From the NCBI GenBank assembly GCA_903842025.1, contig CAIMKX010000035.1:1-36251 (forward strand): DNA of 36,251 nt. The letters run 5' to 3'. Positions within the stretch are counted from its first letter, which is position 1. Each line of letters opens with the position of its first letter. This document shows, piece by piece, positions 1 through 36,251 of the stretch. The notes beneath the pieces were generated by a model. It was not told where the DNA came from and made no database searches. It saw nothing but the letters and a program-made list of their open reading frames with translations. This DNA is from an uncultured bacterium. GTDB taxonomy: Bacteria > Patescibacteriota > Minisyncoccia > Phycocordibacterales > PALSA-1337. A program made the position numbers and the translations under genes.

Positions 1-255
1 ACATGATCGCCTAATTGTTTGTCAGTTAATTAACCCGTGTTTCTTTGTATCGTAAGTGAGAAAAACGAAAACTACAGCCAACTGTGGCTATTTGAGGTGG
101 AAATGAATTCGGGGAAATGGGGTGTTTCGTAATTCGGGGTAGAACAGGTTCATCATATGATGCGCAGGGCGCAGAAGAGGGTACATCATATAAGAACTCA
201 TCATAAATCCCACGCGGTTTGCATGGCTCACTGATATCAGAATTAAGACTTTCGC
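1..255. other. Intergenic or unassigned 5' edge
   Basis: I see no convincing gene here. A minus-strand reading frame spans most of it (26-265) but has no recognisable family, no ribosome site and starts inside the terminator hairpin next door, so I do not call it. Because a strong plus-strand terminator follows at 256-284, a plus-strand transcript (the end of an upstream gene or a small RNA) probably ends here, but no plus-strand coding frame is visible. Confidence 0.4.
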
Positions 256-284
256 GCGCAGTCACTCGATGACTGCGCTTTTTT
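256..284 (+). terminator. Rho-independent terminator
   Basis: A perfect 9-bp stem (GCGCAGTCA / TGACTGCGC, loop CTCGA) is followed directly by six T residues. It ends a plus-strand transcript that enters from the left; its gene is not in the window. Confidence 0.8.
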
Positions 285-298
285 CTTACCTCTTACCT

Positions 299-339
299 CC
301 CTACTTCGCTCACCTAAAGTGAGCTTCGAAGGGTAAACC
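299..339. repeat. Palindromic element, copy 1
   Basis: This imperfect hairpin has an inner stem GCTCAC / GTGAGC and an outer CCC..CTTC / GAAGGG pairing. It matches the element inside recR (7318-7358) at 34 of 41 positions, and one stem pair has changed compensatorily (A-T here, G-C there). It sits just downstream of pyrD, between purine-rich TAAGAGGTAAGAG-type repeats. Confidence 0.75.
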
Positions 340-345
340 TAGCTC

Positions 346-1425
346 TTACCTCTTTTCCTTTGAATACCCAACACACAGCTTCCTAATCAACCCTGGCCCC
401 TCGTATATCATTCCCGTAATAAGTTGAATCAAATCCGCCCCGGCATCAAACTTTTCTTTGGCGAGTTCCCAGGACATTACCCCACCAACACCAATAATTG
501 TAAATCGCTTGCCATAGGCCTGTCTGGTCTTTCGTATAAGTTCCGTTGATAGACTGGCGCACGGTTTGCCCGAAAGCCCGCCACGATACTCGGCCGGCGC
601 TTCACTTCGGACGTCCAATGAATTGTAATCCTTATTCAAATTTCCAATAACAACACCCTGCAATTTGTGCGTATCGATGACTTTCAATAGTGAATCAAAC
701 TGACTCCATGGAATATTAATTGGCATTTTGACATAGACAGGCTTCAGACACTTAATCGTGCCGAGCGCTGTCAAGAGCTTTTCCAATAATTCGGGAGTTA
801 TAAAAGCTTCTCCGCCATAGGCATTTGGACAGGAAATATTAATAGTGTAATAGTCACCGACATTTTCCTCATTCAAACGTCGAAATGAATAGAGATAATC
901 GTCTATTCCGGCCTGAATATCGACAGAATCGATACAGTTTGTGCGAGCAATAGAAATCCCTGTTACGAATCCTGGCTTGGACAATGTCCGACATGGTCCA
1001 AACAGACCATGTCGGACATGGTCCTTCAACCGCTTAATCACAGCTTCTACCCCGTCATTTTTCAGCCCCTTATTGACCAAAATGCTCTGCGACTTTGGCA
1101 ATCTGGTCAGCCGCGGCCTGGGGTTGCCTTCGCAAGGTTTGGCCGTCACCGAACCGATCTCTTCCCCGCCAAGACCAATGCATGGCAGTATTCTCATCAA
1201 ACGCGCGTTGTAATCGAACCCCGCCGACAACAAAAAAGGAGTTTTGTAGGTTATTCCATCCACCGTCTTCCAAATATCGCGACCATGGTAGCCGTACATA
1301 AGTCCGATCAACCAACGTGTCAGAGCAAATTTTCCGAAGAATTCGCCAACACTGACCATGAAATCATGGACCAATTCCGGGTCAAAAGCGAAGAAAATCG
1401 GTTTTAATACATATCTATAGAACAT
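346..1425 (-). CDS. pyrD: Dihydroorotate dehydrogenase, class 2 (quinone-type)
   Basis: PyrD oxidises dihydroorotate to orotate in pyrimidine synthesis and uses FMN. The N-terminal helix segment (MFYRYVLKPIFFAFDPE) is the membrane-associating part typical of class 2 enzymes. The FMN/substrate segments are visible: TINISCPNAYGGEAF, VIGNLNKDY, GGLSGKP, IIGVGGVMSWELA and the C-terminal DLIQLITGMIYEGP. The start at 1425 was chosen because the family N-terminus begins there and an extended -10 box (TGtTATAAT, 1432-1440) lies 6 nt upstream, implying a leaderless mRNA; the frame stays open upstream to 1587 but that part is not PyrD-like. A perfect hairpin sequence (984-1019) inside the gene adds residues after VIKRLK that I would not expect in the family. 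The stop codon is the first triplet of a TAAGAGGTAAGAG repeat. Confidence 0.93.
   Translation of the reverse strand: MFYRYVLKPIFFAFDPELVHDFMVSVGEFFGKFALTRWLIGLMYGYHGRDIWKTVDGITYKTPFLLSAGFDYNARLMRILPCIGLGGEEIGSVTAKPCEGNPRPRLTRLPKSQSILVNKGLKNDGVEAVIKRLKDHVRHGLFGPCRTLSKPGFVTGISIARTNCIDSVDIQAGIDDYLYSFRRLNEENVGDYYTINISCPNAYGGEAFITPELLEKLLTALGTIKCLKPVYVKMPINIPWSQFDSLLKVIDTHKLQGVVIGNLNKDYNSLDVRSEAPAEYRGGLSGKPCASLSTELIRKTRQAYGKRFTIIGVGGVMSWELAKEKFDAGADLIQLITGMIYEGPGLIRKLCVGYSKEKR
984..1019. repeat. Palindrome embedded in pyrD coding sequence
   Basis: Two 15-nt arms (ATGTCCGACATGGTC / GACCATGTCGGACAT) surround a 6-nt loop CAAACA with no mismatch. It lies within pyrD in frame and encodes about 12-15 residues between the predicted VIKRLK helix and PGFVTGISIARTN. 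It looks like an inserted palindromic element rather than ancestral coding sequence. Confidence 0.75.
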
Positions 1426-1440
1426 TGTGACATTATAACA
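1425..1440 (-). promoter_or_regulatory. pyrD promoter, extended -10, leaderless
   Basis: On the minus strand TGtTATAAT is followed by exactly six bases (gtcaca) and the ATG of pyrD. With transcription starting about 7 nt after the -10 box, the mRNA would begin at the start codon. Confidence 0.7.
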
Positions 1441-1450
1441 TGTGAGGGTA

Positions 1451-1531
1451 GCGCCCGCAGGCGAGAGAAGTGTCGCGTAATCCGAGCGATCAGCGAGGAT
1501 CGGAGCGACACTTCTGTCGCCGTTAGGGCGC
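1451..1531. repeat. 81-bp nested palindrome between divergent genes
   Basis: Nested arms can be paired in order: GCGCCC / GGGCGC, GGCGA / TCGCC, GAAGTGTCGC / GCGACACTTC and CCGA / TCGG around a GC-rich centre. It fills almost all of the pyrD-dedA divergent intergenic space, directly between the two promoters, and could form a cruciform or be a foldback element. Confidence 0.75.
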
Positions 1532-1536
1532 GGCGA

Positions 1537-1552
1537 TGCTATAATAGCGTAA
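1537..1552 (+). promoter_or_regulatory. dedA promoter, extended -10, leaderless
   Basis: TGcTATAAT is followed by six bases (agcgta) and the ATG of dedA. It mirrors the pyrD promoter on the other side of the palindrome. Confidence 0.7.
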
Positions 1553-2148
1553 TGCAAGACTGGCTCATTCAGCTCGTCACCGTCCACCCCTACATCGTCT
1601 ACGGGATCATCGTAATCACCGCCTGCGCCGAAGGACCCATTCTGTCAATGATCGGCGGAGTCTTGATCAAACTTGGCTATTTCTCATTCTGGCCTCTTTA
1701 TCTAGCTTTGATGGTCGGCGATCTTATAGGCGACGTCATCTGGTATTACATCGGACGCTATTTCGGCCACGGCTTCATCCGCCGATTCGGAAAATATTTC
1801 GACATCACCGAAGAGTCTGTCGTTAAGGTCACCAATATTTTCCACAAATATAAACATCGCATCCTTCTGATCTCCAAAATGACCAACGGCTTTGGTTTTG
1901 CCCTCGTCACTTTGATGGTTGCAGGCATGGTCAAAATTCCCTTCTGGCGTTACATTACAATTAATATAATCGGCCAGTTTGTTTGGACCGGTCTGTTGCT
2001 GAGCGTCGGGTATTTCTTTGGCAATCTTTATGTTACTGTCGATTCAATTCTTGGAAAGATCTCAGTCGTGGCCGTGTTCATCCTGATCTTCGCCGCATTC
2101 CTTCAGTACAAGAAATATCTCAAGAAAAAAACCGAGAATATGATCTAA
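1552..2148 (+). CDS. DedA-family (SNARE-associated/VTT) membrane protein
   Basis: DedA proteins are polytopic inner-membrane proteins linked to lipid (undecaprenyl phosphate/phospholipid) flipping and membrane homeostasis. At 198 aa the length fits the family. The N-terminal region has the conserved ACAEGPILSMIGGVLIKLGY segment, then VGDLIGDVIWYYIGRYFG (residues about 56-75), the signature G-D-x-x-x-D-xx-Y/W-xx-GR pattern, and later a K-x-TNG segment before the last hydrophobic helices. The start is set by the promoter and family N-terminus. It is followed after 27 nt by two glycosyltransferases on the same strand and is probably cotranscribed with them. Confidence 0.9.
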   Translation: MQDWLIQLVTVHPYIVYGIIVITACAEGPILSMIGGVLIKLGYFSFWPLYLALMVGDLIGDVIWYYIGRYFGHGFIRRFGKYFDITEESVVKVTNIFHKYKHRILLISKMTNGFGFALVTLMVAGMVKIPFWRYITINIIGQFVWTGLLLSVGYFFGNLYVTVDSILGKISVVAVFILIFAAFLQYKKYLKKKTENMI

Positions 2149-2175
2149 TACATTTTCAGCAGGCCTTCCAATCAA

Positions 2176-2892
2176 ATGCTTTCTATAATCATCCCAACTT
2201 ATAACGAGGAAAAATATATCGGCCAAAGCCTGAGTCAATTCAAGTCATTGTCTTTGCCTCATGAAGTGATTATAACAGACGACAAGAGCACCGATAGAAC
2301 AGTTGAAATAGCTCGGTCTTATGCGGTGACAGTTCTTGTCCCGAATGAAAAGCATGCGACTATAGCCGCCAACAGAAACGAAGGTGCCAGTTTGGCCAAA
2401 GGCAACTTTCTGGTCTTTCTCGATGCCGATAGTCAGATCGCAAATCCGGACGATTTTTTTGGACAAATTCTCAGGTATTTCGAGGCTAATAAGGAAATTG
2501 TGGCTATAACCACCTATTTGAAAGTTCAGAAAGATCTCGAAACCTTTACCGATCGTTTCATCTATCTCATTTTTAATTGGGTGCATGTTTTAAAGAACAA
2601 CATCTTTCATACGGGTGAAGCTTCCGGCAAATTCCAAATGATCAGAAGTGAAGCCTTCAAGAAAGTCAAAGGCTGCAGGGCCGACCTTGTCTGCCGAGAA
2701 GATGCCGACATGTTCCAAAGATTGAATCGAATCGGAAGAACCGCTTGCCTTTCGAATGTCACGGTTTTTCATTCTGGCAGAAGAGCTCACCGGATCGGCT
2801 GGCCTAAGCTACTTTACATTTGGATGTCGGAAACATTTGTCGTAGCCACGACCGGGAAATCGATGGCCAAAGAATGGAAAGATGTCAGGTGA
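2176..2892 (+). CDS. Family 2 glycosyltransferase
   Basis: This is a GT-A fold glycosyltransferase of the GT2 type, using a nucleotide sugar to build a surface glycan or glycolipid. The nucleotide-binding start MLSIIIPTYNEEKYIG and TDDKSTDRT, and the metal-binding VFLDADSQ (DxD-like, around residue 85), are clear. The acceptor region has the EDADMFQRL motif near residue 175. At 238 aa it is a catalytic domain with no extra membrane segments. It lies in a plus-strand run dedA-GT-GT, with a 30-nt gap to the next gene. Substrate cannot be inferred. Confidence 0.9.
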   Translation: MLSIIIPTYNEEKYIGQSLSQFKSLSLPHEVIITDDKSTDRTVEIARSYAVTVLVPNEKHATIAANRNEGASLAKGNFLVFLDADSQIANPDDFFGQILRYFEANKEIVAITTYLKVQKDLETFTDRFIYLIFNWVHVLKNNIFHTGEASGKFQMIRSEAFKKVKGCRADLVCREDADMFQRLNRIGRTACLSNVTVFHSGRRAHRIGWPKLLYIWMSETFVVATTGKSMAKEWKDVR

Positions 2893-2922
2893 TCGTTCAA
2901 ATGTCGTGTCCAATTCAATGCC

Positions 2923-3612
2923 ATGAAAATCTCCGTAGTCATACCAGCCCATAACGAGGAAAAGAACATCGCCGCAACGATCCAGGCTCTTCTTGTCCAA
3001 GATTACCCAGACTACGAGATCATTGTCGTCAATAATGCCAGCACAGATAAAACACTTGAAGTTGCCAGCCGATTCCCTGTAAAAGTCGTCACCGAATTGA
3101 GAAAAGGCCTTCTCTGGGCACGCGAGCGCGGCCGTGTTGAAGCGGTCGGCGAGATCATTGCAAATATCGATGCGGATTGTTTACCGGATACCGATTGGCT
3201 ATCCAGCGGTTTTTCGCATTTCAAGAATGAAAAAATTGTCGCCGTCTCCGGTCCATACGATTATTACGACGCCGAACCATACTTCCGCAAATCTTCCCTT
3301 CTTTTCCAAAAGAACGTCTATCCCTTTTTCAACAATCTCTTCCAGACCATAATATTTAAGCGAGGAGCAACCTTGATCGGTGGTAACAATTTCATTCGCG
3401 CCAGTATTCTGCAAAAAGCCGGCGGATATGATACATCGATCACTTTTTACGGAGAAGATACCGACACCGCCAAGCGTGTTTCCGATCACGGTCGTGTCAT
3501 TTTTAGTCGTAACGTCCTAATGAAAACGTCTGCCAGAAGGTTCAAGGCCGAGGGTAAATTCAAGTTGATGACGAAATATTGGTATTACTTTTTTAAGCAT
3601 ATTTTCAGTTAA
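2923..3612 (+). CDS. Family 2 glycosyltransferase
   Basis: A second GT2 enzyme, paralogous in design to its neighbour. It begins KISVVIPAHNEEKNIAATI, has VNNASTDKT, a metal site NIDADCLPDTDW (about residues 85-95) and a GEDTDTAKRV acceptor-site motif (ED) near residue 186. It is 229 aa long with a basic, aromatic C-terminus that may touch the membrane. It is the last gene of the dedA-GT-GT run; an inverted-repeat element follows at 3633. Likely role: cell-surface polysaccharide or glycolipid assembly; donor and acceptor unknown. Confidence 0.9.
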   Translation: MKISVVIPAHNEEKNIAATIQALLVQDYPDYEIIVVNNASTDKTLEVASRFPVKVVTELRKGLLWARERGRVEAVGEIIANIDADCLPDTDWLSSGFSHFKNEKIVAVSGPYDYYDAEPYFRKSSLLFQKNVYPFFNNLFQTIIFKRGATLIGGNNFIRASILQKAGGYDTSITFYGEDTDTAKRVSDHGRVIFSRNVLMKTSARRFKAEGKFKLMTKYWYYFFKHIFS

Positions 3613-3632
3613 AATATGAAACATTGTTTATC

Positions 3633-3750
3633 TTGTCATTCCCGCGAAGGCGATTGAGCACAATCCACTTTAACTTTGCACTTTGGACTTTGCACTGTAA
3701 ACTCTTGTCTTTGGTAATATCCTGGATTCCCGCTTTCGCGGGAATGACAA
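3633..3750. repeat. Degenerate foldback element (ATTCCCGC family)
   Basis: The left end TTGTCATTCCCGCGAA (3633-3648) is the inverted copy of the right end TTCGCGGGAATGACAA (3735-3750). The right end keeps a complete small hairpin (ATTCCCGC / GCGGGAAT); on the left it has decayed. The inside contains tandem ACTTTGCACT-like phrases. A better preserved relative lies at 5018-5212. Confidence 0.7.
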
Positions 3751-3758
3751 TAAACAAA

Positions 3759-4622
3759 CTACTGCACCACCGGCGCACCTGATGTGTTACCTGCCTTAGT
3801 TGTGGAAGCAGCTTGCGGTGAGCCTGTTGAACCCGACGAAGTCGAGGAAGTGGTCGTCTTCGGAGCCAATTTGTCATACTTAGCCAAAGCCTTGATGATG
3901 GTCGAAGCGTCCTTACGGGCGGCCTGCAGATCCTTTTGGGCGGCCGTGATCTTGGTGTGAGCGTCTTTCAGAGTGGCCAAATTTGAAGCCATCTTGGTCT
4001 TGTCGCCCTGATCCGGAACCAAAACTACGGATTCGTTAAGGGCGGCGCTGGCCTGGATCTGGGCGTCAGCCACTTTGGAATTGAAATCAGACAAAGCGTT
4101 TTGCAAATCCTCTATGCCGGTCATATCGCCGGCCGACTGCAATCTCAAAGTCATCTTATTCGAGAGAGCCGTCATCATATTGACGACCGTGGCGATCCGG
4201 TCCGTAGCGGCGATAATATTCAATTGCGGTATTGCCAAGGCGTAAACGCGATAATTGTTAGTGATAGAGTCGACATAAGTCTTGAGGGTAGTCGTGGAAT
4301 CAGCGGCGTCAAGATCAGTCTTGAGTTTAGTCAAATCGCCGATCAAACCCTGGACGGTGCCGGCCACCATAGTCTTTTGAGCCGGTGTGACATTCCTTAT
4401 CTCATTTATCCGCTCAAGGACCTTATTGAGTTTGGCGATGCGAACGTCAATCTCCTTGTCGCCCTTGGTTTTGGCAGCCGTCATAGCTTTTTCCTCCTTG
4501 GCGGTCAGGGTCGGCGCAAACGCAGTAGTGCTAGTGCCGGTTTGGGCAAAAGTTGGCAGAATCAAGGCGAATGAACCTATCGTGATGGCTATGGCCGTAA
4601 CATTAATCAGTTTATTTTTCAT
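3759..4622 (-). CDS. Exported coiled-coil protein, unknown function
   Basis: I do not recognise a named family. The 287-aa product begins with a signal peptide (MKNKLINVTAIAITIGSFAL, likely cleavage after TFA) and continues as a long Ala/Lys/Asp/Leu-rich helical region (about residues 38-245) that could form a coiled-coil bundle. It ends in a low-complexity Ser/Thr/Gly/Ala tail suitable as a flexible linker. It has no cysteine and no visible catalytic motif. The gene upstream on the same strand (4650-4991) is a single-pass membrane protein 27 nt away, so the two are probably cotranscribed and may form an envelope pair. Confidence 0.75.
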   Translation of the reverse strand: MKNKLINVTAIAITIGSFALILPTFAQTGTSTTAFAPTLTAKEEKAMTAAKTKGDKEIDVRIAKLNKVLERINEIRNVTPAQKTMVAGTVQGLIGDLTKLKTDLDAADSTTTLKTYVDSITNNYRVYALAIPQLNIIAATDRIATVVNMMTALSNKMTLRLQSAGDMTGIEDLQNALSDFNSKVADAQIQASAALNESVVLVPDQGDKTKMASNLATLKDAHTKITAAQKDLQAARKDASTIIKALAKYDKLAPKTTTSSTSSGSTGSPQAASTTKAGNTSGAPVVQ

Positions 4623-4649
4623 ATGTGTATGTTTGGTTAATGATTAATG

Positions 4650-4991
4650 TTACTGATTTGAGATAACAGCTTGGTTGACGTTGGCGCTATCCGTGCCAAG
4701 TCCAGTCAGTTGAGCATCGATAGCAACCGTATCCTTGTATAGACTATCGGTACTGCTGTCATTGACGTCAGTCATGCCCGTGCCACTGATCTTGTCGCTC
4801 AAGGTCGGCGGTGGAGTCGGCGTGACGGTTGCCACCGGTGTTTGAACTACGGTCGTAACCGGTGCCGGAGTCGGTTTACCGCTCATAAAGAACCAGGCGA
4901 TGATGATGACGGCCAGAATGACGACCAATATGATCCCTGTTTTTGCGCTTGTTGACATAGTATTTATATAGTTAAACTGGTAAACATTCAA
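4650..4991 (-). CDS. Single-pass membrane-anchored small protein
   Basis: A 113-aa (or 102-aa) protein with one strong N-terminal transmembrane helix (IILVVILAVIIIAWFF) followed by a Pro/Thr/Val-rich linker (KPTPAPVTTVVQTP) and a short Asp/Ser/Thr-rich exterior domain. Two starts are possible: ATG 4991, with AAGGA a few nt upstream, or ATG 4958, giving MSTSAKTG as N-terminus; an extended -10 (TGcTAGAAT) upstream serves either. Function unknown. It is paired with the exported coiled-coil protein downstream. Confidence 0.7.
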   Translation of the reverse strand: MNVYQFNYINTMSTSAKTGIILVVILAVIIIAWFFMSGKPTPAPVTTVVQTPVATVTPTPPPTLSDKISGTGMTDVNDSSTDSLYKDTVAIDAQLTGLGTDSANVNQAVISNQ

Positions 4992-5017
4992 ATCCTTGAT
5001 ACGATTCTAGCATAAGT

Positions 5018-5212
5018 TGTCATTCCCGCGAAAGCGGGAATCCAGTGTTGAATACACTAATTGAAAATTCAAATATCAAAATGTAAAATGACAAGGCAAA
5101 ATTCAAAATGAAATCGCACTTATTTCGGACATTTTGCATTTTAAATTGTCATTTTCCATTTTGAGATTTACATTTTACATTACACTGGATTCCCGCTTTC
5201 GCGGGAATGACA
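5018..5212. repeat. Foldback (MITE-like) element with 31-bp perfect terminal inverted repeats
   Basis: The outer 31 bases at 5018-5048 are the exact reverse complement of 5182-5212, and each end is itself a hairpin (ATTCCCGC / GCGGGAAT). The AT-rich interior also pairs with itself over about 40 nt (CATTTTG.ATTTT...TTGTCATTTT.CATTTTGA on both arms). It encodes nothing and sits between the exported-protein pair and dnaB. Confidence 0.85.
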
Positions 5213-5268
5213 GCACTATGCACTCCTTGTCCACTGATTTTGGTTTGCAAGCAAAAATATTCGCCGTG

Positions 5269-5277
5269 CTACAATAG
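5269..5277 (+). promoter_or_regulatory. dnaB -10 box
   Basis: TGcTACAAT, an extended -10 sequence, lies 15 nt before the dnaB ATG, predicting a leader of only about 9 nt with no Shine-Dalgarno sequence. Confidence 0.5.
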
Positions 5278-5292
5278 TCGAATAATATTTCC

Positions 5293-6678
5293 ATGGACAC
5301 GACTTCCCCATACTTCAAGACCAAAGACCTGAAAATCCCTCCGCATAGCCTCGAAGCGGAGAAGGCTCTGCTCGGCTCGATCATGATCCGCGGCGAGGCC
5401 ATGCACGACATCGTCGACATCGTCAGCGACCAGTCTTTTTATTCCAACATCCACCGGATGGTTTGGCAGGCCCTTTTGGAGCTTCACATCAAGGGCGCGC
5501 CCATCGACGTCCTCACGGTCTCGACCAAACTCAAGGAAAAGGAGCAGTTGGAGCAGGTCGGAGGTATGGCTTTTCTCACTGAGCTCATTAATACAGTCCC
5601 TTCATCGACCAATGCCACTCATTACGCGGAAATTGTCGAGAAGAAACACAGCATGCGCGAACTTCTCAGGGCCGCGGAACAGATTTCCGGGCTGGGCTAC
5701 GATGAGGAATCCGATCTTCATGATCTTTTGGAAAAAGCCGAAAAAGCCCTCTACGCGGTCACGAACAAGACCGGCTCGCACAAATTCGTCCACCTTAAGG
5801 ACACATTGGCCGAAGCCTGGGAGCGCCTCGATCAGCTGCACAAATCAAAAGACCAGTTGCGCGGCGTGCCGACGGGATTTGTCGAATTAGACAACAAACT
5901 TTCCGGCTTCCAAAAGTCCGACCTTATCATCCTAGCCGCCCGCCCTTCCATGGGAAAGACTTCCCTGGCTTTGGACATCGCCCGCAAGGCTTCAGTCAAT
6001 TACAAAATTCCCGTGGCAATATTCTCACTGGAAATGAGCTCACAGCAACTGGTCGACCGCATGCTTTCGGCCGAGTCACAAGTCGATTCCTGGAAGATCA
6101 GGACCGGCCACAACCTCTCGGTTGAGCAGGACTTCAAGGCTATCGGCGAAGCCATCAGCCGCCTTTCCGACGCGCCGATCTACATCGACGACCAGGCCGG
6201 CAACAATATTCTGAAGATGCGCGCCGTCGCTCGTCGTCTCAAAAATGAGAAAGGCCTGGGACTGATCGTTGTCGATTACCTCCAACTTATGCTCCCGACC
6301 AACACCAGAAACAGCGACAACCTCGTCCAGCAAGTCACCGAGATTTCCCGCTCCCTGAAGAATCTGGCCCGCGAATTGGAGGTCCCTGTCCTGGCTCTCT
6401 CCCAGCTTTCCCGCGCCGTGGAGCAACGCGGCGGCAAACCTCGTCTCTCCGACCTCCGCGATTCCGGTTCCATCGAGCAGGACGCCGACGTCGTGATGTT
6501 CATCCACCGCGAAGCCGACCAAGACGCTGGTGGCAAGAAAGAAGAGGCGGAGATCCTCATTGAGAAGCACAGGAATGGTCCCACGGGTTCAATTAAACTC
6601 TTCTTCGACAGCAAGAAGACGACGTTTATGAGTATCGATAAGGCGGACTTTGGGGATTTTGAAGGAAAGGAGAGTTAA
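5293..6678 (+). CDS. dnaB: Replicative DNA helicase DnaB
   Basis: This is the hexameric 5'-3' helicase that unwinds DNA at the replication fork. The N-terminal domain (residues about 10-110, PPHSLEAEKALLGSIM, then the IVDIVSDQSFY segment) packs the hexamer and binds primase. The RecA-like domain has Walker A ARPSMGKTS (about residues 216-224), Walker B LIVVDYLQLM, and the conserved SQLSRAVEQR and RDSGSIEQDADVVMFIHR segments. The length of 461 aa is normal and there is no intein. The stop codon is immediately followed by the left arm of the inverted repeats that enclose the next gene. Confidence 0.97.
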   Translation: MDTTSPYFKTKDLKIPPHSLEAEKALLGSIMIRGEAMHDIVDIVSDQSFYSNIHRMVWQALLELHIKGAPIDVLTVSTKLKEKEQLEQVGGMAFLTELINTVPSSTNATHYAEIVEKKHSMRELLRAAEQISGLGYDEESDLHDLLEKAEKALYAVTNKTGSHKFVHLKDTLAEAWERLDQLHKSKDQLRGVPTGFVELDNKLSGFQKSDLIILAARPSMGKTSLALDIARKASVNYKIPVAIFSLEMSSQQLVDRMLSAESQVDSWKIRTGHNLSVEQDFKAIGEAISRLSDAPIYIDDQAGNNILKMRAVARRLKNEKGLGLIVVDYLQLMLPTNTRNSDNLVQQVTEISRSLKNLARELEVPVLALSQLSRAVEQRGGKPRLSDLRDSGSIEQDADVVMFIHREADQDAGGKKEEAEILIEKHRNGPTGSIKLFFDSKKTTFMSIDKADFGDFEGKES

Positions 6679-6702
6679 GAGCTGGGAGATAAGAGTTAAG
6701 AA
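6671..6702 (+). repeat. Left inverted repeat around the four-helix-bundle gene
   Basis: This purine-rich 32-nt arm (AGAGTTAAGAG...GATAAGAGTTAAGAA) matches the reverse complement of 7080-7111 at 30 of 32 positions. It contains the dnaB stop codon and ends at the start codon of the enclosed gene. Confidence 0.8.
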
Positions 6703-7086
6703 ATGCAAGCAAACACAAGAATTCAAAAATTTACTGATCTGGTTGTCTGGCAGGAGGGACACAAACTCATTCTGATGATTTACAAGGTTACGAAGAAATT
6801 TCCCAAATCAGAAATATTTGGACTTGTGAGTCAGATGCAGAGAGCGGCTGTTTCTGTTACATCAAATATTGCTGAGGGTTTCGGCAGACATACCTATAAT
6901 GAAAGATCTCATTTTTATTATATCGCTCAAGGTTCTCTGACGGAACTCAAGAATCAACTTCTAATTGCCAGAGATATAGGTTATATTTCAAATACAGATT
7001 TTTCAAACATTGAGAATCAGGCCAATCAAACGCACAGAGTTCTTCAAGGCCTTATCTCAAAAACAAACAAGTTTGCCAGTTCTTAA
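6703..7086 (+). CDS. Four-helix-bundle protein (23S rRNA intervening-sequence/S23 family)
   Basis: The 127-aa product matches the family found in 23S rRNA intervening sequences and scattered through CPR genomes. Seen here: KFTDLVVWQEGHKLILMIYK, the central MQRAAVSVTSNIAEGFGR signature (about residues 46-63), then the aromatic SHFYYIAQGSLTELKNQL helix and a last helix with NQTHRVLQGLI. The family is basic, pentameric where studied, and has no known enzyme activity. The gene sits between dnaB and recR, with its start and its stop inside 32-nt inverted repeats, which suggests it is cargo of a small element. Confidence 0.92.
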   Translation: MQANTRIQKFTDLVVWQEGHKLILMIYKVTKKFPKSEIFGLVSQMQRAAVSVTSNIAEGFGRHTYNERSHFYYIAQGSLTELKNQLLIARDIGYISNTDFSNIENQANQTHRVLQGLISKTNKFASS

Positions 7087-7111
7087 CTCTTATCTCCTAC
7101 CTCTTAACTCT
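7080..7111 (-). repeat. Right inverted repeat around the four-helix-bundle gene
   Basis: This pyrimidine-rich arm is the inverted copy of 6671-6702 (30 of 32). It holds the stop codon of the enclosed gene and lies 6 nt before the recR start. Confidence 0.8.
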
Positions 7112-7117
7112 ACCATC

Positions 7118-7789
7118 ATGGATTCACTCCACCGTCTCGAAGAACTTTTCGCTCACTTCCCTGGAATCGGCCCACGACAAGCCAGGCGTTTTGTCTATTA
7201 TTTGATAAATAAACCATCTAGTTCCATAGGCGAATTCATAAAACTGATTGAAGAAGTCAAGAAATTAGCCAACGAATGTGCAAAGTGTCATCGCCTGTTC
7301 ATTCAAAATTCCAAATTCCCTACTTCACTCGCCCAAAGCGAGCTACGAAGGGCAAGCCAAATTCCAAATTCTCTTTGCTCAATCTGCTCCGACCCTTCTC
7401 GCGACCAGTCAATTCTCATGGTCATCGCCCGCGATTCCGACTTTGAAACAATAGAGAAAAGCGGTACGTACAGAGGATTATATTTCATACTCGGAGGCAC
7501 GATCCCAATTCTCGACAACGAACCTGAGAAGAGAGTCCGATTAAAAGCTTTACTTGAATATGTCTCAGAACTGTCCGCCGATGATTCACGATTAAAAGAA
7601 ATTATCTTATCCTTAAACACTACGCCGGATGGTGAGCATACGGCCGAAATTGTTAAAGAAGCTATTTTGAACATATTGAATGTTAAACCGATTAAAATCT
7701 CAGTCCTTGGAAGAGGCCTTTCGACTGGTGCAGAACTCGAATACGCCGACGGAGAAACTATCAGAAATGCTTTGAAAAATAGGAATTAA
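7118..7789 (+). CDS. recR: Recombination mediator RecR with enlarged zinc finger
   Basis: RecR with RecO/RecF loads RecA onto gapped DNA. The N-terminal helix-hairpin-helix (LEELFAHFPGIGPRQARRF), a Cys4 zinc finger (Cys54, Cys57, Cys87, Cys90) and the Toprim domain (ILMVIARDSDFETIE, then GLYFILGGTIPILD) are in normal order, ending with the VLGRGLSTGAELEYADGETI segment. The start at 7118 follows the family N-terminus. Between Cys57 and Cys87 there are 29 residues, where the family usually has roughly 8-12; the extra stretch is encoded by a palindromic element (7318-7358). The frame is intact, so the protein is probably made with a loop in the finger. Confidence 0.95.
   Translation: MDSLHRLEELFAHFPGIGPRQARRFVYYLINKPSSSIGEFIKLIEEVKKLANECAKCHRLFIQNSKFPTSLAQSELRRASQIPNSLCSICSDPSRDQSILMVIARDSDFETIEKSGTYRGLYFILGGTIPILDNEPEKRVRLKALLEYVSELSADDSRLKEIILSLNTTPDGEHTAEIVKEAILNILNVKPIKISVLGRGLSTGAELEYADGETIRNALKNRN
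7318..7358. repeat. Palindromic element, copy 2, inside recR
   Basis: It matches 299-339 at 34 of 41 positions, keeps the hairpin through a compensatory pair (CTCGC / GCGAG against CTCAC / GTGAG), and is translated in frame as about FPTSLAQSELRRASQ in the RecR zinc finger. AATTCCAAATTC-like sequence occurs on both sides, as a target-site duplication might leave. Confidence 0.78.
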
Positions 7790-7790
7790 A

Positions 7791-7813
7791 AAACACACTT
7801 ATTTGTGCGTTTT
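7791..7813 (+). terminator. Probable recR terminator
   Basis: A short stem (AAACACAC / GTGCGTTT, one internal mismatch, loop TTATTT) with a following T-run lies right after the recR stop. Confidence 0.5.
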
Positions 7814-7817
7814 CTAA

Positions 7818-7850
7818 TATCTTATCTCCTACCTCTTAACTCTTATTTTA
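7818..7850 (-). repeat. Stop-codon-associated purine repeat after rplU
   Basis: On the minus strand the rplU stop is the first triplet of TAAGAGTTAAGAGGTAGGAG followed by ATAAGA, almost the same sequence as the arms at 6671-6702 and 7080-7111. Confidence 0.7.
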
Positions 7851-8160
7851 ACGCATCGATCTTGACCTTGACGAAAGGCTGTCGATGACCGTTTTTCTTG
7901 AAATAACGGCTCTTTTGTTTGTAGTGGACGACGACAACCTTGGGCAGACGGCCGACTTCGGTGATGGTAGCCTTCACAGAGGCCTTTTCGATGAATGGCG
8001 TGCCGATGGTCGTATTGGCGCCGTCATCAACCAGGAGAACCTTGTCAAAGACGATCTTGTCGCCTTCCTTGTGTTCATCGGAAATCTTCTCAATGGTGAT
8101 AATATCACCCTTTGAGACCGTATATTGCTTGCCGCCTGTCTGGATTACCGCAAATTCCAT
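7843..8160 (-). CDS. rplU: 50S ribosomal protein L21
   Basis: L21 binds 23S rRNA in the large subunit. The 105-aa product shows the whole family: MEFAVIQTGGKQYTVSKGD at the start, the DKVLLVDDG and TIGTPFIEKASVKATI strands, and VHYKQKSRYFKKNGHRQPF near the C-terminus. A strong -10 (TGTATAAT, + strand 8070-8177 region, box at 8170-8175) lies 9 nt before the ATG. L27 (rpmA), the usual neighbour, is not next to it. Confidence 0.96.
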   Translation of the reverse strand: MEFAVIQTGGKQYTVSKGDIITIEKISDEHKEGDKIVFDKVLLVDDGANTTIGTPFIEKASVKATITEVGRLPKVVVVHYKQKSRYFKKNGHRQPFVKVKIDALK

Positions 8161-8204
8161 AATGGGAGCATTATACAGGTTTTAGAGGAATGCGCAAGCA
8201 GAAT

Positions 8205-8278
8205 AGAGGTAGGAGTTAGGAGGTAAGAGGTAAGAGCAAGCATTTGCGACGGTTCTTAACTCTTACCTCTTAACTCTC
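8205..8278. repeat. Inverted pair of TAAGAGGTAAGAG repeats after rmuC
   Basis: On the minus strand the rmuC stop opens TAAGAGGTAAGAG, and about 25 nt later the exact reverse complement CTCTTACCTCTTA follows, within longer related sequence (8205-8237). The rmuC 3' UTR can thus form a 13-bp perfect hairpin. It has the same arrangement as the pair around the four-helix-bundle gene, but empty. Confidence 0.75.
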
Positions 8279-9397
8279 TGTGCTCTCTGGCTTCTCTATC
8301 ATCGCAACCTCTATCCCTGGCGTTTCCCCTGTAATCCTGAGCACATCTTTGTCCACCTTCTTAAGTTCCCGACCGGCTGTATTGTAATGATTGACCACAG
8401 TCGAAAGAGAAATGCCCAATTTACCGTGATATTCCTCGTATTTCTTGAGGTGAGTGCCTAATTCGGAGACTCTCTTGATGATATCCTTGGCGGTCTCCTC
8501 GATGACCAAAGCTTTGAGACCCTGGAGTACAGTCTGCAAATAGGCCAGGAATGAGGTCGGCGAAACGATGATGACTTTGTATTTATTGGCCGCCCGCTGG
8601 ATCAAGTTGTCGGTTTCCTCAGTGATGGCCCCGATCTTATTGACCAACAAATCATAATAGATCGCCTCATGGGGTATGAACATGAAGGCAAAGTCCATGG
8701 TTCCCTCAGTTGGCCGTACATATTTGGCGGTCTCCTGGATTCTGATCTTCAAATCTCCCACGAAGGCTTTTTCCAGCTTCTCACGTTCAGCCGGATTCTT
8801 TTCTTCCGCCAGTTTGTTGTAATTCTCCAAAGAAAACTTGGAATCGATGGGGATTATCTTGTCTTTGACAAAAACCACCGCGTCGACTATCTCCCCGTTG
8901 GCGAAAGCGTACTGCATCTGGTATTGCCCCGGCGCCAGGACATTCTTGAGAAGTGTTTCTAGGTAATACTCGCCGAGAATCCCGCGATGTTTGGGATTCT
9001 TCAGTATGTCCTGAAGATTCTGAAGCTGATCGGCAAAGGAGACGACTTGCCTGTTGGTCTCATCGAGCTTTGTGAGGCCGACGGTCACCTCCTTGATCAG
9101 TTTGGACGATTCTGACAATTGGGACCGCATTGATTCCTGCATATTGCGGGAAGATTCATGGATCTTGCTATCAACTGACTTGGTCAGGCCATCAACTTTG
9201 CTGTCAACGGTTCTGGAAAGATCGCCAACTCGCCTGTCTACTATCCTGCCTAGTTCATTAACTTGTTCAAGAATTAGATTCAGGCCCTGACCGTCCGGCT
9301 TACCATTTGAATCGTTGCGACGGCGAATAAGGATGAAAACAAATACGATATTTGCCAAGACAGCGATTATGACCAGGATTATGAGGGCGGTTTGCAT
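8270..9397 (-). CDS. rmuC: DNA recombination protein RmuC family
   Basis: RmuC-family proteins carry a PD-(D/E)xK nuclease-like core and limit inversions at short inverted repeats in E. coli. The 375-aa product has an N-terminal transmembrane helix (ALIILVIIAVLANIVFVFIL), a long coiled coil with repeated V-D-x-K/R-V-x-x-L phrases (residues about 45-130), and the family core from LQDILKNPKHRGILGEYYLE through AVVFVKDKIIPIDSKFSLENY and TMDFAFMFIPHEAIYYDLL to IIVSPTSFLAYLQTVLQGLK. An in-frame GTG lies just before the ATG; I prefer the ATG at 9397, six nt from a TAAACT -10 box (9404-9409). Confidence 0.93.
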   Translation of the reverse strand: MQTALIILVIIAVLANIVFVFILIRRRNDSNGKPDGQGLNLILEQVNELGRIVDRRVGDLSRTVDSKVDGLTKSVDSKIHESSRNMQESMRSQLSESSKLIKEVTVGLTKLDETNRQVVSFADQLQNLQDILKNPKHRGILGEYYLETLLKNVLAPGQYQMQYAFANGEIVDAVVFVKDKIIPIDSKFSLENYNKLAEEKNPAEREKLEKAFVGDLKIRIQETAKYVRPTEGTMDFAFMFIPHEAIYYDLLVNKIGAITEETDNLIQRAANKYKVIIVSPTSFLAYLQTVLQGLKALVIEETAKDIIKRVSELGTHLKKYEEYHGKLGISLSTVVNHYNTAGRELKKVDKDVLRITGETPGIEVAMIEKPESTES

Positions 9398-9466
9398 CAC
9401 TACAGTTTACAGTGAAAAGCCCTATGATGGAAGTTTGTGTACGTGTATTGTTACTAAATGATAGTA

Positions 9467-9482
9467 ACGTATAATGATCCTA
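9467..9482 (+). promoter_or_regulatory. -10 box of the methyltransferase gene, leaderless
   Basis: TATAAT at 9470-9475 is followed by six bases and ATG 9482. This spacing decides the start over the in-frame ATG at 9458, which lies upstream of the -10 box. Confidence 0.65.
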
Positions 9483-10036
9483 TGCTCACTATATTTGTAA
9501 TATTATTTGGTTTATTCCAAATGTGCATATGTTTGATATTTATTTTGATAATCATTTGCTTAATAAAGGACAACGTCACTCACGATGTTCCATTTATTCC
9601 TGTTAGGAAAAGAGCACTACAAAGCGTTATAGATTCATTAGAGTTATATCCTGGCTCGATTTTATATGACCTAGGTTCTGGTGACGGTCGTGTTTTAATC
9701 GAAGCTATTAGACGAAATCCCGAAATCGTTGCACTTGGCGTCGAAAATGGCATTATACCATTCCTGATTTCCATAATTCGTACCCACAAGTATCCAATTT
9801 CGATTAAATTTAGAAAAATACTAAAACAAAATATTTCAAATGCGACCCATATTTTTTGCTATCTTTCTGATAAGTCACTGCTTGAATTACAAATGAAAAT
9901 TGAAGCAGAATGTAAAAAAGGGACGCGAATTGTCTCTTGTGACTTTCAGTTTCATGGATGGGTTCCCAAGACAACTATCTCCATTTCAAACAGTAATGAT
10001 AAGCTATCTCGTATGTTATATGTTTACGAAAAATAA
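9482..10036 (+). CDS. Membrane-anchored class I methyltransferase (FAM173/ATPSCKMT-like)
   Basis: The 184-aa product starts with a hydrophobic membrane segment (LTIFVILFGLFQMCICLIFILIIICLI), then VPFIPVRKRALQSVIDSL, and the SAM-binding motif I SILYDLGSGDGRVLIEAI. This order (membrane helix, VPF-P segment, YDLGSGDGR) is that of the FAM173 family, whose eukaryotic members methylate a lysine of ATP synthase subunit c. The acidic end of motif II is GVEN. A short helical and strand region completes a minimal Rossmann fold. The target here is unknown; a membrane protein is a fair guess. Flanked by its own promoter and a small terminator. Confidence 0.82.
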   Translation: MLTIFVILFGLFQMCICLIFILIIICLIKDNVTHDVPFIPVRKRALQSVIDSLELYPGSILYDLGSGDGRVLIEAIRRNPEIVALGVENGIIPFLISIIRTHKYPISIKFRKILKQNISNATHIFCYLSDKSLLELQMKIEAECKKGTRIVSCDFQFHGWVPKTTISISNSNDKLSRMLYVYEK

Positions 10037-10070
10037 AAAACCCTTCCCAAACATGAGGAAGAGTCTAATA

Positions 10071-10087
10071 AAGCCATTCGGCTTTTT
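10071..10087 (+). terminator. Short terminator after the methyltransferase
   Basis: Stem AAGCC / GGCTT with loop ATTC and a five-T run. Confidence 0.5.
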
Positions 10088-10460
10088 CATTCATTATCTA
10101 TGTGACCAATTTGCTTTAGCTTTGCACTCCCGCAAGCTGGACATCTTTCGTTGGTAACATCACAGTCACGACAATGAACGCAACCGCATTTAGAACATTT
10201 CCAAATTGTGTCGCCATCATCATTTTTTCCGCAACGAGGACAAGCAGAAAAGACATCATCTTCATCAGGCTCGTCTTCTCGAGAGCTGCCAACCTCTATA
10301 TTACCAACAAGCTCCAAATTTGCACTCTGACATGATGGACAATGCTCAAATTCTCCGTCACAGTCCTTGCAATGAACACAGCCACAGTCACAACAATTCC
10401 ATATTTGATCGCCATCCGAATCATTTTTCCACAATGCGGACACTTTTCATAAGTAGCCAT
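10087..10460 (-). pseudogene. Tandem zinc-ribbon protein with a frameshift in an A-run
   Basis: Two near-identical zinc-binding repeats are visible: CPxCGKNDxGDxIW.C..CGCVHC.DCD.....CP.C.SA. The second repeat and most of the first are in one frame (about 10087-10443). The first CPHCGK, with the natural ATG at 10460 and a good ribosome site (AAGGAGA), is in another frame. The shift falls in an A5 run (T5 on the plus strand near 10424-10428); six A residues would restore GKNDSDGD. It may be a real frameshift, a slippery run giving phase variation or programmed slippage, or a sequencing error. Function probably nucleic-acid or protein binding; no enzyme domain. Confidence 0.75.
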
Positions 10461-10618
10461 AGGAATCTCCTTTTGGTTATATAGTCTTTAAATCCTGGTT
10501 CAATTTTGACTAATTTTCTAAGTATAAACTACCATTTCACCATATAATTATCAAACGCATATACTCATCTAGTACAATTACTTGAGAGCTCTCCCCTTGT
10601 CTTTAAACAAATCAATAG

Positions 10619-10631
10619 TACACTATAACCA
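10619..10631 (+). promoter_or_regulatory. yqeY -10 box, leaderless
   Basis: TACACT, six bases (ataacc), then ATG. Confidence 0.5.
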
Positions 10632-11101
10632 TGACCCTACACGAAACCATCAAAAACCAAATAAAAGAATCCATGCGCGCCAAAGATCAGGTTCGCCTCG
10701 ATACTCTGCGCGGGCTCAACGCCTTATTCCTCAATGAAATGCTCAGCCAAAAGATCCCGACTACCGGAGAATTCCTGCCTGACGACAAAGTCTTGGCCCT
10801 CATCAAACGCAGCGTCAATCAACGCAAAGACTCCATCAAGCAATTCGAGATCGGCAAACGTCCCGACTTGGCGGACAAAGAGCGCGCCGAACTTGCGATC
10901 CTCGAGTCATTCCTGCCAAAAATGATGGACAAAGAGCAGATCGAGGTCATAGCGATCAAACATTTGGAAGCTCTGAAGAAATCTGGTCCGGTTGACGCCA
11001 AATCCATCGGCAAACTGACTGGCCTCATCATGAAGGAATTGGCTGGCAGAGCTGACGGCAATGACGTCAAAGGGGTGCTTGAGGGATTGTTGACAAAATA
11101 G
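10631..11101 (+). CDS. yqeY: GatB/YqeY domain protein
   Basis: YqeY proteins share the C-terminal tRNA-interacting helical domain of GatB, the amidotransferase subunit that converts Glu-tRNA(Gln). The 156-aa product shows the usual start (TLHETIKNQIKESMRAKD), the KRSVNQRKDSIKQFE segment, ELAILESFLPKMM in the middle, and GKLTGLIMKELAGRADGNDVKGVLEGLL at the C-terminus, which is the GatB tail signature. Stand-alone members are common and their exact role is unsettled. A promoter for the next small gene overlaps its end. Confidence 0.93.
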   Translation: MTLHETIKNQIKESMRAKDQVRLDTLRGLNALFLNEMLSQKIPTTGEFLPDDKVLALIKRSVNQRKDSIKQFEIGKRPDLADKERAELAILESFLPKMMDKEQIEVIAIKHLEALKKSGPVDAKSIGKLTGLIMKELAGRADGNDVKGVLEGLLTK

Positions 11102-11119
11102 GCTTTATACTATAAGATA
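11091..11119 (+). promoter_or_regulatory. Promoter of the small ORF at 11145
   Basis: TTGACA, 17 bases, TAAGAT, overlapping the end of yqeY. A ribosome site (AAAGGTG) follows 6 nt before the ATG. Confidence 0.5.
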
Positions 11120-11144
11120 ATCTTGGCTAACGAAAGGTGTTCTT

Positions 11145-11366
11145 ATGATCATCGCAACAACAAGAATGTCTGGGTCTGGTCAAGTCAGGCGAATCCCCGT
11201 GGATTTCGACAAAGTCACGGAATTTCTAAAAAAGTTACATTTCGTGGCAGAGACAGGTCACGGGCCTCTGCCTGAGACATCTGTGCAACCTGAATTGTCC
11301 ACAACACTAGTTCACAGGCACGTATTCGGCGGTTGGATCGAGATGTCCCAACCGCCAGAAAGGTAA
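11145..11366 (+). CDS. Small hypothetical protein
   Basis: I do not recognise this 73-aa product. It is supported by a consensus-like promoter, a Shine-Dalgarno sequence (AAAGGTG) and a strong terminator just behind it, so it forms a complete transcription unit. The sequence is mixed polar/basic with two His residues in STTLVHRHVFGGW and no cysteine, membrane helix or known motif. It lies beside the kinase 3'-end fragment and the toxin gene, at the left edge of the accessory region. Confidence 0.55.
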   Translation: MIIATTRMSGSGQVRRIPVDFDKVTEFLKKLHFVAETGHGPLPETSVQPELSTTLVHRHVFGGWIEMSQPPER

Positions 11367-11392
11367 ACATCTATGTCGTCGTCCGTAAACCA

Positions 11393-11422
11393 GCGTTCCG
11401 ATACCCATCGGAACGCCTTTTT
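11393..11422 (+). terminator. Rho-independent terminator
   Basis: A perfect 10-bp stem (GCGTTCCGAT / ATCGGAACGC, loop ACCC) plus T-run. The stem sequence resembles that of the MFS-gene terminator at 24053-24084. Confidence 0.85.
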
Positions 11423-11444
11423 GTTGAATTTTTTTGCATCAACC

Positions 11445-11527
11445 CTACCCCTTCTCGAAAGGCTCCAGCTCGACGATGAAGGTCGAGCCCTTGCCTTCCC
11501 CGGCCGACTCGGCGCGAATGGTGCCGT
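11445..11527 (-). pseudogene. Fragment of a histidine-kinase 3' end
   Basis: Reading the minus strand gives the last 26 codons of the neighbouring kinase: GTIRAES.GEGKGSTFIVEL then EPFEKG and stop, with a single residue changed. The similarity begins abruptly at 11527 and ends just past the stop. Together with the intact copy (12070-12155 region) it forms direct repeats on either side of the pemK-like gene. Confidence 0.88.
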
Positions 11528-11567
11528 ATTATTTGCTTGATTTTACATATATGATAATATCTCTTCA

Positions 11568-11966
11568 ATGCCACATATAATTCAAAAAGATTTTGACGTC
11601 TGGAATATGAATAAGAAGCTTATCCACGCGGATAATGATAATAAGTTATACCGCACTAGAGATATCTGGTGGTGTTCTCTTGGCGTCAATATTGGCTTTG
11701 AAGAAGACGGGACTGGTAATACCGGAGAACGACCGGTAGTAATAGTCCGAGGTTTTAGCAAACAAGTCTGTCTGATTATGCCGCTAACCTCATCGGAAAA
11801 GAGTAATCCGTACTACATCTCCTTGGGAATAGTAAACGGCAGGAAAGCTTTTGTGATCACCTCACAGATTAGACTTATTGATACAAAACGACTTATCAAT
11901 AAGATCGGAGTTGTCGATCAGGATCTTTTTGAGACAATAAGAAAAGCCGCCAAAAACTTTTTTTGA
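11568..11966 (+). CDS. PemK/MazF-type endoribonuclease toxin-like protein
   Basis: The product (up to 132 aa) has the MazF/PemK barrel order: DIWWCSLGVNIGFEEDGTG, then GERPVVIVRGFSKQVCLIMPLTSS, a basic/aromatic strand region, and AFVITSQIRLIDTKRLINKIG with the conserved S-Q-x-R-x-x-D-x-x-R/K element. MazF toxins cut mRNA or tRNA at short motifs. No antitoxin gene precedes or follows it; the next gene upstream on this strand is unrelated. So it is either orphan, neutralised from elsewhere, or used for something other than a TA pair. It lies alone between two copies of a kinase 3' end. The terminator hairpin overlaps its stop codon. Confidence 0.85.
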   Translation: MPHIIQKDFDVWNMNKKLIHADNDNKLYRTRDIWWCSLGVNIGFEEDGTGNTGERPVVIVRGFSKQVCLIMPLTSSEKSNPYYISLGIVNGRKAFVITSQIRLIDTKRLINKIGVVDQDLFETIRKAAKNFF

Positions 11967-11974
11967 CGGCTTTC
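11943..11974 (+). terminator. Hairpin terminator overlapping the pemK-like stop codon
   Basis: Stems AAAGCCG / CGGCTTT and CAAAA / TTTTG around a short loop. The TGA stop is within the right arm. Confidence 0.5.
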
Positions 11975-12072
11975 CTCTTTGTTTTATCTCCCTCTGAAGA
12001 GGGCGAGCCCGAAGGCATTTGTAGACATATGCTAACATGCCATGTTACAAAAATCAATCGAATTTTTAATCC

Positions 12073-13677
12073 CTACCCCTTCTCAAACGGCTCCAACTCG
12101 ACGATGAAGGTCGAGCCCTTGCCTTCCCCTTCCGACTCGGCGCGGATGGTGCCGTGGTGGGCGGAGATCATCTGTTTGGCGACATAGAGGCCGAGGCCGG
12201 TGCCGCGGATGTTGGTCTTGCTAGCGTTCTCGGCTCGTGAGAATTTCTGGAAGAGATGCGGCAGGGTCTCCGGGGCGATGCCCACGCCGGTGTCCTTGAT
12301 CTTGAAGACGAAGAGATTCTTGGTCCGGTCGCGGGTCAAGGTGGCGTCGATCGAGCCTTTGGGAGTGTATTTCAGTGAATTGTCGATGACATTGGCGAAG
12401 ACCTGCTTCAGTTTGTCCCGATCGGCTGTCACCCGATAATCGGCGACATTACCCTGCGCCGTAAATGTAAACTTGACGCCGGCCTTGTCGATGTTGGGCT
12501 TGAGCTCCGCCACCACGTCCTCGACCAGGCTCCGGAGATCGACTGTCTGGAAGGCGTACTTCATCGCCCCCAACTCGATCCGGCTGATGTTCAGGTAGTC
12601 ATTGACGATCGCCACCAGAGTATTGGTCGAATCATAAATCCGCTCCACCCCCTGCCTCGCCGCCTTCGGCAACTCCCCCATGTCCCCCTCCAAGAGCAAT
12701 GACGCATACCCCTTCATGGCCGTCAGTGGTCCCCTCAACTGATGTGTCGCGAACGAAACGAACTCCGACTTCTGCCTATCGAGCTCCACCAACCGACTGT
12801 TGGTCTTCTCGAGATCGGTGGCCAACGACTGGATCTGTTCGCGTTGAGAGATTTCGTTGTTTACGCCTTTAATGAGCAGAAAACTAAAAAATGCAACTAA
12901 TATTAATACAATCGCCTTGAGAATGAGCTCAATATTTGATTGAACGAAGAAAAGCTCGATCAAAAGTGTTACAACAATAACAACACTTATTATTTCAGTT
13001 AAAATTACTTTTATATTGAATAGATGGTACTTCGACATTGCTATAAAAAGCGAAACAACCATGATCAAAGAAAACATAGGTCCAAGCCAGGTATAATCAA
13101 AAATTCCAAAATAAGGGAAAATTAAATCTGGAATAATTGCCAACGAAGCAGCAATGATGGGTCCAGTTATTATAAATGCGACTTGCTTCTTTTCTAATTG
13201 ACTACGTGCTCTCTTATATTGAAGCAGGAGAAAAATGAAACCCGCCGAAAAATAAAAAATCATCAGTAAAGCATAGGCTATATATCCTCTATGTATTTCA
13301 TAAGTATATCCATTTGTCTCACCAATTATTAAATTCGTAAACAATATATAAAAAATGATGATTACGAAGGGTATAAAACTTACAATAATCGGCGTTTTAC
13401 TTATTATAAGTTTCTTTGGAAATTGTGTTGTAAATATTAGAAATAGAAATGAAATTAGAAGTGCTGAAGAGTGTGTAAGAACAACCCAATTGATTATTTG
13501 TCTAAATCCTTCCGTATAAAAAGCTATAATAGCTATACTCCATATAACGGATGAAAATGTAAACAAACCAAAAATAATATTGGCTGAAGATTTTATACCT
13601 CTGGAAAAAATGACCATGCTTAAAATAACCTCAAATACGATTACAATCGCAAGAACGCATTGAATTAAATTTATCAT
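12073..13677 (-). CDS. 7TM sensor histidine kinase (HK1)
   Basis: A 534-aa membrane histidine kinase. Residues 1-270 contain about eight hydrophobic segments of the HisKA_7TM type, with PYFGIFDYTWLGP near residue 188-200; then a short coiled coil (about 275-300) and a complete kinase core: H-box FATHQLRGPL (His312), N-box NVIDNSLKYT, G1 DTGVGIAPE, F-box LFQKFSRA, G2 GTGLGLYVAKQMI. It has no receiver domain, and no response regulator is nearby. Its start codon shares a base with the methyltransferase stop, so it ends a three-gene operon. Base composition changes sharply near 12870: the sensor part is AT-rich, the kinase core GC-rich, suggesting that sensor and kinase have different histories. 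Confidence 0.92.
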   Translation of the reverse strand: MINLIQCVLAIVIVFEVILSMVIFSRGIKSSANIIFGLFTFSSVIWSIAIIAFYTEGFRQIINWVVLTHSSALLISFLFLIFTTQFPKKLIISKTPIIVSFIPFVIIIFYILFTNLIIGETNGYTYEIHRGYIAYALLMIFYFSAGFIFLLLQYKRARSQLEKKQVAFIITGPIIAASLAIIPDLIFPYFGIFDYTWLGPMFSLIMVVSLFIAMSKYHLFNIKVILTEIISVVIVVTLLIELFFVQSNIELILKAIVLILVAFFSFLLIKGVNNEISQREQIQSLATDLEKTNSRLVELDRQKSEFVSFATHQLRGPLTAMKGYASLLLEGDMGELPKAARQGVERIYDSTNTLVAIVNDYLNISRIELGAMKYAFQTVDLRSLVEDVVAELKPNIDKAGVKFTFTAQGNVADYRVTADRDKLKQVFANVIDNSLKYTPKGSIDATLTRDRTKNLFVFKIKDTGVGIAPETLPHLFQKFSRAENASKTNIRGTGLGLYVAKQMISAHHGTIRAESEGEGKGSTFIVELEPFEKG

Positions 13678-14381
13678 TATTTTGAAGCTTTATTCAAAAT
13701 TGCTTGTTTAGAATATACTCTCTTCGTATCAGAAACATCTTTAAATCCAGAATTTCTTAAAAGTTTGACCTGCTCATCTTGACACATAAAACTGTAAGAT
13801 CCGCTGACATCTTCTTTTTTTATTCTATAATTATAATAGAATATCTGAATTGTTGGAACTAGAAGCTTACCTAACTCAATAACACTGGAAATATACCCTT
13901 TTTTCTGTATCAGCTTCCTCACGTGATCAAAATATACATGACTGGGCTTGAAACCACTGGCAATATTTGAAATAACAATAGCTCCACCAGGCTTTAATAC
14001 CCGAAATAGTTCACCAAATACTAAGCCTCTTTTACTCGTAGGTAAAGTATATATTACATTGTTTGAAACGATTTTATCAAAACTATTATCAGAAAATGGC
14101 AACGTACACGTTAAATCACTATTAATAATTTTAAGATGTGGTTGCTTCACAAGATGAATTGAAATACCTTCTTTAGAATAATCAATTGCGGTAACATCTG
14201 CTCCTTGTTTCTCTAGTTCGATCGACAAATTACCTGTACCAGACCCAACATCCAAAACAGAATCGCCTTTCATTATTGATAATTCACTTACTATTGTTTT
14301 TAGTAATTCATTATATGGAATCACTCCATTCAGATAGTCATATACCGTAAAATATTTTTTCCAAAATTGTGTACTTAACAT
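13677..14381 (-). CDS. Class I SAM-dependent methyltransferase
   Basis: A soluble 234-aa methyltransferase with motif I SVLDVGSGTGNLSIELE (about residues 41-57), DVTAIDYS (motif II), NSDLTCTLPFSDNSFDKIVSNNVIY (motif III/IV, the LPF-D-SFD signature of the Methyltransf_11 group) and VLKPGGAIVISNI. Such enzymes act on small molecules or lipids. It lies 5 nt after the acyl-synthase-like gene and overlaps the kinase HK1 by one base, so the three are tightly coupled; modification of the synthase product is the obvious hypothesis. Composition is AT-rich like the rest of the block. Confidence 0.88.
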   Translation of the reverse strand: MLSTQFWKKYFTVYDYLNGVIPYNELLKTIVSELSIMKGDSVLDVGSGTGNLSIELEKQGADVTAIDYSKEGISIHLVKQPHLKIINSDLTCTLPFSDNSFDKIVSNNVIYTLPTSKRGLVFGELFRVLKPGGAIVISNIASGFKPSHVYFDHVRKLIQKKGYISSVIELGKLLVPTIQIFYYNYRIKKEDVSGSYSFMCQDEQVKLLRNSGFKDVSDTKRVYSKQAILNKASK

Positions 14382-14386
14382 TGTAT

Positions 14387-15139
14387 TTATATCACTCTAA
14401 AAAAATGGAGTATCTTTGTATATATATTGGACTTTAGAATATATGTACTTTCATTTTCAGCTGTAAATAACAGAGAACAATTAATATGTTTGTACAAGTA
14501 ATTGCGGAAATCTGCTGAAGTAAAATATATCGGAATTACGGGATTGTTCCTTTGATTAAAATATTTTTTTAAAACGCCATCTTTAGGATAAATCTCCGTG
14601 TAATTTGCGATCTCTCCAACAGGCATATGACGTCTTTTCATTTTCTGATAAAGAGTTCTTTTTACAAACGAATATCCACCGGATAAATTATTCTTGAGCG
14701 CAAATGAAAGAATAGTATTAAGCAAAAATAGCATAACTAAACCACGTGGAAGAAATTCATTTTTTTCCTTATCAACAGGGATAATAATAAATCTTCCAAG
14801 CTCAAATCGTGAATCTCGTCTAATAAATTTCATTACCTCCGGTTCCTGAAAAGTGAAGTATTTTTCAGTTGGAAGCGGATCGTCTGTAATAACTCGGATA
14901 AAACCAATTATTTTCTGATCAATTTTAGCAATAAAATAATGGCATTTCCCCAATATATCGAAATTGTCTTTTTCCTTACCCTCAGGATATATTTGTGAAT
15001 CAATATAGCCGCGCTCTTTATAGACCGAATAACGCAATTCAAATGCCTCATTCAATTCCTGAGAATTATCTACTTCACCAAATGAGATAATGTTATTAGA
15101 ATCTCTAGCAGTAACTCTCAATGTAAAATACACTTTCAT
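14387..15139 (-). CDS. GNAT-fold N-acyl-amino-acid/autoinducer-synthase-like protein
   Basis: The 250-aa product has the layout of LuxI/FeeM-type acyl synthases: an N-terminal NEAFELRYSVYKERGYI (the residues just before the acyl-acceptor site), an acidic DNFDILGKCHYFIAKIDQKI, IIGFIRVITDDPLPTEKYF, then FELGRFIIIP where LuxI and FeeM have the conserved E-x-x-R-x-x-V element. FeeM-type enzymes join an acyl group from acyl carrier protein to an amino acid; LuxI to SAM. I cannot tell which, and a plain GNAT is possible. It heads an operon with a methyltransferase and a 7TM histidine kinase and is divergent from a second 7TM kinase. Confidence 0.72.
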   Translation of the reverse strand: MKVYFTLRVTARDSNNIISFGEVDNSQELNEAFELRYSVYKERGYIDSQIYPEGKEKDNFDILGKCHYFIAKIDQKIIGFIRVITDDPLPTEKYFTFQEPEVMKFIRRDSRFELGRFIIIPVDKEKNEFLPRGLVMLFLLNTILSFALKNNLSGGYSFVKRTLYQKMKRRHMPVGEIANYTEIYPKDGVLKKYFNQRNNPVIPIYFTSADFRNYLYKHINCSLLFTAENESTYILKSNIYTKILHFFRVI

Positions 15140-15190
15140 TGCAAAATTATATCATATAATGCATCCTTAACCTGGTATATAATATAAATA
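15139..15190. promoter_or_regulatory. Back-to-back leaderless promoters of the signalling module
   Basis: Minus strand: TGaTATAAT, six bases, ATG 15139. Plus strand: TATAAT (15178-15183), six bases, ATG 15190. Both promoters fit in 50 bp, so the synthase operon and HK2 share one control region. Confidence 0.65.
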
Positions 15191-16887
15191 TGGAGATTTC
15201 ATTATATTCTGCTCTAATATGGTCGACAGCCTCGCTTATTTTCAGTCTTGCATTAGTGGTTTTCTTGGGAAGCAGCGATAAGACTTCGCGCATTTTTAGC
15301 ATATGCGTTTTTATTGTTACATTATGGACAATAGATACTGGATTAGTCTTATCAGCTCCAAATAAACAACTAGCAGAAATATTTGTTAAAATTAGCGACG
15401 TATTCAGTAGTGCTGTAGCAACATCCTTTTTTTATTTTTTCTTAACATATCCAAGTGGTACGAAACCAAATAAGTTCATTACTATCTTTCTAGTATTTTA
15501 TCAATTATTCATTTCGTATTTATGTTTATTTACGAATAAAATTGTTGGGAATGCTTTCTACGTTGCGTCACCGGTAAAATGGGGTTGGGAGTTTGGGCAA
15601 CTATCTTTACTATTTGAAATATATTTCATAGGTCTTATTCTAATTGGTATCGTAATTTTACACAGAAAATATTTGTTCTATAAGGAACTATGTGTTAAAA
15701 AGAATCTCCTATTTATGATCTTAACAATTAATATTGGAGCTATTCCTCCAGTAGTAATGTGTGATATATTGCCACGCTTCGGATACTTTGATCTTGATTG
15801 GTTGGGACCAATAACTGGAATCGTCTGGGTATCCATCATCACCTACTCCATCCTCCGCTACCGCCAGATGAACGTTAAAGCCGTAGCCGCCGAGGTATTG
15901 GCGATCGCGATGTCGATAATATTGTTCATCAACATTTTCGTGGACATCTCGTCAGATCGGTGGATGAGCATCGTGACTTTCGGGGCATTCATAATCTTGG
16001 CCTATTATCTTATCAAGAACATCCTGCGCGAGGCCAAGCAGACGGAACAGTTAGCGGACTTGAACGCCAACTTGGCGGCCAAGGTGGCGGAGCAAACAGC
16101 CGAGGTACGCAGGTCTTACGATCTGGAGAAGAAGGCGCGGCGCGAATTGGAAAAACTAAATGAAACAAAGGACCAGTTCATCATGATCACCCAGCACCAT
16201 TTGCGGACGCCGGTCACCGGGATCCGGTGGGAATTGGAGGAGATACTGTCGGGCGCTCACGGTCCCCTTTCGGCGAAGCTTAAAAAAGCCTTGAGCGAGG
16301 CCCAGGGATCAACGGACAGATTGACAAAGATCGTCAACGACTTCCTGGCCATCACGGCCATCAAAGCCGGCGGCAATATCCTCAACCTAGCACCGGCCAG
16401 CTTGAGGCCGCTGGTCGAGGACATATTGAAGGAACTGCGGATCGACATTGAGAACAAGAAGATCTCGGTAGACTATCCGACGGACGAGAAAGATTGGCCG
16501 ACCTTGAACATTGACGCGAACAAAATGCGCGAAGCCCTGCTCATCATCATTGAGAATGCGATCAAATACAACGTCGCCGGCGGCCGAATCGCCATTCAAA
16601 CCCGCTTGGACAAGGAAGTGTTTGAGCTTAGCGTGACAGACAGCGGACTAGGGATCGGCCGCGAGGACATGGAGAAGATCTTCAGCAACCTCTTCCACCG
16701 CGGCGAACGCGCCCGCCAAACCAACCCCATCGGCATGGGCGTCGGCCTCTCGGTGGCTCGGGCCATCGTCAGTGCCCATCATGGAGAGCTGACATTGGAA
16801 TCTGAAGGCGAGGGTAAGGGAACGAAAGCGGTGGTGATGATAGGGGGGGTTGCAAAATTGGAGGTTAAATCATGTTGGAGATACTGA
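15190..16887 (+). CDS. 7TM sensor histidine kinase (HK2)
   Basis: A 565-aa membrane kinase built like HK1: about eight hydrophobic segments (residues 5-275) with the shared motif PRFGYFDLDWLGP (about 195-207), a coiled coil (280-325), H-box ITQHHLRTPV (His336), N-box IIENAIKYN, G1 DSGLGIGRE and G2 GMGVGLSVARAIV. The kinase core differs from that of HK1 and belongs to another subgroup. The change from AT-rich to GC-rich sequence falls near 15830, at the end of the sensor. The usual stop seems to be lost: the sequence matches the downstream fragment (20049-20234) up to GAGGTTAAAT and then diverges, adding SCWRY before TGA. Confidence 0.92.
   Translation: MEISLYSALIWSTASLIFSLALVVFLGSSDKTSRIFSICVFIVTLWTIDTGLVLSAPNKQLAEIFVKISDVFSSAVATSFFYFFLTYPSGTKPNKFITIFLVFYQLFISYLCLFTNKIVGNAFYVASPVKWGWEFGQLSLLFEIYFIGLILIGIVILHRKYLFYKELCVKKNLLFMILTINIGAIPPVVMCDILPRFGYFDLDWLGPITGIVWVSIITYSILRYRQMNVKAVAAEVLAIAMSIILFINIFVDISSDRWMSIVTFGAFIILAYYLIKNILREAKQTEQLADLNANLAAKVAEQTAEVRRSYDLEKKARRELEKLNETKDQFIMITQHHLRTPVTGIRWELEEILSGAHGPLSAKLKKALSEAQGSTDRLTKIVNDFLAITAIKAGGNILNLAPASLRPLVEDILKELRIDIENKKISVDYPTDEKDWPTLNIDANKMREALLIIIENAIKYNVAGGRIAIQTRLDKEVFELSVTDSGLGIGREDMEKIFSNLFHRGERARQTNPIGMGVGLSVARAIVSAHHGELTLESEGEGKGTKAVVMIGGVAKLEVKSCWRY
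16692..16872 (+). repeat. Direct repeat, upstream copy (HK2 3' end)
   Basis: This stretch from CTTCCACCGCGGCG to GGAGGTTAAAT is repeated in the same orientation at 20052-20232, with the highest identity over the GMGVGLSVARAIVSAHHGE region. The copies bracket 3.2 kb with the ABC-F gene and the candidate RiPP operon. Confidence 0.85.
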
Positions 16888-16896
16888 CTAAACATT

Positions 16897-18372
16897 TTAA
16901 AGCCGATATGTCTTGTGCTCTCCAATTCTATTCAAAAAATATCTGTCGTGTGTGACAACTATTACGGTTCCTTTAAATTGTTTGACGGCCTCTTCGAGAA
17001 AATCCAGCGCATAAATGTCCAAATGATTTGTCGGCTCATCCATTATGAGGCAGTTCGGTTTCTGAGCGATGAGTGAGGCTAAGATAAACCTGGATCTTTC
17101 GCCTGGGGACAATTCATTCCCGCTCTTTTTGATTTCCTCTTTTGTAATCCCAAGGTTATTTAATATCTTTCTGAATTCAGTCTCATCTAAACTATTAGAC
17201 TCTTTTATGCATCGTATAATCGCCTCATTTCCGAGCTCTGATTCTTGCGGCATATATCCAATATCGACGCGCGCGCCTCTTTTTATCTCACCTTTATCGC
17301 AAGTCATATCACCGATAATCATTCTCAAAAGAGTTGTCTTTCCTGCGCCATTGTCTCCTATGATGGCCACCTTGTCTCCAAACGATATGCTTAAATCAAT
17401 TGGTCCGATATTCTTGGTTCCAATTGTCTTTGTAATTCCTCTAATCTCGAACACTATATCTCCACTTCTTTCTCTTACCGGTATATCATAAGTAATAATC
17501 GGCCTTTCTTTTGGCTTATCGACTTTTTCAAGCATATCGATTTTCTCCCGAGCCAATTTTACGGATCTGCCGAGTGTTTTTCCCGACCAATCTTTCTGGT
17601 TTCCACGAGCCATTTTTTCATTATCTGTTCTTTTAGGTCCCTTTTCAGCGCGTGCAGACCACTGCTTCTTATCTCGGAGTGACCGTTCAAGCTGTCTTTT
17701 TTCTTCGATATAATCGTTGTATTTTTTCCATTCATTCTCAATCTTTTGTTTTCGCAAAGACATATATAGCGAAAATGGACCCGGATATGCAAAGCTTTTT
17801 CGACTATAAGCGTCAATTTCTACTATCTTATCAGCCATATTTTCCAGCAACTGACGATCGTGGGATACAATAATAAAAGCCGAGTCTTTTTTGTGTTTCA
17901 TTATGAAACCTTCCAGGAATTCCAATGCCGACGAATCCAGATTGTTTGTCGGTTCATCAAGAATATAGAGATCAAATGACGCATCTATGAGTTTAAGAAG
18001 ATTAATCTTGCTTTTCTCCCCACCACTAAGGTCACTGACTTTCTTTCCCATGATCTCCGGGGCAAGATTCAATTTATCAAGATCTTTAATGGCAGTTTCT
18101 GATAGGTAATCCGAAACAGCTAATTTTCTTTCTTCATCAGTCATTTCCTGCTCTAAATATGCGACCTTTACGCCTTTTGAGAAAACGATCGCTCCTTCGT
18201 CCTGGTTGATCTTTCCGGCAATAATCTTTAGAAGGGTAGATTTTCCTATGCCGTTTGGACCGACCAGGGCGATAACTTCTCCTCTTTGCACGGAAAAAGA
18301 AATGCCGCGAAGTATTTTATGCTCGCCAAAAGAAAATTCAACATGAGTACATGAAATAAGTGGGTTTTCCAT
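16897..18372 (-). CDS. ABC-F family ATPase (ribosome-associated)
   Basis: ABC-F proteins have two ABC domains and no membrane part; they act on the ribosomal E site as translation factors or protect it from antibiotics. Both domains are complete here: Walker A GPNGIGKST and GDNGAGKTT, signatures LSGGE and LSPGE, Walker B LYILDEPTNNLD and CLIMDEPTNHLD, and the H-switch residues in SHDR and THDR. The basic linker (KKQWSARAEKGPKR) is the arm that enters the ribosome. At 491 aa, with a short arm and no C-terminal coil, it resembles resistance-type (Lsa/Vga-like) members more than EttA or Uup, but this is a guess. Its start lies 88 bp from, and divergent to, the peptide gene at 18461, and it is convergent with HK2. 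Confidence 0.92.
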   Translation of the reverse strand: MENPLISCTHVEFSFGEHKILRGISFSVQRGEVIALVGPNGIGKSTLLKIIAGKINQDEGAIVFSKGVKVAYLEQEMTDEERKLAVSDYLSETAIKDLDKLNLAPEIMGKKVSDLSGGEKSKINLLKLIDASFDLYILDEPTNNLDSSALEFLEGFIMKHKKDSAFIIVSHDRQLLENMADKIVEIDAYSRKSFAYPGPFSLYMSLRKQKIENEWKKYNDYIEEKRQLERSLRDKKQWSARAEKGPKRTDNEKMARGNQKDWSGKTLGRSVKLAREKIDMLEKVDKPKERPIITYDIPVRERSGDIVFEIRGITKTIGTKNIGPIDLSISFGDKVAIIGDNGAGKTTLLRMIIGDMTCDKGEIKRGARVDIGYMPQESELGNEAIIRCIKESNSLDETEFRKILNNLGITKEEIKKSGNELSPGERSRFILASLIAQKPNCLIMDEPTNHLDIYALDFLEEAVKQFKGTVIVVTHDRYFLNRIGEHKTYRL

Positions 18373-18407
18373 GATTATGAATAATATCGTACCAGAATTA
18401 GTTGCTA

Positions 18408-18436
18408 TTTACAAATTGTTGATGGCTTGATATAGT
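18408..18436 (+). promoter_or_regulatory. Promoter of the candidate RiPP operon
   Basis: TTTACA, exactly 17 bases, then TATAGT with the extended TGa element. It predicts a leader of about 18 nt before ATG 18461. It is divergent from the ABC-F gene. Confidence 0.65.
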
Positions 18437-18460
18437 TTAAGTAGAAGAACAATCAAAATT

Positions 18461-18634
18461 ATGAAATCAAGCACATACAGTAAACCAGTATTGACGCGGA
18501 CCGGTTCGACGCCGGAGCCAGTGGAGGCGGGATGCTGCCTACGCAGTTGCGGAGGTGTACCGTCGCCACAAGGCGGATCATTCAAGAAAAAAAGTAAACT
18601 CGCGCGGAAAATCGAGGGTTTGCGGAAGACTTGA
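18461..18634 (+). CDS. Candidate RiPP precursor peptide, 57 aa
   Basis: This short frame lies between a consensus-like promoter and a radical SAM gene. The product begins MKSSTYSKPVLTRTGSTPEP, has a compact Cys/Gly segment EAGCCLRSCGGVPSPQGG (residues about 22-39) and a basic C-terminal tail with KKKSKLARK. Three Cys in CCxxxC, small residues around them, and a leader-like N-terminus are what one expects of a substrate for a peptide-modifying radical SAM enzyme. I know no named family that matches. A UUCG hairpin behind the gene would favour high expression of the peptide over the enzyme. No classical leader cleavage site (double Gly) can be fixed with confidence; GG occurs at 31-32 and 38-39. 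Confidence 0.6.
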   Translation: MKSSTYSKPVLTRTGSTPEPVEAGCCLRSCGGVPSPQGGSFKKKSKLARKIEGLRKT

Positions 18635-18654
18635 ATCAGGTCGCCGAAAACACA

Positions 18655-18677
18655 AGGGGCCACTTCGGTGAGCCCCT
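18655..18677 (+). promoter_or_regulatory. UUCG-capped intercistronic hairpin
   Basis: AGGGGC-CAC, loop TTCG, GTG-A-GCCCCT: nine pairs with one bulged A and a UUCG tetraloop, in the gap between peptide and enzyme genes. There is no long T-run, so it could be a processing/stability element or a weak attenuator. Confidence 0.6.
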
Positions 18678-18715
18678 AATTTGTTCATAGGCAACAATCA
18701 AGAAAAAGGATGATT

Positions 18716-19939
18716 ATGATAGTTAGAATACGAAAAGAAAACGACCAGTATTTGGCTTACTTTCTCGAAATGCGTCGCATGGTCGGAGTCAATCTGACTG
18801 GGGCAGAAATTATTGACCAATATTTCAATAGTGGTCTTGATGAAGCCTCTGTGGCCAAGAAGCTGGCGAAAACGCACAACATGTCTCTTGAACAGGCTAA
18901 AAAGGATACAGCCGCATTTTTGCAAATCATAGCAAAAGAGTTACAACCGACATCATTCAATAACACCGAGCAATCATCGGTATCCGCGCCGATTGGAGTT
19001 GAACTCGAGATCACGACAACATGCAATTTACGATGCAAACATTGCTTGCAGTCCGATTACAGTAAATTGTTCATGGCTATAGAGAAAGCCAAGCGGATAA
19101 TTGACACGCTCAAAAACGCTGGAGTGTTTGAAATCAGTATCATTGGCGGAGAGCCATTCGCTCATCCACAAGCGTGCGACTTCATCCGCTATGCGCATGA
19201 TTGCGGTCTTGCCGTCGGGTTAACCACGAACGGAAGCTTGATCACAAGCGAATATATACGCAAAATGTCCGGTTTGGACAACCTTTCAATAGCCGTGAGT
19301 ATCGATGGTATTGGTCGTGATCATGACTATATTCGAGGAAGTGGCATCTTCTCGAAGATTGACCAAATTATACGGCAGATGATCAATGTAGGCATTGAAG
19401 TCGAGGCAATGTTCACCATCACCTCATATAACATCGAAAAATACGGATCTGTCCTCGATTATTGCAATAATCTTGGAATAGTCTGCAACTTCAATCTATT
19501 CAAACCGTTCAAGGAGTCCCATAAGACACTTGTACCAGATCCGTTACGTTTCTTCAAATTAGTCAAAGAACTATTCGCAATGCGTCAGTCACGAAAATAC
19601 AAGATAGGATTATCTAACGCCGCCATTGTAAGTTATCTTCTTGGTATCCAAACGAGAGATGAGTGTCGGGCGGGACAATCTGGTTTAGTGATTGATGTAC
19701 GTGGACATATGTTGACCTGCCCTTCATTGCTGTACTGCGGCTATTACAAAGACACTGACTTTCCGCTTTTTGACGACAACTTTGTCGAAGTGTGGCAAAC
19801 ACATCCACTATTCACAGAGTTCAAGAAGAATGGACTCCACGGATGTCAAGTTAGATCGCTGATTTATTCTGGCGATGTACGGAAAGGCGATCCATACGAC
19901 CTTTCGGCATTTCGCAAATTTGCTGAGAGGAAAAGTTAA
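18716..19939 (+). CDS. Radical SAM peptide-modifying enzyme with N-terminal PqqD-like RRE
   Basis: A 407-aa enzyme. Residues 1-85 form a PqqD-like RiPP recognition element: VRIRKENDQYLAYFL, NLTGAEIIDQYFNSGLDEAS and EQAKKDTAAFLQIIAKEL. The radical SAM core follows, with CNLRCKHC (Cys103, 107, 110), the GGEPF motif and VSIDGIGRDHDYIRG. The C-terminus has Cys317, Cys335, Cys341 and Cys377 in GLVIDVRGHMLTCPSLLYCG and HGC, like a shortened SPASM/twitch auxiliary cluster. Such enzymes bind the leader and install thioether, C-C or epimer modifications. The start at 18716 has AAGG at the right distance; ATG 18710 is too close to it. It is the second gene of the operon with the 57-aa peptide and ends at a terminator. 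Confidence 0.88.
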   Translation: MIVRIRKENDQYLAYFLEMRRMVGVNLTGAEIIDQYFNSGLDEASVAKKLAKTHNMSLEQAKKDTAAFLQIIAKELQPTSFNNTEQSSVSAPIGVELEITTTCNLRCKHCLQSDYSKLFMAIEKAKRIIDTLKNAGVFEISIIGGEPFAHPQACDFIRYAHDCGLAVGLTTNGSLITSEYIRKMSGLDNLSIAVSIDGIGRDHDYIRGSGIFSKIDQIIRQMINVGIEVEAMFTITSYNIEKYGSVLDYCNNLGIVCNFNLFKPFKESHKTLVPDPLRFFKLVKELFAMRQSRKYKIGLSNAAIVSYLLGIQTRDECRAGQSGLVIDVRGHMLTCPSLLYCGYYKDTDFPLFDDNFVEVWQTHPLFTEFKKNGLHGCQVRSLIYSGDVRKGDPYDLSAFRKFAERKS

Positions 19940-19957
19940 TTGTTCCATCTAAACATG

Positions 19958-19991
19958 CCGACATGGTAAACCAACACCGTGTCGGTTTTTT
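19958..19991 (+). terminator. Terminator of the candidate RiPP operon
   Basis: Stem CCGACA / TGTCGG extended by GGT / ACC, followed by six T residues. Confidence 0.85.
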
Positions 19992-20048
19992 ATATCCAAG
20001 AATCAAATTCCGACTAAATATGAATCCGGTCCGACACAATATAAAATG

Positions 20049-20234
20049 ATCATCTTCCACCGCGGCGAACGCGCCCGCCACCTGAACCCCATCGGCATGG
20101 GTGTCGGCCTCTCGGTGGCTAGAGCAATCGTCAGTGCCCATCATGGAGAGCTGACGCTGGAATCTGACGGCGAGGGTAAGGGGACAAAAGCGGTGGTGAG
20201 GGTAAGGGTGGATGGGTTTGGGGAGGTTAAATAG
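20049..20234 (+). pseudogene. Fragment of a histidine-kinase 3' end (HK2 type)
   Basis: It encodes FHRGERAR.LNPIGMGVGLS through VARAIVSAHHGELTLES.GEG to GTKAVV and a natural stop after GFGEVK; HK2 has the same residues with few changes. The N-terminal 500 residues are missing. It begins abruptly near 20052 and forms the downstream direct repeat to 16692-16872. An ATG happens to precede it in frame, but the product would be only a G2-box tail. Confidence 0.9.
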
Positions 20235-20258
20235 AAGGATGTGGTAGAATATAGGGGT

Positions 20259-20567
20259 ATGAAAAAATATAAAAATAACATTTTCTCATTAATATCCTAT
20301 TTATTAATTCCGATAGTATATATACTTGAGTTCCTATATTTTACGACTGAAAAAGTTGCTGCGCTCAATAAAACAGCATACGATAACTATCTTTTATTTT
20401 TTGCATGTCCTATAATCTTTCTCGCTCTACTTGGAATTTTCTTTGCATTTCGAGGAAGACGTACAAACGAGCCTGCTTGGGCAAACACTATCATGATTTG
20501 TATCGGAATAATACTGTCATTACTCACCATTTTTGTTACAGCCGCTGGTTCCGCAATTAATGGCTAG
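20259..20567 (+). CDS. Small integral membrane protein, unknown
   Basis: The 102-aa product has three likely transmembrane helices (ISYLLIPIVYILEFLYF, LLFFACPIIFLALLGIFFAF and IMICIGIILSLLTIFVTAA) separated by a Thr/Asn-containing loop and a basic turn RGRRTNEP. I do not recognise a family. The start at 20259 has TAGAAT 8 nt upstream. It lies at the right boundary of the duplicated kinase fragment and is followed by a terminator. It could be an immunity or export helper for the neighbouring peptide operon, but nothing beyond position supports that. Confidence 0.6.
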   Translation: MKKYKNNIFSLISYLLIPIVYILEFLYFTTEKVAALNKTAYDNYLLFFACPIIFLALLGIFFAFRGRRTNEPAWANTIMICIGIILSLLTIFVTAAGSAING

Positions 20568-20586
20568 ATATACATTCAAGCATAAA

Positions 20587-20612
20587 AAAGGTCCGCGTAA
20601 GCAGACCTTTTG
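20587..20612. terminator. Bidirectional terminator between convergent genes
   Basis: AAAGGTC / GACCTTT with an inner GC / GC pair; A-run on one side and T-run on the other, so it can serve both the small membrane protein and the lipase gene. Confidence 0.65.
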
Positions 20613-20632
20613 TGTTTAAAAACCGAAAAGAA

Positions 20633-22018
20633 CTATTGAGGCATTACCACCCGGTAATACCTGTGACTATAATTGGTCGAATCTTTATCGTAGAACAACC
20701 CCGTTTGATTGGTATTAATCAGGATAGCGATATCTGTCCAATTTGTGTTGGCAACAGCAGCCGAAGCTTGAATGTTATAACTGAATCCGGTTTCTCCATC
20801 CAATCGCATTACACGATGCCCATTTACCATGTTAGTGGTTACAGACAACGAAAATGGTTGACTGACTCCGACCTGGTTGAGCACAATGTTCGTCAGCGTT
20901 ACCGCCGATTGAATACTAGTGAACGGATCAAGTCTGAGTCCCAAAACGTGCGAACTATTGGCTTGTGCGTTAGGAAACGACAAGTGATAGTGCTGAATTC
21001 CCGGAGAAACTGCCTGCTCATCCAGAGTCCCGATTACATTTGTGTCCCAAAGGATCGTAAAGACCCCTCTTGCTCCTATGCCGCTTGTGAATTTGGCGTC
21101 GAAAGCGACAGTGTTGACAGGATTTGTCGAAGTGACCACAGTCGCAAGCCAGACCGGTGAACCGGAAAGCAAGTTGATATGGTCAATGAACTTTTGAACA
21201 GTGCCTGAAACACTCTGAATTGTCGGTAACTGAGTGGTATCAAGCACCGTGTTTGGATATGACTTTGGGCTTATTTGTCCAATGACCGTACATACCGAAT
21301 CGGGTATGCCGAGTATTTTCGTAGGCACGGCAGGATTAATATCCGTACCGTTTCCTTGCTTGTAATTCGCCGAGGCGAAATTCCAATTACCACCAACTTC
21401 ACTAAGAAGAAAACCAAGACCCGCATATTCTGGCGTAACATTTCCGACAATTGTGTTTGCATAGAAATATATCGGCCAGTCATGCACTGTTGAAGTCTGA
21501 TTACACATTTCTGCAACCTGATCACCATTTGGTGAAGATGTGAATCTGACATAGCTCGTCTTATGAGGATCGAGAAACGTAACATCCACATTGTAAGCGT
21601 GAAGTAGAGGCGACTCGGTATATGGTCCGGTCGGAAACGGTGGCGCCTCCTGAGTAAGTTTGTCACGGGTGAAGTAACTGTCAGCCCAATTAGCTCCCCG
21701 TCCGTAAGTGACTATACCGGAAAAATCCTTGCCAACATAGGCATCTAGGAATGTTTCCTGAATAACTATAGATGGCGAACCTGATGAACTTTTGATAACG
21801 TCAGTTGCTGCCTGAATCAGTCCTGCTCCAGCACTGTGACCAATAAAATGAACTCGTTTCCATTTTTGAGCCACAATGCTATTTCCGAGATTTTGCCCCT
21901 CCTTTTTCGCGTTGTTAAGTGCATCAGAAGGATAGAAAGTCCAGGAATTATCAACCCACTTATAGCTATATACTTGCCAATTATTTAGGTTCTTATTATC
22001 AAGATAGCCTTGAATCAC
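20633..22018 (-). pseudogene. Lipase-like alpha/beta hydrolase, 3' part of a split gene
   Basis: The frame (461 codons from GTG 22018) holds most of a secreted lipase-like hydrolase: nucleophile elbow VHFIGHSAGAG (about residues 57-67), an acid-residue strand region with VDVTFLDPHKTSY, and the catalytic-His region STVHDWPIYFY. The C-terminal 150 residues form beta-rich domains ending in YNIQASAAVANTNWTDI and RYYRVVMPQ, a C-terminal pattern I associate with verrucomicrobial/planctomycetal exported proteins. The family's first strand and oxyanion segment (SLVVITHGWQ) is at the end of the next frame upstream, 3 nt away, so this is the second half of one gene split by a frameshift. No ribosome site precedes the GTG. 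Confidence 0.8.
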
Positions 22019-22020
22019 TT

Positions 22021-23020
22021 TTACACATCATCAACCCACGACACGTTCGGTTTAGGAGCACTAAAACCTGGAATATCGATAATTTTGATTTGCCACCCGT
22101 GTGTGATCACCACCAGACTATCCTTCCCAAGCTCCCTGACCGGCAACTCCCCATATTTGGGAAGCTCCGGCTGTTTCTCAATAACATCCGTGGGAAACGG
22201 AGTCAAAAGAAATGCCCGTTGAGGATAGAATCCATGACTGCCGTAGCCGACGATCTGACCTTTGTCGTTGATCGAGATCGCTATTTCAATATTCCAATCG
22301 GAGTTTTTGAAGATGAGATCATTGAGATCCGTCATCACTCCGCCGGAATACAGGAAGCCGTGAGCGATTCCCCGCTCAGAATCGATTATGGCTTGACCGA
22401 CTATTTGGCCGGACATGTTGATGCCGTAGGCTATCGAGGAGTACTTGCCTAGACTACCCAAGTTGGCCATCGTGCCATTCGAATACAGAAAGGTGTGCAA
22501 GACCTCGTCACCCTTCAAGGTTGAATTCCCCACAATGTCACCATTGTTGTTGATCTTATAAGCTGCGCTGTAAATTCCGCCCAAGGTGCCCAGATCTTTC
22601 ATTGAGCCATTGGAATAGAAAAACGCATGCCCATCGCTTTGACCCTTGATGTTCGAAATCCCGACCATTTGCCCGGAGTCATTGATACTGAACGCAATGC
22701 TGGAATTCCCTCCCAAAGTCCCGATATCCTTCATGGCGCCGTTCCAATACATCGAAGCACGGTTGTGACCAACGTAGAAACTAGTGCAAGCCATTTGTCC
22801 GTGGATATTTATCGCGTACGGCTCGAAGCTTGAGCCGATGTCTTTCATTGTCCCGTTGGAATACAGGAAAGCGTGCGAGACCTTATCGCCTACAATATTG
22901 GCCATACCAACGATATCGCCGAAGGCATTAATGTCATTGCCCACTCCGTAAGTGCCGCCGAAGGTTCCGACGTCTTTCATTGTTCCGTTTGAATAAACGT
23001 AAGCGTGTACATTATTTCTT
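22021..23020 (-). pseudogene. HAF-repeat region, 5' part of the split lipase gene, lacking its own start
   Basis: This frame has six HAF-type repeats of about 50 residues (HAFLYSNGTMKDLGTLGG pattern, followed each time by IN..G.IVG), then a short linker and the start of a hydrolase domain (SLVVITHGWQIKIIDIPGF). HAF repeats occur in exported proteins. The frame has no convincing start: it opens right behind the stop of a tiny upstream ORF and the only in-frame start is a TTG at 23070 within that ORF, in another frame. A signal peptide in this frame is missing. At the other end a duplicated GT dinucleotide (near 22022-22025) shifts the frame; removing it would give WVDDVKVIQGYLDN. I read it as a decaying 5'-truncated gene. 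Confidence 0.78.
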
Positions 23021-23143
23021 TTACATCTTCTCCGCCCAATCGGTCCAGGCGGTGAAAGCTTGGGCCACAAGGACGCAGGGCAGGATGACGAAGCCGCAGG
23101 CCACCCAGAGGATCCGAAACAGGGCTTTTTGGATCAGTGCCAT
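23021..23143 (-). CDS. 40-aa hydrophobic peptide ORF
   Basis: MALIQKALFRILWVACGFVI begins a single hydrophobic helix with a basic N-terminus and an AQA motif resembling a signal-peptidase site, followed by FTAWTDWAEKM. Its ATG overlaps the stop of the 47-aa ORF upstream by 10 nt, so translation is coupled. It may be a genuine mini membrane protein, or the lost signal peptide of the HAF-lipase gene that now reads out of frame. Confidence 0.5.
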   Translation of the reverse strand: MALIQKALFRILWVACGFVILPCVLVAQAFTAWTDWAEKM

Positions 23144-23277
23144 ATGAGTATTTTGATGATCCCGAACATCGAGAGGATCTTCAAGATGATTATTTCCACG
23201 ATTATCAGGAGAATTCCGCCGCCGGCCAGACATTCCACAAAAAAGCCGATCATTTCCTTATTGGGCGATTTGTCCAT
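23134..23277 (-). CDS. 47-aa membrane peptide ORF
   Basis: MDKSPNKEMIGFFVECLAGG opens a product with a long hydrophobic stretch (GILLIIVEIIILKIL then FGIIKILIW). It starts 17 nt after the acyltransferase stop; a perfect AAAGGAGGTGA lies over that stop codon, but 19 nt from this ATG, which is far for a ribosome site. Probably in an operon with the acyltransferase. Function unknown. Confidence 0.5.
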   Translation of the reverse strand: MDKSPNKEMIGFFVECLAGGGILLIIVEIIILKILSMFGIIKILIWH

Positions 23278-23294
23278 GAATGCAGATTACAATA

Positions 23295-24002
23295 TCACCT
23301 CCTTTCATACAACCCCTCAACCTCCTTATGGAAAGTTTCGGTGATTTTCTTGACGGAATTGTTCCGGTCGATCCGCAGGGGCTTGCCGACGTTGACGGTG
23401 AGATCCCTCCACCAATAATTGCGGCGGCCGAGGCGGAAGGAGACCGGTATAGCCGGCACCCCCGTCTCCTTGACCAGCACGGCCGCGCCGTTCTTGAACT
23501 GGCCGATGCCGCCGGAAGCGTTGATCTTGCCTTCCGGATAGATGACAATATTACCCTCGGCTTTGACGATCTCGCGGGCCTTTTTCAAATTCCTGTCAAT
23601 GCCCAAACCGGGCACGATCGTAAAGACGCCGAAGAGAGAGTAGACGAAATCGATGATGCCGATCGATGCCAGGAAATTGAGCGAAGTCCATTCGAACTTG
23701 GTCACGGCCATGAAGCGCAGAGGCAGATGCGGCGTGATCGGCCCCAAAACCAGGCGGAAGACGAAGCTGTGGTAAAAATCGACGTGATTGGCGACGATCA
23801 CGAAAGGGCCGGAAAGCTGGCTGAAATTTTCCCGGCCGCGGATCTCCAGGCGGTAGAAGAAATTGTAGACAAGATGGATGATCGGCCAGGTGGCGTACTG
23901 GGTCAGCCTGGCGAATTCATTGACGATCCTCTGCTGGCTGATCTGCCGGCCCTCGATCGGCAGGTCGAACGAATCGGCGATGTTATCTACGATTGCAGAC
24001 AT
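23295..24002 (-). CDS. PlsC-like lysophospholipid acyltransferase family protein
   Basis: The 235-aa product has the acyltransferase blocks: block I ANHVDFYHS (the family has NHxxxxD; here the last Asp is Ser), block II region GVFTIVPGLGIDRNLKKAREI, block III NIVIYPEGKINASGG and block IV AIPVSFRLG. PlsC proteins acylate lysophosphatidate in phospholipid synthesis. The altered block I could change activity or specificity. Hydrophobic N-terminal segment WPIIHLVYNFFY may associate with the membrane. Two tiny membrane ORFs follow on the same strand. Confidence 0.85.
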   Translation of the reverse strand: MSAIVDNIADSFDLPIEGRQISQQRIVNEFARLTQYATWPIIHLVYNFFYRLEIRGRENFSQLSGPFVIVANHVDFYHSFVFRLVLGPITPHLPLRFMAVTKFEWTSLNFLASIGIIDFVYSLFGVFTIVPGLGIDRNLKKAREIVKAEGNIVIYPEGKINASGGIGQFKNGAAVLVKETGVPAIPVSFRLGRRNYWWRDLTVNVGKPLRIDRNNSVKKITETFHKEVEGLYERR

Positions 24003-24052
24003 TTGAAGTGATCATTATGGCGATAATTCGGATTGCTCAATATTGTAACATG

Positions 24053-24084
24053 AAAAAGCGTCCCGATGTCCATCGGGACGCTTT
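24053..24084 (-). terminator. Terminator of the MFS gene
   Basis: A 14-bp perfect stem (AAAGCGTCCCGATG / CATCGGGACGCTTT, loop TC or GA) followed on the minus strand by further T residues. Confidence 0.9.
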
Positions 24085-24087
24085 GTT

Positions 24088-25281
24088 CTAACTCGAATTA
24101 TGCTCACCATTTTTCATAACGAGCATTGCACCTACGATAAGCAGGCTACCGGATACTATCCAGGCTACTGATATGCCGAAGCATTGCGCAATGATACCGC
24201 TGGCCAGAAGCCCGAATGCCCCTCCTATATGGGGCGCAATTGCACAGAATGAGGATATGGTCGCCCGCTCCGCTGAAGGTATTCTTTTTTGTAAATACCC
24301 ATCAGCAAGAGGAGGATATGTTCCGCGTCCCATTTCATGCAAGAAGAAAAACAACAGAATCATCGGAGTCTTGGAAACTGTTGCCGCAATTATTACAACA
24401 ATGCCGATTATGATCTGTATCCTTAGAATCAATACTTTTTCTCTTCCAAGAATTGATGAGTACCGAATTATTAGAGCTCCTAGAGCAGACGAACCCAAAA
24501 TTGCGGCGAATATCCATCCCAGCCAATATTCGTGAACTTGATGTCCCTTGAAATACGGTTGCCAATACATGTTCAGAGCCTGGATAGAAAATATTTGCAC
24601 AAACGTGGTCAGTAAGATAAATCTCACTGCTTTATCATTCATGCCATATTTTACGCTCGTGACAGTAATATCCTTCATTTTTTGAAGACCATTTTTCCAT
24701 GAAATGGAAACTCGGACAAAATAATCTTCTCGCATGACGGTTTGGGCAAATATCGTGAGAATAGCCAGACCGATTCCCCCGGCAATCCAGGGATAAGCCG
24801 GATTGTATAGAGAAATATACGAGCCGATTATCGCGCCGCCACAACCGCCAATTTGGCAAGCAACATTTTCTTTAGCGAATATTTTGGTGACGTCACCTTG
24901 ATAATCGATGTATTTGAGGCTGTCATACAGCCAGGCTCTGAAAGCTCCGCTTCGAAAAGTCGAACCGATCGCTCCGATAATTTCTGCCAATATGAATCCA
25001 GACAGTGTGTTCGAGCCGCCATAAGCAAACATGCTAAGTGACATGAGAGCGCAGGCGACAATGAAGGATCTTTTCCTGCCGAAGATATCGGCAAAGGCTC
25101 CAGTCGGTATCTCACAGACGAAGAGCGTAAAGAAGTAACAGGCGTTGACCATGTTGACCTCGAAGAGGTTGAGACCGTGCTTCATCAGGAACGTGACGTA
25201 GATCGCGCTGATGAATGATAACCCGACGGCGTTATAGAGCGCCGAGAGGACGATGTACTGACGGATAATTCTGTCTTGCAT
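24088..25281 (-). CDS. MFS transporter
   Basis: A 397-aa major facilitator with about 12 hydrophobic helices. The loop 2-3 signature is present as GAFADIFGRKRS (about residues 63-74) after CEIPTG, and a weaker repeat follows in the second half around IRYSSILGREK. FLHEMGRGTYPPLADGYLQKRIP is the loop before the last helices. This layout (EIPTGAFAD-x-FGRK) is common in the unnamed drug-efflux-like branch. Substrate unknown. TTGACA is visible upstream (plus-strand 25304-25315 region), but no clear -10 box. Confidence 0.9.
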   Translation of the reverse strand: MQDRIIRQYIVLSALYNAVGLSFISAIYVTFLMKHGLNLFEVNMVNACYFFTLFVCEIPTGAFADIFGRKRSFIVACALMSLSMFAYGGSNTLSGFILAEIIGAIGSTFRSGAFRAWLYDSLKYIDYQGDVTKIFAKENVACQIGGCGGAIIGSYISLYNPAYPWIAGGIGLAILTIFAQTVMREDYFVRVSISWKNGLQKMKDITVTSVKYGMNDKAVRFILLTTFVQIFSIQALNMYWQPYFKGHQVHEYWLGWIFAAILGSSALGALIIRYSSILGREKVLILRIQIIIGIVVIIAATVSKTPMILLFFFLHEMGRGTYPPLADGYLQKRIPSAERATISSFCAIAPHIGGAFGLLASGIIAQCFGISVAWIVSGSLLIVGAMLVMKNGEHNSS

Positions 25282-25345
25282 AAACTTTCTTCTTTCTTTT
25301 TATATTTTGTCAACGAACCAATTTCCCTGGATTACCGGCGTGATA

Positions 25346-25377
25346 AAAAATCCCGCTTTCGTCCAGTCGGGATTTTT
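25346..25377. terminator. Bidirectional hairpin terminator
   Basis: AAAAATCCCG / CGGGATTTTT with a 12-nt loop; A-run and T-run on the two sides. Confidence 0.8.
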
Positions 25378-25456
25378 CTAGTGATTTACCCGCAATAAGA
25401 AGAGATTAAGTAAATATGAGGATGTTAGAAATATCACGATTGGACGCAAACAAAAT

Positions 25457-25570
25457 ATGTCTGCAAATCTGAGCCACGGCCATATAGCCACCGAGGAATT
25501 TGGTGGAAACGGGCCACGTATTCGTGATATTAATGCAAGAATGCATGGGGATATAGTAGCAATTAAATAG
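25457..25570 (+). CDS. Possible 37-aa peptide ORF
   Basis: An ATG-started frame on the plus strand, MSANLSHGHIATEEFGGNGP followed by a RIRDINARMHGDIVAIK end, ends 8 nt inside the 3' end of the convergent fusion gene. There is no clear promoter or ribosome site. It is listed because small peptide substrates would be expected near graspetide-type maturation domains; it may be chance. Confidence 0.2.
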   Translation: MSANLSHGHIATEEFGGNGPRIRDINARMHGDIVAIK

Positions 25571-26363
25571 TGAGTATGTCAACTGCCAGCGGATATTTCT
25601 TGAGAAGTTCGTTAAACCTTTCATATGTCGGTTCGCAACCATAAATCTGGACAAATAACGCAGCAAAATCTTTTTGTGAAGAAGTGGATTTCAGTCCTTT
25701 TATGAGATCGAGCAATTTCTGTTTTCCAAATTCATTTACTAATATATGGACGACAAATCCAGATTCATCATAGACTCCCTTTCCTCCGTCTTCATAGAAA
25801 TCAAGAAATTTCTTGAAGCGATCTATCGGACGCTTCTCACCATTTTGTCCCGAAGTATATATGGCAACCCCCTCACAAAGCCAGATCGGTTTATTTTGAC
25901 CATCACAAAGAATCCGATAAAATGCGTGACTAATTTCATGTTTCAGTAATGAATAGTATTTCTCTGCTGAATATTTATGATTGCTCTCAGCATCAAAATT
26001 GTTCCGATCATATCCCTTCAAGGATGTCTGAAGAGACCAAAGAAATGCCGGGTACTCCTGCCGAAGAAAATCAATTTCTTGTTCGTCGTAGCCGACTGTC
26101 TGCTCTGCTATAGGCACGGGGTTTTCTGGACGCCTGTACCATATGCTTTTTATTTCCTCGACATTGAACAAAAAATCCAGTCTTCCTGAAGAGACCTCGA
26201 TGCCATCTACCGTTTCAAGGATACAAAGATCCATTCGATCCTCAAACAATGTGTTTATATCGATTCGAATGATTTTTTGGGCCAAATCTCTCAAATAGGA
26301 AACGACCCGGTCGACGCCCGGCTCGTTCTTATTACTCAAAATCAATATGTACTGTTTTTTCAT
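25563..26363 (-). CDS. MvdD-like pre-ATP-grasp domain fused to an HExxH (peptidase MA-like) domain
   Basis: Residues 1-115 look like the N-terminal domain of graspetide (microviridin-type) ATP-grasp ligases: YILILSNKNEPGVDRVVSYL, IDINTLF, and IKSIWYRRPENP (WYRRP at 75-79) with a following DFLRQEYPAFLWSLQTSL helix. The ATP-grasp part is absent. Instead, residues 125-266 resemble gluzincin metallopeptidases of the peptidase MA type: YYSLLKHEISHAFYRI (HEISH at 142-146) and PIWLCEGVAIY (Glu of CEG as third zinc ligand), then FVVHILVNEFGKQKLLDLIKG. The start is ATG 26363; an in-frame TTG at 26396 is less likely. I know of no family with this join, so it may be a chimera by deletion or a new domain architecture. 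Confidence 0.7.
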   Translation of the reverse strand: MKKQYILILSNKNEPGVDRVVSYLRDLAQKIIRIDINTLFEDRMDLCILETVDGIEVSSGRLDFLFNVEEIKSIWYRRPENPVPIAEQTVGYDEQEIDFLRQEYPAFLWSLQTSLKGYDRNNFDAESNHKYSAEKYYSLLKHEISHAFYRILCDGQNKPIWLCEGVAIYTSGQNGEKRPIDRFKKFLDFYEDGGKGVYDESGFVVHILVNEFGKQKLLDLIKGLKSTSSQKDFAALFVQIYGCEPTYERFNELLKKYPLAVDILTI

Positions 26364-26419
26364 GATTACACCATTCTTATATTTGTTGTTTTTCAATGTT
26401 TCTTGATATATAGTGTATC

Positions 26420-26432
26420 TATAAATACATTA
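26420..26432 (+). promoter_or_regulatory. -10 box, leaderless
   Basis: TATAAA, six bases (tacatt), ATG 26432. Confidence 0.5.
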
Positions 26433-27082
26433 TGTCAACAGAACTGACAAAATCAAAATTGCTCGCCCTAAGCAGAGGCTCAAAGTGGGCAGTCGGCATA
26501 AAGCTTCTAAGAAGTGAATTAGGGAAAAAGCGGCATAGCTCTGAAAGAAGATTCTTGCTTCTTAATTTAGCAGCATTTCTATATCACAACAGCTTTACGA
26601 AAAATCGATACGGGATAAATAAAAATAATGATTTAAAGGAAGCAATCAAGATTTGCCGAGATATCATCAAAGACAACAAAAACTTGAGTTCCACAAACAT
26701 GCTTGATCTTATGAACGCCAGATTCTTTCTTGCGCAAATTCTGGCGGCTAGCGGGGATGTTAACGCTATTAAACTCGCAAAAGACAGCTTTGATATGCAA
26801 AAAAACTCTGTCTCTGCAAATAGGTTAGCCAATGTCTATGAAATGCTTGGAAATAAAAAAATGGCTGAGAAGTATTACCTCGAACATGAAAAGATCGCCG
26901 CCAAAAATAGAGAGGATATGCTTTATGTATACCTAAGCATGTATATATATTACATCGATTCTAAAAGTCCCGAAAAAGCCCAGCGCTATTTGAATATGAT
27001 CGAGAAGAACAAAAGCCATCTTTCATATAAGCAGGTTAAAAAAATATTGGCTGACTACGGTATGAAGCGTAGCCAGCCATAA
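26432..27082 (+). CDS. TPR-like helical-repeat protein
   Basis: A 216-aa soluble, all-helical, Lys-rich protein. Degenerate TPR units can be seen: MNARFFLAQILAASGDVNAI (about 93-112), SANRLANVYEMLGNKKMAEKY (about 128-148) and YVYLSMYIYYIDSKSPEKAQ. TPRs mediate protein-protein contact. No catalytic domain. It is divergent from the pre-ATP-grasp/peptidase fusion gene with 68 bp between, which could mean common control. Partner unknown. Confidence 0.65.
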   Translation: MSTELTKSKLLALSRGSKWAVGIKLLRSELGKKRHSSERRFLLLNLAAFLYHNSFTKNRYGINKNNDLKEAIKICRDIIKDNKNLSSTNMLDLMNARFFLAQILAASGDVNAIKLAKDSFDMQKNSVSANRLANVYEMLGNKKMAEKYYLEHEKIAAKNREDMLYVYLSMYIYYIDSKSPEKAQRYLNMIEKNKSHLSYKQVKKILADYGMKRSQP

Positions 27083-27306
27083 TCCAGCAATGAACAGACT
27101 TAGTCTGTCTCGTAATCCGGAACGCCATTACCCGGAGGACTGGCGGTCTGACCCATGTACGTGCGATCATCGCCATAGTCTATGAAATATAAGCGGGTAC
27201 GTCAAGCAGTTTTAATATGCGGTCTAATCTTAATTCAAATCTAGCTTTATCGCGCCATACCCTGTCCTATTATCAGTTTTCAAAACTTCCCAAGTATCTC
27301 CTTTAA
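27083..27306. other. Intergenic, no feature recognised
   Basis: A 224-nt stretch between the TPR-like gene and the HEPN promoter. I see no frame, tRNA or terminator with a T-run. Confidence 0.4.
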
Positions 27307-27322
27307 TGGTATCATTTAACCA
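27307..27322 (+). promoter_or_regulatory. HEPN-MNT promoter, leaderless
   Basis: TGgTATCAT, six bases (ttaacc), ATG. Confidence 0.6.
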
Positions 27323-27708
27323 TGGATGAAGTTGTAAAATACTGGCTTGAAACATCTATGCACGACCATGCGACCATGGATGTTTTATTTAAAAATGCAA
27401 GATATTCAGATGCATTATTTTTTGGTCATATTGTACTGGAAAAGGTCTTGAAAGCACTGGTCGTAAAAAGTTCAAAGAATCACGCTCCGTTTACTCACGA
27501 CTTAGCTCAATTACAACACTTATCGGGGATCGATTTGACCGAAGATGAAATTAACCTATTAGACGAAGTAAATGATTTTAATATTAGAGCTAGATATCCC
27601 GAAAGAAAATTGGAATTTTACAAACAATGCACAAAGGAATTTACGGAGAAATATGTTGTTAGGATTAATAATCTTTATGAAAAACTATGCAATATAACGA
27701 AATCATAA
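27322..27708 (+). CDS. HEPN domain protein
   Basis: The 128-aa product is an all-helical HEPN protein of the type paired with minimal nucleotidyltransferases: YWLETSMHDHATMDVLFKNARYSDALFFGHIVLEKVLKALVV, then HAPFTHDLAQLQ and NIRARYPERK. HEPN toxins often have an R-x4-6-H ribonuclease motif; I see only the RARYP form without a matching His, so it may belong to the non-RNase group. It overlaps the MNT gene by 22 nt, the usual toxin-antitoxin arrangement, in which the MNT partner AMPylates or binds HEPN. Confidence 0.88.
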   Translation: MDEVVKYWLETSMHDHATMDVLFKNARYSDALFFGHIVLEKVLKALVVKSSKNHAPFTHDLAQLQHLSGIDLTEDEINLLDEVNDFNIRARYPERKLEFYKQCTKEFTEKYVVRINNLYEKLCNITKS

Positions 27709-27998
27709 ATATCGTCAAGAAATACGCCGAAAATCTAACAAAATTTGGTGTTTCTTTCGATGCGATATATCTTTTCGGTTCATATGCAAAAGGCAAACCG
27801 CACACAGGAAGCGACATAGATGTTGCAGTCGTATCTCCATTCCTAGAAACGAAATATAATGAAGGACGATTCTTGCTATGGAAATTACGCCGCGGAATTG
27901 ATCTCCGAATTGAGCCGCATGGATTTACTCCTGATGATTGGTCAGACCTGAATCCTATGGTAAATGAGATCAAAAAAACAGGCCTGCAGATTGCCTAG
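27687..27998 (+). CDS. Minimal nucleotidyltransferase (MNT)
   Basis: A 103-aa single-domain nucleotidyltransferase. The motif IYLFGSYAKGKPHTGSDIDVAVV (residues about 27-49) holds the GSxAxG loop and the two catalytic Asp; a third acidic residue is in GIDLRIEPHG. It forms a two-gene unit with the HEPN gene. In characterised pairs the MNT is the antitoxin. Confidence 0.9.
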   Translation: MQYNEIINIVKKYAENLTKFGVSFDAIYLFGSYAKGKPHTGSDIDVAVVSPFLETKYNEGRFLLWKLRRGIDLRIEPHGFTPDDWSDLNPMVNEIKKTGLQIA

Positions 27999-28160
27999 GA
28001 TATTCCAAAAAATACTAAATTCGTCTCATCCACCCAACCGTCCACCATATTCCCTCCCTCCAATATCCCCACACTGGGTGACGCCATTTCCGGTGGCGCC
28101 CCTAGCGGAAGCAAATAACAAAACATTCTCCCCCAATATTACCTAATAACTGCGATTATT
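27999..28160. other. Intergenic, C-rich tract
   Basis: A strongly pyrimidine-rich stretch (28025-28075) with several CCC runs and a GGCGCCACCGG-like small hairpin (28075-28105). No gene or T-run seen. Confidence 0.4.
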
Positions 28161-28176
28161 TGATATCATACAGCTG
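28161..28176 (+). promoter_or_regulatory. GNAT promoter, leaderless, GTG start
   Basis: TGaTATCAT, six bases (acagct), GTG 28176, the same geometry as the ATG-started genes; this supports GTG as the start. Confidence 0.55.
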
Positions 28177-28697
28177 TGTCGTGCTATTCCCGTATTTCAA
28201 TACAATTTATGATAAAGCCAAAGAAGCAATTATCGATAGAAATTGTAAAAGATAAATCATCTGTTCTAGCTATCGCTAGAAGTCTGCCCCATTTTTTCAG
28301 CAATGAAGGGCTAGCATCAATGACTAAGGATTTAAAAACACACATACTTCGCGGTGCTTTTATGGATAATACATTGGTTGGTTTTGTAATATTGAGAAAA
28401 GCTGATATGAGATCATTGGAAATATCCTGGTTGGCAATATTGCCTTCTTACCAAAATCAGGGCATCGGTAAGAAATTGGTTAAAGAATCACTGAAATATT
28501 TCACTGACAAAAAATACATTGTATGTTATGTAAAAACATTGGCTGAAACCGCTAACGATGATGGCTATGCAAAGACAAGAGCGTTTTACAAATCACTCGG
28601 CTTTCAGGCATTAGAAATCATCAACCCCTATCCAGGTTGGTCAGACGAAAATCCATGTCAAATTTTAGCAACGGCATTACCGTTGTCACAGAAATAA
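28176..28697 (+). CDS. GNAT-family N-acetyltransferase
   Basis: A 173-aa GNAT. The fold's elements are in order: LSIEIVKDKSSVLAIARSL, FMDNTLVGFVILRKADMRSLEISWLAILPSYQNQGIGKKLV with the acetyl-CoA loop QNQGIGKK (about residues 98-105), and the C-terminal ARAFYKSLGFQALE-like segment (TRAFYKSLGF). Substrate unknown. GTG 28176 is preferred from the promoter spacing; an in-frame ATG at 28209 is the alternative. Confidence 0.88.
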   Translation: MSCYSRISIQFMIKPKKQLSIEIVKDKSSVLAIARSLPHFFSNEGLASMTKDLKTHILRGAFMDNTLVGFVILRKADMRSLEISWLAILPSYQNQGIGKKLVKESLKYFTDKKYIVCYVKTLAETANDDGYAKTRAFYKSLGFQALEIINPYPGWSDENPCQILATALPLSQK

Positions 28698-28728
28698 TTA
28701 AAAAAGTGGCACTCCTATGAATGCCACT
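28698..28728 (-). terminator. Terminator of the double radical SAM operon
   Basis: On the minus strand AGTGGCA / TGCCACT with a 10-nt loop and a T6 run, directly after the 51-aa peptide gene. Confidence 0.8.
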
Positions 28729-28751
28729 CGTGAACACAAGACCTGTCACAT

Positions 28752-28907
28752 CTATGTTCCAGTCTGTTGCCGGGACGAATCGGTCGGTTTTGCCTCGACA
28801 ACATTTGAGTCTTTCGACTCAGTTTTCTCAGCTTTTTTGACCGGTTTTGTCTTGACACAGATTTCGGTGATCTTGTCACCGTCAAGAACTGCTTTACATT
28901 TTGACAT
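28752..28907 (-). CDS. 51-aa Lys-rich peptide coupled to a radical SAM gene
   Basis: MSKCKAVLDGDKITEICVKT followed by a Lys/Glu/Ser-rich tail (KPVKKAEKTESKDSNVVEAK then PTDSSRQQTGT). Its ATG lies 14 nt inside the upstream radical SAM gene and has a ribosome site (AAAGGTG, 5-6 nt away), so it is translationally coupled; a terminator follows. Two Cys (4 and 17). It could be the substrate of the two upstream enzymes, or a small binding protein: the N-terminus also faintly recalls CooT-like metal-binding peptides. Confidence 0.6.
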   Translation of the reverse strand: MSKCKAVLDGDKITEICVKTKPVKKAEKTESKDSNVVEAKPTDSSRQQTGT

Positions 28908-30381
28908 AACTCACCTTTCGTAGGGGTTTGTACTTGTTATCACCATCAGGGAAAGAAGAAATCGCATCGACTGCGCGATAAGTCTCGACTATTTCTTCCA
29001 ACAATTTCGGCGAAAGCTCGTCGATGATTTTCAGAACACGACATTCGAGTTCTGGAAGCAAACCGCGCTCTTCCAGTCTTCGAACATGCAGACAATCCAG
29101 ATGTAGTGCCCATACAATCGTTCCGTCTGCTTCCGTCTCAAGCCCAAGCGGGTAAAGACGACATGCCAAGGGGCGATCTTTGTAGATACTACATCTTCTA
29201 CTGTCTGTACACAACTGACTGCATGGAGGATACCGAATTGATAAATCGGGCACCCCTTGCGCAGTCACAGGAAACGAATGAATAAAGGTTGGCCCATTAT
29301 TCACTTGAACTAGCGGAACACCTTGTTCGTACAGATGCGCGGCTTCTTTTTTGAGTAGCCACACATAACCCATACAGTCAGGATCAGAACATTCACGACA
29401 ATCCTGCTCCATCCTCGGATAAAGTTCACCGAGAACATCGTATAGTTGCTCAAGAGTTTCGGTGAATGGTTTCTGCTCCGCAAACGCACACCCAGTGGCT
29501 ACGTTTCCGACAAATACCACATGTTTGCTCGCACGCACACTGTAGCAACATTTATGTTCATGTCCAGAATAAGTCGAAGCGGTACGCTCCGGCCATATCT
29601 CGAACACAAACGATCTAATATTGCCGATGGCGAGATCTGGCCGCCGTTGGAAAACTTCACTGCAAACATAGAGGTTTCCGTCGGCAGTCATGTATAGTGT
29701 CACGCCGTCGACCCAGCATTTCTCATCTGCATCAGAGAGAATTTCCCCGAATACATCGGAGGCCGTTTTGACAACCATTTCCGGTAAGTGCTTTTTCTGT
29801 TCCTCGGAGAGTTTAAGCTCATCCGAAAAATGATAGGCGCGACCGGCAATAGTTATCTCGTTGAAGTGAATGCTATTACAACCATACTCGACTGCGAGCT
29901 TGGCGAACGCGTTCAAGTGTTCTACGTTGATTGCTGAAATCGTAACGTAGAGAGTTGTCGAAATGCCCAACATTCGGCATTGCGTGAGAGTCTCAATGAT
30001 ATATTTGTAGCTTCCATCACCACGAATGGCGTCATTGGTTGCCTGATCTGCACCATCGAGACTGATTCCGAGATCAACGCCCAAGCGTTTGATCGTTTCC
30101 AAAGTTGCCTGTGGGAGCAAGGTGGCATTGGTTATTACAGACGACTTCAACCCCAATGCAACTGATTTTTCAAGCAAGACAAGGATGTCTGATCGGTTGA
30201 ACGGTTCTCCGCCGGTGAAGCAGATTCTGGAAACTCCTGCGGCTTGGAATGTCGCCAAAGCAACCATCGCTTCCTTGGTCGTAAGTTCATTTTCTCTCAC
30301 CGGACCAGACATCGGCAGACAGTGCTTGCAACCGAGATTGCACTTGTTGGTGATTTCCCAATGAATTTCACGAAGTTGCAT
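28894..30381 (-). CDS. Radical SAM/SPASM-like enzyme with C-terminal YkgJ-type Cys cluster
   Basis: A 495-aa protein. The radical SAM core begins at the N-terminus with CNLGCKHC (Cys14, 18, 21), then CFTGGEPFNRSD and ISLDGADQATNDAIRG. A SPASM-like part holds Cys222, Cys240 (GVTLYMTADGNLYVC), Cys278-279 and Cys298, followed by a small Cys motif CRECSDPDC (328-336). The C-terminal segment has CSQLCTDSRRCSIYKDRPLACRLYPL (Cys387, 391, 397, 407), the layout of the CxxCxxCC/YkgJ family. It begins inside the end of the other radical SAM gene (14-nt overlap) with a perfect AAAGGAGGT ribosome site. Substrate unknown; the 51-aa peptide is the local candidate. Confidence 0.85.
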   Translation of the reverse strand: MQLREIHWEITNKCNLGCKHCLPMSGPVRENELTTKEAMVALATFQAAGVSRICFTGGEPFNRSDILVLLEKSVALGLKSSVITNATLLPQATLETIKRLGVDLGISLDGADQATNDAIRGDGSYKYIIETLTQCRMLGISTTLYVTISAINVEHLNAFAKLAVEYGCNSIHFNEITIAGRAYHFSDELKLSEEQKKHLPEMVVKTASDVFGEILSDADEKCWVDGVTLYMTADGNLYVCSEVFQRRPDLAIGNIRSFVFEIWPERTASTYSGHEHKCCYSVRASKHVVFVGNVATGCAFAEQKPFTETLEQLYDVLGELYPRMEQDCRECSDPDCMGYVWLLKKEAAHLYEQGVPLVQVNNGPTFIHSFPVTAQGVPDLSIRYPPCSQLCTDSRRCSIYKDRPLACRLYPLGLETEADGTIVWALHLDCLHVRRLEERGLLPELECRVLKIIDELSPKLLEEIVETYRAVDAISSFPDGDNKYKPLRKVSYVKM

Positions 30382-31783
30382 GTTGTACCTCCTTTATGAG
30401 ATCAAGAGCATTCACCTGAAGCATCTTGCTCACAAATAACCGTATTTCGTGCTCATCGACTGATTCGGAAAATCGAGCGACAAGCTCACGTTCTCCAATC
30501 AATGATTCACTGATAATGGCCTGAGCCGTTTCCAGTGCCATCTCATCGAGTTTTACCGTCTGATACCGCGTAACCAGAAATTTCTCCGGGTAACGCGTTG
30601 TAAGTTTCATGAATCGGTTTGGTCGAAAGTTTCGGTAACTTTCCGGATATTCTTCAGCCATCTTACGATGCTTGACTTTTGTTACCAATTCAGCGACAGG
30701 CTTGGAAAGTCCGCGAACCGCATAGTCGATACAGAATCTGTCTGAGCAGTTCGAGTCAACTTTGCAGCCGCCCGTACAGTCAAGCAGTAGTTCGCACGAT
30801 TTACACGGCTCGCCGACCCAGGATAGATCACGGAAGATATCGAGTGCTGGCTTGTTCCAGATCGTCTCGATTGACTCTTTCATGACATTACCAAAAACAA
30901 GTTGCGACTGATTACACATCCGGAATTCACCTTTTGGGTTAATCGCGCAGAAGTATGTACCAACTCCGCAATTTGATGTGATACCCTCAGTGATCATCCG
31001 TTCATCCAAGCAGTACGGAATAGCTGTACCGAAACCGACCCTTCCATCAAAGATGGCAAAGTCGTGTTTGGCCTGAACTATTTGTCCCACAGCAATGTGA
31101 AACTGCTCGCGTGTCGGCTTCAAAGTATAGCCGCGGGAATTGACCGCGCCAATACCGCCATCTTCATAGCGGTCGATGTAAATCGACTCCATGCCGAGAC
31201 TTGCCGCAATGCCGATGATGTTATACATCTGATCATAATTGTAACCAGTTAGAACTGGTATGCACCGCACATCATGACCTTCGCCCACATAACACCTGAT
31301 TGTCTCAAGTGTTTTCTCAAAACTACCTGGCGACTGATTGAGAAATTCATGGGTTTTGGCATTCGCCCCATGAATCGGAACTCCGAAACAAGCAAGCTTG
31401 CTCGAGATACCATCTAACCGCTTTAGGCCATTAGTTACGATCGTAACGGATGAGGAAGGAGAGAGAAGCTCAATATATTCGTTGAGCTTCTCGACAGGCA
31501 GTAAGCTTGGCTCGCCACCGATGAGATATACATGCGGTATCTGACTCACCGCGATGGAACGAACAAGCTGTTCAATCGTTGATAGATCGCCCAGTTTTGC
31601 TCGTTCGGGATTGTAACAGAAGATACACTTCTCGTTGCACGCATATGTCAATTCGATATGACAGAGGTGCGGAATGGTATCGTGAAGAACGTATTTACCG
31701 TCCTCACGCCTTCCTTGTGAACGATAATTACAATGCACAGTCGTAACAGGCGACCATGCGTCATTTGATAGATTCGTTTTCAC
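30368..31783 (-). CDS. Radical SAM/SPASM enzyme with C-terminal PqqD-like segment
   Basis: A 471-aa enzyme with radical SAM motif CNEKCIFC (Cys49, 53, 56), LIGGEPSLLP, and a full SPASM region: NCGVGTYFCAINPKGEFRMC, then PCKSCELLLDCTGGCKVDSNC and FCIDY. The last 85 residues (RYQTVKLDEMALETAQAIIS, ERELVARFSESVDEHEIRLF, VSKMLQVNALDLI) resemble a PqqD/RRE-like winged helix, which in this family recognises leader peptides. GTG 31783 is the start, with AAGGAAAA upstream overlapping the end of the RNHCP gene, 4 nt away. This is typical of RiPP maturases, so its operon probably modifies a peptide. Confidence 0.88.
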   Translation of the reverse strand: MKTNLSNDAWSPVTTVHCNYRSQGRREDGKYVLHDTIPHLCHIELTYACNEKCIFCYNPERAKLGDLSTIEQLVRSIAVSQIPHVYLIGGEPSLLPVEKLNEYIELLSPSSSVTIVTNGLKRLDGISSKLACFGVPIHGANAKTHEFLNQSPGSFEKTLETIRCYVGEGHDVRCIPVLTGYNYDQMYNIIGIAASLGMESIYIDRYEDGGIGAVNSRGYTLKPTREQFHIAVGQIVQAKHDFAIFDGRVGFGTAIPYCLDERMITEGITSNCGVGTYFCAINPKGEFRMCNQSQLVFGNVMKESIETIWNKPALDIFRDLSWVGEPCKSCELLLDCTGGCKVDSNCSDRFCIDYAVRGLSKPVAELVTKVKHRKMAEEYPESYRNFRPNRFMKLTTRYPEKFLVTRYQTVKLDEMALETAQAIISESLIGERELVARFSESVDEHEIRLFVSKMLQVNALDLIKEVQHATS

Positions 31784-31787
31784 GAGG

Positions 31788-32138
31788 CTATTTTCCTTTC
31801 TTGTTAATTGTTGATTGCCGAGGACGGCTAGAGAGTTTAAGAATAGTGTCGAAGTTATCTTCCTCCGACTTTTTATTCCTTTTCTCGTATCCGCATTTTA
31901 CACACCGATGAACAATGATATACCCGCCATCTTTTGATTCGATGGCAATAGGTTCCATCATTCCGCCACACTTTGCCTTACGGTCGCCAGGATTGATGTC
32001 AACGTGTTTACTCCACAAACATCGGGGGCAGTGGTTAGTGTAACCGTTGCCTTTAACCTGTAAATCGCAGTTTTCGCACACGAAATTTTCGATTGTACGT
32101 TGGAATTGCCTTGTTGTGTTCATGTTTTTATCCATCAT
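31788..32138 (-). CDS. RNHCP domain protein
   Basis: A zinc-finger-like protein of the RNHCP family: FVCENCDLQV, YTNHCPRCLWSKHVDINPGDR, KCGGMMEPIA and IVHRCVKCGYEKRNK. Eight Cys/His positions could bind two zinc ions. The family name comes from its RNHCP motif (here TNHCP) and its role is unknown. The start is uncertain among ATG 32138, 32135 and 32123; the frame stays open upstream into the tRNA, which is not coding. It heads the protein part of the operon tRNA-RNHCP-rSAM-rSAM-peptide. Confidence 0.85.
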   Translation of the reverse strand: MMDKNMNTTRQFQRTIENFVCENCDLQVKGNGYTNHCPRCLWSKHVDINPGDRKAKCGGMMEPIAIESKDGGYIIVHRCVKCGYEKRNKKSEEDNFDTILKLSSRPRQSTINKKGK

Positions 32139-32200
32139 ATAGATTGTCAAAGATTTTCTGGCTATACAGTTACATAATTTATTAGAAAAGTCAATACTTG

Positions 32201-32272
32201 TTGCGGGGGCCGGAGTCGAACCGACATATCCGAGGTTATGAGCCTCGTGGGTTACCATTACCCTACCCCGCG
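32201..32272 (-). tRNA. Initiator tRNA-Met (CAT)
   Basis: The cloverleaf folds completely: acceptor CGCGGGG / CCCCGCA, D arm GGGT..ACCC, anticodon arm CGAGG-CTCATAA-CCTCG, T arm GTCGG-TTCGACT-CCGGC. The 1-72 pair is C-A, unpaired, which is the mark of bacterial initiator tRNA. In the anticodon stem two of the three conserved G-C pairs are present and the 29-41 pair is A-U. CCA is not encoded. The RNHCP gene follows 62 nt downstream. Confidence 0.93.
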
Positions 32273-32372
32273 ATACCTGACGGTTTGTCAAGTTTCCCAT
32301 AATATACTAATTATTACAAGCTTCTTATCCCCACATATTACATCCCTTCACTCTACCATAACCATCACTTCG

Positions 32373-32408
32373 CCCCCTCTCATCCCCCCCTCTATCCCCT
32401 TTTCCCCC
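32373..32408 (-). other. G-quadruplex-capable tract at a promoter
   Basis: Four C runs of 5, 7, 4 and 5 bases on the plus strand give four G runs with short loops (4-6 nt) on the minus strand. It directly touches the -35 box of the next gene. Confidence 0.6.
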
Positions 32409-32437
32409 TTTACAAATCTGTTTGGATATGCCATACT
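32409..32437 (+). promoter_or_regulatory. Promoter of the exported protein at 32550
   Basis: TTTACA, 17 bases, CATACT. It implies a leader of about 105 nt, long compared with its neighbours. Confidence 0.5.
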
Positions 32438-32549
32438 TGACGTAGATTGAACTGTGTGTCGAACATTGAAAATTCGATGTGAAGTTAATCTCAATTTAAC
32501 CTGTCCTGAGAGTCAAAAACTCGAAGGGCGCAACAAGGAAAGGAATCGT

Positions 32550-33449
32550 ATGAAAGTACGAAAGGTTCTAATGACGATCTTTTTCATGGTCGTCTTGATC
32601 ACTGCCCTTTTTGCGCTAAACGCAATTGGACAGACGGCGGCATCATCGCCAACACCGGCAGCGCTTGTGACACCAGAGAACCCCCTGCCCAAGTGGTTGC
32701 CCATTGCGACCACCAATGATGTCCGTGAATGGGCCGTGACGAACGACATGGATCATTATGTCGGGTTTAAACTGACCTTCAAGAATACGAATGATTCGTG
32801 GAGATACTTCGATTATCCGATTTTGAGAACTAAAATTGGTTCTTATTCGGACTATGTCGATATTGTCGCTACGAACTGCTTCGAGCTTTTGAAGCGTGTA
32901 AAAGCGTATTCGGCATTGAAACCGCAATCGCCCGTTATTCTTAACTCCAATGTTGAGTTTTGGGATGATACTATACCACCCTCTCTCGTCTTTTACACGA
33001 ATCTAGGCCTTGTTGAGACTCTTACCGAGGATACGTTCCGTAATCTGGATCAGTCTTGGTACAGAGTAATCATTCCGATCGTCGGCCTCGAAGAGTTTCG
33101 GATCAGCCTTAACGGCATTGACGAGGTTGTGCCTCAGCATACCAACCTGGTCATTATTGATCAAAAGTATCTCTTTGGTTCTCGTAACTGGAAGTTCCAG
33201 ATCAAGGCCAATGGTTTCTCTGCTCAGTATGACAAGATTGGTGAGCAACCTGCAGTCAGGTTTGAAGTCAACAGTGAAAAGGTCACGGCTTTCATTCCAG
33301 CCGGTATGGGAGCTACGATCCAGTCTTCGCCGGATCTTCAGGCTTGGACTACGGTTCGAGAACTCGATTCAACTGAATCCGATAACTTCACATCGTTTTA
33401 TGTCAACAAATATGATCCCTCGATGTTCTATCGGGCCATACAGCGTTGA
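32550..33449 (+). CDS. Exported protein with a verrucomicrobial-type C-terminal motif
   Basis: A 299-aa protein with signal peptide MKVRKVLMTIFFMVVLITAL and likely cleavage near IGQ-TA. The mature part is beta-rich with many aromatic residues and no known catalytic motif. The C-terminus (AVRFEVNSEKVTAFIPAGMG, ATIQSSPDLQAWTTVREL, SMFYRAIQR) follows the Y.IQ.S..L..W......FYR pattern also found at the end of the lipase gene (20633). The start at ATG 32550 is set by a strong AGGAAAGGA ribosome site; the frame is open further upstream without a start signal. A terminator follows. Confidence 0.75.
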   Translation: MKVRKVLMTIFFMVVLITALFALNAIGQTAASSPTPAALVTPENPLPKWLPIATTNDVREWAVTNDMDHYVGFKLTFKNTNDSWRYFDYPILRTKIGSYSDYVDIVATNCFELLKRVKAYSALKPQSPVILNSNVEFWDDTIPPSLVFYTNLGLVETLTEDTFRNLDQSWYRVIIPIVGLEEFRISLNGIDEVVPQHTNLVIIDQKYLFGSRNWKFQIKANGFSAQYDKIGEQPAVRFEVNSEKVTAFIPAGMGATIQSSPDLQAWTTVRELDSTESDNFTSFYVNKYDPSMFYRAIQR

Positions 33450-33463
33450 TTAGCGACACATAG

Positions 33464-33500
33464 AATTCCCCAGACCACTCGTGGTTCTGGGGAATTTTCT
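33464..33500. terminator. Bidirectional terminator between convergent exported-protein genes
   Basis: A long stem AATTCCCCAGA / TCTGGGGAATT extended by CCAC / GTGG with one bulged T, and T-run on each strand. Confidence 0.9.
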
Positions 33501-33521
33501 ATATTTGAGAACATTTCCTTT

Positions 33522-36251
33522 CTATATTTCTCCCTGAGAAACACTTGTAATTTTGAGTCTGACCATATTGGAGGAATGAACTTCTGAACCGCCACCGCCG
33601 TTTCTTCTACATTTTATACTGAAGTCATACGTCCCCAGATCAACGTTAGCTGTGTCAGTAAATGTTTCACTTGTAATCGCTGGATCACCAGCATTCGCAA
33701 CCCAGCCATTCCAACGTGCATCTCCAACACTACTAAGGACGCCTTGGCAGTTATACATCGGCGCACTAGTTTCATCCAACAACCCCGCATAAGCATTCTC
33801 CCACTTCAGACCGAATGGCGCGCCCTTCCGTATCTTGTATTCGTTATCAGTTCCCTGTAGAGTTGCCGCGGCTCCCGTCGCCCCGATGTAGAGACTGAGA
33901 GGAGTCTTGATCACTTGAATAAAACCACATGCCGCGCTCCCGCTAGCCTGAGGTGTTCCGGAATCATAGACCTTGGCGGTAGTCTGTCCGATCGCGTCAT
34001 TCAGATAATCAGCCGTGTAACTATTGGCCGCCGGAACATTGCCGACCTTTTCCGTCGTGTATATGCCATTGCGTACCTGCCAGACATATTTCTTGTCATA
34101 TGGACTTACCCCGCCATGAATATTGGCCAGAGGCATGGTATAGGTCAGATATCCATGCCCTCCGTCAATATTCGGGTCGAGAATGACTTTCCAGACGCCA
34201 TTTTCGAAGGAGACGATCGAATTTGTGCCAGTCGCCCTTGATATATTACATGTACCCGTCACTCCCCCAAATGTCGGCGACGGACTTGGCGAACCGACAA
34301 GTACCGACGGACAGTCAAAGGTCACTTTGCTCGTATTGTTGTTTTTGTCCATTACGGTCAATCTTTGACCAACTGAACCAGCGCTAGTATATGTTACTAG
34401 TTTAGATACTGAAGAAGTAAAGGTATTGGGATCTGTCGATCCGTTCCACCAATCATATTCGTATTCGCCTGAACCGCCGGAAGGAAGAGCGGTAAACGTG
34501 ACCTGCCCTCCAGACGGTGTGTTTGATTTACAATCAGTAGACAACGGAACCGTGGCGATCGTGGCGTCGAAGTCGAGCCAGCCGACGACATCGCCGCCCC
34601 AGGCTTTGCCGGTGAGGGCACCAGTCATCGGATTCATCCAGACTCCGGTTCCGCTACCATCAGCCAATGAAGAATGATTTGTTCCCGACAATTCTATCCA
34701 GCCGTCCCAGCCGTCAGACCTTGAGGTCATAGTTGAGCAGTCGCCAGAAGCGGTGCCGGCGCAGGCCCGGATCCAACCGGAGACAACGCCGGTGCTTTGG
34801 TTGATGTTGGCGTTGCCGCCAGCGGCCGGAAAGCTTGAGAGTCCGCCGAACTTGATCCAACCGATATTGGACGACCAACCGTAGCCGCTCAGGTTGCCGG
34901 TCGTGCCATCGATGGCGATGCCGGTGCTTCCAGGGATCGGATCAAGACTGACCCAGCCGATATTGGACGACCAGGCCCAGCTGCCGTTCGGGTCAGCCGA
35001 GGTTTTGTCGCCAAGGCTGGTCGGCACACCGACGACATTGAAAGTCACGCTAGTGAATCCTTGATCATAATCGAAGGAGATATGGCCAGTCGAGTTTGCG
35101 ACATAGGCGCCGATCTTGGTCAATGGTCCGGCAGTCTTGGTGTAATAAACGGAATAAGTCTTGCCGATGGCCAGGTCGCCGACGGTGTGCTTGACCACCA
35201 AGGCCGCTGAATGGTTGGTCGAATCTTCAACCCACTGTTTGGCGTAAGTCGTGGCTTTGTTCCAGATATTGATCGTCACATCGACGCTATAATCGGTCGC
35301 TGAATCCTGAGGTTTGACGGCCAAGTCAGCCGTGACGCCCGAAGGCGTGGCATTAAGATTGTCAAAGTAGACTTTGCTGTCAGCCAGATTGAGGCCGTAA
35401 ACCTTGGCTCCCGCCCCGATATCTATAGGATTGGTCCCTGAAATATAAGCGCCGCACGGCAAAGTGGTGAAATCCTGTTCTGTCCCATAGATCGTCACGC
35501 CAAGATAGATAATATAAGCTTTAAAGTAATACTTGGTATTGCAGGTCAAAGGAGGCGTTGCCAAAGGCAGACTGTAATTTCCCGTGCCGAATGAACCGGC
35601 TTCAGAGACTGTCGGTATTCCGGCATATGTCGCGCTGGATTCAGGGCGGACATAGAAGCCGCGACTGGTGATATTGCTGCCGGAAACAATGGCGCTGTTC
35701 AGGGTCGCGGAAACTTTCGTGATGAGAGTGGCGGTGGCGCCTCCGGAGGTCGGGCAAGCCAGCGTCGCAAACGTCGAGCCCGAGCCTCGGCCAGTCCCAC
35801 TAGGATTGGTCGCAAAAGCCCTGACATTGTACGTCTGGGCGCAAGTGAGATTGGTCACGTTGGCTGTAAACGGAGAAACGATGCCGCCAGCATTGATCGA
35901 AGTGCCGTAACCGCCGATGCCGTATTCAAACCCAGTGACTGATATGCCATTACCGGAAGCCGAACCGGTGAAAGTGGCGGAATCTTGAGTGATGGCTGAG
36001 ACAGTCGGGCCTCCAGAAACGTTAGGCGTTGGAGTTGGTGTAGGGGTTGGAGTTGGAGTTGGAGTTGGCGTAGGAGTAGGTGTCGGGGTAGGTGTTGGTG
36101 TTGGCGTCGGAGTCGGTGTAGGGGTTGGTGTAGGAGTTGGAGTCGGGGTTGGAGTCGGGGTTGGACACGCCGAAGTTGTGAAAGTCGTCTGGGCGGATGA
36201 ACCTTCACCGGAACTGTTGTAGGCAAAAGCCTTGACGTAATAGGTGTGACC
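33522..36251 (-). CDS. Large secreted multi-domain protein (5' end outside window)
   Basis: The frame is open from 33522 to the window edge, so at least 909 residues are visible and the N-terminus is missing. In order from the N-terminal side: an FN3-like end (HTYYVKAFAYNSSGEGSSA), a linker of 23 Pro-Thr pairs, two fibronectin-like modules (GFEYGIGGYG..., TCAQTYNVRAFATNPSG and TCNTKYYFKAYIIYLG), a beta domain, then a block with WAWSSNIGWVSLD, YGWSSNIGWIKFG, DGWDGWIELSG and KAWGGDVVGWLDFD units, common in Parcubacteria surface proteins, and PKD/Ig-like domains with paired Cys. No enzyme motif or sorting signal is seen at the C-terminus. Likely a cell-surface or pilus/adhesion protein. Confidence 0.85.
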   Translation of the reverse strand, partial: GHTYYVKAFAYNSSGEGSSAQTTFTTSACPTPTPTPTPTPTPTPTPTPTPTPTPTPTPTPTPTPTPTPTPTPTPTPNVSGGPTVSAITQDSATFTGSASGNGISVTGFEYGIGGYGTSINAGGIVSPFTANVTNLTCAQTYNVRAFATNPSGTGRGSGSTFATLACPTSGGATATLITKVSATLNSAIVSGSNITSRGFYVRPESSATYAGIPTVSEAGSFGTGNYSLPLATPPLTCNTKYYFKAYIIYLGVTIYGTEQDFTTLPCGAYISGTNPIDIGAGAKVYGLNLADSKVYFDNLNATPSGVTADLAVKPQDSATDYSVDVTINIWNKATTYAKQWVEDSTNHSAALVVKHTVGDLAIGKTYSVYYTKTAGPLTKIGAYVANSTGHISFDYDQGFTSVTFNVVGVPTSLGDKTSADPNGSWAWSSNIGWVSLDPIPGSTGIAIDGTTGNLSGYGWSSNIGWIKFGGLSSFPAAGGNANINQSTGVVSGWIRACAGTASGDCSTMTSRSDGWDGWIELSGTNHSSLADGSGTGVWMNPMTGALTGKAWGGDVVGWLDFDATIATVPLSTDCKSNTPSGGQVTFTALPSGGSGEYEYDWWNGSTDPNTFTSSVSKLVTYTSAGSVGQRLTVMDKNNNTSKVTFDCPSVLVGSPSPSPTFGGVTGTCNISRATGTNSIVSFENGVWKVILDPNIDGGHGYLTYTMPLANIHGGVSPYDKKYVWQVRNGIYTTEKVGNVPAANSYTADYLNDAIGQTTAKVYDSGTPQASGSAACGFIQVIKTPLSLYIGATGAAATLQGTDNEYKIRKGAPFGLKWENAYAGLLDETSAPMYNCQGVLSSVGDARWNGWVANAGDPAITSETFTDTANVDLGTYDFSIKCRRNGGGGSEVHSSNMVRLKITSVSQGEI
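36027..36164 (-). repeat. (Pro-Thr)23 linker coding repeat
   Basis: Twenty-three consecutive Pro-Thr codon pairs. Proline codons CCA, CCG and CCT and threonine codons ACC, ACT, ACA and ACG alternate irregularly. On the plus strand it reads as a GGNGTN-type repeat that opens a false Gly-Val frame. Confidence 0.9.

Follow-up and report, generated by a model that had tools for sequence, protein, structure and literature searches.

At the polymorphic pherotype loci ComQXPA (Bacillus) and agr (Staphylococcus), the genes that make the signal covary with the receptor's N-terminal half, whereas the kinase half is conserved (PMC6334282; PMC12312760). The window analyzed here, a 36,251-nucleotide stretch of DNA from an uncultured bacterium of the Patescibacteriota, contains a locus that resembles these systems in that a putative signal module and a sensor half covary against a conserved kinase half, and alleles of its type occupy the same chromosomal site. 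In comQXP and agr, a single enzyme family produces the signals, which are modified peptides, whereas the locus type found in the window exchanges whole enzyme classes. Inspection of open reading frames (ORFs) and Pfam matches revealed no peptide precursor, isoprenyl transferase/AgrB, or response regulator in the cassette, so the locus is not ComQXPA or agr proper. The locus is also related to the LuxI/LuxR and LuxM/LuxN systems, through its GNAT protein, which has the fold of LuxI-type synthases as well as their catalytic residues. A membrane kinase serving as receptor, as proposed below for HK1, is LuxN-like in principle. Unlike those systems, the cassette lacks a LuxR gene and contains an extra methyltransferase and a HisKA_7TM sensor, in a genome without a detected acyl carrier protein (ACP). 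In CPR bacteria, LuxI and CqsA homologs have been described beside sensory kinases, including 18 cases of a LuxI homolog with an adjacent kinase (PMC7567580), so the pairing of LuxI-like genes with kinases that a preliminary description of this DNA pointed out is not in itself new to CPR bacteria. The accessible part of that report makes no mention of a methyltransferase partner, a second kinase, a shared site, or exchange of modules and sensor halves.

Three genes on the minus strand encode the GNAT, a LuxI/FeeM-type acyl synthase by Pfam and AF2 model (14387..15139, 250 aa), a class I SAM-dependent methyltransferase (MT; 13677..14381, 234 aa), and HK1, a 7TM sensor histidine kinase (12073..13677, 534 aa). 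The gene order given in the preliminary description is real, with a 5-nt gap between GNAT and MT (14382-14386) and a 1-nt overlap of MT and HK1 at 13677. A second 7TM sensor histidine kinase, HK2, lies divergently on the plus strand (15190..16887, 565 aa), its start separated from that of the GNAT by 50 nt (15140..15189). All four genes are the longest ORFs in their region. Placement of both promoters within the 50-bp gap was dropped: a promoter-motif scan of the region gave one sigma-70-like match versus 1.3 expected by chance, and no convincing promoter above chance level in 15140..15189.

The GNAT scored above the Pfam cutoffs for FeeM (41.1 bits; cutoff 27), Autoind_synth (31.7; 24), and Acetyltransf_5 (25.9; 22.4), FeeM N-acyl amino acid synthases thus being its best family and Acetyltransf_5 its third-best match. 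An AF2 model (pLDDT 88.7) compared using VIA-align was nearer to acyl synthases than to plain GNATs: LasI gave a Z of 16.2 (rmsd 4.0, 185 aligned), BjaI 16.1 (2.8, 179), RpaI 15.6, and FeeM 15.3 (3.4, 180), versus 13.7 (2.5, 144) for the best plain GNAT. LuxI and FeeM structures tie as the closest fold. The LuxI catalytic residues, R24, F28, W34, D45, D48, R70, F84, E101, and R104 in EsaI numbering, have counterparts in the GNAT at all positions (R36, Y40, Y45, D58, D61, R82, F95, E113, and R116), the conserved LuxI Trp being replaced by Tyr. With the exception of F95, these are invariant across seven relatives, and in HMMER alignments the catalytic Arg, Asp, and Glu-x-x-Arg positions (R36, D58, D61, R82, E113, and R116) line up with MesI, LasI, and RpaI. 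Judged by its profiles and predicted structure, the GNAT genuinely belongs to the LuxI/FeeM acyl-synthase group of the GNAT clan, in agreement with the resemblance noted in the preliminary description. The profile scores and structure ranking rule out a plain GNAT acting as a peptide or aminoglycoside acetyltransferase. A match to the TIGR03694 PEP-CTERM/exosortase-associated acyltransferases fell under the cutoff, and no PEP-CTERM/exosortase gene was seen to adjoin the GNAT, which, unlike the FeeM/TIGR03694 proteins, is paired with a kinase.

The MT matches Methyltransf_11 (69 bits), and orthologs of 49-52% identity adjoin the GNAT in six other genomes. The solved structures nearest to its AF2 model (pLDDT 90.3) are the carboxyl O-methyltransferases CysG/BelI at Z 21.5, with many other small-molecule methyltransferases within 3 Z of that match. 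On another contig (L031), a nonorthologous MT is paired with a GNAT 54% identical to that of the window, and a further GNAT locus (L029) holds a third MT type.

HK1 contains HisKA_7TM (PF16927; sensor domain at 13012..13650, minus strand), HisKA, and HATPase_c, all above cutoff. The 7TM sensor half of HK1 tracks the biosynthetic module, whereas the kinase half does not. In a sensor tree, the six HK1 sensors associated with GNAT+MT form a single clade with 100/100 support; the same six proteins are scattered on the kinase tree, where such a clade was rejected (AU p=2e-61). GNAT+MT sensors share at least 35% identity among themselves and at most 30% with other sensors, whereas their kinase halves are up to 78% identical to those under other modules and as little as 29% identical within the class. 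A permutation test gave p values of 5e-5 for the sensor and 0.77 for the kinase. The resident kinase core (DHp+CA; 12073..12807, minus strand) has orthologs in 33 other genomes of the family, 52-77% identical and located under a wide variety of modules. The two halves meet at a sharp breakpoint around HK1 residues 270-290 (12808..12870, minus strand), where identity of the window protein steps from 29% to 90% against TG_G005 and from 61% to 33% against GNATMT_G024. Chimeric assembly was judged an unlikely source of this mosaic given the clear differences among the kinase cores of different genomes and the recurrence of the pattern across numerous assemblies. Coinheritance of synthase, MT, and sensor half strongly supports a pair of synthase and cognate sensor. 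In the smaller transglutaminase, acyl reductase, PLP synthase, and SET classes, within-class sensor identity was 22-27% versus 19-21%, showing little or no excess.

Conservation of the neighborhood was confirmed, and neither this check nor the fold comparison refuted the preliminary reading: GNAT, MT, and HK1 are kept together in six genomes of three families. In 8 of 10 FeeM-positive genomes from a sample of the phylum, a kinase like HK1 or HK2 directly adjoins the FeeM-type gene. PF16927 kinases are encoded in 35 of 53 family genomes, which rejects the idea that 7TM kinases are exclusive to GNAT loci and which led to the finding of module exchange. The variable site lies upstream of the chromosomal anchors yqeY (10631..11101, plus strand) and rmuC (8270..9400, minus strand). 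Among 39 loci, 17 that differ in their modules have yqeY on the 3′ side of HK1 at a distance of at most 1.3 kb. Relatives carry at this site a BioF/CqsA-type PLP synthase, AdoMet decarboxylase, acyl reductase, or other methyltransferases, and some modules have a transporter or SET-like protein in place of an obvious synthase. A mobile or viral origin was also considered, and no relative was confirmed among viral contigs.

HK2 has a PF16927 7TM sensor and HisKA/HATPase domains above cutoff, and a family search detected no 7TM kinases in the genome other than HK1 and HK2. Both kinases do have the same kind of sensor and different cores, which share 34% identity. Their common motif, P.FG.FD..WLGP, is found in sensors of both types, with looser forms in 10 of 13 HK2-type and 7 of 39 HK1-type proteins, several of them beside other modules; being characteristic of such 7TM sensors in general, it does not point to a common ligand. 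Relatives of HK2 (39-52% identical) adjoin other modules, HK2 is absent from two of six cassettes, and its sensor does not track the GNAT+MT module. The motif being a family trait and HK2 not tracking the module, the reading of HK1 and HK2 as two receptors for one ligand was rejected as unsupported. Of the earlier proposal that a synthase makes, an MT finishes, and both kinases sense a product, the coinheritance of the HK1 sensor with synthase and MT is retained and HK2 as second receptor is not.

With a probability of roughly 0.68, the region represents a single allele of a signaling locus that varies among lineages, with HK1 detecting the GNAT+MT product through its 7TM half. The GNAT would move an acyl group onto a small amine or amino acid, as in LuxI/FeeM chemistry, and the MT would complete the molecule, possibly by forming a carboxyl methyl ester. 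On detecting it, the HK1 sensor half would drive the kinase core common to the lineage. Lineages would swap the whole unit of synthase module and sensor half ahead of the shared kinase core, so that different signals would lead to one conserved output, much as comQXP and agr alleles trade signal, processing gene, and receptor N terminus together; HK2 would be a second, resident kinase independent of the signal. We infer enzymatic activity, ligand identity, binding of ligand by sensor, product release, and the output of the locus alike. More tentatively, and at somewhat less than even odds, the site may be a chemical pherotype locus of Patescibacteria of this family, in which cassettes, each with a different small-molecule chemistry and its matching 7TM sensor, plug into a fixed kinase output through recombination at a single point within the kinase gene, giving host-dependent cells strain-specific private signals that possibly steer type IV pili through a pilB/pilT regulator. 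If so, ultrasmall bacteria with reduced genomes and without much core metabolism would invest in lineage-specific chemical signaling, and a pherotype locus would exchange chemistry itself, beyond peptide sequence alone. The exchangeable cassettes would be ready-made pairs of synthase and receptor, many of unknown chemistry, that could be tested singly by heterologous expression, and the breakpoint together with the 7TM sensor clade would provide a sequence rule with which to search uncultured microbes for new signals.

Coupling of sensor and module would equally be predicted if the modules served feedback-controlled private metabolism, making or modifying internal metabolites or acting on host compounds, with HK1 regulating the module in response to its substrate or product and no signal passing between cells. 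Several modules do look metabolic, including AdoMet decarboxylase, histidine decarboxylase-like proteins, CoaB/CoaC-like flavoproteins, and an EamA transporter. We consider this explanation unlikely: a single conserved kinase core found with markedly different modules points to many inputs and one output, a better fit to signaling, and known autoinducer synthases are relatives of two of the module types. Slightly less likely still is a membrane aminolipid pathway, in which the GNAT would be an OlsB-like N-acyltransferase, PlsC would add a second acyl chain, head-group methylation would fall to the MT, and the kinases would monitor the membrane. It would account for the Acetyltransf_5 match, this being the OlsB family (PMC11631085), and for PlsC beside or near many such loci; the only PlsC-type acyltransferase detected in the genome (23295..24002, minus strand), with a possible link to lipids, lies outside the operon, ~8 kb from it. 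FeeM and Autoind_synth outscore Acetyltransf_5, however, and PlsC also adjoins loci with unrelated modules and so behaves as a resident neighbor. A housekeeping lipid pathway would not be expected to be confined to 4 of the 34 members of the genus, nor to be exchanged with decarboxylases or PLP synthases.

Two-component systems commonly undergo sensor shuffling (PMC10805038), and recombination within the conserved kinase region, as at the HK1 breakpoint, would drag linked upstream genes along, leaving GNAT and HK1 functionally unlinked. Passive hitchhiking of this kind is nevertheless very improbable, since the association persists at 40-50% identity, across families and with the order of MT and GNAT reversed, over two kinase lineages only ~30% identical, and HK2, just across the 50-bp gap, does not cotravel. 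Counting against the signaling reading, the family searches on which genome-level presence and absence calls are based detected neither an ACP nor an AMP-binding acyl ligase; acyl-CoA or the host may supply the acyl group. No exporter or cognate response regulator was identified for the GNAT+MT+HK1 cassette, and no papers linking kinases to type IV pili in Patescibacteria turned up in a literature search. The window indeed lacks a response regulator near the kinases, as the preliminary description stated, but six receiver domains are encoded elsewhere in the genome. One candidate partner for HK1 is a single-domain regulator (L135:5747-6142) located inside the type IV pilus operon, between pilB and pilT.

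The window is a complete contig (C35) of a 0.95-Mb genome (G000) that is 99% complete and, as the preliminary description assumed, belongs to the Patescibacteria (CPR). The four open reading frames (ORFs) proposed there as a signaling system were confirmed: a predicted acyl synthase (GNAT; 14387-15139, minus strand), an S-adenosylmethionine (SAM) methyltransferase (MT; 13677-14381, minus strand), and a seven-transmembrane (7TM) histidine kinase (HK1; 12073-13677, minus strand), with spacings of 5 nt and -1 nt, and a second 7TM kinase (HK2; 15190-16887, plus strand) diverging across a gap of 50 nt. HK1 and HK2 each contain HisKA_7TM, HisKA, and HATPase_c domains. No other PF16927 match was obtained in the genome; HisKA matched five times. 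A PemK/MazF-like gene (11568-11966, plus strand) is found between HK1 and yqeY as an additional gene at a variable locus.

GNAT scores above the curated Pfam cutoffs for FeeM, Autoind_synth, and Acetyltransf_5, and when the PDB was searched with a profile constructed from four relatives, every match at E ≤ 1 was an AHL synthase (MesI, E = 0.0046; LasI, 0.028). An AlphaFold2 model derived from seven relatives (pLDDT 88.7) was nearest to LasI (Z 16.2), BjaI (16.1), RpaI (15.6), MesI (15.3), and FeeM (15.3), whereas the best plain GNAT reached Z 13.7, below the LuxI-type synthases and FeeM. As judged by this model, GNAT is a member of the LuxI/FeeM group, as originally suggested, with LuxI-like and FeeM-like character indistinguishable. 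MT is a class I SAM methyltransferase whose model (pLDDT 90.3) is nearest to CysG/BelI, which are methyltransferases acting on a carboxyl group (PMC11408123). Because numerous other methyltransferases of small molecules score within 3 Z of CysG/BelI in the same comparison, the model gives only a hint that MT methylates a carboxyl group.

GNAT was detected in 4 of 53 family genomes, every one in the genus of the window, and a member of the same genus, Candidatus Taylorbacteria bacterium RIFCSPHIGHO2_02_FULL_44_12, carries the GNAT, MT, and HK1 cassette on contig MHRM01000014, as does contig G003:C14. All four GNAT-bearing genomes retain GNAT, MT, and HK1 beside a divergent 7TM kinase, and two genomes from other families of the order encode MT, GNAT, and HK1 without HK2, so that the neighborhood is conserved; the order is GNAT-MT in three genomes and MT-GNAT in three. 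In a more distant genome (locus L052), MT adjoins a GNAT truncated at the edge of the contig, and upstream of MT (3215-5448) are three tandem membrane proteins of ~230 aa, two of them HisKA_7TM-like without a kinase. A FeeM match was found in 10 of 379 genomes sampled across the phylum, with an HK1/HK2-like kinase directly adjacent in eight. In six remote Patescibacteria cassettes (L025, L026, L027, L028, L048, and L050) with a FeeM-type GNAT and an HK1/HK2-like kinase, MT is replaced by a ThiF/E1-like gene, an assignment confirmed by Pfam for two genes and made by similarity or motifs only for the others; a receiver-domain gene adjoins the kinase in four remote loci. Unrelated methyltransferases recur beside GNAT, namely a PF12147 protein at the G628 locus and a non-orthologous MT at L031 (1-3389), where it overlaps a GNAT 54% identical to that of the window. 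The L031 contig is binned as Pontiellaceae, reflecting either transfer or mis-assembly; its GNAT and MT adjoin a WXG100 gene, and G+C steps from 0.40 to 0.60. On one reading, an N-acyl amino acid would have its carboxylate capped by MT or by the ThiF-like enzyme.

Kinase-core orthologs of HK1 (52-77% identity) are encoded in 33 further family genomes. Many family genomes that lack GNAT likewise encode 7TM kinases, and in these an HK1-type kinase follows a Methyltransf_20 module. At other loci it follows CoaB/CoaC-like flavoproteins with a transglutaminase-like protein, a PigE/acyl-ACP-reductase-like protein, an NAD_binding_4 reductase with a UbiE-type methyltransferase, or a BioF/Kbl/CqsA-type PLP enzyme, the last once with ADC-like and ICMT/PEMT-like proteins. 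Further HK1-linked modules include AdoMet decarboxylase, an EamA transporter, a formyltransferase, and a histidine-decarboxylase-like protein; at locus L113, a pyruvoyl-dependent gene of the latter type (5503-6354; PF02329, 146 bits) is directly upstream of the kinase. Of 39 loci, 17 have yqeY no more than 1.3 kb downstream of HK1, usually followed by rmuC, and about ten different modules occupy this yqeY-linked site.

The 39 HK1 proteins were compared in two parts, sensor (residues 1-265) and kinase (from residue 300), using module labels taken from immediate neighbors and partly hand-made. Sensor identity was 38.5% in same-module pairs vs 20.4% in others (permutation p = 5e-5, the lowest value attainable with 20,000 shuffles); kinase identity showed no same-module excess (50.2 vs 52.5, p = 0.77). 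For GNAT+MT sensors, the within-class minimum (35%) exceeds the maximum to any other class (30%); the corresponding kinases are 29-69% identical within the class and up to 78% outside it. The window HK1 is 75% identical in core and 29% in sensor to that of a Methyltransf_20 locus, and 33% and 48%, respectively, to that of the GNAT+MT locus of genome G024, and sliding identity places the switch at residues ~270-290, just ahead of the phospho-acceptor domain. In a maximum-likelihood tree, the six GNAT+MT sensors form a single clade (100/100 support); in the kinase tree, this grouping appeared in 0 of 200 bootstraps and was rejected by the AU test (p = 2e-61). Methyltransf_20 sensors form one group when set against GNAT+MT alone and two separate subclades among all sequences, and for the AdoMet decarboxylase class and the G034/G040/G044 group, kinase identity is raised too. 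The transglutaminase, acyl-reductase, PLP-synthase, and SET classes have little sensor excess; tracking of the module by the sensor half is thus demonstrated at sequence level for GNAT+MT and likely for some other modules, but not for all.

Comparable co-variation is known for ComQXPA, in which comQ, comX, and the 5′ region of comP vary together (PMC6334282), and a hypervariable region of similar kind is present in agr (PMC12312760). There, signal genes co-vary with a receptor region, whereas here entire enzyme classes are exchanged with a sensor half. LuxI and CqsA homologs adjoining kinases have been reported in CPR genomes (PMC7567580). In the openly available literature searched, we found no report of whole enzyme classes swapped with a sensor half before a common kinase core. 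We classify the locus as a variant of the pherotype locus, with predicted enzyme activities and signaling.

It had been proposed that both kinases sense the GNAT/MT product. That proposal is not supported for HK2, whose sensor does not follow the module: HK2-type kinases stand beside several modules with 39-52% identity and sensors independent of the module. The window HK2 is 49% (sensor) and 53% (kinase) identical to that at the reductase/UbiE locus of genome G008, and 36% and 51% to that of the GNAT+MT genome G024. HK2 is therefore best read, from these comparisons, as a resident partner that would respond to a different input. The HK2 homolog of Candidatus Taylorbacteria RIFCSPHIGHO2_02_FULL_44_12 (L024, 4425-5675) has the 7TM and HisKA domains and no ATPase domain, for which there is no room because only 3 bp separate the stop codon of this homolog from the end of a convergent PlsC gene.

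The gene families, their conservation, the common site, and the co-inheritance of module and sensor half are established by comparative analysis, and we infer that GNAT and MT would make a diffusible ligand of HK1. Neither an ACP nor an AMP-binding acyl ligase was detectable in the genome; the acyl group may therefore come from acyl-CoA, from a host, or from an unusual donor. The cassette encodes no response regulator. Elsewhere in the genome, a single-domain response regulator (L135, 5747-6142) is encoded between pilB and pilT and is 67% identical to a G008 regulator located after HK1 and PlsC and before PilT; through this one case of synteny, type IV pili become a possible, tentative output of the locus. 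The window also encodes possible peptide-modification genes: a radical SAM gene with weak N-terminal similarity to PqqD (18710-19939, plus strand) and, adjoining an RNHCP gene, a pair of radical SAM genes that overlap and of which one has SPASM (28894-31783, minus strand).

Follow-up and report, generated by a model that had tools for sequence, protein, structure and literature searches.

The locus raises the question of what is made by a 57-aa open reading frame (ORF) with the segment EAGCCLRSCGG, lying between an ABC-F gene and a radical SAM gene. The first-pass annotation had proposed that the peptide is modified by the radical SAM enzyme into a ribosome-active compound, from which the ABC-F protein protects the producer. 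In the window (i.e. the whole stretch of 36,251 nucleotides that was analysed), inspection of the sequence and its ORFs recovered every part of the claimed operon where it had been placed; these parts are listed here together with two flanking direct repeats:

16691..16872, + strand: direct repeat, left copy; 3' end of the histidine kinase gene at 15190-16887
16897..18372, - strand: ABC-F ATPase gene, 491 aa, of ribosome-protection (ARE-like) type; proposed self-protection factor
18408..18436, + strand: sigma-70-like promoter TTTACA-17-TATAGT of the peptide operon; consensus match only (10/12)
18461..18634, + strand: ORF of the 57-aa precursor peptide, backed by homologs, codon-position bias and a weak DUF5972 match
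about 18655..18678, + strand: UUCG-loop hairpin between the precursor and enzyme genes, backed by its folding z-score
18716..19939, + strand: radical SAM maturase, 407 aa (the ORF opens at 18710), with PqqD/RRE, CxxxCxxC, and CX12GX4C plus one Cys
19957..19986, + strand: intrinsic terminator closing the operon, 11 pairs then T
20053..20233, + strand: direct repeat, right copy; kinase 3'-end fragment, 86% over 180 bp

Expression signals

The ABC-F and peptide genes indeed start 88 bp apart in divergent directions, and the terminator (an 11-pair stem followed by T) was likewise confirmed. The promoter is present, but taken alone it is no rarer than chance, with 3 promoter-like sites in 1.76 kb versus 4.4 expected in shuffles. 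The UUCG hairpin between the two genes (fold z = -2.85 in the window) is also present in the related locus of genome G642 (fold z = -6.5) and, by eye, in that of G847; it is probably a partial terminator or expression divider. For the radical SAM gene the ATG at 18716 is a better start than the opening of the ORF at 18710, because it lies 7 nt after AAAAAGG and matches the start of the homologs (MxVKIRKE). No canonical Shine-Dalgarno sequence was found for the 57-aa ORF in the window, while the precursor copies of G642 and G847 have good ribosome-binding sites. An Rfam search of the five loci described below returned tRNAs only.

A conserved precursor peptide

About a thousand related small genomes yielded five loci (a small sample: the window, G642, G1037, G847 and G840) with radical SAM enzymes that are 38-48% identical, and in all five a matching ORF of 50-58 aa lies directly upstream of the enzyme gene, so that the expected small ORF accompanies every homolog of at least 38% identity. 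The precursors share the consensus (Y)xKPx[LV]...GCC[LF]xSCGG, although one, that of G840, has a diverged core (GFCFRGHGG) in which two cysteines are lost. In the window the leader motif YSKPVL occupies residues 6-11 and the conserved block PEPVEAGCCLRSCGG residues 18-32, followed by a variable tail. Between the window and G642, differences at the three codon positions number 0/1/11 over 15 codons, i.e. purifying selection on the frame is seen in the core, as constraint at the protein level. When 1.12 Mb of DNA was scanned in six frames, the core pattern (G[CF]C[LF..]x[SGTA]xGG or CC[LFIVM]x[SGTA]C[GA]G) was found only in the five precursors, each time directly upstream of the enzyme. The leader in the window gives a weak match to Pfam DUF5972 (PF19397; E = 0.009, 15.9 of 22.6 bits), and none of the NCBIfam precursor families matches the core GCC[LF]xSCGG. 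Judged on sequence conservation, the ORF of 57 aa encodes a genuine and conserved precursor.

A single-query homolog search of genome contigs, plasmids and viral contigs gave distant radical SAM proteins only, and profile searches of the viral contigs gave only distant homologs (21-38% identity over partial stretches). The pattern PVEAGCC had 40 chance matches in viral contigs, none of them in a comparable ORF. Flanks of more distant radical SAM matches, including that in G333, were examined and lack the GCCxxxCGG pattern; the remaining distant matches were judged by pattern scan only. As a search probe, DUF5972 was uninformative, giving noise-level matches across the phylum and control genomes alike.

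The radical SAM enzyme

The N-terminal PqqD-like domain ascribed to the enzyme falls just under the Pfam cut-off in the window protein (22.7 vs 23.4 bits) but is clear in the homolog from G642 (34.2 bits, E = 3.2e-8), and it is detected in three of the five enzymes. Besides the radical SAM core motif CxxxCxxC, the extra C-terminal cysteines that had been noticed form a reduced twitch/SPASM tail (CX12GX4C...C), in which C318-X12-G331-X4-C336 and C378 are invariant across the five enzymes; this satisfies the SPASM/twitch criterion (CX9-15GX4C and a further Cys after the radical core), and Pfam SPASM matches four of them. The CX2CX5CX3C block is absent, and the tail is therefore twitch-like rather than a full SPASM domain. 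The best relatives of the enzyme profile among solved structures, SkfB (1.1e-26), 5v1q (4.5e-21) and 5wgg (4.1e-14), are all peptide maturases. A single-sequence AlphaFold model (pLDDT 51) was too poor for a fold search. With a conserved adjacent precursor and an RRE in the enzyme, the sequence criteria for an RRE-dependent RiPP are fulfilled, leader binding and core modification being inferred. That the gene pair yields a chemically modified peptide is almost certain, the modification itself likewise being an inference.

Sactipeptide and ranthipeptide maturases (SkfB, StsB, CteB, AlbA) similarly unite an RRE, a radical SAM domain and an Fe-S-binding tail in a single protein, whose substrate is a short peptide that contains Cys; among proteins of solved structure, SkfB matches best in sequence. 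Unlike StsB and SkfB, however, the window enzyme stays far under the NCBIfam cut-offs (61 of 625 bits for StsB, 55 of 300 for SkfB), and its family retains only CX12GX4C and one more Cys in the tail. No curated cut-off for sactipeptide or ranthipeptide maturases is reached, and Cys-to-carbon thioethers are inferred from the Cys-rich core only. The leader YSKPVLTRTG fits YxxPxL, a recognition motif of lasso leaders (PMC10368454) and several RRE groups (PMC12710340). Unlike in lasso/DUF5972 leaders, the match is weak and the Tyr is missing in two of the five precursors; neither a lasso cyclase (asparagine-synthetase-like) nor a B protease was found in the window or the four other contexts, and a lasso peptide was rejected on their absence and on the missed cut-off.

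Ribosome-protection genes beside the unit

The window ABC-F exceeds the cut-off of NF000355 (407 vs 380 bits), as do the two other ABC-Fs adjacent to the unit (399 and 428 bits). All three fall in one accessory clade (99/98) that groups with Vga/Msr/Lsa (93/87), away from EttA/Uup/YbiT/YheS, and their interdomain linkers span 166-169 aa (169 aa in the window), compared with 142-143 aa in E. coli Uup/YbiT/YheS and 172-176 aa in Vga/Msr/Lsa. Tree and linker length together rule out a vertical EttA-type factor. With ARE ABC-Fs (Vga, Msr, Lsa, VmlR) the protein thus shares the NF000355 score above cut-off, the expanded linker and the side of the tree; unlike the clinical ones, it belongs to a separate small-genome clade, 25-32% identical to them, and its substrate is inferred only. 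The sequence criteria for an ARE-like ribosome-protection protein are fulfilled; resistance to a 50S-binding drug is a prediction. In the window genome and G1037 the unit-adjacent ABC-F is the only one at E<=1e-60, and other members of the clade are encoded where no such unit is present (e.g. in G031, G005 and G308).

The first-pass annotation had conceded that the link between ABC-F and peptide rested on position. It now rests on more than one position, because an ABC-F gene adjoins the unit at three of the five loci (divergent in the window and G642, 54 bp directly downstream in G1037) and an Erm-type 23S rRNA methyltransferase replaces it in a fourth. The chance that at least two of the remaining four loci have an ABC-F within two genes is about 1.6e-4. 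The Erm gene of G847, a single case, is convergent with the unit; its product scores 229.1 bits (cut-off 212) versus 158.7 under the KsgA model (cut-off 171), with ErmC' as best PDB match. A ribosome-protection gene thus adjoins the pair in four of five loci, and the presence of two unrelated ones beside one peptide pathway suggests a large-subunit-targeting product with self-protection. In G840 pheS and pheT flank the unit, no protection gene is near it and the genome has no ABC-F at E<=1e-60; the coincidence of lost core cysteines with a missing protection gene was seen only this once.

Alternative explanations

A spurious 57-aa frame, with a different substrate for the enzyme, can practically be dismissed: the window copy, taken alone, has no canonical Shine-Dalgarno sequence and only a weak Pfam match, but all five enzyme homologs have an ORF with the same core, diverging at synonymous sites, and the ribosome-binding sites of G642 and G847 argue likewise. 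Expression of erm and some ABC-F genes is regulated by leader peptides. The short ORF could accordingly be a translation-arrest or attenuation leader for the resistance gene, of which these are classic targets, and in G847 a small ORF (MSICYSSLTKT...) in a duplicated block lies upstream of the precursor. The orientation is wrong for this: in the window and G642 the ORF diverges from the ABC-F gene instead of preceding it, and the Erm gene of G847 runs convergently. What accompanies the ORF at every locus is the RRE-bearing enzyme, even in G840, where neither ABC-F nor Erm is near; the explanation was rejected as very improbable.

More serious, if still unlikely, is a genuine radical-SAM RiPP with another role (a signal, a PQQ/mycofactocin-like cofactor or a membrane-active bacteriocin), ABC-F and Erm being mere co-residents of mobile accessory regions. 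The nearest NCBIfam model is a mycofactocin maturase (TIGR03962, E = 1.3e-30), same-clade ABC-Fs exist without the unit, one unit in five lacks a protection gene, and direct repeats flank the segment, as for mobile cassettes. Hitch-hiking does not, however, predict that four of the five units have a 50S-protection neighbour, with two unrelated mechanisms among them, and no PQQ or mycofactocin partner genes were found nearby. Unlike the systems of MftC and the PQQ/heme radical SAM group, the locus has neither an MftA-like precursor nor any further mft gene, and its RRE is fused rather than separate; with 106.8 bits against a cut-off of 265 and the MftA/MftB partner genes missing, membership of the mycofactocin family was rejected.

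Proposed pathway

We favour, with moderate confidence, a two-gene RiPP pathway with an immunity gene. Its steps, all inferred, are given in falling order of certainty. The RRE would grip the YxKP leader and present the core; YxxP-type sequences are recognised by many RREs, including the sactipeptide RRE StsC (PMC12710340) and those of lasso peptides (PMC10368454). By means of its radical cluster and of a single auxiliary cluster bound by the three invariant cysteines, the enzyme would then modify the Cys-rich core, most likely with thioether cross-links as in SkfB-type sactisynthases. Release and export may fall to general cell functions, since neither an exporter nor a leader protease was found in the unit. 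The product would bind the large subunit of the ribosome close to its peptidyl-transferase centre or exit tunnel, where both ABC-F resistance factors and Erm methylation give protection, and the adjacent ABC-F or Erm would protect the producer.

Because four of the five pairs adjoin a ribosome-shielding gene, the peptide probably inhibits ribosomes and is of an unknown kind, its chemistry, target and activity being inferred; no activity, modification or target has been shown, nor that the ABC-F counters the product. The original interpretation is nevertheless supported, as none of the three outcomes named as refuting it (enzyme homologs without the small ORF, a frame free of purifying selection, an ABC-F of EttA type) came true. 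The fuller proposition, an undescribed radical-SAM RiPP family of ultra-small-genome bacteria whose GCC[LF]xSCGG product inhibits the large subunit at the ABC-F/Erm site, with interchangeable protection genes beside a minimal precursor-enzyme pair, we regard as evenly balanced.

If true, a ribosome inhibitor made by a radical SAM enzyme would reach a validated drug site by a novel chemistry, since a review of RiPPs that act on translation mentions neither radical SAM enzymes nor sactipeptides (PMC7136475). Those reviewed (azol(in)e peptides, thiopeptides, bottromycins) are of azole/YcaO and other types, and the proposed target is what the present peptide has in common with them. Bacteria with reduced genomes, which presumably depend on hosts, have hardly been recognised as producers of antibiotics; graspetides were reported in CPR by a survey of 2022, their role left open (PMC8939145). 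Producer immunity is a possible natural role of the accessory ABC-F clade in small-genome bacteria. As the neighbours predict the target, and enzyme and substrate are two small genes, the idea is testable with synthetic DNA and cell-free translation.

Direct repeats

The two repeat copies in the window bracket exactly the ABC-F, peptide and enzyme genes, and the three may therefore have moved together. No such repeats of a histidine kinase 3' end were found around the units of G642 and G1037. G847 has a different repeat, namely the duplicated leader block with its separate small ORF.

Locus layout

The first-pass annotation had proposed a compact bicistronic RiPP operon with a divergent ABC-F gene 88 bp away, and all of the parts that it listed are present, arranged as follows:

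15190-16887: histidine kinase gene, its 3' end duplicated downstream
16897-18372, minus strand: ABC-F gene
88-bp divergent gap between the ABC-F gene and the precursor ORF: carries a promoter-like TTTACA-17-TATAGT element
18461-18634: 57-aa precursor ORF
after the 57-aa ORF, before the radical SAM gene: UUCG-loop hairpin
ORF from 18710 (likelier start 18716): radical SAM gene
19957-19986, after the radical SAM gene: intrinsic terminator

The source genome measures 0.95 Mb at 99% completeness, small size being the rule in the phylum sample; in line with the first-pass annotation, it is taken to belong to the Patescibacteria/CPR.

The precursor peptide

No enzyme homologs above background were found in the genus, family or phylum-sample searches. 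The order-level sample contained one full-length homolog (47-48% identity), in genome G642, directly 5' of which lies a 58-aa ORF, MDKHKQYQKPEVTCKGANPEPVEAGCCLQSCGGSPG..., the counterpart of MKSSTYSKPVLTRTGSTPEPVEAGCCLRSCGGVPS... in the window. A two-sequence profile run against the class led to three further loci, with the precursor ORFs IKKYKKPVVVSPGYSPEPVEAGCCLTSCGGSPG... (G847), MKKTPKILKKTSAKDYQESGCCFRSCGGSPC... (G1037) and the diverged MNTISQKPKILKKNSAKKHPEFGFCFRGHGGKS... (G840), whose core has lost two of the three Cys. Although the sample is limited to these five loci, a similar small ORF lies immediately upstream of the enzyme gene in every one of them, as the RiPP reading of the first-pass annotation demands. 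The purifying selection expected of a genuine 57-aa frame is likewise visible: within a conserved block of 15 codons, differences at first, second and third codon positions number 0/1/11 (window versus G642), 1/1/7 (window versus G847) and 1/1/9 (G642 versus G847), a pattern of constraint at the protein level. As far as sequence comparison can tell, the precursor is real.

The core pattern did not occur elsewhere in six frames of the 1.12 Mb of fetched DNA, none of the five precursors had an NCBIfam match even at E=10, and Pfam gave only a weak match to the DUF5972 leader, for the window precursor. The GC-rich hairpin between the precursor and enzyme genes, a common means of producing more peptide than enzyme, also occurs in G642 (z=-6.5) and is readable in G847. 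Near the precursor N terminus, a YxKP element fits the W/Y/LxxP-type recognition sequence that has been reported for a number of RRE groups, StsC of the sactipeptides among them (PMC12710340). It also agrees with YxxPxL, the motif found in lasso leaders (PMC10368454).

The radical SAM enzyme

The enzyme has Radical_SAM and PqqD domains. The latter, proposed earlier from the window alone, is supported by the relatives (34.2 bits in G642; detected in three of five members), but the window copy itself remains below the Pfam threshold (22.7 of 23.4 bits). CxxxCxxC, C318-X12-G331-X4-C336 and C378 are kept in the five-member alignment; because the remainder of the SPASM cysteine block is absent and C258 is not invariant, a single auxiliary cluster with three protein ligands would be expected by inference. 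Among solved structures, its closest relatives are SkfB, a sactisynthase (E=1.1e-26), 5v1q and 5wgg. The NCBIfam scores are all far under their cut-offs. Going by these matches, the enzyme resembles radical SAM maturases of peptides in how it works, yet belongs to no curated family of them. The AlphaFold model was too poor for use.

Putative protection genes beside the unit

G642 repeats the divergent arrangement of unit and ABC-F gene seen in the window, yet the two ABC-F proteins share only 32% identity. In G1037 an ABC-F gene follows the enzyme gene in the same orientation and begins 54 bp after it. The next gene in G847, convergent, encodes an Erm-type 23S rRNA methyltransferase (229 bits versus a cut-off of 212), which scores under the KsgA cut-off and has ErmC' as best solved relative. 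No protection gene was found near the unit in G840, where the unit is inserted between pheS and pheT (L103 6010-10558). The strongest unexplained points are this location and the fact that the unit contains neither an exporter nor a protease.

Across 40 related genomes 32 ABC-F-like genes were counted, ten genomes having one above the NF000355 cut-off, and the source genome and G1037 each carry a single ABC-F, the one beside the unit. Leaving out the window as the source of the hypothesis, the chance of at least two of the four other loci having an ABC-F within two genes is ~1.6e-4.

The possibility that the ABC-F is a conserved vertical factor is not borne out by a tree of 45 proteins. There, all three unit-linked ABC-Fs belong to a single accessory clade (99/98), which lies on the side of Vga/Msr/Lsa and is separate both from the conserved clade of 17 members and from EttA, Uup, YbiT and YheS of E. 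coli. Their linker between the ATPase halves (166-169 residues) is longer than that of Uup/YbiT/YheS (142-143), whereas Vga/Msr/Lsa have 172-176. Inside the accessory clade, the window ABC-F belongs to one subclade and those of G642 and G1037 to another (100/99 for each), but in the enzyme tree window and G642 are weakly joined (85/90). This discordance suggests that recruitment or replacement happened repeatedly and that the cluster was not inherited as a whole. G005 and G031 have ABC-Fs of the window subclade but lack the unit; in G031 the gene adjoins MFS and peptidase genes whose homologs lie at 24088-26396 in the window.

Proposed mechanism

The RRE would bind the precursor leader, and the enzyme would then modify the GCC[LF]xSCGG core, thioether formation being the likeliest chemistry by analogy with SkfB. 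The matured product would act on the 50S subunit. Erm methylation and ABC-F proteins of the unit-linked type shield one and the same region, so the presence of now one, now the other next to a single pathway is best accounted for by self-protection of the producer, a reading that relies on the known functions of both, without experimental data. A link between ABC-F, RiPP and self-resistance is not described in PMC12724294.

Repeats and possible mobility

The duplicated kinase 3' end (left copy 16691-16872, right copy 20053-20233; 86% over 180 bp) brackets exactly the ABC-F, peptide and enzyme genes, which therefore may have entered together. The left copy lacks a stop codon, the junction falling in that of the kinase. 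A second repeat pair (12071-12155 and 11443-11527) brackets a PemK-like toxin gene (11568-11966). In both cases the 3' end of a histidine kinase gene, a different one each time, has a downstream duplicate (86-93%), and the two copies enclose foreign-looking genes; from the sequence, kinase 3' ends look like sites for inserting cassettes. Within the kinase gene at 15190-16887, GC rises from ~31% to 55% at ~15850, the boundary between the 7TM sensor and kinase halves, which suggests splicing from two parts.

Further observations

In G847, a block of ~95 nt occurs in two nearly identical copies (L102 7391-7491 and 10326-10435), one upstream of the precursor and one after the Erm gene, 36 nt from the contig end; it carries TTGACA, a strong ribosome-binding site and a small ORF (MSICYSSLTKT...), and leader-peptide control is possible. 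The window ORF at 25563-26396 fuses an MvdD-like pre-ATP-grasp N terminus with a peptidase-MA C terminus, and is possibly the remnant of a graspetide gene; its G031 homolog has the peptidase part alone. At 28894-32300, an RNHCP-domain gene, its ORF overlapped by a tRNA-Met (32200-32272), accompanies a tandem pair of SPASM radical SAM genes; the three could form another peptide-modification locus. An acyltransferase resembling FeeM and autoinducer synthases (14387-15139) is unusual for so small a genome, and at 22322-23007 six 41-nt direct repeats, ~132 nt apart, lie in a repeat protein with a DUF3466 match.
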